DNA from: Planctomycetota bacterium
Lineage (GTDB): Bacteria; Planctomycetota; UBA8108; SXIK01
Length of the DNA: 38,683 nucleotides
Direction: 5' to 3'
Assembly (NCBI GenBank): GCA_016209535.1
Contig: JACQVW010000797.1
Coordinates: 1-38,683 of the forward strand
A program made the translations under genes and the position numbers. Of this stretch, positions 1 to 38,683 are shown one piece after another. Under the pieces are notes generated by a model. That model was given only the letters and a program-made list of their open reading frames with translations. It was not told the origin of the DNA and did not search any database. Within the stretch, counting starts at the first letter, position 1. Each line of letters opens with the position of its first letter.

Positions 1-229
1 CGTTGGGCTCCGGGGGCAGCACGTACCAGTACTTGAAGACCGGACAGGGGGCGCCCTTCGATGATCCATCGGCATCCTCATAGAGCTTGCAATCGCGCGT
101 CGTGATCACCTTGATGGGGATGCCGGCCTCGTTGAGCACCGAATCCCCCTTCTCCTGCCCCTCCACGCCGCTCTGCCACGCGAGGCCAACAAGGGTCGCG
201 ACGACGGTTCCACGGGACCAGCGATTCAT
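1..229 (-). CDS. Truncated secreted protein, N-terminus only (runs off left edge); N-terminal module resembles that of the adjacent vWA protein
   Basis: Reverse-strand ATG at 229; hand translation MNRWSRGTVVATLVGLAWQSGVEGQEKGDSVLNEAGIPIKVITTRDCKLYEDADGSSKGAPCPVFKYWYVLPPEPN, open to position 1. Signal-peptide-like start. 'EAGIPIKVITTRDCKLYEDADG' is laid out like 'EDGAPVKLIALRQSEAVEFLDVPG' of the next gene. Not in the ORF track because no stop lies in the window. Confidence 0.7.
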   Translation of the reverse strand, partial: MNRWSRGTVVATLVGLAWQSGVEGQEKGDSVLNEAGIPIKVITTRDCKLYEDADGSSKGAPCPVFKYWYVLPPEPN

Positions 230-240
230 GGTGCTTCTCC

Positions 241-2256
241 TTAAGGCAAGTCGGTAAGTCTCAAAAACCCGAAAAGACACTGTTCTTCGTTACCACGAGA
301 CGGGGCGTTAACCGGCACCCAGAAGCCGTCCCTCGTCCTCAGGGCTTCTATCTTCGAGAGGACCTCGTTGAGCTCGAGGACCAGGCGGTCGCGCCCCGCC
401 GCATCCAGCCTCTCCAGCTCGGAAAACGTCCTGTCCATGCAAGAAGCGCGCATGGAGACTGGGAACCGGCGCAGGAGCATGCTGCGGAGGGTGTCCGACG
501 GCTTCAGCCGCTGACCGCCCCCGACCTTGTCGGTCATCACCTTGACGTTCCGGAAGACAGAGTCCCCCTCCCCAGGCTCCCAGGTCTTCAGGAAGCCGAT
601 GACCGCCGCGAGCCAGCCCATCATCGAGTCCAGGTCCCGCTGCGAGCAGCCGATCACGACCTCGAGTGAGCCATCGCCGGCCGGCATCCTTGCCCCGACG
701 TAGCCGACGATCAGCTCCCCGGCCCGAGCCGGCGGCCCGTCTCCCACGGGGTCCACCGCGGTGATGCTGAGACCGTGCAGGCGCCTTGCGTCCCGGCTGC
801 CGCGCACGACCGGGCTCGGCGCGGGCTTCACCGCGCAGTCGTTCCAGAGCCGCTCCGCGTCCTCCTCGATCGCATCTGCCAGGGCAGGGCTGAAGGCGCC
901 GGGATCGGCAGCCGGGGCCGCGCAGGACGTGAAGTGACCCTGGCGGCTCTTCCCACGGGCGAGGCGCGCGAACTGCTCCCTGGCGACGGCGTGCTCCGCC
1001 GCCATCGACCTGGGGTCGCGGCCGGGGGCGTGCGCGATGTGGACCGCGTGCACCGTGATCCCCCAGTCACGGGGGGAAGCGGCGTCCCTCGGCTGGCACC
1101 GCTCGAGGACCCGGGAGCTTGACAGCATATCTGGGTTCTTCGCCCGCAACCGCCCCGTGGCCTTGAGGGCGCCCGCCAGCGCATCCGAACGCTCCTCGTC
1201 ATGGCCGCTCGCGTCTCCGACCAGGACCAGATGGCGCGAGGCGACGGCCTTGTTCCAGCCCATGGCATCGGTCGCGGCAACCGCGAGCCCTCCCAGGACG
1301 TTCTCGGCAAACTCCTCTGTATCCGCGGCAACGGTGCCGACCGAGTCCAGGCGCCGGAGGAACTCCTCGGCGCTGCTTGCCTCGCCGAGCTTGCAGGCGA
1401 TGGTCACGGGAGAGCCTACGCGCTGCTGCCGCGCCATGAAGTCCAAGGCCTCTTCAAAGGGGTACCTCACCAGACGGTCGGTATAGGTCACGAGCCCGAA
1501 GCGGATCCGGTCCCGAAAGGGCTTCAGGCGGGGGCTGCCCTCCAGGTCGTTCCCAAGCGCTCTCACCCAGCCCTTGACCCGGTCGATGACCGATTCCATG
1601 CTGCTCGTCTGATCGAGCACCACGACCACGTCGAGGGTGAAACCGGACTGCTCCTTGCTCGGCGGCGCCTGACGCGGCCTGGGGACGGAGCTCCCGCTGC
1701 TCAGGGCCGCGACCCGGAAGAAGGTCATCCGCTCGCCGCGGACCGTCGCTTCGACGGGAGGCCCCAGCACCGGCAGCACGCTGCCCGCCTGGAAAAGAGG
1801 GGACTCCCGAGCCACGGCCGTCTCGAGCTCGAGCCCCTGGGACTCCAGCGCGGCCGCGGCAATCTTGGCGCTCCCGTGGATGGAGACGAGGCTGCCGCCG
1901 CTCCGCTCGAGGAGCCGGACCGCGAGCCGGGTCGGCCACTCGAGGAAGTCCTTCTTCGGCACCAGGCCCCAGAGGCCATCCTCACCGTTGAGCGCCACCG
2001 CGTGGTGCTCCGGGTGCCGCCGGGCGTCCGCGGCCAGCTTGAAGAAGATGTCTCCGGCGAGGACCTTGAGCCGATCCGGGGCCGGCTTCCCCGGCACATC
2101 GAGGAACTCGACCGCTTCGCTTTGACGCAGCGCGATCAGCTTGACGGGAGCCCCGTCCTCGCCGAGCTCGAGCTGTCCTTCCACGGCCGAGGCGGCGGAG
2201 AGGAAGACGGCGCAAGCCAGCCTCCAGAAGACGCGACGCGAGGCGCGGAGACTCAT
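241..2256 (-). CDS. Secreted vWA-domain protein, PpkA-C-terminal-like layout (small beta module followed by vWA)
   Basis: ORF track 241..2436, but the start MSLRASRRVFWRLACAVFLSAASA at 2256 is better: signal peptide, and 4-bp ATGA overlap with the upstream stop (2253-2255). vWA core 'FTLDVVVVLDQTSSMESVIDRVKGWV...RIRFGLVTYTDR' keeps a MIDAS-like DxTxS. Confidence 0.85.
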   Translation of the reverse strand: MSLRASRRVFWRLACAVFLSAASAVEGQLELGEDGAPVKLIALRQSEAVEFLDVPGKPAPDRLKVLAGDIFFKLAADARRHPEHHAVALNGEDGLWGLVPKKDFLEWPTRLAVRLLERSGGSLVSIHGSAKIAAAALESQGLELETAVARESPLFQAGSVLPVLGPPVEATVRGERMTFFRVAALSSGSSVPRPRQAPPSKEQSGFTLDVVVVLDQTSSMESVIDRVKGWVRALGNDLEGSPRLKPFRDRIRFGLVTYTDRLVRYPFEEALDFMARQQRVGSPVTIACKLGEASSAEEFLRRLDSVGTVAADTEEFAENVLGGLAVAATDAMGWNKAVASRHLVLVGDASGHDEERSDALAGALKATGRLRAKNPDMLSSSRVLERCQPRDAASPRDWGITVHAVHIAHAPGRDPRSMAAEHAVAREQFARLARGKSRQGHFTSCAAPAADPGAFSPALADAIEEDAERLWNDCAVKPAPSPVVRGSRDARRLHGLSITAVDPVGDGPPARAGELIVGYVGARMPAGDGSLEVVIGCSQRDLDSMMGWLAAVIGFLKTWEPGEGDSVFRNVKVMTDKVGGGQRLKPSDTLRSMLLRRFPVSMRASCMDRTFSELERLDAAGRDRLVLELNEVLSKIEALRTRDGFWVPVNAPSRGNEEQCLFGFLRLTDLP

Positions 2257-3380
2257 CGTCCCCCCCCGGCCACGCTCCGGGTCTGCGACCGGCAGCCGGC
2301 GGCCCGTTCCCGGGCGAGGCGGATGCAGATGCCGTCGCTGAAGTGTTCCGCCAGGGCGTCGTACCGTGCAGCCATCGCTTCCAAGCTCCCATCGCACGGC
2401 TCCAGGGCGGCAAGCGTCTCCAGGCTGGACCAGCACTCGGCATCGAGGCGATCCGCCAGGAGAGTCTCATCCACGCTGAGGCGCTTCCAGCGTGCGACCT
2501 CCGCCTCGAGCCACGCCCGGGCCGCCTTCGCCGAGTCGAGCCGCCGGATCCCCGCGATCATCTCCAGGAGGAGGCTCTCCCGGGCCTTCGCATGGTGCTC
2601 CGCGAAGCTCCCGAACTGCGCTTCGAGCCAGACGGAGACGGCCGCCGACGTCTCACGCCTCAGAGTCGCCTCCACCTCGCCGCGGCGGACGCGAGCGCCG
2701 TTCGAGCCCCAGCCGCTCGTCACGGCGCTCTCCAGCGTCTTCGCGGCGATAGCCGCATCGAGCGCGGCGTCGAAGGCGACCACGGTGAGGTGGAAGGAAG
2801 AGCCGCCGATCGGCTTACCCGCACCTGCCGCCGCGGGGTCATAGCCGCTGGCAGGCCTCAGGATGCAGTCCTCGCCTCCGGTGCTCCTGGCATGGGTGGC
2901 GGTAACCTCGTGCAGCTCGCAGAAGGCCGCCGGCGACAGCGACGACTCGCTCGCGCCGACCACGAGGAAGTAGAGCTTGGCACGGTCCTTCCTGAGCGGC
3001 AGGTCCTGCTCCCGGAAGAAGCGGCGGCTCCCCTCGGGTGCCGTCAGGAGGCGGTGCAGCGACTGACGCCCCGCGGCGTTCAGCGAGCGGGAGAAGCTCT
3101 CCATCGCCACCTCATGCACGCAAGCCCTGCCGATGAGGCGCGTCAGTGCGGCCTTGGCGGGCTCGACCACGAACGGATCGCCGGCACGGACCAAGCACCA
3201 CTCGGACTCCTGGACCTGGAGCACGCTCTCGGTCGTGGATGTGGGGGTGGAGACGCCGTTACCTTGCGGTCCAGGGGTGCCCGTCAAGGGCAGGGTCCCA
3301 TGGCAGCCGGTAAGGATCATCGCCATACCCGCGCCTGTCCACGAAAGGGACTTGCACAAACCTGGTCGTTCAAGACGCAT
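2253..3380 (-). CDS. Putative lipoprotein of unknown function
   Basis: ORF 2253..3446; internal start MRLERPGLCKSLSWTGAGMAMILTGCHG gives a lipoprotein signal with lipobox LTGC. Stop overlaps the start of the vWA gene. Confidence 0.7.
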   Translation of the reverse strand: MRLERPGLCKSLSWTGAGMAMILTGCHGTLPLTGTPGPQGNGVSTPTSTTESVLQVQESEWCLVRAGDPFVVEPAKAALTRLIGRACVHEVAMESFSRSLNAAGRQSLHRLLTAPEGSRRFFREQDLPLRKDRAKLYFLVVGASESSLSPAAFCELHEVTATHARSTGGEDCILRPASGYDPAAAGAGKPIGGSSFHLTVVAFDAALDAAIAAKTLESAVTSGWGSNGARVRRGEVEATLRRETSAAVSVWLEAQFGSFAEHHAKARESLLLEMIAGIRRLDSAKAARAWLEAEVARWKRLSVDETLLADRLDAECWSSLETLAALEPCDGSLEAMAARYDALAEHFSDGICIRLARERAAGCRSQTRSVAGGGR

Positions 3381-3620
3381 TCTGCACTGCCGGATCGCGA
3401 CACGCGTCGCTGCCTCCCTCTCAGCATGCGCCAGTCGGGCCCGCACGCCGCGCCTGGGGTCTTACCTCTCTCTGAGCACGAATTGAACGGCGTCATTGTA
3501 GCCGTGGGGTTTGGGAGCTTCAATGCCTCCGTATCTCCGCGTCTCGCCGCCGTCTTGCGAACGAGAGAACTGGGCCAGCGTGGGTAATCCTTGCAACCAT
3601 CGCGGGGGCGCCGGCACGCC

Positions 3621-6600
3621 TCACAGGCCGTCGGGCAGCTTGCTCGCGTTGCGGATCTCCTGGCCTTTCCGCCGCAGGAGCGGGCTCAGCGGGTTCTCGC
3701 CGGGCCGCTCCGTCCCCTTCGCGCCTGGCGCCTCACGTGCCGGAGCCGGCTCGGGGGGGCCCCCCGAAGGGGGGCCCTCGGTGATGCCGGCAAGGCGCCC
3801 CGCCTCGTCGTAGCTGAAGCGGGTCAGGCAGACGTTCCCGCAGTTGACGGCTGCCGGACGGTGCTTCGCATCGTACTCGTACGTGAGGACCAGCCCATCG
3901 GGCCCGCGGACCTCGCGGACCAGGTCCTCCCTGCCCGGCCGCTCGTGGAAGCTGACGAGCACCCGCTCGCCGCCGAACCACCGCAGGCTCCTCGGCTTCA
4001 GATCCTCGACCTCCAGCGCGGCCTTCCCGCCGGCCTTCGTGGTCTCGAGGGACTTCGCTTCGCCGCTCTGGGCGTCGTAGGCGAGCACATGGGTCGCGCC
4101 CGCGCCCCTGACCTCGACGATCCTCCCTTCCTTGTCCCAGCCGACACCTACCTCCCCCCCCTGATCGTCCCGCACGGCCGAGACCCTTCCCTCCGAGTCG
4201 TACGTGAAGGCGAGCGCCGAGCCCGATGCGTCCCTGAGCGCCCGGAGGCGCCCCGCCTCATCCATCTCCGCCTTCAGCCACTCCCTGCCCGGCTCGCCTG
4301 CCGCGTCGGGGCCGACGTGGGCCTCCTCGAGCCTGCCGTCCGCGCCGCGCTTCAAATGCAGGGTGCTTTCCCCGTCCGAGGCCGACTCGAGCAGGCCCGC
4401 CGGGCTGAAAGACTGCGAAAGGACCTGCCGCTCCCCGCTCCACACCCCGAGGACGCGGCCGTCGGCCCCGAAGCGCGTCCGGAAGACGGGGGCGAAGGGC
4501 AGCTTCAACACCTCCCACTCACCGTTCGCGTCCCGCGCCAGCCGCAATCGTTCCGTTTCCCCGGCCGCCGTGCCGGTCACCTGGACGGAGCCGTCCGCGG
4601 CGTACTCCCAGGAGACCCTGGCCCCGCCAGCGACCCTGCCCGCGACAGGCCGCAGGTCTGCGTCGTACTCGATCTCGAGGCGGCGTTGCTCCCCGTCGGG
4701 GCCCTTCCCTGCGGCGCTGACGGCAAAGCCGCCGGGCCTCGGTTTCACGTCATAGGCGATCTCGACGCCGTCCGGCCCCGTCTCGTTGCCCAGGGTGCCG
4801 CCGTCGCCGTACTCGAACCGGCGCGAGAGCTTGCCGTCGTGGTAGACGCCGGTGACGAGGCCGCCCGTGTATTGGTACGTCGTGGTCCGCCCCGCGCTGC
4901 TCGCCGAGATCAACGAGCCGCCCTCATAACGGTACTCCACCTTCTCGCCGTTCGTGCCCTCGGCAGAAAGAAGGAGGCCGCTCGCCTCATCATAGGCAAG
5001 CGTGATCGCGGCCTGCCCCCCCGCGCCGCCTCTGGCTTCGATGCGCCGCAGGCGGTGTCCCGCGTCCCAGTGGTAGGTCACCTGCCTCCCCTCGTCGAAG
5101 GCTGCGATCAGGTAGCCGTCCGCGTCGAAGTGCCACTGGCTGCCGCTTCGCAGAAGGAGCACTTTTCGCCCCCCGGGCTCCGTCGCAATGCCGAGGTAAG
5201 GTCCCGGCGCCGACGGCACGAGGAGGGTCCTGCCGGCCTCCGGCACCAGGCGCTGCTCGCGAAACTCGGCAGCGGCGCCTCCGAGGGGCCTCGAGAGCCG
5301 CCAGCCGACCACGAAGGAATAGCCTTGGTCCGTCTTCTTGAACTCATGGCGCTCGGCATGGAGGCGAGGGAGGTCCAGGGTCCAGACATCGCCGAGGCTG
5401 CCGCCCGGCCGGAAGAAGGAATGGAACCTCCTCCTCAGGACCAGGCCGCGACCGCGCCCAAGCGGCACGGTGAGGTCGGCCTCCGCGAGCCGGCAGGCGC
5501 CGGGCGCCCGGACGTGGCGCGTCGGAAGCGAGAGCGCCTGGTAGCTCTTGCCGTCGTGCTCGAAGGCGGTCAACGAACCGGGGGGGGCGGCGTCGACGGC
5601 GCGCCACAGGTCGCCGGCCAGCTCTGGCATCGCCGGTGTCGGCGCAGCGCTCTTGACCGTCTCCGGATCAGGTCCGAGCGTGACCCCGCCGTACACCCGC
5701 ACCGTTTCCTTCAGGTTCCCACGGGTCCTGTGGTAGGGGACCTCGAGCGCCGGCGTGGTCCGTGGGACGGGGTGGCGCGGCGCCTTGTGGTTCCTCATCC
5801 AGGCAGGCATCGGCACCCCCTGGTCGCGGAGGTGCTCGGCGGCCGCCGAGACCACGGCGATCCGCTCCAGCAGGGCGAGGGCCGAGACTGTCGCGGGCCT
5901 CGCTCCCACGGCGTCCGAGGCGCGGGCCGTCTCGCGTCCAATCGCCTCGTAGTTCCGCGTGAACCACTCCGTGAATGCCTGAGCGAACCTGGAGGAAGCC
6001 GCTCCGGGCGCCGGGACCAGCTTCCCTCCCGACATCACCCGCCTCTCGGTGTTGACCTTCAGCGTCACGCCAAGGCGCGTCAGCTTGCCATCAGGGATGC
6101 TCTGCTTCACGGTTTCCCCGGGCACGATCCAGAACGCCTCCCATGGCGTGACCTCGGCGCCCCCACCAAGGCCGCCGAAGCGGAGGTCGGAGAGTTCGTC
6201 GTAATGCTCGATCGCGGAAGTCACTTTCGCCTTGGTCACGTTGTCGAACCCGAGGCCGTAGCCTTTCATCAGCCGGTCGCTCTCGAAGAGGACCCAGAGG
6301 ACGAAGGTGTCCTCGAGCCCAGGCGGGTATCTCGTGAGCATCTCCGGCCCCTTGGGACGACTGGGATCGGGGTCGATCGAGACCCAGGGAGCCTCGAGGT
6401 CTTCGTAGATCAGCCGGAAGATGGCGACGACGTCGTCGAGGCGGAGGGGCCCCAGCTCGACGAGGGCCTTCCCCTCCCCGAGGAGGACGATGCGGCCCTT
6501 CCCCTCGTCGTGGGCGATGCCGATGATCCTCCCGCAGCCCCGCAGGAGGTCCCCGGCGCCCCCGAGGTAGACCCCTCCGACATCGACCGGCGCGAGGACC

Positions 6601-9600
6601 GAGCCCCCGGCCGCCGCCCCCGGGCCGCCGGGGCGCCGGGCAGCGAGCGAGGCCAGGAAGTAGGCATCGGGGGCGATGGCGGCGCCGCCCGGCCCTTTCT
6701 TCTTGTTCCCTCCGTCGTCGATGACTGCGGGAGGTGGCGGCCTCCATGGCGGGAAGAAGAAAGGGTAGACGTCGTCATCCGGTGGTACATCGTCTTGCCT
6801 CAGTCGGCGCGGCCTCGGTTTGCGCGGTGGGTCTTCGACCAGAGGCAGCCCGAGCGTCGAGTCCTCTTCGGCCTGCTTGGCGCGGGCCCTCGGCCCGGAC
6901 GGCGCGAGGGCGCTTTCGATGACCTCCCAGCGCCCTTTCATCGTCGCAGGGCTCGTCCCCCTTCCGTCAACCTCCCGGACTTCGACCTCGGCGCCATCTC
7001 GCATCATCGCGATGTGCTGGCTTCCTGCCATGTCCAGCTTGCCCGGGCGTATGTCGACGCGGAAGACGCGAAGGTCAGGCAGGCCTTCCCGCTTCGCCTT
7101 CTTGACCGCACTGTGGTTCGCCACCATGTTGCCCGCCGGCGCGTCACCGAGGGTGTTGATGACGGCGATGTTGCCGCCGAGCACCGCGTAGGCGGCGATC
7201 AGGTCGCGGATGGGCGCCCGGCCGTCGATGAGCACGGCGCGGGTGATGGGGTTGTGCTCGAGGAGAGGAAGCACCTGGGTCAGGACCTTGGCCCCGTTGC
7301 TGCCAACGATCGCTGGCATGTCCACGGCCGTGCCTTGGCCTTCAAAGTGGCTCTTCACGCGGTCGAGGGCCTCGTAGGCGATGAGGCCGAACTCGTTGAC
7401 CTTCTCCTGCCGCCTGTCACCGACGAACGTGAAGATGCCGCCGGTGAAGTATCCGCCGATCAACTTGATGTTCTGGGCTAGGCGCACCTCGTAGTTCTCG
7501 AGGCCGCTCTCCTCGATGCGCGCGATGATCCCGGCGGCTATCAAGCGCGTCAGGGCCTCCTTGCCCGCCTCGGTCTTCGGGAAGTGCTCGTCATCGGGCA
7601 TCGGGATCAGGATCTCGCCGACGCGCGTCACGTGGGGCACCACCGCCGGGGCCGCCTCGCTGAAATCGTCGAAGAGCTCGAATCCGGGCTCCCAGTTGTT
7701 GACGCCGGGGTCGGTGACGTAGATCGTCACCTTTTCCGGCGAGCCCGCCTTGCGCTCGCGCGCCGGCTCGACCGGCTTGACCTCGGTGACTCCCTGGCGC
7801 GTCTCGACGCGGTAGCGCTCTCGGCTCGTCCGCGTCTCCGTGTAGGTCGTGCTGCCCGGGTCGTAGTAGCTGCCGAGGGGGAAGCGGAGCGCAAGGAACC
7901 GCTCATGGGCGCTGGTCGCGGCGGTGGACGACTGAACGGAGCGCTCGTAGACGCCGATCGGCGTGGTGAGCTTCTCGTTCTGCTCGTGGACGATCCGCCC
8001 GGGCTGCCACCAGCGGTCCGCGGGGGTGGAGAGGCGCCCCTCGTACTGGAGCCTCGAGTCGCCGATGTCGATCGAGCCGCGCCCCTCCCAGCCCCGGCGG
8101 GTGCGCTCCTCGAGGTAGACGGGCGGATTGGCGGCCATGAGTGCGGTGCCGATGGGGTCGATGACCTTGAAGTAGAGCTCCGTGTACTTCTGCACGGCGG
8201 ATAGCCCCATGGTGAAGGCGCCGGCGACGCGTCCGTAGAGGCGCACTCCCCGCATCATGCGGTCCTCGCCGTGGGGCGAGAGCGGAGGAGCGCCCCTGGC
8301 AGTCCGGAACTGGTTCACGAGTTGGACCTGCGTGCGGGTGTAGGCGCCGTACAGCCTGCCGAGCAGGTCGATCGGATCGAAAGGCTTGGGCCGGGCGGCC
8401 CCAGGCGGCACTTGCTGCTCCTCGGCCCACGTCAGCAAGGCATCCGCGAGGATCTCCCGCAGCGTGGAGAGCTGGGCGACGAGGCGCGTCGCCAAGTCAA
8501 CGCCGGCCTGGAGCCGCCACCGCCGCATCCAATCGAAGGGGGAAGCGGCGCCGGGGTTCACGGGGGAAGAGTCGAGGCCGGTCGCGTCGACGAAGTTGAC
8601 GGGGTCGTTCCCGCAGTAGACGCGGCCGGGCAGTTCCTTGGGGTCGGCGAGGGGGAGCGAGACGCGGGGGTCGGCCTGCAGGAACATCCCGAGCGACGGC
8701 ACATAGGTGCGCGCCCGCGTGACGTAGAGTGTCCCCACGGGTTCGAGGAACAGCCCCGCGAAGGCGGGCTGGAGCCCCTCCATCGCCCGGGCGGGGCGCG
8801 GCACCCCGAAGGGATCGTAGTCGAGGCGATCGACCAGCTTGCCGTCTCGATCGACGATGCAGCGCACGGATCCGAGGTGGTCGGCGAGGAAGTAATGCAC
8901 GCGCTCGCCGCTGACAGCGGCCAGGGGAGCTTCACCTTCCCATACATAGACCGTCGTCGCGCCGTCCGCTCTCGTCTCGAGCAGCGGGCGCCACGCCGCG
9001 GCGAGCGGGTCCGGCAGGTAGGTGCTCTTGCCCTCCGGGGCCTCGCGTCTCGAGAGGAGGCCGTCGCCGTCGTAGCCGTAGACGACGGTCTTGCCGCCTA
9101 CCGCCGCCTGCGCGAGGAGGTTCGAGGCGTTGTAGCGCAGCCGCAGCGGCTCCGCCCTCCCGGGGAGGCGGGTCAGGTTGCCAGCGGCGTCGTTCTCACA
9201 GGGCCGCCCCATGTACAGGACGAGCCGCCCCGCCCAGTCGAAGACGCTCGCGGCCGCCTGGCCGGAGGCTACGGCTTCGCTCCGGTTGCCGACCTCGTCG
9301 TAGCTGCAGGCGAAGGACTCCTTGCCCGGGCCTGCGGCCCTCAGCAGGCGCTGCGCTGGATCGTACTCGTAGCCCAGCGTCCGATCACCGTCGGGGAAGC
9401 GCTCTTTGACCTCGCGGACGAGTCCGTCGGGGCGGTACGCGTACTTGAGATCGGCGATCACCTCTCCCGTCGGGCCCGAGTGCGTGATAGAAGCCAGGTT
9501 GCCGTCCTCGAGGTAAGCCCAGACGGTCCGGACTCCGTTCGGCAGGGTGCGGTGTCTCTCCGCCTTCCTTGCGTCGCGGCCGTATTTCACCGTGCCGAAG

Positions 9601-10106
9601 GGAGCCTCGATGGCCGCGAGGCGGCCGAGGGAGTCGTAGGCGTAAACCACCTTGACGACCGCACCGACTTCCACCGAGCGGAGGCGGCCCTCGCCATCGT
9701 GGACGTAGGACAACGGCAGCGCTCCGTCGCGCCGCACCGCGGAGAGCCGGTGGTCGGCGTCGTACTCGTATTCGGTCTTGCCGATGGCGTCCGTCATGGA
9801 GACGCGCTGGCCCGCCCGGTTGAGCTCGAGGGCCACCTCGGTGCCGTCGCTGGCGCGGATCACCTGGCGCACGACCCTTCCGTCCTCGGCGGTCTCGTAG
9901 CGCATCCTGGTCTCGCGGCCCGCAGGGTCGACGAGGAGCACCGGCCGATCCGCGTCGTCATAGCCGAACTTCCACTCGAGCGGCCTGAGGCTGGCCTCCG
10001 CAGCCCCCGGAGGCGCGCCCAAGGATGGCCGTCCGAGGCCAAAGGCCGCCGCGAAGAAGACCAGCCACACGGTCGCGGCACCGAGAGTTCGGATCGAGTT
10101 CTTCAT
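3621..10106 (-). CDS. Secreted Rhs/YD-repeat protein with permuted architecture (YD + core, then central cargo region, then second YD block)
   Basis: Signal peptide MKNSIRTLGAATVWLVFFAAAFGLG; N-terminal YD repeats (YEYDADHRLSAVRRDG); Rhs-associated core (YFLADHLGSVRCIVDRDGKLVDRLDYDPFG...RARTYVPSLGMFLQADP...YCGNDPVNFVDATGL); then more than 1000 aa non-YD; then a second YD block (FHFDADGYLIAAFDEGRQVTYHWDAGHRLRRIEARG-type repeats) to the C-terminus. Confidence 0.9.
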   Translation of the reverse strand: MKNSIRTLGAATVWLVFFAAAFGLGRPSLGAPPGAAEASLRPLEWKFGYDDADRPVLLVDPAGRETRMRYETAEDGRVVRQVIRASDGTEVALELNRAGQRVSMTDAIGKTEYEYDADHRLSAVRRDGALPLSYVHDGEGRLRSVEVGAVVKVVYAYDSLGRLAAIEAPFGTVKYGRDARKAERHRTLPNGVRTVWAYLEDGNLASITHSGPTGEVIADLKYAYRPDGLVREVKERFPDGDRTLGYEYDPAQRLLRAAGPGKESFACSYDEVGNRSEAVASGQAAASVFDWAGRLVLYMGRPCENDAAGNLTRLPGRAEPLRLRYNASNLLAQAAVGGKTVVYGYDGDGLLSRREAPEGKSTYLPDPLAAAWRPLLETRADGATTVYVWEGEAPLAAVSGERVHYFLADHLGSVRCIVDRDGKLVDRLDYDPFGVPRPARAMEGLQPAFAGLFLEPVGTLYVTRARTYVPSLGMFLQADPRVSLPLADPKELPGRVYCGNDPVNFVDATGLDSSPVNPGAASPFDWMRRWRLQAGVDLATRLVAQLSTLREILADALLTWAEEQQVPPGAARPKPFDPIDLLGRLYGAYTRTQVQLVNQFRTARGAPPLSPHGEDRMMRGVRLYGRVAGAFTMGLSAVQKYTELYFKVIDPIGTALMAANPPVYLEERTRRGWEGRGSIDIGDSRLQYEGRLSTPADRWWQPGRIVHEQNEKLTTPIGVYERSVQSSTAATSAHERFLALRFPLGSYYDPGSTTYTETRTSRERYRVETRQGVTEVKPVEPARERKAGSPEKVTIYVTDPGVNNWEPGFELFDDFSEAAPAVVPHVTRVGEILIPMPDDEHFPKTEAGKEALTRLIAAGIIARIEESGLENYEVRLAQNIKLIGGYFTGGIFTFVGDRRQEKVNEFGLIAYEALDRVKSHFEGQGTAVDMPAIVGSNGAKVLTQVLPLLEHNPITRAVLIDGRAPIRDLIAAYAVLGGNIAVINTLGDAPAGNMVANHSAVKKAKREGLPDLRVFRVDIRPGKLDMAGSQHIAMMRDGAEVEVREVDGRGTSPATMKGRWEVIESALAPSGPRARAKQAEEDSTLGLPLVEDPPRKPRPRRLRQDDVPPDDDVYPFFFPPWRPPPPAVIDDGGNKKKGPGGAAIAPDAYFLASLAARRPGGPGAAAGGSVLAPVDVGGVYLGGAGDLLRGCGRIIGIAHDEGKGRIVLLGEGKALVELGPLRLDDVVAIFRLIYEDLEAPWVSIDPDPSRPKGPEMLTRYPPGLEDTFVLWVLFESDRLMKGYGLGFDNVTKAKVTSAIEHYDELSDLRFGGLGGGAEVTPWEAFWIVPGETVKQSIPDGKLTRLGVTLKVNTERRVMSGGKLVPAPGAASSRFAQAFTEWFTRNYEAIGRETARASDAVGARPATVSALALLERIAVVSAAAEHLRDQGVPMPAWMRNHKAPRHPVPRTTPALEVPYHRTRGNLKETVRVYGGVTLGPDPETVKSAAPTPAMPELAGDLWRAVDAAPPGSLTAFEHDGKSYQALSLPTRHVRAPGACRLAEADLTVPLGRGRGLVLRRRFHSFFRPGGSLGDVWTLDLPRLHAERHEFKKTDQGYSFVVGWRLSRPLGGAAAEFREQRLVPEAGRTLLVPSAPGPYLGIATEPGGRKVLLLRSGSQWHFDADGYLIAAFDEGRQVTYHWDAGHRLRRIEARGGAGGQAAITLAYDEASGLLLSAEGTNGEKVEYRYEGGSLISASSAGRTTTYQYTGGLVTGVYHDGKLSRRFEYGDGGTLGNETGPDGVEIAYDVKPRPGGFAVSAAGKGPDGEQRRLEIEYDADLRPVAGRVAGGARVSWEYAADGSVQVTGTAAGETERLRLARDANGEWEVLKLPFAPVFRTRFGADGRVLGVWSGERQVLSQSFSPAGLLESASDGESTLHLKRGADGRLEEAHVGPDAAGEPGREWLKAEMDEAGRLRALRDASGSALAFTYDSEGRVSAVRDDQGGEVGVGWDKEGRIVEVRGAGATHVLAYDAQSGEAKSLETTKAGGKAALEVEDLKPRSLRWFGGERVLVSFHERPGREDLVREVRGPDGLVLTYEYDAKHRPAAVNCGNVCLTRFSYDEAGRLAGITEGPPSGGPPEPAPAREAPGAKGTERPGENPLSPLLRRKGQEIRNASKLPDGL
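3753..3777. repeat. Homopolymeric GC hairpin (G7 C6 GAA G6 C3) near the 3' end of the Rhs gene
   Basis: Sequence ggggggg cccccc gaa gggggg ccc read directly at 3753-3777; CCCCCC/GGGGGG stem with GAA loop. Confidence 0.8.
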
Positions 10107-10225
10107 GGGTCCAGCTCTCCAGTTCTCCAGTCTCGCGGGAATAGAGGCTCCTGATTCACAGGTCGTGCTGTAAAGGACAACGCACCAAGCCCTGCTTTCT
10201 TACACCTCGCCGGAGAAAAACGGCT

Positions 10226-13200
10226 TCACTTCCCAGCAGTCTTCCCCGGTTCGGGCGGGGGTTCGCCGGGGACAGTATACTCCGCGGGCATGCTCAAGCG
10301 CGTGCCTCCCAAGGCGATGGGGAACCGCCGCTCGGCCCGCTCGCGGCTGACCTGGAAGACCTCGCCGCCGGCCAGGAACCAGAGCCCGTCATCGGAGTAG
10401 GCCGAATCCAGCACCAGGCCCCCCGAGGTGCGTGCGTACCAATCCCGGGCGATGAGGGAGGTGGAGTACGAGACGTGCACGGCCGCGCCGTGGATTGCGG
10501 GCGCCTCGATGGCCCATTGCGCGCCCCCGGCGCTGACCTCGTACCAGCGGCCGATGGAGTCGCGGCTCCGCTTCGAGACCTCCCACCGCCTCTTCCGCGG
10601 CTCGGCACAGAAGTAGACTCGCTCCCGGTCCCAGGCCATCACACCGTCCCCCAGGCCGCGCACCGCTTCGACGGCGGACATGGCCTCGAGGCCATTCTTC
10701 CCGTTCGACCGCACCCAAACGTCCGTGCCACCGTAGGAGGCCTTCTCCTTCACCGCATCGAGCGCATATCGCACGATGCCGACGGGCGTGGCGACGAGCA
10801 CATCCGCTCCCAAGAGCACTACCGAGCGAGCGTCATCGAAGACCAGGCGGCCCCTGCTGAAGATCGGCCCCGCGGACGGCTGCGCCAGGGCGCCCAGAGC
10901 GAGAGGCGGCCCGTTCGTCTCGCGGAGCGTGCAGGTCAACCCCGCGGGGTACCGCGACCAGGACCAGGTCCTTGGGCGGTGCACCCGTCGGTAGCCGGCC
11001 TCGAAGACCTCAGCCGCGGAGGCCACGCTCCTCCAGCCGTCCTTCGTACGTTCGAAAGTCGCTCCACGACGCAGCCGGCAGCAGATCCGCGAGCTTCCCC
11101 CTTCCGCGGCCGCCGCCGCGACCTCGAGGACCGCCTGGGCTTCGCCGCCAGGCGGGGCGAAAGCCGAGGCCTCGACTCTCTCGTGGGCGAAGTCCTCTGC
11201 CGCGCGCCGCGCCACGCCAGCCTCGGTCGCCAGGAGGATCGCGGCCGAGCCCGCTTCCGGCGCGAAGGCGAGGGCGTGCAGCACGTCCACGCGAGGCTTC
11301 CCGGCCGCGAAGAAGCGTGCGCCCTCGAGATCGGTCCGGCGCAAGCGCACTTCCACGCCACCGTCGAGCTGGCGCCAGCGCGTCATGCCGGTCTCGGAGA
11401 CCACGTCGTCGCGGTCGATGGCGTCCCAGGGAGGGGGGACAGGCAGCCAGCCGCCAGCGCCACCGTCGAAGCGGAAACATCCGCCGGGGCCGCGGGCGAA
11501 GAGCTGAAGATCCTTGAGGCGCAGGTGGAGCCTCTCGACCATCTCGAGTGAGCCGAGCGAGCCCGCCGCCTCGCCGGCCCGCGCCTGGAGCTGGATGAAG
11601 ACATCGTTCTCCGGATCGAACCTGACGATGCCTGCCCGCGAGCTCCAGAAGAGGCCGAACCGCGTCAGCGCGAGAGTGGAGGCCCCGACCCGGTCCTTCG
11701 CGACGTCCAGGTCGAGGAACGAGAAGGTCCCCCCGTGGAGGCGCGGCTTGACGTCCGCCGGCTTCACTTTCCCCTCGACGAAGCTCACAACCAGGCGCCC
11801 CTCTTCGGGGTGCCGCCACTCGAGCACATCGTCCTCGTAGGCCTTCGCCGCTGCCTCCGGCGCCGGCGCCTCGGCAAGCACGAGCGGCGTCCGGGGAGCC
11901 GCGGCCAGGTCGCCCGTGACTCGCCAGGTGAACTTCGTCCGCGCTCCCCGGAGCCGTACGTAGAGGGAGTCCCCTCCGGACGTTCCGATCCAGCCGATCC
12001 CCCGCTGGGGGGGGTCGAGCCCGCGGATGTCGGCGTCGGCGACGAAGGGCTCGGACCAGAGGGCGAGACCGAGAGGGACGAACTGCGGCGGCGGGCTGAG
12101 GAACGCGAGCCCCGCTTGAGTGCCGAGCACGATCCGGTCGCCGGCCGCTTCGACGGCGTGGACCACGTTGTGCGCGAATCGCGCGCCCCTCCCCCCCGGC
12201 ACCAGGAACGTGGGTTGACCCCGCCAGCGGACGTCGATGTCGGGCTTGCCGAGCCGCTGGCTCACCGCCACCCTCCAGCCGTCCGGGTCGGACGCCCGCA
12301 GGCTGAGAGCCGCCTCCAGCCTCGTCCTCTCGGCGGGCGAGAACATGTTTCCCTCGAGTACGCGGGGAGCCCCGCCCGACTCGAGCAGGACGTTCCCCTC
12401 CTCGTCGGCGGCCGCCTTGCCGACGGCTCCTGGCCCGATGCCGTCGAGGCGCTCGAGGCACCAGAGGCGCGAGGGGGTACCTTCGCCGGTCAGCACCTGG
12501 GCGCCGCAGGCGGTGCCCAGGAATAGGCGTCTCTCGGCGCCCTGCGTGGTGATGCACCGGAAACTGTCGAACCCGAATAGGCCGCTCGCGACGTCGAAGC
12601 TCACCGGCTTGTAGACGTCCGGCGGATCGCCCGGCAAGCGGAGCTCGAAATCGAGCGACGCCGACGGCCCGAGGCCGGCCGCGACCCGCCAGCGGGGACC
12701 GATCGACTTGAGACTGTTCGAGAGCGACCAGGCTTTCCGGCCCACCCCCTCCGCGAGCCGGCTCCAGCCTTCCTCGCCGGCGTAGATGCCCCCGGCCTGG
12801 GACCTGACGAAGAGCGCCCCGCCACTCGGACGGGCGTCCGGCACGCTAAAGAGCTCGAGTTTGGTGTCCGGCGGCACGCCCTCGAGGCTGACGGAAGCCA
12901 GGTCGCCGTCCGCTTCGCGTTCGATGAGCCCCTCGGCGGTCAAGAGGACCACGGCGCCGCCCGCTGCGAGGCGGGCGTCCTCCAGGGCATCGAAGAAGAG
13001 CCGCCCCCCTCGGGCGCTCAAGGCGCGGGGCGCCTCCCCCGAGGCTCGCACCGCTTCGAAGCTCACCTTGCCATCATCCCGCGTCGTGCGCCAGCGCTCC
13101 CCCTGTCGGACCTCCTTCTCGGGCGCGAGGCTCGCCAGCGGCGCTGCCGGGATCCAGCCCTTGCCGAGGTGCTCCAGCGTCGTCCCGTCAGAGCGTCTCG

Positions 13201-16200
13201 CCAGGGTGCGGCCGTCGAGGACTCCCAGCTCGGCCACGGTGCCAAGGTCTCCCCAGAGGCCCGTCAGGCCTTGCCCGCCGGCCGCCGTCCCGACGATCCC
13301 GCCGCGGGTGCCGAGAAAGCAGGCGCCCTCCGCGGCGACGACGTCGAGCGCCGTCTCGAAGCTCCAGCGGCCTTCCGGCGCGAGCAGCTCAACGGCGTCG
13401 AAGACCGAAGGCTCCTGGGGGCGGGAGTGCAGGAAGCCTCCGTCGCGCAGGACGCGCCAGACCTTGCCAACGCAGCGGTACTTCAGCACGCTCTCCACGA
13501 AGCCGCGCGGGAGCCTCCCAGCCGGCCTCCACGCCCCCCCGACATAGCCCATCGCCACCCCCGCCGGCCCCAGCAGCGCGCCAGGCAGGTTGCCGCTTGC
13601 CTCGCAGAACGAGAGTCCGCGGCGATCCCCTCTACTCCCCTCAAGCGGGCGGCGGCTCGAGAAAGCCGCCTCGACTCCCTCCACTTCGAAGAGCCCCGCG
13701 TCCGTCAGCACCCAGGCCGAGCTTCCCGCCTGCCCCAGGTCGGAGCAGAGGTCCCAGAGGAACCTACCGGCTTGCGGGCTGAAGCTGGACTCAAGCGGGA
13801 CGCCGCCGCTTGTCCTCCAGGTGACGGGCTCATCGGCAGGCGGCCCGGCGCCGGAGTCGGGCCGTTCCCACCTCCACGTGGGCGACGCCAGGAGCGGGCC
13901 CCCGAGCGCCTCGCGGAGAGACCTTAGGTCCGCCTCGCCGGCGCGCTCCCAACTCGATGCGTCCCGCGCCCAGGCGTCCGAGACGGCCTCCCCGCCGGGA
14001 TCGAGCCCGCCGGAGGGGGCCGGGGCGAAAAGCAGTTTGCGGCCACCGGGGAGTTCCATCACGTCGTAGCTCCCGAAACCGCGGCGCAGCCCGGCGGGTG
14101 CCGCCCACTTGCCCTCCTCGATGGCGGTGGGCACGAAGGAGCCCGCCTTGCGCTGGCTCACCAGCCCGCCGGCCGTGTAGAGGAGGAGGTCGGCGCCCGC
14201 CGAGTCGACGGCGGCGACCCTCTCGAACGTGAAGCCGTCCTCCTCAAGGACCACGGTCGCCCACTCCCCGGAGTCGAGCCGGCGGCTGAAGCGCCTCTGC
14301 GACCCCCCCGCCGCGGCCTGAGGCAACTTCCAGCTCGTGAGGAACCGCGCCTCATAGTCCTTCAGCTTCGCGGCGAGGGCGGTCCTTGCCGCCGGGGCTT
14401 TCGCCGTCACCCAGCGGCCCGGAGGTTGACGCAGATAGGCCTTGCCGCCTCCGATGGCCCATACCGTGGAGGCGGCCGCATCGACAGTTTCGATACCGGC
14501 GGCGGGAACGCCATCGGGGCTGGTCTCGAGCTTGGGTCGCGGCGCGGCAGCGGGCTCGAAGACGAGGCAGCCACCCAGGGTCGCGGCGAAGAGCGACATC
14601 CCATCGCTCGCCAGGTCGAGGACGACCTCGTGAGCGAGGGCGGCCCCACCCGACGACGGCAGCAGCTCGCGGCGGCGGCTTGGGTCTCCGGCGAGAATCT
14701 CGATCCGACCCGAGGGAGTACGCCAGGCGCCACCGGTCGCGGGCTGGAGGAGGAAGGGCCCGAGGTCCTTCCTGAGCACGCCGGAGGCGCTTCGACGCGC
14801 CTTCTCGATGAGCGCCTCGGCGTCCGGGACGGTGACTTCTTCCAGCGCGGTCCCCGCGGCCTGGAAGACGCGGACGTGCCCGGCGGTCCGGGCGAGCAGC
14901 TTGCGGTCGAGCGCTTGGACCTCCTCGACGAGGTCCGCCGTGAACGCCGTCCGCTCGGCGTTGAAGCGGTGCTCGGCCCCGCCGGGGCTCTGGAACGCCC
15001 CGCCGTGCGTCTCGGGCAGCGTCCAGGCCTTCGTGCCCGTGGCCAAGGGGCCGCTCGCCAGCACGCGGCCCGACCACCTGCCGCGGTGGAGGCTCGCACC
15101 GTCCTCCTCGAGCCCCGAGGCGTCCGGCTTGACACGCAGGATGGCGAGACCGCCCGTATCGCACGCTGCGTAGAGCTCGGCGTCGAGGCGGAAGAGCTCG
15201 AGGACCCTTGTCTCGCCGGCCGGAGTGCCCGGCAGGGGGATCTTGGAAAATCCGTCCTTCAAGTCGAAGCCCCAGAGGCTACCGTCGACCGCCAGCACCA
15301 CGACCTTCTCGCCGTGGGCGATGAGGGCTTGAGGGGAGAGCCCCTCCGGCAGCGGCCTCCCGACGCTGACCGGCTTTGCCAGGCTGCCGAGGTCCTTGAG
15401 GCTGTGGAGGACGCTCTTCTGGATCGCCCATCCGACCTCGGAGCCCGCCGCCGTGACGACGGTGCAGGAGTCGTTGCCGTCTGGAGCCTTTTCCTCCAGC
15501 CCGAGCTGAACGCGCAGCAAGGCTTCCTGGGTCGACGATTCCGTCTTCTGGTCCTCAGGCTCAACAGCGGCGGTCCCCGCGACGGCCTTGATGCCGCCGT
15601 CGTCTCCGAGCTCGAAAGCCCTTGGCTCCTCCTCACCCTCGAGCTTGACGAGCAAGGTCCCGCCGGCGCCTGGCTGGACTTCCTCCGCGGCCAGACAAGG
15701 CCGGCCCCCGCGCACGCGCACGGGGAAGCGCGAGGCCGGCTTCCCTGTCGCCGCCTTGGCGCCACGGACCATGACGTAATCGCCCGCCGTGTCCAGCGAG
15801 ATCGACCAGGCAGCCTCAGAGGCGGCGCCGAAGGCGGCGGCGCCGTGCCGGTCGCCGCCGACCGCGGCGGGCGCAGGCTCTTTCCAGGCACCCGCGGCGT
15901 ACTCGCGCAGGCCGCTGGCGAGAGAAGGGGCAAACTCATCGAGGAGGAACAGGCGGTCGCCGGCCAGCCAGAGGCGCGTTCCGGAGGCTCCCCCTACCGG
16001 CGTCCACCCGGCGCCGTGGCGGTAGATATGGAGGGAGCCGTCCTGGAGCAAGGCCACGAGGTCCTCGCCGGCGGCGGCGAAGGCCGCCCGGTCTTCAGGT
16101 GCTGGTTGCGGGGGCAGCCTTCCCGGCTGGAACGAGGTCGGGACCCAGCGCTGCCCCTCGAGGATGGAGATGCCTCCCCCCTTCGCCGCGTAGAGTGACG

Positions 16201-19200
16201 CATCGAGGACGCAGATGCTCGTGACCTCCGGGTCGGGCGGCGATGCGGTCCTGCCGGAGAGGAGGTCGAAGACAGCGAGCCCGCGTCCGTCCTCGCAAGC
16301 GACAAGGAGCTCCGGGCCGCGCTGCAGGACACGGAGGAACCTCTCGGCCGGGAGCTCCCGGAGCGAGCTCTCGAGCGAATGGCCGTCGACCGTCAAGACG
16401 AGAGGCCTGCCCGCGCTCCGCGAGAGCACCAGGAGCAGGTCCTCCCCCGCCAGCTCCGCGGCCTCGACCACGTCGTCTGGAGTCAAGTGTATGGCCGACC
16501 GCTCCCCGCCCCACCACGGCGCGAGCTCACCGCCGACGAGCCGCAGGATAGCGCCGTCGCTGGCCAAAGCGTAGAGGGACCCGCCGGCCCAGGCGATGGC
16601 CTCCACCGGGCGCGTCCCCAGCAGCCGGGCCTCGACGGCGTCGCCGCCTCGCTCGAGGCGGGCGAGCAGACGCTGGCTGCCGCGCTCGACCAGCGCGTAG
16701 AGCCCCTGCGGGGCTGAGGGACGGGCGAGGTCGAGCGCCTTCTCCCGGCACTCGAGCCACCTCTGGTTCGTCCAGTCGTAGACCCGGAGCCGCCCCGAGG
16801 TGTCGACCAGGGCGAGGAGGCCGTCGTGCTCGGCGGCGGCAGAAAAGTCTCCCAGCACGCCCGGAGCGCCAGCAGGGCTCCGCGCCGGCCGGACGCGCTG
16901 CAGGGCTCCTCCGGCGCCGCGCCAGCAGATCTCGCCGTCCTCGAGCCAGAGGAGGAGCCCATCCTTGAACGATGAGAGCCGAGCGATCCGCCCCCGCGTG
17001 GAGGAGTCAGGGATCCAGCTCCGGTTGCCGCGGAGGCTGAGGCTCTGCTCCTCGCGGCAGTAGCCGAGAACCTCTCCGCCTATGACGTGGAGCGACGCCA
17101 GCCGCGGCGCCTCCTCGAGGGACCAGGACCGGCGCGCCGGGTCATACGAGCCGAGCCTGCCCTCGGCGTCCAGCCGAAGCAGCTCCCCGGACCCGGGGTC
17201 CTCCGCCACCGCCAGCGTACGAGCTCCCGGGGGCATGGCGGCGCCGATGACCTCCACGGGACGGTTCGACCCGGGTAGCAGCGCGTTGACGCGCAGGCCG
17301 TTCTCGCCCGCGACCTCGAACGCGCACAGAGAGCTCGTGCGCGAGGCGGCGACCCGGCGCACCGAAGCCGTCGTGCTCAGGGTGCCGGGGGGGACGAGGA
17401 CCGCGCTCGTCAGGGTTGAGCCTGCGCTCCGGGAGATGACCCAGGCATTCGTTCGACCCTGCGCCAGCAGCCGGCTCTCGCTCGGGTCGTGGACGAGGCG
17501 CGTGACTTCCTCATCCACCTCGAAGCTCTGCCAAGCGGCCACCCCGCTCGATGGCCCATAGAGGTGGAGCGTGCTTCCCAGGCCGACGACGAGGTCACCA
17601 TCGAGGAGCGCGGCGTGGCCGGAGCTCGAGAGACGCCCGGCATCGCCTCCTACCGTGCTCGCGGCCAGGACCAGGTCCGCCGCGGCCGGCTCGGCGGGGC
17701 CCACCGAGTGGACGCGGCCGTCCCGCCCGAGGAGGAAGAGCCGGAGCCCGCCCTGGACCACCTTCTGGACACCCACCGGAGCAGCCCCCGCCTTCACCGG
17801 GTCGAAGGCGGAGCCGGTCCAGGCGTAGAGGACGGCGTCGTCCGTGCCCGTTAGCGCCCACACGGCGTCCGCGGCCGTGAAGAGGTCGGTCACCGGACCA
17901 CGGGGCACCTCGGCCATGCTCCAGCCGTGCTTCCCCCAGTCGTAGAAGCCGACCTTGCTCCCCTCGGCCGCTACGAGCGTCCCGGCGCGATCCACCGCGG
18001 CCGAAACCCGCGTCAGGTCGCCCTCGAAGGGCCAGCCGACAAGGGTCTGCGCGTCGCCCGGCGCCGCGTCGCCGCGCCGGACGAGCAAGTCCGCCCCGGG
18101 CTTGTCCCGCTTGAGGACGATCGCGCTCGAGCCCGCGGCGGCGAGCCGCTCGACCTCGGAGTCCAGGGAGGTCCAGAACTTCCCCCCCCGGGGCATGTAG
18201 GCGTGGAGCCGCCGCGCCTGGTCGGTGAACCAAAGACCGCCCTCCGTCCGCGCCGCGGCCCGGACCGGCGGCTCGACGCCGCCAGGGAAGTCGACCCGGC
18301 GCCACGCCCTCGTCTCAAGGCGGTACTCGTGGACCGCAGCGTCGTCGCCGAGGAGGAGCAGCAAGCCTTCCACCTCAGCACCGAAGGTCCAGCCGAGCTT
18401 CTTCGTCTCGAGCGGAGTGGGAGCCAGCCGCTTCGTGCTGATCCCGGTCGAGCCGTCGAAGGTCCTGACCTCCGGTGGCGCCCCCGGCGCCGCGATGAGG
18501 GCCTCGAGGATCTCGGCGCGGGCGACGACCCCCGAGATATCGGCGGCCACCGTGCGCCACTCCCGCGCCCCGGAGCCCAGCTCGATGGCGCTGAGCTTCC
18601 CGTTGGCGTCGAGCGCCCAGAGGAGCTCGTTCGTCAGCTCGAGCCGGACCACATCGGGCAGCCCGGGTAGGTGCTTCCAGGAGAAGTCAGAAGCGTCGTA
18701 AATGGCCGTCTGCCCGGCGCCGCTTGCGGCGAAGAGGGGGCCGCGCGCGGTGGCGGCATTCACCTCCGATGGAGGGAACGGGGCCTCCTCCGGCGGGATC
18801 AAGGCGGTCCTCGCCCGGCTCGAGAGTTCGATGGCATCGAGCGCGTTGTCCCCGGTGACCTGGAGCAGGCGCCCGTTGATGAGCGCCAGGTCGAGCGACG
18901 TGTCGTCCCTGAGCTTGCCGGCGGGCTCCGGATTGGCAGTACAGAGCTCGAGGCGCACCTCGTTGGCTGTGCGGTCCCAGATACCGATGCCCTTCCGGGA
19001 GGTGCCGAAGTAGACGGTCCTGCCCGGCCCGTGCGCGGCGCAGCGCATCTCGTCGACGGACTCGAGCCCTGGGAACCGGCCCGGACCGACGAAGCTTGCC
19101 CAGCGCCAAGGAACTCCCGCTGCCTCGACGGTCGAAGACTCGAGCCGGGAGGGCGCGCCGGGCGCGCTGCTCGTCGTCTTGATGATGGCCCGCCTTCCCG

Positions 19201-22200
19201 AGAACAACGCCTCGAGGACGGGCGCGCCCTCGGGCCCCACGAAGCCGCCCTCGATGTCGAGGAGCTGCCCCCCGGGACCTCTCGTGTCGCGGTAGTGCCA
19301 GCAGCCGTCCTGGGTCCCGAGGAGGACGGCGTCGCCCGCCGCAGGGTCCACCGCCATGCAATTCACCGTCACCCCGGCCAGGCGCGCCGGCAGGCCGAGG
19401 CCGGTCGTGTCGTGGGGCTTCTCGTGGTACCGCCCGAGGAAGCCACGGCCGGCGACGGTGGCGAAGAACCAGGTGGACTGCCCTCGCGTGCTCCCCTTGG
19501 CGCGGAGGACGTCCTTGTCCTCGAGGCCAGCGAGCTTTCGCACGCTCACGAGGAGCTCGTGGGCGTCGGCGGTGGCCGGAGCGCCCGCGTCATCGAGGGC
19601 GATCCGGCCAAGCCCGCCAGCGTTCGAGAGGTACCAGAGCCGCTTGCCTTGCAGGGAGAGGCTCTGAACGGAGTCCTCGGCGAGGCTGAGAGAGGCATCG
19701 AAGAGCCACTGGCGCTTGAACGAGGCGCCGTCGAGCGTGCCCGCGCACAGGCCTTTGTCCGTCGCCGCCCAGAGGATACACCCGGCCCCGCGGCCCGGCG
19801 CCGCGACGATGTCGTGGACCGTGTCGGAGGGGAGTCCGTGGGCGACGGTGATCGGCTGGCGCCAGGAATGCTCGGTCACGTGGTAGACCCCGATGCCGTG
19901 GCCTCGGGTGCCTACGAGGAGGAACTCCCCGCTGGGCGTCTCCGCGACGCAGATCGCCGATTCGTCCGTAAGCTTGGGGAATGACGAGAGGTCGAGGACG
20001 GGAGCCTTCCAGAACACGGGGGGGTAGTCCGCCGTCGCGATCTGCAACCCGCCGCCTCTCGTCGACGGATCAGCGGGGACGACCGCCGCGAGCCCCACCC
20101 CGGGTGGGCCGAATGCGATGTCGAGGACGTTGTCCGAGGCGAGCGGCGAGGTCGATGCAGTCACGTCGCCGCGGAAGACCTGTCGGCGCGGGTCGAAGAC
20201 CTTGATGCCGCCGCCGTCGGTCGCCACCCAGACGTGGCGGTCGCCTTGGCCCGCCTCGACCGCGGTCGGCGGCTGGTCGTTGTACTGCGTCGAGAGCCGC
20301 GGATCCTCGATCCGGGCCACGGGGTTGCCGACGAACCAAGCCAGGAGGAAAGCCAGCAAGGTCCCGGCGAGGCTGAAGGTCCCGATGCCGATCCGCACCG
20401 GCAAGCGGGGGCTCTCGCCCGACTCGGTGGGGAGAGTCCTCTCGGGCTCACGGGGAGTCCACATCGACTCGGCGACGTTCTTCTTCAGTTGGGCGAGCAC
20501 CGATTCGGGAACGGCGCCGTTCCGCGACAGGGCGCGAAGGGCAAGGAGCGTGAAGCAGACCGCCTGGAAGGGCATGCCCTGCGCCAGGTAGTAGCCCTGC
20601 GCCTCGCGGATCTGCGGCTCATGGGCCAGGCCTTCACCGCGAACGCTCCGGAACGACGCCGCGGCCTTGACGTGGAGGGCGGCGCGGACCATGGCCGGGC
20701 TGTTCTCGCTCTGGTGGTCCGCGGTCCACAAGGTTGGGAACACCGCCAGCGGCGCGCCGGCAAGGCCAAAGTTGCCTCTCGCGAGGCGCAGCAGCATGTA
20801 CGCCGCGCAGGCCAGACCGAGCTCGGCGCGGTCCTCGGCGCTCGCAGGGGCCAAGCCGCTCCTTGCCGCCTCCAGCGGCTCCCGCATCGCCGACGCGACC
20901 TCCCTCAGGTATCCAAGCAGGATCTTCAACTGGCGGTCGGCGTCGACCGCCTCCCGCGTGCGCAGCTCCTCGACAAAGAGGCAGAGCGCGAGGTCGGCGG
21001 CATGGGCGTGCACCGATCCCGGCGACCTGAGCTGAGGCTGCTGGCCGCGGCGGCCCGCCGGTGGACTCAAAGTCCGGAGCTGAGCTCTCGCGGCCAGGAG
21101 GTTGCACGTCAACTGCACGACGTCGATGGGCGCGTGCGCCTGGGACTCGCCTCGGCTCAGGAACTCAGCGCCCGACTCCGCTGCCAGGCGGTCGATGTTC
21201 TCGAGCCACAGGTCCAGGTACTCCGCGCTCGCCCGGCTCCATAGCCGAGCGGTCTCGCCTTCCTTGCCGTGGGTGGCTCCTGGGCGGCTGGCCCCGGCTT
21301 GGAGGCGCTGCGTGAGCACGCTGGCCACCACCCTGGCGTGCATCTCCAGCTCTCCCGCGACGGCTTCCGGCGCCAGAGCGCGGGGGGGAGCGAGCACGTA
21401 ATACCGGGCATCGATGAGCGCCTGCTTGAGGAGGACGTAGCGGGCAAACCGGCGCGCCGCCTCGGTCCGAGCCTGCTTGCTCTCCTCTTCGGTGCGCGCC
21501 ATCAGCTTCTCGAGGAGGTCACCGGCCTCAGCCCCCTGCGTGGCGCCGAGCGCGAGCAGCTTGTAGGCTTCGAGCTCGCGCTGCGCCGCTTCGTCGAGCA
21601 TGCCGCGGAAGAGTTCCGAGGGAAGCCCGGGCTCCGGCGAAGGCTTGCGGAGGAAACGAATGAAAAGGCAGAACCTCGTGTCCGCCAGCGAGCGGCAGGC
21701 CATCAGGAAAACCTTCGTCCAGAGGTGCCGGATGCCAGGGACGTCGGGGAAGAGCGCCGGAAGAGGAGAGCCTCTCGGCAGGGAGGCAGCGGCCGGCAAC
21801 GGCTTGGGTCCGGTCGCGGCTTCCCTCGGCCGCCGGCTCCAGCGCGTTGCCCCGCAGACCGCCCGGAAGTAGGCGGAGCATCGCGGCTGGCGCTCAATCA
21901 CCTCGGAGAGGACGGCCCGCACCCGCATCCGCCCCGCGAGCCAGTGCAAACCTGCCCACAGCCCCAAGAGGAGCAGGAGCGCCGAAACCAAGACGAGCAC
22001 CAGCAGGCCATCGAGCCAGCCGGGGAAGCCGAAGCCGAAGCGGTCATCGACCACGGGCAACCCGCGGCGCACGTCGAAGAGAACGAGCAGTAGGGCCGCC
22101 AGGCCGAGCGTCAACACCGTCGCCACGGTGGACGCAGGCCGCGCCCAGAGCTTCCAGCGCGCGCGCCAGAGGGCCAGCGAGAACAAGCTCGCAAACGAGA

Positions 22201-22852
22201 AGGGAGCAATGTACCACCAGTCGAGTACCGCCACCACTCCCAGGGCAAGCCCGAGCAAGGACATCGAGACCTGCCACCAAGGCGCAAGCCGCTCGCCCCG
22301 ATACGTTTCTTGCCGGAAGCTAGCCAGGAAGACGAGCGCCAAGAGAATGAGCCCCAGCGAGGGCAGCACCGCGTAGTGCAAGAGCGGAAGCACCACGGAG
22401 TCGTAGAGCGCAGGGGCAGTGGACCCGGCAGCCCGGACGAGGAGCGGCACGGCGAGGCCCGCCAGGAAGCCGACGGGCCAGCCGGACAAGCGGCTCGAGG
22501 CGCTTCGGACCGCCGCCAAATCCGGCGCTCTTTCGGCCTCAAAAGCCGCCTGGAGGCGGCCCAAGGCTCTCCTCGCCCAACCGATGAGACGAGCGAGCGG
22601 CGGGAGCGTGGACGGCGCTGCCAGCGCGGGCTCGACGGGCTTGGCGGGCTTGGCGGGCTTGGCGGCGGGCTCGGACCTGGACGGCTGCTGCGGGGGGAGC
22701 GTGGACGGCTCGGGTGCCGCCTGGGCTTGTGAGGCGCGGGCCAAGGCCTTTTCCGTCTCCACGAGCGCTCGGAAGCCGGTGGCTTTGGCGGGCCGGGACG
22801 GACCCGGCTCCGAGGTGTCCTTCGGCCAGATCCTCTTACGACGATTCGTCAT
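10226..22852 (-). CDS. Giant (4208 aa) membrane-anchored multi-beta-propeller protein
   Basis: N-terminal low-complexity segment, about five hydrophobic helices (e.g. LPLLHYAVLPSLGLILLALVFLASF, WLDGLLVLVLVSALLLLLGLWAGLHWLAG), a helical segment, a further TM (RIGIGTFSLAGTLLAFLLAWFVGN), then over 3300 aa of blade-like repeats (HVWVATDGGGIKVFDPRRQVFRG, TVYFGTSRKGIGIWDRTANEVRLE, GLWFTDQARRLHAYMPRGGKFWTSL, LLALVDTSGRLRVYDWTNQRWLE). Confidence 0.85.
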   Translation of the reverse strand: MTNRRKRIWPKDTSEPGPSRPAKATGFRALVETEKALARASQAQAAPEPSTLPPQQPSRSEPAAKPAKPAKPVEPALAAPSTLPPLARLIGWARRALGRLQAAFEAERAPDLAAVRSASSRLSGWPVGFLAGLAVPLLVRAAGSTAPALYDSVVLPLLHYAVLPSLGLILLALVFLASFRQETYRGERLAPWWQVSMSLLGLALGVVAVLDWWYIAPFSFASLFSLALWRARWKLWARPASTVATVLTLGLAALLLVLFDVRRGLPVVDDRFGFGFPGWLDGLLVLVLVSALLLLLGLWAGLHWLAGRMRVRAVLSEVIERQPRCSAYFRAVCGATRWSRRPREAATGPKPLPAAASLPRGSPLPALFPDVPGIRHLWTKVFLMACRSLADTRFCLFIRFLRKPSPEPGLPSELFRGMLDEAAQRELEAYKLLALGATQGAEAGDLLEKLMARTEEESKQARTEAARRFARYVLLKQALIDARYYVLAPPRALAPEAVAGELEMHARVVASVLTQRLQAGASRPGATHGKEGETARLWSRASAEYLDLWLENIDRLAAESGAEFLSRGESQAHAPIDVVQLTCNLLAARAQLRTLSPPAGRRGQQPQLRSPGSVHAHAADLALCLFVEELRTREAVDADRQLKILLGYLREVASAMREPLEAARSGLAPASAEDRAELGLACAAYMLLRLARGNFGLAGAPLAVFPTLWTADHQSENSPAMVRAALHVKAAASFRSVRGEGLAHEPQIREAQGYYLAQGMPFQAVCFTLLALRALSRNGAVPESVLAQLKKNVAESMWTPREPERTLPTESGESPRLPVRIGIGTFSLAGTLLAFLLAWFVGNPVARIEDPRLSTQYNDQPPTAVEAGQGDRHVWVATDGGGIKVFDPRRQVFRGDVTASTSPLASDNVLDIAFGPPGVGLAAVVPADPSTRGGGLQIATADYPPVFWKAPVLDLSSFPKLTDESAICVAETPSGEFLLVGTRGHGIGVYHVTEHSWRQPITVAHGLPSDTVHDIVAAPGRGAGCILWAATDKGLCAGTLDGASFKRQWLFDASLSLAEDSVQSLSLQGKRLWYLSNAGGLGRIALDDAGAPATADAHELLVSVRKLAGLEDKDVLRAKGSTRGQSTWFFATVAGRGFLGRYHEKPHDTTGLGLPARLAGVTVNCMAVDPAAGDAVLLGTQDGCWHYRDTRGPGGQLLDIEGGFVGPEGAPVLEALFSGRRAIIKTTSSAPGAPSRLESSTVEAAGVPWRWASFVGPGRFPGLESVDEMRCAAHGPGRTVYFGTSRKGIGIWDRTANEVRLELCTANPEPAGKLRDDTSLDLALINGRLLQVTGDNALDAIELSSRARTALIPPEEAPFPPSEVNAATARGPLFAASGAGQTAIYDASDFSWKHLPGLPDVVRLELTNELLWALDANGKLSAIELGSGAREWRTVAADISGVVARAEILEALIAAPGAPPEVRTFDGSTGISTKRLAPTPLETKKLGWTFGAEVEGLLLLLGDDAAVHEYRLETRAWRRVDFPGGVEPPVRAAARTEGGLWFTDQARRLHAYMPRGGKFWTSLDSEVERLAAAGSSAIVLKRDKPGADLLVRRGDAAPGDAQTLVGWPFEGDLTRVSAAVDRAGTLVAAEGSKVGFYDWGKHGWSMAEVPRGPVTDLFTAADAVWALTGTDDAVLYAWTGSAFDPVKAGAAPVGVQKVVQGGLRLFLLGRDGRVHSVGPAEPAAADLVLAASTVGGDAGRLSSSGHAALLDGDLVVGLGSTLHLYGPSSGVAAWQSFEVDEEVTRLVHDPSESRLLAQGRTNAWVISRSAGSTLTSAVLVPPGTLSTTASVRRVAASRTSSLCAFEVAGENGLRVNALLPGSNRPVEVIGAAMPPGARTLAVAEDPGSGELLRLDAEGRLGSYDPARRSWSLEEAPRLASLHVIGGEVLGYCREEQSLSLRGNRSWIPDSSTRGRIARLSSFKDGLLLWLEDGEICWRGAGGALQRVRPARSPAGAPGVLGDFSAAAEHDGLLALVDTSGRLRVYDWTNQRWLECREKALDLARPSAPQGLYALVERGSQRLLARLERGGDAVEARLLGTRPVEAIAWAGGSLYALASDGAILRLVGGELAPWWGGERSAIHLTPDDVVEAAELAGEDLLLVLSRSAGRPLVLTVDGHSLESSLRELPAERFLRVLQRGPELLVACEDGRGLAVFDLLSGRTASPPDPEVTSICVLDASLYAAKGGGISILEGQRWVPTSFQPGRLPPQPAPEDRAAFAAAGEDLVALLQDGSLHIYRHGAGWTPVGGASGTRLWLAGDRLFLLDEFAPSLASGLREYAAGAWKEPAPAAVGGDRHGAAAFGAASEAAWSISLDTAGDYVMVRGAKAATGKPASRFPVRVRGGRPCLAAEEVQPGAGGTLLVKLEGEEEPRAFELGDDGGIKAVAGTAAVEPEDQKTESSTQEALLRVQLGLEEKAPDGNDSCTVVTAAGSEVGWAIQKSVLHSLKDLGSLAKPVSVGRPLPEGLSPQALIAHGEKVVVLAVDGSLWGFDLKDGFSKIPLPGTPAGETRVLELFRLDAELYAACDTGGLAILRVKPDASGLEEDGASLHRGRWSGRVLASGPLATGTKAWTLPETHGGAFQSPGGAEHRFNAERTAFTADLVEEVQALDRKLLARTAGHVRVFQAAGTALEEVTVPDAEALIEKARRSASGVLRKDLGPFLLQPATGGAWRTPSGRIEILAGDPSRRRELLPSSGGAALAHEVVLDLASDGMSLFAATLGGCLVFEPAAAPRPKLETSPDGVPAAGIETVDAAASTVWAIGGGKAYLRQPPGRWVTAKAPAARTALAAKLKDYEARFLTSWKLPQAAAGGSQRRFSRRLDSGEWATVVLEEDGFTFERVAAVDSAGADLLLYTAGGLVSQRKAGSFVPTAIEEGKWAAPAGLRRGFGSYDVMELPGGRKLLFAPAPSGGLDPGGEAVSDAWARDASSWERAGEADLRSLREALGGPLLASPTWRWERPDSGAGPPADEPVTWRTSGGVPLESSFSPQAGRFLWDLCSDLGQAGSSAWVLTDAGLFEVEGVEAAFSSRRPLEGSRGDRRGLSFCEASGNLPGALLGPAGVAMGYVGGAWRPAGRLPRGFVESVLKYRCVGKVWRVLRDGGFLHSRPQEPSVFDAVELLAPEGRWSFETALDVVAAEGACFLGTRGGIVGTAAGGQGLTGLWGDLGTVAELGVLDGRTLARRSDGTTLEHLGKGWIPAAPLASLAPEKEVRQGERWRTTRDDGKVSFEAVRASGEAPRALSARGGRLFFDALEDARLAAGGAVVLLTAEGLIEREADGDLASVSLEGVPPDTKLELFSVPDARPSGGALFVRSQAGGIYAGEEGWSRLAEGVGRKAWSLSNSLKSIGPRWRVAAGLGPSASLDFELRLPGDPPDVYKPVSFDVASGLFGFDSFRCITTQGAERRLFLGTACGAQVLTGEGTPSRLWCLERLDGIGPGAVGKAAADEEGNVLLESGGAPRVLEGNMFSPAERTRLEAALSLRASDPDGWRVAVSQRLGKPDIDVRWRGQPTFLVPGGRGARFAHNVVHAVEAAGDRIVLGTQAGLAFLSPPPQFVPLGLALWSEPFVADADIRGLDPPQRGIGWIGTSGGDSLYVRLRGARTKFTWRVTGDLAAAPRTPLVLAEAPAPEAAAKAYEDDVLEWRHPEEGRLVVSFVEGKVKPADVKPRLHGGTFSFLDLDVAKDRVGASTLALTRFGLFWSSRAGIVRFDPENDVFIQLQARAGEAAGSLGSLEMVERLHLRLKDLQLFARGPGGCFRFDGGAGGWLPVPPPWDAIDRDDVVSETGMTRWRQLDGGVEVRLRRTDLEGARFFAAGKPRVDVLHALAFAPEAGSAAILLATEAGVARRAAEDFAHERVEASAFAPPGGEAQAVLEVAAAAAEGGSSRICCRLRRGATFERTKDGWRSVASAAEVFEAGYRRVHRPRTWSWSRYPAGLTCTLRETNGPPLALGALAQPSAGPIFSRGRLVFDDARSVVLLGADVLVATPVGIVRYALDAVKEKASYGGTDVWVRSNGKNGLEAMSAVEAVRGLGDGVMAWDRERVYFCAEPRKRRWEVSKRSRDSIGRWYEVSAGGAQWAIEAPAIHGAAVHVSYSTSLIARDWYARTSGGLVLDSAYSDDGLWFLAGGEVFQVSRERAERRFPIALGGTRLSMPAEYTVPGEPPPEPGKTAGK
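22637..22663. repeat. Three perfect tandem copies of 9-bp unit GGGCTTGGC encoding a K-P-A run
   Basis: Direct reading at 22637-22645, 22646-22654, 22655-22663; corresponds to the AKPAKPAKP segment of the giant protein. Confidence 0.9.
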
Positions 22853-22922
22853 CGCTCGTTCTCAGATTCGACCAGAACTTCCAGCCTCCGCCAGGTCATC
22901 AGACCCAAGCGGGCTCAATCCT

Positions 22923-23987
22923 TCATGGCTTTCTAGCGAGAGCCTCAGCAACTAGAAACTGTAGCTTTCGAGCCGACTCCCGCAAGTCCTTTCCCTTCGG
23001 TCCCAGCTCGTCAGTAATACCTCGCGTCACTTCCTCGAGCAGCACGTTGGTTCCAACGAGGAGCCGCCGGGAGTCGTGAAGGACGTTGACCTCCGGTTCG
23101 ACGGCGGCCCGCTCAGCGCGCGCGACGAGTGCTTGCGCGCTGCCCTCCAGGGCTCGAGCCTTCTCGTCCATGGCGCGAGACGAACGGTCGAGCCGCCCTG
23201 CCTGCTTCCAGCAGTCGGTGAACCGTTCGAGGATCTGCGGCCAGAGGTCTGGAGGCGGCGTGAAGTCGAGCCGCAGCTCGGACCATGGCGGCTCGGGAGG
23301 CCGCTCGAAGAAGAGGGAGACGAAGGAGCTGTACCAGTGGCGGCTGGGAGTCTTGAGGCGCCTCTTCGCCGACTCCTGCCAGAATCTCTCCCGCCTCTCG
23401 CCTGCCGCCCTGGCCGCCAGGTGGCCCTTGACCAGCTCCCCGAACGACAGGCTGAGGCAGTCGTCGAACTTGCTCGCCGCCGCCTCGCCGCGGCCCTCAG
23501 CTTCCGACTCGCCGGCCCCAGGCAGGACCCCGACAGCAACCCCATCGAAGAGCGGCTTCGAATGCTCCGCGGGCGCGAAGAGAGCGCTGTACAGACTCGG
23601 CTCAGCCCCGGGTCCCGGCGGCGGCTTGGCGTGCGCCTTCAACCATGCGAGCAGCACCGACCGGCAATGCGGACTCTGCGAGGGGCCGAGGGTCTCCCGG
23701 AAGGCTCGGTCCCATACCAGCCTGGCGCCTGACCGAAGCTCCTTCGCACTTCTCCAGGAGAGGGGCGTCAACTCCTCCATCGAAGGCGTGGAGGTCGCCC
23801 TCTCCCTCAGGACGGCTTCGAAGAAGAGCGGCTGCGATCCTTCCTGCACCGCTCGGCCCCGGAAGGCGGCGTACGCCTTGTAGAGCTTCGGCAGCCACTC
23901 CAGATCTTCATCGAAAACCCGCGAGAGCTCCTGCTCGAGCCCGACGCCTAACTCTAACACACGCCGCGCTATGGCTTTCCATTCCAT
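22923..23987 (-). CDS. Hypothetical protein, helical C-terminus
   Basis: 354-aa ORF from ATG, 20 bp after the upstream stop. No family recognised. Confidence 0.7.
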   Translation of the reverse strand: MEWKAIARRVLELGVGLEQELSRVFDEDLEWLPKLYKAYAAFRGRAVQEGSQPLFFEAVLRERATSTPSMEELTPLSWRSAKELRSGARLVWDRAFRETLGPSQSPHCRSVLLAWLKAHAKPPPGPGAEPSLYSALFAPAEHSKPLFDGVAVGVLPGAGESEAEGRGEAAASKFDDCLSLSFGELVKGHLAARAAGERRERFWQESAKRRLKTPSRHWYSSFVSLFFERPPEPPWSELRLDFTPPPDLWPQILERFTDCWKQAGRLDRSSRAMDEKARALEGSAQALVARAERAAVEPEVNVLHDSRRLLVGTNVLLEEVTRGITDELGPKGKDLRESARKLQFLVAEALARKP

Positions 23988-24007
23988 GGGTCTTGGCCGT
24001 CTCTACT

Positions 24008-26428
24008 CTACCCCGGACCGCGCCACCGGAAGAGCTTCCTGCGCAACCTGGCCAGGAAGCCCTTGGGCGGCGGCGGACTCGGCGCCTCGGGGGGTGGCGG
24101 CGGTTTGATCTTCTTGATGGCTCTCATGGCCGCCTCGGCCAGTCTTTCGAGCCTGGGAAGCTCCGCGCGCAGCTTCCCTCGCTCCAGCGTCGCCTCCTGC
24201 TTGAGCTTCTCCCAGTCGCCCTGGAGACGGTCGACCTCGCCGCGCAGCTCCTTCAAGCTCTCTCTCTCCTGCTCCATCTTCTGCTTCCGCGCCGCCAGCT
24301 CGTCCAGGTGCTTCCGGCAGGCCTCGACCTCGCGTTCCAGGGCCTTGATGACGCCGTCGTACTCGCCTTTCCTCTTCTCGAGCGAGCTGTTGGCCATCTT
24401 TTGATTCTCAAGGGCGGCGGCGACGGCGGTCATCTCGTCCTCGATCCTCTTCTTGAGCGCCTCCACCTCCTTGATCTTCTCCGCGAGCTCGGCGTGGATG
24501 CTCTGCAGCTCTTTCCAGGTCTCGTTGAACTTGTGCTCTGCCGCCTTGATCTTGGAAGAGACGTCGGCATGGTCCTGCTTGACCTTGTCGAGCTTCCCTT
24601 GACGCTCAGCTTCCGCTGCCCGCCACCGCTCCAGGGCCTGGCTCTTGAGGAGGGAGACCTGCCTGTCGACCTCGAGGACGCGCATCACGAACGCCTTCCA
24701 CTGGTCAGGGAACGCCGCATAGCACTCGTCGGTGGCCTTGAGCGCCGTGTCGCCGAGACGCGCCCGCAGCGAGACCTCGCGGATCTCCTGGCGGACCCTT
24801 TCCCAGTTGGTCTCCGCTTCTTCGAGCAGACGCTTCGCTTGGGCGTGGAGCTTCGCGTCGAGCTCCTTGACCTTATCCTCAGCGGTCGCGCCGTGGAGGG
24901 CGGCCTCGCGACCAAGGGCTTCCGATGTGGAGTCGCGGACGCTCTCGGCGCCCTCGCCCTGAGCGTTGGTGTAGTGATAGACCTGCGGCAGCTTCTTGGC
25001 GGGGGAGAGGGACCAGAAGGAGAGCGGACCTCCTCTCCTGGCTCCTCGCTTCACTCCGCTCTCCGCGGCCGGGCCGACCAGGACGCGGCTCTCGCCGTCC
25101 CCCAGGAGATCCTCAGCCTCGAGCAACTCCCTGAGCTTGGCGGCGACGCCTTCCTCGTCGACCTCCAGGTTGAGGGAAATGTCGCTGCGCACGAAGAGAG
25201 GCAAGTTCCAAGCCTCCCAGCGTGAATCCTGCAGGTAGACCTGATCGCAGGGGACGGAGAGTGCAGCCCCTCGCGGGACGCTGAACTCGCCGATGATGTA
25301 GTGAATGATCGCTTTGCCTTCGACGACCCCTTGGGCGTAGGAGAATCCGGCCTGCTCAGCCAGCGGGCGCGACAGGAAGTGCTCCAGCTTGACGGGGAGT
25401 CTTTTCGTCTGTGGGCGCTGAAAGAATGCATAGATGGGAATGTACTCCTGCTGGGAGCGGGCCCGCAGCCGCTCGCGCCTCGAGTAGAGTTCATCGAGGG
25501 CACGCTCGTGCATGCCGACCTGCCTCTCGATCTCGCCCAGTGCGCCGACGGCACGCTCGGCCTCACCTTGGGCGAGCCTCACATCCAGAGCCTCCGGCTG
25601 GCCTCCCTGGCGGAGCTTCAGGTGCGCGACCTTGGTGGAGTGGCTCGGCAAGACGAGGCGAATGCCGTCCCCCGCGGTGAAGGGCTCCCCATCGATAGTG
25701 AACCACTTCGGGACATGCCAGGCCGAGCCGTGATCCACCCCAGGAGGCTGGGGGACCGGGTCGCCGTGCGCGCACAAGAGGATGCCGCTGTCCGGTTCCT
25801 CGTACAGCATGTAGAAGTCCTCGTGCCGGGGGTACTCGTAACCCCACTCCACGAACAAGAAGCAGCCCTCTTCACTCCAGGCCGGGACGAAGACCTGGAG
25901 CCGCTTCTCCGTGTGGCGCTTCCTGAATTGGTGGAACTTGAACGAGGCCGCCACGTGGTCGATCTGGACCAGGGACCAGCCGGGCTGCTCCGTGCCATTC
26001 GTCAGATAGAAGCCACTTTCGGTCCGTTCGGTCTTGGGGACGTCGCGCCATGCTCGGCGTACGATCCCTTGAGCTTCAGCGGGTGCGCAGTAACCGGCCT
26101 CGATCCGGCAGGCAAGGACAAAGGACTGCAGCCGCGGCGGCGGTGCCATCCAGGCGCGGAGAGGCACGTGCTCGAGGAGTTGATTGGCGCTAATCACGGT
26201 TGCCAAGGGAGCGCAGCGCTTGACCTCGCCGCCGTAAAGGAATCCACTACCATCCCACTGGGAGTCCTCGAAGGCGATGGAATAGCACGGCTCGCCTGGC
26301 TTGTCGAGGTGCACCCCGATGCGCGTGTAGACCTCTCGCCCTGCCTTGCCCAAGGGAGTCTGCCCCCGTTCGCAGGCAACGAGGAACTCAAGGCAGTCAT
26401 CCAGCGACTGGAACAGAATATGATTCAT
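24008..26428 (-). CDS. Coiled-coil protein with proline-rich linker and cationic C-terminal tail
   Basis: ORF 24008..26605; start MNHILFQSLDDCLEFLV at 26428 places the gene just after the upstream stop at 26445. Long heptad region (KLDKVKQDHADVSSKIKAAEHKFNETWKELQSIHAELAEKIKEVEALKKRIEDEM...) followed by PPPPPEAPSPPPPKGFLARLRRKLFRWRGPG. Confidence 0.8.
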   Translation of the reverse strand: MNHILFQSLDDCLEFLVACERGQTPLGKAGREVYTRIGVHLDKPGEPCYSIAFEDSQWDGSGFLYGGEVKRCAPLATVISANQLLEHVPLRAWMAPPPRLQSFVLACRIEAGYCAPAEAQGIVRRAWRDVPKTERTESGFYLTNGTEQPGWSLVQIDHVAASFKFHQFRKRHTEKRLQVFVPAWSEEGCFLFVEWGYEYPRHEDFYMLYEEPDSGILLCAHGDPVPQPPGVDHGSAWHVPKWFTIDGEPFTAGDGIRLVLPSHSTKVAHLKLRQGGQPEALDVRLAQGEAERAVGALGEIERQVGMHERALDELYSRRERLRARSQQEYIPIYAFFQRPQTKRLPVKLEHFLSRPLAEQAGFSYAQGVVEGKAIIHYIIGEFSVPRGAALSVPCDQVYLQDSRWEAWNLPLFVRSDISLNLEVDEEGVAAKLRELLEAEDLLGDGESRVLVGPAAESGVKRGARRGGPLSFWSLSPAKKLPQVYHYTNAQGEGAESVRDSTSEALGREAALHGATAEDKVKELDAKLHAQAKRLLEEAETNWERVRQEIREVSLRARLGDTALKATDECYAAFPDQWKAFVMRVLEVDRQVSLLKSQALERWRAAEAERQGKLDKVKQDHADVSSKIKAAEHKFNETWKELQSIHAELAEKIKEVEALKKRIEDEMTAVAAALENQKMANSSLEKRKGEYDGVIKALEREVEACRKHLDELAARKQKMEQERESLKELRGEVDRLQGDWEKLKQEATLERGKLRAELPRLERLAEAAMRAIKKIKPPPPPEAPSPPPPKGFLARLRRKLFRWRGPG

Positions 26429-26444
26429 GATCGTCTCTCTGTCC

Positions 26445-27968
26445 TCATTGCGCTGCCAGGCCTCCCCGAGTCCGCGCCGGCCCCACGAGCATCGCCGTGA
26501 ACCTCTCGACCAAGTCCCGCTTTCGCGCTCGCGGCAGCGGGAAACGCGCGACCTGCGCGGCCAAGAGGTCCCGAAAGGTGTGGCCGCGGTAGTCGCCGCT
26601 GCCATCCTCGGTGCAGCAGATGAACGTCGTCGGCACGTGCTTGGCAGGACGAGGCAGGACGATGCCGGCCGAGGGCAGGCAGCGAGCCCGGTCCTCGGCG
26701 CGCAGGAAGGCTGCGACCAGGATCGACTGGTAGCGCTGGAGGCTCACGACCGCCTTCAAGTAGCCAGCAGGTGTGGCTTGGATGGGCTCATAAGGCCTCG
26801 AACGCTCCACTTGCGGCGCTGCCCCGGCAAGATCGCGCACGAAGAACGAAGGGATCACCTTGTCGACCTCCATGACGTTCCGCCACCCATCTTCTCTCTC
26901 GGCGGAAAGCTCGAGGCCGCGGAGGGGGAAGCTGCTTCCGACCCAGGCATCGTTCGAGAGCTCGAAGCAAGCCACGTCCACCTGGATCATGTCGTGCGGG
27001 GTCTTGAGCGCGGCGTCGACCAGGAGGTCGAAAGCCAGCGCCTTGCCAAGGACGTCAGCCCGTTCGCCGGGCGGCAGCGTGTCTCGCTTGTTCTCCAGGC
27101 TGATGATCAAAGTCACGAGAGTGCGATGCCGGATCACGGGCCGCCGCTCGTCATGGTGCTGAAAGATCAAGAGCTCCTTGTTGTAGAGCTTGTCGAGGAC
27201 GAGCCTCTTCCCGCTGGCTCCTTTCGTCAACGGTGCCAGCTCCGAAGGCAAGCTGTCCCTGAGCTGCTCTTCTCGCTGCAGGGTGGTGATGGCGCGGATC
27301 CATGCCTTGTCCGCCTCTCGGCCTTCGACCTCGGTGCCGTTGACGATCATCGTTTCGAGCCGCCGGGGCTCATGCTCCACATCGTCCGACTCCTCCTCCA
27401 AGCAGCACCTGACGAGCTCCTGGTAGACCCACTGGTTCAGGGCATCGACGTGCGACACGCGCTTGGCGAACGCCGACATCACGAGCACGTAGTCGGTGAC
27501 CAACATGCTGGAGATGTCCTTCCTTCCCTCGGAGTTGGCACGCTCGAAGGCGGAATTGGCGATGTCCTCCAGGGCCGCGCAGATGGCCGCCTGGTCTTCG
27601 AGTTCTCTGGCCCCCGGCGCGGCGGTCGCCAGGGCCGCGACGAGCTGCCGGGCTACGAAGGCGACGAGGGCGAGGAACTCCTCCGTACCGGACCGTGAGC
27701 GCCGCGACCTGAAGCGGGCGAGGAGGCCCAAGAGAAGCCTCCAGCGCTTCCCCCGACTCAACTGACGCAGGAACTTCTCGTAGTTGGGTAGAGCCGGGTG
27801 GGAGACGGTCTTGGGGTGAGGGCTCGACAAGAACACCAGGAGGTCCTCGACCAGCCATGCCGGCGGCCGCCGCTCCTGGTGGCGGAAGTGCTCGAGGATG
27901 GGCTTGGACTTCTCGAGGAGGGGGGCCATCTCCTCGGGGCGAAGGGGCTTGACGACGTGACTCGGCAC
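26445..27968 (-). CDS. Hypothetical protein with possible degenerate vWA domain; partner of the adjacent MoxR ATPase
   Basis: 507-aa ORF, GTG start 3 bp after the MoxR stop. 'RTLVTLIISLENKRDTLPPGERADVLGKALAFDLLVDAALKTPHDMIQVDVACFELS' has a vWA-like strand/helix/strand layout but lacks DxSxS. Confidence 0.7.
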   Translation of the reverse strand: MPSHVVKPLRPEEMAPLLEKSKPILEHFRHQERRPPAWLVEDLLVFLSSPHPKTVSHPALPNYEKFLRQLSRGKRWRLLLGLLARFRSRRSRSGTEEFLALVAFVARQLVAALATAAPGARELEDQAAICAALEDIANSAFERANSEGRKDISSMLVTDYVLVMSAFAKRVSHVDALNQWVYQELVRCCLEEESDDVEHEPRRLETMIVNGTEVEGREADKAWIRAITTLQREEQLRDSLPSELAPLTKGASGKRLVLDKLYNKELLIFQHHDERRPVIRHRTLVTLIISLENKRDTLPPGERADVLGKALAFDLLVDAALKTPHDMIQVDVACFELSNDAWVGSSFPLRGLELSAEREDGWRNVMEVDKVIPSFFVRDLAGAAPQVERSRPYEPIQATPAGYLKAVVSLQRYQSILVAAFLRAEDRARCLPSAGIVLPRPAKHVPTTFICCTEDGSGDYRGHTFRDLLAAQVARFPLPRARKRDLVERFTAMLVGPARTRGGLAAQ

Positions 27969-27971
27969 GGG

Positions 27972-29633
27972 CTACTTCACGGCTCCCCTGTCGTAAACTT
28001 GGATCTTGGCCTGCACGACGCGCTGCAGGTCCGCCGCCGCTTGCGTCGTCGGGGCCACGTGGCTCCAGGCGCGCAGGTGCTTGGCTCTCAAATCATGAGC
28101 CGGGCCCTCCGTCTCCAGCAGCGCCAGGGCGCGGCAGATGCGAAGGACTTGCGCCGGGGTGCGGTCGGAGACCCCGAACTCGCGGCGCAGCGTCAGGAAC
28201 ATCTCAACGAACTGGTCGGGGAACTCGTTGTCGTCGGACTCAAAAGCCTCGGTGCCGCCGTACAAGCCAGCAAGCACCACCTTGGAAAGGAAGCGGATGT
28301 CGTTGAGGCAGGCGGAGCGGGGCACCCGCTTGGTCTCCTTCTTGAGCCCCTTGAGCTGTTCCGCGCACTCGAAGCCGTGCGCCTGCCGGATCACCGTCTT
28401 GATGACCTCCGGGTCGTCGGGCACGGGGTGGCAGACCACGCGGATCGGGAAGCGATCGTAAAGGGCGCCGAGCTCTTCGCTGTCCGGAGTCTCGTTCGAG
28501 GCGCCGACGGCGAAGACCAGGTTGACCCGGAAAGCCTGGCCCATGTTGTAGAACAAGCGCTCGTTGGTGAGGGACAGCAAGGTGTTGAGGATGGCACTAT
28601 TAGCTTTGAAGATCTCGTCCAGGAAAGCTATCTCCGCCCGCGGCAGCATGCCGGCGGTGCGCCGGGCGTGGACCCCGGTGGCGAGGAGGAGGTTGATGTC
28701 TGCGCCGCCGAAGATCTCCTCCGGGCTGGTGTACCGCGTGAGGAGGTACTCGAAGAGGCGGCGCTCCGAGGCCGCCGCACGGTTGGCTCTCTGCACCGCC
28801 CGGACTGCCTCTTCCTCCTGGTCGATCGGCAGGCTCGTGGGGCGGATGCCCAAGGCCCGGGCGAAGGTCCGCACGAGGAGCGATTTGGCGGTGCCGGGTG
28901 GGCCCAAGAACACCAGGTTGGTGCGGGCGAGGGCGCAGGCGACCATCATCTCGAGGGCATCGTCTCGGCCGACGAACCGCCTCTTGACGTCCATCAAGGC
29001 TTTCTGAAGGCGGCGGACGGAATAGAGGTGCAGGCCTTGCTTGACGAAGGCCGCGATCTCCTCTTCGGTCAAGCTCTCGATTTTCTCAGCCCATTTGGGG
29101 GCATCGGCAAACCCCCACTCGCCGCCATCGGGGGGGTTCCCTTTGACGGCGCTCTCGAACTCTCCTGCCGTGGGTGCCGGAGCCGGCGCCGCGTGTACCG
29201 CTTCGAACCGTCCCTTCCCGGGTTGGAGGTTCTTGAGCCACGCCTTCGCCTCTGCGGCGGTCACCAGGATGAGCCGCTTCCCCGGGACCCGCCGGCCCGT
29301 CAAGTCCTCGACCGTGGCGGTGAGCTGGCGCTCGAGAGGCCGCGAGACCTTGTCGAGCTCATCCTGCCCTGCGGCAAGGATGAAGACGGCGGCGGTCTGG
29401 TGCTCTTCGACGGTCAAGAGCGCGCCGTGGAGGGAACTGGATTGCAGGTGCCCCTGGGGGAGCAAGCTGAGGTCTCCCCCGTAGAAGCTTCGGGACCGGG
29501 TCCATCGGAAGGTGGCTTCCGACGGGAAGGCGGCCGCGACCGTCTCCAGGGCATCCGCGAGCGCCAGCTCCTGCGGAGCGACTGCAGCGACGAAGGGCCT
29601 GGACGCGTCATCGACGTAATGGTAATGGCTCAT
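27972..29633 (-). CDS. MoxR/RavA-type AAA+ ATPase with additional N-terminal domain
   Basis: Walker A 'NLVFLGPPGTAKSLLVRTFARAL', Walker B 'AEIAFLDEIFKANSAILNTLLSLTNERLF', sensor region 'FAVGASNETPDSEELGALYDRF'; about 190 aa precede the AAA domain. Confidence 0.93.
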   Translation of the reverse strand: MSHYHYVDDASRPFVAAVAPQELALADALETVAAAFPSEATFRWTRSRSFYGGDLSLLPQGHLQSSSLHGALLTVEEHQTAAVFILAAGQDELDKVSRPLERQLTATVEDLTGRRVPGKRLILVTAAEAKAWLKNLQPGKGRFEAVHAAPAPAPTAGEFESAVKGNPPDGGEWGFADAPKWAEKIESLTEEEIAAFVKQGLHLYSVRRLQKALMDVKRRFVGRDDALEMMVACALARTNLVFLGPPGTAKSLLVRTFARALGIRPTSLPIDQEEEAVRAVQRANRAAASERRLFEYLLTRYTSPEEIFGGADINLLLATGVHARRTAGMLPRAEIAFLDEIFKANSAILNTLLSLTNERLFYNMGQAFRVNLVFAVGASNETPDSEELGALYDRFPIRVVCHPVPDDPEVIKTVIRQAHGFECAEQLKGLKKETKRVPRSACLNDIRFLSKVVLAGLYGGTEAFESDDNEFPDQFVEMFLTLRREFGVSDRTPAQVLRICRALALLETEGPAHDLRAKHLRAWSHVAPTTQAAADLQRVVQAKIQVYDRGAVK

Positions 29634-29697
29634 CTCGGCCCCCAGTTTCTTGAATCACAGTATGATTGCTTCCTTGCACCGAAGTACGCTCTCCGCC

Positions 29698-31722
29698 TTA
29701 GCTTCCCTTCCTCCGCCTGCGGATCTTGGTCTGCTCGCGGCGCAGGCGGCGCCGTTCGCGTTTGGCCTCGTGCTCTTCGTCGAAAGACTTGGAAGCATTG
29801 GCTCCCGCGGCACTGCACGAACGTTCCTCCGACGCCTGCCTCTTCCCACTTCGTCTCGGATACTCGGGTACGGATCTCTCCATGGCCACGCCCGCCTTGG
29901 GAGCGGTCGCCCGAGCGCCGTGTTGACCCCCAAGGGATAGAAACGGCTGGGTCACGAGGTAGTCGAGGTCAGTTCTGGGACGCGGCGAACGCGACTCCCG
30001 CAGGGAAGAGGGAGCTTGCCCAGACGGCACCGACTCCTTGGCATCTTCAAATGGGAAGAGAAAGCCTCTCGTCGAGATGGCGGCACGGCATTCTTCCCTG
30101 ACCTGCTCTTCTTCTTCACAGCGCTCATGGCGGCTGTAGTCCGCGTAGAGGTCTCTCACGGAAGCGCACAGCGACACGAACGAGGTCCGGCACCCGGAGG
30201 GGAAGAGGGCGCCGGCCGCCCCGTTCTCCAGGATCTGCGCCAGCACGCGGATCAAGAGCAGGTGCCAATAGAGGCTCTTGAGCGGCAGTCGGCCCAGGAG
30301 TTCGTCGATGAGGACCACGCTCCGGCGGTGGATGTCTCCCTCGAGGTGCGAGAAGTACCCACGGCTCTCCCTGATGGCAGCGGCGCGCCGCAGGATCCGT
30401 GCGAGGAGCCGCGGTAGGCTCGGCTCCGAGGTTCCTCTAGCCTCCTTGCCCCCAGCCATCAGCTCCCAGAGCGGGCTTTGCTCCTCCGAACGGGGGTGCC
30501 TGCCGCGCTGCCTGGGCTCGCGGCTGGCATCGAGGACCTCGATCAAGAGCTGGCTAGCGAAGTGGGCCCCACGGGAGCGGAAGTCGCGGTTGAGGCAGGC
30601 TTCTCCCACTGCCGCGAGGCGCGTTCCGTCCTTCTTGGCCACGGCCCTCGCCGCTGCCTTGTGCGCGACCCAGGAGAGCAGCACCTGGCCGCCAGGGGAG
30701 CCGTAGAGCAAGCGCACCAGGGAAACGGCTGTGGTCGGCTCCTTCGCGGTGGTCCCCAGGAAGAGCTCGGACCCGTGCTCGAGGAGGTCGCAGGCAGTGA
30801 AGCGCCCCAGGAGCTCAACGTGCTCTCCGGCCGCCACGGCGTGCTTGAGGCCCTCGTGCCAGGAACTCTCGTCCGGCTTGCCGACGAGCATGCCGTAGGA
30901 GACGGAGAAGAGGCAGGCGCAGAGGCCGAACAGCCCCAAGCCGAGCAGCCCGGTCAGCAAGCTCTCGAGGACGAACCCCGCCACGATCAAGAAGAGCCCG
31001 AGGCCGGCGGCTCCGCCAAGTGTGACCTTCCGGGACATCCGGGGTCTCAGACCCTCTGGGCGGCGGTAGCGATGCGCCTCCTGCACAAGGCGCTGGACTC
31101 CAAGGCGGAGCACGCGGACGACGATCAGGTCGCCGGCGGTCAATTGGGAGCTGAGGTCATCTGCTCCCGGCTGGAGCAATGTCTCGAGCGTCAAGAGCGA
31201 AGCGTCCGTGGCCCTGCGGAGGTTGCCAGCCGCGACGCTGGGAACCGCCTCGCCGCCGGCAGTGGCCTGAACCAGGTTGTTGGCGATGAGGGCCGCATGG
31301 AACGCCCCCGGCCCCAGGGTGAAGCGGGTTCCACGAGGCAAGTGCACATGCCGGCAAGCCCAGCTCAAGACGAGGTTGGCGAGCGCCGCGCGCAACTGGG
31401 GATCCATCAGGAGCCCCTGGGAGGCGGCCTCCTGGACGAGCGGCGTCGTCGCCCTCCGAGTCGGAATGTCGCGACGTATGGGGGCTTCGCACTCGAGGCC
31501 GACGCAGTCGGGCTCCCAGCGTGCCAGGGACAGCGGGGGCGGCTTCGGAAGCCGGGAGTCCTGGGAAGCTGCGGCGCACTGGGAGAGCCAGCGCACGGCG
31601 GCGAGGACCGACTGCCGCTGGACCGCCACGGTCTTGGCCGTGCAGGCCGCGCAGCCCTCGAGTCTCGCCTCCGATGACGGAGGCGAGGCGTGGTTCTCGC
31701 GGACGGCCGGTTTCGTGGTCAT
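29698..31722 (-). CDS. Membrane protein of unknown function with two TM helices and Arg/Lys-rich C-terminal tail
   Basis: ORF 29698..31764; probable start MTTKPAVRENHASPP at 31722. TM pair 'VTLGGAAGLGLFLIVAGFVLESLLTGLLGLGLFGLCACLFSVSYGML'; tail 'EEHEAKRERRRLRREQTKIRRRRKGS'. Confidence 0.75.
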   Translation of the reverse strand: MTTKPAVRENHASPPSSEARLEGCAACTAKTVAVQRQSVLAAVRWLSQCAAASQDSRLPKPPPLSLARWEPDCVGLECEAPIRRDIPTRRATTPLVQEAASQGLLMDPQLRAALANLVLSWACRHVHLPRGTRFTLGPGAFHAALIANNLVQATAGGEAVPSVAAGNLRRATDASLLTLETLLQPGADDLSSQLTAGDLIVVRVLRLGVQRLVQEAHRYRRPEGLRPRMSRKVTLGGAAGLGLFLIVAGFVLESLLTGLLGLGLFGLCACLFSVSYGMLVGKPDESSWHEGLKHAVAAGEHVELLGRFTACDLLEHGSELFLGTTAKEPTTAVSLVRLLYGSPGGQVLLSWVAHKAAARAVAKKDGTRLAAVGEACLNRDFRSRGAHFASQLLIEVLDASREPRQRGRHPRSEEQSPLWELMAGGKEARGTSEPSLPRLLARILRRAAAIRESRGYFSHLEGDIHRRSVVLIDELLGRLPLKSLYWHLLLIRVLAQILENGAAGALFPSGCRTSFVSLCASVRDLYADYSRHERCEEEEQVREECRAAISTRGFLFPFEDAKESVPSGQAPSSLRESRSPRPRTDLDYLVTQPFLSLGGQHGARATAPKAGVAMERSVPEYPRRSGKRQASEERSCSAAGANASKSFDEEHEAKRERRRLRREQTKIRRRRKGS

Positions 31723-31780
31723 AGAGGGGCTTGGCATCCCTGCCGCGCTCGACAGCCGCAGCAAACGGGGGGCAACCTCA

Positions 31781-34330
31781 TCAACAGGCTACGGCGCATT
31801 CTCTTTCAAGGAAATGCCGTCTGCCCAAGAATCCGGTGTTCGGCAGCCCGGAGCCCTCGCCGGACGCTCGCTTCAGCTCAGCCGGCAGGAAGAGGGACCG
31901 GATCTTCCTGATGTCCCCCGATCTCGCGAGCTTGAGAAGCTCGTTCAAGAAGGTCAAGGCCTGGCTCGCCTTGACGTTCCCCGGCGTGACGCCGATCACC
32001 CCCGCCCCCCGTCCAAGAGCCTCGCGGACCAGGCCGCCCGCCAGCAGGTGGGCGAGGCGGCAGCTCCCCAGGGAGGTGTGCCAGATCGGGGGCTGCCGGC
32101 CCTCGAGCTGCCTCAAATCGTCCGCCGTCAGCACCTCGCCGGAACCCAGAAGCAAGCCGCTTTCCGAGGCGCTTTCCTGAGTGTGGGCAATGTGGATGAC
32201 GACGCCGTCGCCCATCTCCGCCGCATGCGAAAGTGCATCGAGCGTCTTGGCTTTCCCGGCGTTGAGGAGGACGTTCCCCGCCGGCAGATACTCCCTGAGC
32301 GCCGATGCCGCCTCCTCCCACGGGCCGAGTTGGGTGGCGCCGGGAGGAGTGTTGATCAAGACGATGAGGTTCTCGATCTGCCCCGCCGACGTGACGCGAA
32401 ACGAGGGGCTAGCTGCGACCTTGCGAGCCAGCGAGACGACGGAGGGCGGCTCTACGCCCTTCTCCCGCGCCGTCGCGATGACGGTGCAGACCTTGTCGCC
32501 CAGTGCGGGAAGGCTGGTGATGGAGTGCCAGCTCGAGTCGCTACCGTCCGCCCGCAAGAGGAGGAGAGGGCGCGAGTCCGATGACTTCGAGAACAGGGGT
32601 TCGATGTGCGTCTTCAGCATTTCTGCGGCTCGTTGGGCCAGAATCGGCGACGGCACCCCTCCCGACTCGGCGACCCGCTTCAAGAGGGTGTTGAGCCTCT
32701 CCGCGGCATCGGGGTCGAGCCGGCGGAGGTTGCCCTCGGCATCGCGGGTCCAGCCGTGGACGCCGCCCCCGGGGACCTGGAAGAGACTCAAGGCAGCCGC
32801 ATTCTCGCCCTTCAAGTAGCGGCCGGCGTGAAGCAGGTCTATGTACCTAGTGAAGGCGGCCCTTTCCACCAGGTCCAACCCCTGCTGGCGGGAGAAGGGC
32901 TGCAGATCGCCTCCGGCGAGGAAGTCGAGGACGTGGCCGGAGAGGCGGAGAGCCCCCAGGTCTGCGTGGCCGTCCTCGGGCAAGACCACGCCGAGGAGCT
33001 CTTTGCCCCCAGCGGTCAGCCGTACCCCGAAGGCGTTCCGTGCCGGCGTCACGCGACCCGGGAGGGGGATCAGGCCGCCGTGCTCGAAGACCGCCTCTGC
33101 CTCCGCCCGAGGCTCGAACGGCGCGGCAGCCTGGTCGCGGACTGCCTGGAACTGCCTCACCCTCCACTCGAGGGTGTAGTGGGATCGGAACTCGAGCACC
33201 CCCGTCTCTCGAGCCAGCCGTGGCAACGGACGGAGGGCGCGCTTCCAGAGCTCTTCGAAGGGCGTCGGCTCGCCGGCGGCAATGCCGGAATGTCGAGCCA
33301 GCGTGCCCGTCTGGACCGGAGTGCGAAGGGCCGCCGGCGTCAGCAGGCGGTAGGAGTGCCCCGCCGCCTTCAAGGCCTCGAGGATGCCGGGCGTGTGGAG
33401 GGCTCCGAAGACCAGGACCCCAACCCTGGCTCCGCTCTGCTCGAGCCGGCGCTGCGCTTCCTTGACCATGGATGCATCGGATCGTTCGAGGTCGGGCCGG
33501 CTCTCGGCCAGAGCGCTCCGCCGGAGGGCGTCAGCCTCCTCTTCAGCCTTGAGATCGGCCTCGACGCGCTTCCAGAGAGGGACGATCTCGACGACCTCCG
33601 GTCGCTCCTTGGCGACTGCCTGGCAAAGGGCTTCGACGGCCGGCCCCATCGCCCCGTCCGGACGCGAGTCCGCCTTCTCCAGCAGTTCTTCGAACGCCTT
33701 GCGCGCCTCGACGGAGGCCTGCTCGAGGGCCGATTCCACCTTCTTGGCGAGTAGCTCGAGTGCCTCCGGGATCGAACCGCGGCGCCGGGCGAACGATACC
33801 TGGGCCGCCCTCAAGTAGGCGGCGTGAAGCTTCTTCCGGAGGACCTCTCCGCGGAGCCTGCGGAACTCTTCCAGGTCGACGCCATGGACTTCCAGGGCCT
33901 CGAAGAGCGCTGCATGGGAGACACCATCGAGCCATCCTCTCTCGAGGAACGCCTCGGCCAGTGCTGCCAGCGTCTCGCCGTCTCCGAGCTCCATCCTCAA
34001 GAGCGGCAAGCGGGTCTCCGGCGGCGCCTCGAGGAGGACCGTGCGGACTCCGCGCCCGCGCGCGAGCTCGCGGATCACGGCGGCGACCTGCCGCTGGACT
34101 GCGGGGGAGTCGTGGGTTTCCTCGAGGCAGTAGAACCCCAGAGACGAGGAGCCCTGGCTCGTTCTCGCCGCGCCAGCGGCTAGGCGGGCGTCCTCGACGA
34201 TGATGCCGGGGGGGAGCTCCGGAACCTCGAGCTCCGGCGGCGCCCCTGGAAGCGAAAGCGTCGAGAGCGCCGGCAGGAGCCAAAGGAGACTGAAGATGCG
34301 CGCGCCTTGGCGACTGGACTGCCTGCCCAT
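31781..34330 (-). CDS. Secreted Tiki/ChaN-like domain fused to CHAT (caspase-HetF/TPR-associated) domain
   Basis: ORF 31781..34363; start MGRQSSRQGARIFSLLWLLPALSTLSLPGAP at 34330 forms a TGATG overlap with the upstream stop. N-terminal 'GFYCLEETHDSPAVQRQVAAVIRELARGRGVRTVLLEAP' and later 'GVLVFGALHTPGILEALKAAGHSYRLLTP' fit the two His motifs of the Tiki/TraB/ChaN superfamily. C-terminal 'GVVIHIAHTQESASESGLLLGSGEVLTADDLRQLEGRQPPIWHTSLGSCRLAHLLAGGL' fits the CHAT His and Cys motifs. Confidence 0.75.
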   Translation of the reverse strand: MGRQSSRQGARIFSLLWLLPALSTLSLPGAPPELEVPELPPGIIVEDARLAAGAARTSQGSSSLGFYCLEETHDSPAVQRQVAAVIRELARGRGVRTVLLEAPPETRLPLLRMELGDGETLAALAEAFLERGWLDGVSHAALFEALEVHGVDLEEFRRLRGEVLRKKLHAAYLRAAQVSFARRRGSIPEALELLAKKVESALEQASVEARKAFEELLEKADSRPDGAMGPAVEALCQAVAKERPEVVEIVPLWKRVEADLKAEEEADALRRSALAESRPDLERSDASMVKEAQRRLEQSGARVGVLVFGALHTPGILEALKAAGHSYRLLTPAALRTPVQTGTLARHSGIAAGEPTPFEELWKRALRPLPRLARETGVLEFRSHYTLEWRVRQFQAVRDQAAAPFEPRAEAEAVFEHGGLIPLPGRVTPARNAFGVRLTAGGKELLGVVLPEDGHADLGALRLSGHVLDFLAGGDLQPFSRQQGLDLVERAAFTRYIDLLHAGRYLKGENAAALSLFQVPGGGVHGWTRDAEGNLRRLDPDAAERLNTLLKRVAESGGVPSPILAQRAAEMLKTHIEPLFSKSSDSRPLLLLRADGSDSSWHSITSLPALGDKVCTVIATAREKGVEPPSVVSLARKVAASPSFRVTSAGQIENLIVLINTPPGATQLGPWEEAASALREYLPAGNVLLNAGKAKTLDALSHAAEMGDGVVIHIAHTQESASESGLLLGSGEVLTADDLRQLEGRQPPIWHTSLGSCRLAHLLAGGLVREALGRGAGVIGVTPGNVKASQALTFLNELLKLARSGDIRKIRSLFLPAELKRASGEGSGLPNTGFLGRRHFLERECAVAC

Positions 34331-35418
34331 CACGTGTCCTTCGCTGAAGCCCTTCGAGTCCATTTCGCGGCTTGTCCGTCGAGCTTCAGTGCGGAGAAGC
34401 AGCGGGCGATGCTCAAAGCCAGGCGAGGGTCTTGCTCCGTAGAATAGGCCAGCTCGTAACGTTGAGCCGCCTCCGAATAGAGCTCATGGACCTCCAGCAC
34501 CAGTCCAAGGAGGCGGTCCAAGACCGAAGGCCCCTCTCCGATAGCGGCGATGAGCCCGGCGATGTTGCTGATCTCGAGGGCGAGCGCCGCGGGGATGACT
34601 TCGAAGTAGCGCCGCGAGAGAGACCCATCGGCGGGCGGTTCGGTCTTCAGCTCCCAAGCGTAGCTCCCCGGCGCGAGGAGCAACCCCCGGGGCTCGATGC
34701 TGGCGGGAGGCTGAGCACACTCGAAGGCTGTGACCTCGGTCAGCTCGGAGCGCCGGTCCTCCTCCAGCACAGAGATCCGGTACCTGTCGACCCCGGGTAG
34801 CGGAGTCCAGTCAAACACCACGGGAAGCCGCACCTTGCCCGCTGGCGAGATGAGGCACTCTTCAAAATCCCCGAAGACCGGCTCGCAAACGCTGGGGATG
34901 GCGTAGGTGGCCTTGATCAGGCCTGCCGCCGCTTCCATCCAGGCGGCCGTGACACTAGGAAGCGAACGGAGCAGCGCCAGCAGCTTCTGGTGCATGCCCG
35001 CTCGACCGGCGACGCCGAGAGCGTCTGCCTCGAGGAAGCTCTTGACCGCGGCTTGCCACTCAGGGGCTGCGTCCTCCCGCGTCCACGCCGCGGCATGGAG
35101 GCGGCCGAGGAGGTCGGAGGAGTTGGTGATCTTCTGCAGCTCGGCATCGAGATCCGCGGCCCCGAGCCCGGCACGGCGGATGCCTCCCTTGATCCAGGCT
35201 TCGACGGCTTCGAGCGGCGCCTCTCGAGGCCTCAAGAGGCCGAGGTCGAGTCCTGCGGCCGACTCTCGGAGCGTCTCCAGGAAGAGTACGCGGTGCGCCG
35301 CCCAAGCAGGATCGACGATGGCGCTGACGACCTCTTCGGGGGTCAACGAACGCGAGGCCGACGGATCCGTTTCCGACGGGTGGAAGAGGCCGATGGCTCT
35401 GCGGCGGTCGTGATCCAT
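34330..35418 (-). CDS. Hypothetical protein, likely with FN3-like middle segment and TPR-like C-terminus
   Basis: 362-aa ORF, ATG 6 bp after the sigma-factor stop. 'VVFDWTPLPGVDRYRISVLE' is FN3-like; 'EAAQRYELAYSTEQDPRLALSIARCFSALKLDGQAAKW' is TPR-like. Confidence 0.7.
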   Translation of the reverse strand: MDHDRRRAIGLFHPSETDPSASRSLTPEEVVSAIVDPAWAAHRVLFLETLRESAAGLDLGLLRPREAPLEAVEAWIKGGIRRAGLGAADLDAELQKITNSSDLLGRLHAAAWTREDAAPEWQAAVKSFLEADALGVAGRAGMHQKLLALLRSLPSVTAAWMEAAAGLIKATYAIPSVCEPVFGDFEECLISPAGKVRLPVVFDWTPLPGVDRYRISVLEEDRRSELTEVTAFECAQPPASIEPRGLLLAPGSYAWELKTEPPADGSLSRRYFEVIPAALALEISNIAGLIAAIGEGPSVLDRLLGLVLEVHELYSEAAQRYELAYSTEQDPRLALSIARCFSALKLDGQAAKWTRRASAKDT

Positions 35419-35424
35419 CTGAGG

Positions 35425-35958
35425 TCAGTTTCCATTCACACAGGCGGAAAGCCTCTGGCGTGCCCGGTGGAGTATCGCCCCCACGCCGCCGGCGGTGATG
35501 CCCAGGCGAGCCGCGATCTCTTGCATCGAAAGCTCGCAGAAGTGAGCGAGGACCAGACAGGATTGCTCCTGGTGGCTCAGCTTGCCGAAGCACCTCTTGA
35601 TGTGTCGGCGGATATGCTCCCGGTCGAGCTCCAGGTCCAGGTCCAGCGCCTGCGATCGGCTGCCCTGCCGGTCGAATGCCGGAGCATCCACAGGCATCGG
35701 TATCAGCCTGCGCTCTTGGCGGAGCAGGTCCACGCACTCGTTGCGAGCAGCGCGGAAGGCCACGGGCGGCCAGCTGGATCGCTGATATCGCTCTCGGACG
35801 GCATAAAGCTTGGTCAAGGCGCTCGAGGCGCAGTCCTCGGCGCGGTCCTGAAGCCGCGGGTTCTTTGCAGCCAGGTAACCACAGCAATAACGAACGAGCC
35901 GCGGGCGAATTTCAGCAGCGAAGAAATCAAACTTGTCTTGGGAAGATTCTTCAGCCAT
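35425..35958 (-). CDS. Sigma-70 family (ECF-type) RNA polymerase sigma factor
   Basis: ORF 35425..36087; start MAEESSQDKFDFFAAEIRPRLVRYC at 35958. Region 2-like 'DRAEDCASSALTKLYAVRERYQRSSWPPVAFRAARNECVDLLRQERR'; region 4 'CFGKLSHQEQSCLVLAHFCELSMQEIAARLGITAGGVGAILHRARQRLSACV'. Confidence 0.9.
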   Translation of the reverse strand: MAEESSQDKFDFFAAEIRPRLVRYCCGYLAAKNPRLQDRAEDCASSALTKLYAVRERYQRSSWPPVAFRAARNECVDLLRQERRLIPMPVDAPAFDRQGSRSQALDLDLELDREHIRRHIKRCFGKLSHQEQSCLVLAHFCELSMQEIAARLGITAGGVGAILHRARQRLSACVNGN

Positions 35959-35969
35959 CTGCCAAGACT

Positions 35970-35985
35970 CCCTGCCGGAGCAGGG
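35970..35985 (-). promoter_or_regulatory. Short 5'UTR hairpin upstream of the sigma-factor start
   Basis: Perfect inverted repeat CCCTGC-TCCG-GCAGGG (minus strand), 11 nt upstream of the ATG; the G-rich SD-like GGGAG overlaps the 3' arm. Confidence 0.4.
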
Positions 35986-36271
35986 GGTTCCTGCATACAG
36001 TTGAGCCTGAAACGGAAGAGCAGGAGTCAACAGTCTCAAGTCCGAGAAGACATCTAACCGGAGACTTGCGGTCAGGGCAAGGCCCAAACGTGTCCTTTCG
36101 CGGAGCCTGCGTAACCGCGTACGGCCCTCCTGGGCGAGCGGGGTAGAGAGGACCCCGGCCGCTCCGCTTCGCTGGCGGCTGTAGGCTCAACCCGACCGAC
36201 CCGATCCACATCGCGAGCTACCCCTTCCGGAACGGCCGCCCCCGTCGCCGCCGGGCCCCGACACCTGCGGT

Positions 36272-36326
36272 CCCGACCCCGACCCGACCGACGCGCTCGC
36301 CGAGTGCGGGGCGGGGTGCCCGTAGG
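36272..36326. repeat. 55-bp direct repeat, copy A
   Basis: CCCGACCCCGACCCGACCGACGCGCTCGCCGAGTGCGGGGCGGGGTGCCCGTAGG; one mismatch to copy B. Confidence 0.92.
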
Positions 36327-36542
36327 CGGCGAAGACGGGAGCTCCACCACGGCCTCAGGGAACCGGCAGTGCTCGCAGCGTCCGCCCGCACCGCGGATCA
36401 CCTCCGCCTCCAGCGCGCGGTCATGCGGGTCAAAGGTGATCCCGAGGATCGCCTCTGCGGCCGCCCGCGGCCAGCCCCCGGCCTCCGGCCGGATCACCCG
36501 CGCCAGGATCGCGGCTTCGCTGTATTCGCGCGCGAGGCTCAT
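36327..36542 (-). pseudogene. Apparent fused remnant: N-terminus of a small hypothetical protein joined to the N-terminus of an HNH-endonuclease-like protein, cut off at repeat copy A
   Basis: Minus-strand translation from ATG at 36542: MSLAREYSEAAILARVIRPEAGGWPRAAAEAILGITFDPHDRA|LEAEVIRGAGGRCEHCRFPEAVVELPSSPP. 'RRAGxRCEYCRLPQ'-type starts are typical of HNH proteins; the catalytic part is missing. Confidence 0.45.
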
Positions 36543-36652
36543 GGAGGCCGTGGTACCGGCTGGCTGCGGAGGCAAACTCCGCCGGGGCTGCGCGCGAGGG
36601 AAGCATAGTCCTCTCCATGCTGGACGCGCCGATGCCAGGACTGTATCCTGCG

Positions 36653-36931
36653 ATGGCGTGGGCAGAGCACCTCGCCAAGAAAGGATCTCCTGTGCCGTCA
36701 CTCCTCGACGAAGAGATCAAGACCTACGAGCAGCATCGCGACGAGCTGATCGGGAAGGCGGAGGGGAAGTTCGTTCTCATCCGAGGGGGAGCCGTCGTCG
36801 GAGTCTATGACTCCAAGATGGACGCCATCCGCCAGGGCTACCAGCAATTCGGGAACGTCCCCTTCCTGGTCAAGCAGGTCCTGCGAGTCGAGCCTCCGCA
36901 GAGCTTCGTCTCGAACCTCCTCGGGGTCTAA
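36653..36931 (+). CDS. Small conserved hypothetical protein
   Basis: ORF 36617..36931; probable start MAWAEHLAKKG at 36653. 'EIKTYEQHRDELIGKAEGKFVLIRGGAVVGVYDSKMDAIRQGYQQFGNVPFLVKQVL' looks like a widespread small family. Confidence 0.65.
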   Translation: MAWAEHLAKKGSPVPSLLDEEIKTYEQHRDELIGKAEGKFVLIRGGAVVGVYDSKMDAIRQGYQQFGNVPFLVKQVLRVEPPQSFVSNLLGV

Positions 36932-36937
36932 GGAGTG

Positions 36938-37069
36938 GTCCTGGAGACCACCGTCATCGAAGCGCCACTCCAGGGCCAGCACATCCAGTTCCTGATCGGG
37001 AGGGATGTGCTATCTCACGGAGTCCTGGTGTACATCGGCTACGGCAACCTCTTCAGCCTGAGCTTCTGA
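36938..37069 (+). pseudogene. C-terminal remnant of an aspartyl-protease-like (retropepsin-fold) gene
   Basis: In-frame VLETTVIEAPLQGQHIQFLIGRDVLSHGVLVYIGYGNLFSLSF* (stop 37067-37069); 'LIGRDVL...Y.G....F.L.F' matches the C-terminal end of clan AA proteases; no room for the DTGA active-site half. Confidence 0.55.
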
Positions 37070-37089
37070 TCCGCACGGCCACCCCACCG

Positions 37090-37144
37090 CCCGACCCCGA
37101 CCCGACCGACGCGCTCGCCGAGTGCGGGGCGGGATGCCCGTAGG
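37090..37144. repeat. 55-bp direct repeat, copy B
   Basis: CCCGACCCCGACCCGACCGACGCGCTCGCCGAGTGCGGGGCGGGATGCCCGTAGG; 54/55 identical to copy A. Confidence 0.92.
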
Positions 37145-37348
37145 ACGAGGGTACGGCGCACGGCTCCGGCCACCCCACCAGCCTCCGCGTCGCGGGCCTC
37201 ACGACCACACCTCCTCCCGCGCCGGCCAGGTCGAGGCCTACCGCGAGGACGGGGAGGGCGGGAGAAGGGTCGCTCGGTGGTGCCTGCGGGAGGCAGCGCG
37301 CTCTTCCCGTGACTCAAGTTTCGCCGAGCACATGCCGATAAAGCGGAC

Positions 37349-38683
37349 ATGGTTCGAAGCGCCACCGGGACCTCGACTCTGTCCGTCTGCTGCGCGGCGC
37401 TGGCGCTCTGTCCTGTCCAGACCACCGCACAGGAGCCCGACTGCAACCGGAACGGGACGCCGGACGCGCAGGACCTCGCGCCACGGCTCCGCTTCGCCGA
37501 GGCCGTGACGCTGCTCCTCGGCGGCCGCGAGCCCTGGGGCGTCACCGCAAGCGACCTCGACGGCGACGGCGACCTCGACCTCGCCGTGTGCAACAGGACA
37601 TCGAGCGACGTCTCGGTCCTCCTGAACGCCTCCGGCGCGAGCTTCGCCTTCGGGGGTAAGGTCATCGCCGGCCCGGGGCCTCGTTTCGCCGCCGCGGCGG
37701 ACCTCGACGCCGACGGCACCACCGACCTGGCCGTCACCAACCAGGATGCCGGCTCCGTCTCGGTGCTCTTGGGGACGGGCGGCGGAGCCTTCCGGCTCCT
37801 CGCGCACCACGGCGTGGGCGCTTACCCCGCGGAGATCCTGGCGCGCGACTGGGACGTGGACGGCGTCCTGGACCTCGCCGTCGCCAATGAGCTCTCGCAC
37901 AACGTCGCGACCCTGGCCGGCCGCGGCGGCGGCGCCTTTGCGCCGGCCGCCTGGCATCCGACCGGCCTGGACGCCTCCGGGCTCGCGGCCGGGGACTACG
38001 ACGGCGACCGGCGCCTGGACCTCGCGGTCGCGAACGGCCACTACTTGCGCCCCGCAGGTACGGTCACGGTGCTGTTCGACCTGGGAGGAGGCGCGGCCGC
38101 GCGAGGTGACTACACCGTCGGGGGCGGCCCCTACTCGCTCGCGAGCGCGGACCTCGATGGGGACTCGGACCTGGACCTCGCCACGAGGAACCATTACTCG
38201 GGAGACGTGTCGGTCCTCCTCAACGGTGGGTCCGGGAGCTTCCTGGTCCCGAGGAGCTTCGCCGCGGGAGCCGCGCCCACCGACGTCGAGGCCGGGGACT
38301 TCGACGCCGATGGCGACCAGGACCTCGCCGTCTCGGACCAAGACGGGAGCTGCGTCTCGATCCTCGCCAACGCTGGAGGGGCGTCCTTCCAACCGCAAGG
38401 GAGGCCCGCCGTCGGCTCCGCGCCGATGACCCTGCAAGCGTGCGACCTCGACGGCGACGGGGACCTGGACCTCGTGGCAGCGAACCGGCTCGGGGACTCC
38501 TTGTCCCTGATCCTCAACGAGTCCGAGCCGCCCTCGAGCGTTGACCGGGACGGAAACGGGATCCCCGACGAGTGCGAGCCTCCGAGGTTTCGCCGCGGCG
38601 ACGCGAACGGCGATGCCGACCACGACGTGTCCGACGCGCTGGCGATCCTCCTGGCCCTCTTCCGCGGCGGGCCTCCCGGGAGC
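37349..38683 (+). CDS. Secreted FG-GAP/VCBS repeat protein with dockerin-like C-terminal motif (truncated at right edge)
   Basis: ATG at 37349: MVRSATGTSTLSVCCAALALCPVQTTAQEPDCNRNGTPDAQDL..., then repeats DLDGDGDLDLAV, DLDADGTTDLAV, DWDVDGVLDLAV, DYDGDRRLDLAV, DLDGDSDLDLAT, DFDADGDQDLAV, DLDGDGDLDLVA; then DRDGNGIPDEC and RRGDANGDADHDVSDALAILLALFRGG. Frame open for 445 codons to the window end, hence absent from the ORF track. Confidence 0.88.
   Translation, partial: MVRSATGTSTLSVCCAALALCPVQTTAQEPDCNRNGTPDAQDLAPRLRFAEAVTLLLGGREPWGVTASDLDGDGDLDLAVCNRTSSDVSVLLNASGASFAFGGKVIAGPGPRFAAAADLDADGTTDLAVTNQDAGSVSVLLGTGGGAFRLLAHHGVGAYPAEILARDWDVDGVLDLAVANELSHNVATLAGRGGGAFAPAAWHPTGLDASGLAAGDYDGDRRLDLAVANGHYLRPAGTVTVLFDLGGGAAARGDYTVGGGPYSLASADLDGDSDLDLATRNHYSGDVSVLLNGGSGSFLVPRSFAAGAAPTDVEAGDFDADGDQDLAVSDQDGSCVSILANAGGASFQPQGRPAVGSAPMTLQACDLDGDGDLDLVAANRLGDSLSLILNESEPPSSVDRDGNGIPDECEPPRFRRGDANGDADHDVSDALAILLALFRGGPPGS

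What the first reader, a model, noticed from the sequence alone, without database searches (positions are those of the whole stretch)
3621..10106. Rhs protein with permuted architecture: core near the N-terminus, second YD shell at the C-terminus, cargo in the middle
Canonical Rhs proteins run YD repeats, core, then a C-terminal toxin. Here a signal peptide is followed by a short YD block (about 8910-10000), the core (about 8565-8910), over 1000 aa of non-YD sequence (about 5550-8560), and then an N-terminal-Rhs-like segment (LTVPLGRGRGLVLRRRFHSFFRPGGSLGDVWTLDLPRLH, about 5360-5480) plus a long YD block (about 3780-5300). The C-terminal YD block could join the N-terminal one into one shell, as in a circular permutation, with the cargo as an internal insert.
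Basis: partly seen in the sequence, partly recalled or inferred. Interest (0 to 1): 0.8.

Follow-up and report, generated by a model that had tools for sequence, protein, structure and literature searches.

The report
Rhs shell protein with swapped halves
A lake-type planctomycete genome encodes a secreted Rhs ("toxin cocoon") protein whose shell halves are written in the reverse of the usual order around a large middle region; sequence and structure evidence suggest the halves complete each other like the two-part shell of Tc toxins, but most of the middle is too big to sit inside, and only one example is known.

Summary
The 2161-aa protein (3621-10106, minus) runs signal peptide, YD block, Rhs core (TIGR03696, over cut-off), about 1030 aa of non-YD sequence, a degenerate Rhs shell-start segment, and a second YD block without a core. 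Comparison Rhs loci in this and related genomes all have the usual order. The first block folds confidently and matches the TcC half-shell of Tc toxins (TMt 0.59). The two blocks together (about 1040 aa) make roughly one shell's length; neither alone does. The C-block model is poor, so closure into one shell is inferred. "Cargo in the middle" needs revision. It is two things: an unidentified region in the toxin position (512-1080), and a DUF1598-type domain (1187-1480) that directly precedes the same shell start in relatives. At about 112 kDa it is far larger than known Rhs cavities hold (<25-30 kDa). The C-terminal half exists alone as secreted [DUF1598-RhsN-YD] proteins; one sits beside a bpMoxR operon homologous to the one in this window. 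Misassembly is unlikely: no repeated DNA, uniform codon usage. The full permuted order was found once.

The parts
3621..10106 (-). whole gene, 2161 aa
10014..10106 (-). signal peptide, residues 1-31
   Evidence: sequence; hydrophobic stretch 7-25
8817..9980 (-). N-terminal YD block, residues 43-430 (TcC-like half-shell)
   Evidence: PF05593/TIGR01643; AlphaFold pLDDT about 85-95; Foldseek to TcC chains TMt 0.54-0.59
8574..8819 (-). Rhs core, residues 430-511, with conserved Asp pair D479/D507 and GL511 at the expected autocleavage site
   Evidence: TIGR03696 over cut-off; alignment
6867..8573 (-). toxin-position region, residues 512-1080: predicted helices about 525-670, then an orphan domain about 790-1050
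   Evidence: no Pfam/NCBIfam hit; nothing better than E=0.007 in 392 phylum genomes; low-confidence model
6549..6866 (-). Pro/Arg-rich linker, residues 1081-1186
   Evidence: sequence
5667..6548 (-). DUF1598-type domain, residues 1187-1480
   Evidence: homology to L041, L042, L038, L086; L038 passes the PF07643 cut-off, 25.3 vs 25
5352..5495 (-). RhsN: degenerate shell-start segment (DUF6531-like), residues 1538-1585
   Evidence: alignment A6; same DUF1598-RhsN junction in relatives
3780..5159 (-). C-terminal YD block, residues 1650-2109, no core
3624..3779 (-). Pro-rich C-terminal tail, residues 2110-2161
   Evidence: sequence
10226..22852 (-). 4208-aa membrane-anchored protein, propeller-like repeats by eye; candidate component of a MoxR ternary system
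   Evidence: several predicted TM segments; sequence; no Pfam hit
24008..26605 (-). companion protein with a syntenic homologue in G166:C361
   Evidence: E=4e-21
26445..27968 (-). companion protein with a syntenic homologue in G166:C361
   Evidence: E=8e-9
27972..29633 (-). bpMoxR AAA+ ATPase (GPPGTAKS P-loop)
   Evidence: PF20030 E=7e-53; 48% identical to the L087 MoxR
35425..36087 (-). sigma-70-like factor at the head of the cluster
   Evidence: PF04545/PF08281
241..2436 (-). vWA protein with a signal peptide, downstream
   Evidence: PF00092; sequence

Best explanation
This is a Sec-exported Rhs protein in which the two halves of one Rhs/YD shell are encoded in permuted order on one chain. 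The N-terminal block plus core (residues 43-511) corresponds to the TcC-like half with its plug and aspartyl autoprotease. The C-terminal RhsN plus YD block (1538-2109) corresponds to the shell-start (TcB-like) half. After export the halves associate into one shell; the middle region leaves the shell at the core and returns at the RhsN end, so most of it (toxin-position region, linker, DUF1598 domain) lies outside. If the conserved Asp pair is active, self-cleavage after L511 would turn the chain into a two-piece shell like TcB/TcC. It most likely arose by fusion of an [SP-YD-core-toxin] gene to a [DUF1598-RhsN-YD] gene, or by tandem duplication and loss of the ends. Context suggests that it is a surface or periplasmic effector or adhesion component of a MoxR-vWA-beta-propeller conflict-type locus. 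Shown: order, domains, half-shell fold of the N block (model), stand-alone existence of the C half, synteny. Inferred: association of the halves, cleavage, origin, function.
For: Order and domains. The N-block model, pLDDT about 85-95 over residues 41-440, matches TcC chains over their length (6l7i_G TMt 0.59, rmsd 4.6; 4igl_D 0.57; 5kis_B 0.56; 4igl_B 0.54) and not TcB chains (4igl_A 0.06). Shell start to core end is 1097-1447 aa in five canonical Planctomycetota Rhs contigs, and solved single-chain T6SS Rhs shells mostly have 964-1048 modelled residues; here the blocks are about 571 + 469 = 1040 aa, so each alone is a partial shell and together they make about one. The C half exists alone, without core, in L042, L086 and L038; DUF1598 directly precedes RhsN in relatives. 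Core Asp pair conserved. The bpMoxR locus is syntenic with G166, which also carries a DUF1598-RhsN-YD gene, split over two contigs that share a 126-bp end overlap.
Against: The C-block model is poor (pLDDT 61, pTM 0.43); its Foldseek hits are Rhs shells (E=2e-18) but with TMq only up to 0.31, and it does not single out the TcB half. Stand-alone [DUF1598-RhsN-YD] proteins carry only a few YD repeats and no partner core gene was seen beside them, so the module need not build a closed shell. No second protein with the full permuted order was found. Other bpMoxR loci do not carry it: 0 of 40.
Confidence: 0.5

Rival explanations
1. Two independent modules fused in one chain: an N-terminal TcC-like partial shell with its effector region, and a DUF1598-RhsN-YD module that works as an open YD stalk or adhesion surface. 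No joint shell forms.
For: The C module is free-standing in other genomes with short YD tails and no core. In G166 it ends in a different C-terminal domain. C-block model not closed.
Against: The C block here is much longer (about 460 aa of YD) than in the stand-alone relatives, and its length plus the N block equals about one shell. The N block matches a half-shell that in Tc toxins needs a partner.
Confidence: 0.3
2. Intermolecular completion: the C block of one molecule completes the N block of the next, giving head-to-tail dimers or chains.
For: The halves are separated by about 1030 aa of non-repeat sequence, long enough to reach another molecule; TcB and TcC show that one cocoon can come from two chains (PMC8765631).
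Against: No evidence of oligomers; the same linker allows closure within one molecule.
Confidence: 0.1
3. Assembly chimera or decaying gene: two Rhs genes joined artificially, or a degraded remnant.
For: Fragmented MAG (906 contigs, 80% complete); a single instance; RhsN degenerate.
Against: No repeated DNA that could cause a misjoin; uniform GC3; intact 2161-codon frame; the internal DUF1598-RhsN junction is conserved in other genomes.
Confidence: 0.06

Closest known systems
Tc toxin TcB-TcC shell (e.g. YenB-YenC2, TcdB2-TccC3)
   Same: One YD shell built from a shell-start half and a core-bearing half; the N block is structurally TcC-like; aspartyl core residues retained
   Different: Order reversed on one chain; no SpvB or TcB propeller part in the protein; C block not shown to be TcB-like; middle far too large to be enclosed
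T6SS Rhs effectors (RhsA, Rhs1/Tre23, RhsP, Tse15)
   Same: YD repeats, core with Asp pair, variable region after the core
   Different: Canonical order there, with PAAR/VgrG/EagR links; here a Sec signal peptide and permuted order
Teneurins and teneurin-like protein (9ifo)
   Same: YD shell with a domain outside the barrel; 9ifo is the top Foldseek hit of the N-block model by E-value
   Different: Canonical order, closed shell in one run
MoxR-vWA-beta-propeller ternary systems (Kaur et al. 2020, PMC7159879)
   Same: bpMoxR with the TAKS-type P-loop and a giant membrane-anchored gene in the same cluster
   Different: The paper's main text has no mention of Rhs or YD repeats and says these systems show no conventional effector; a vWA with C-terminal propeller was not identified here
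DUF1598 proteins of Planctomycetota
   Same: DUF1598-type domain in the middle of the protein
   Different: Most carry no Rhs part (TPR-fused or stand-alone); fusion to RhsN-YD seen only here and in four other genes

Membership tests
Rhs/YD-repeat proteins | RHS/YD repeats above curated cut-off | tested here: met
   PF05593 117 bits vs 22
Rhs/YD-repeat proteins | Rhs-associated core domain | tested here: met
   TIGR03696 38.2 vs 32.5 bits
Rhs/YD-repeat proteins | Canonical order shell start, YD, core, C-terminal variable region | tested here: not met
   Core at 430-511 precedes RhsN at 1538-1585; all comparison contigs canonical
Rhs/YD-repeat proteins | Aspartyl autoprotease motif (PxxxxDPxGL) | tested here: inconclusive
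   Both Asp and GL kept, motif reads VDATGL, spacing 28; activity untested
Tc toxin BC pair | TcC-like half-shell with core | tested here: met
   Model TMt 0.54-0.59 to four TcC chains
Tc toxin BC pair | TcB-like partner half with SpvB/propeller part | tested here: not met
   C block does not single out TcB; no such Pfam hits in the protein
Tc toxin BC pair | TcA pore component encoded with it | not tested
   Not searched for genome-wide; no such Pfam hit among the window proteins scanned
T6SS Rhs effector | PAAR/VgrG/prePAAR N-terminus | tested here: not met
   Signal peptide then YD; no such Pfam hit
MoxR-vWA-beta-propeller ternary system | bpMoxR gene | tested here: met
   PF20030 179 bits vs 27
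MoxR-vWA-beta-propeller ternary system | vWA component with C-terminal propeller | tested here: inconclusive
   Only a secreted vWA protein at 241-2436 found; giant gene without Pfam hit
DUF1598 | PF07643 hit above cut-off | tested here: inconclusive
   Window domain itself not hit; homologous L038 passes the cut-off; linked by profile search

The most novel reading that the evidence does not exclude
A circularly permuted Rhs shell split between the two ends of one chain, in which self-cleavage at the core opens the shell or lets molecules complete each other's shells into chains, serving as the missing effector of a MoxR-vWA-beta-propeller conflict system.
Probability: 0.1. Interest if true: 0.85.

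Novelty: new variant of a known kind. Interest (0 to 1): 0.55.

Why it matters
The Rhs, Tc and teneurin shells of known structure follow one order. A shell with its ends in the middle of the chain would show that the YD spiral tolerates permutation, would separate encapsulation from cargo position, and would give an opening mechanism that can be tested. The recurring DUF1598-RhsN-YD module, in two cases beside the same kind of bpMoxR operon, points to a possible effector or surface component for conflict systems described as lacking one.

Tried and rejected
Misassembly as the main explanation: no repeats, uniform codon usage, conserved internal junction. A hidden RhsN upstream or core downstream: none. 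An alpha/beta-hydrolase reading of residues 790-1050 (SNG motif) and kinship with L040: not significant (BLAST E=3.8), low-confidence model, no family hit; left as orphan. The module as a general companion of bpMoxR: 0 of 40 other loci. The full permuted order elsewhere: two genome-contig scans (the only relative returned was the G166 contig), plasmids, 59 relatives and 392 phylum genomes and class-level searches gave none. A first alignment that mixed DUF1598 and canonical Rhs starts misaligned RhsN and was replaced by A6. PADLOC: no hits. Papers: none found on DUF1598; the papers listed for Rhs with circular permutation do not report a permuted Rhs shell.

Full report
The window is a whole contig (C683) of a fragmented 9.1-Mb metagenome-assembled genome, 80% complete, 906 contigs. 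Its phylum is Planctomycetota: a contig of G166, a genome of the same phylum, carries that name in the public record.

Check of the observation. The 2161-aa ORF is intact. It reads: signal peptide 1-31; YD block 43-430; Rhs core 430-511 (TIGR03696 over cut-off); non-YD 512-1537; a degenerate shell-start segment 1538-1585 that aligns with the GxGW region of canonical Rhs starts; second YD block 1650-2109; Pro-rich tail. No shell start lies upstream and no core downstream. In the comparison contigs of this genome and its relatives where both shell start and core were mapped, the order is canonical in all: five by profile, one by motif, and two more with weaker core matches. GC3 is even, there is no repeated DNA that could cause a misjoin, and the DUF1598-RhsN junction recurs in other genomes, so a chimera is unlikely.

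What the pieces are. The N block plus core is predicted with good confidence (pLDDT about 85-95 over residues 41-440) and matches TcC chains of Tc toxins over their length (TMt 0.54-0.59), not TcB chains: a half-shell. The core keeps the Asp pair and GL of the autoprotease (D479, D507, L511), though the motif reads VDATGL instead of DPxGL. The C block is recognisably Rhs-like (Foldseek E=2e-18) but modelled poorly (pLDDT 61) and not as a closed shell (TMq up to 0.31). By length, about 571 aa (shell start to end of C block) plus 469 aa (start of N block to core end) gives 1040 aa, against 1097-1447 in five canonical planctomycete Rhs contigs and mostly 964-1048 modelled residues in solved T6SS Rhs shells. 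Neither block alone is a shell; together they are about one. This is arithmetic, not proof of assembly.

The middle is not one cargo. Residues 1187-1480 belong to a DUF1598-type family (L038 over the Pfam cut-off; profile search). In L041, L042, L086 and L038 this domain stands before the same kind of RhsN segment, followed by a short YD tail and no core, behind a signal peptide where the start of the gene is present. So residues 1187-2109 are a [DUF1598-RhsN-YD] module that exists on its own, and residues 1-1080 are an [SP-YD-core-toxin position] module. The window protein has them in series. Residues 512-1080, in the toxin position, have no significant relative. The whole middle is about 112 kDa; the cavity of Rhs1 suits a folded domain of <25 kDa (PMC8636562) and Tc cocoons hold about 30 kDa (PMC8765631). 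Most of it must be outside if a shell forms.

Context. The gene follows a 4208-aa membrane-anchored gene and a bpMoxR cluster headed by a sigma factor. In G166, contigs C751 and C361 share a 126-bp end overlap. Read side by side they give a sigma-factor-like gene, a DUF1598-RhsN-YD gene that continues into a further C-terminal domain (caspase/CHAT-like by eye), and three genes homologous to and in the same order as 24008-29633 of the window, with MoxR at 48% identity. Among 40 other planctomycete bpMoxR loci none has the module, so the link holds for this sub-branch only (two cases). The paper that defined beta-propeller MoxR systems calls them without conventional effectors and does not mention Rhs or YD repeats in its main text (PMC7159879).

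Mechanism. Best supported: after Sec export the two halves of one chain associate into a TcB/TcC-like shell, with the middle looped out, and core self-cleavage would convert it to two pieces. Rivals: two independent modules; completion between molecules; chimera. Deciding between the first three needs a full-length or two-chain structure, which the tools here could not give (length limit, and the blocks may not be joined).

Verdict. A real, so far unique permuted Rhs architecture: a new variant of a known kind.

Noticed in passing
L087:7366-8793 with L041:2-2074 (G166): A DUF1598-RhsN-YD protein split over two contigs that share a 126-bp end overlap; it continues after the YD repeats into a domain with GHNG and LPTCG motifs, caspase/CHAT-like by eye.
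   Followed up: partly
window 31781-34363: 860-aa protein: N-terminal EETHD region reminiscent of ChaN/TraB-type proteins and a C-terminal CHAT-like stretch, by eye; no Pfam hit above cut-off.
   Followed up: no
window 10226-22852: 4208-aa protein with several TM segments in the first 840 residues and then about 3300 aa of propeller-like repeats that no Pfam model recognises.
   Followed up: no
window 2253-3446: Protein with a lipobox-like LTGC near a possible internal start, between the Rhs gene and a secreted vWA gene; possibly an immunity or anchoring protein.
   Followed up: no
L053 (own genome C91): Second DUF1598(x2)-RhsN-YD gene of this genome, next to a TPR protein, a ClpA-like ATPase and a Ser/Thr kinase gene: a different NTPase context.
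   Followed up: partly
L036, L037, L039, L040, L088: DUF1598-type domains fused to TPR-like repeats in several planctomycetes; L040 has a further N-terminal domain with an SNG motif.
   Followed up: partly
L044 (G000:C754): SpvB-type Rhs protein whose YD/core region is interrupted by about 150 aa of non-YD sequence before the core.
   Followed up: no
G000:C161 (L047, L119): Rhs start and YD-core lie in different frames of one contig, suggesting a frameshifted Rhs gene.
   Followed up: no
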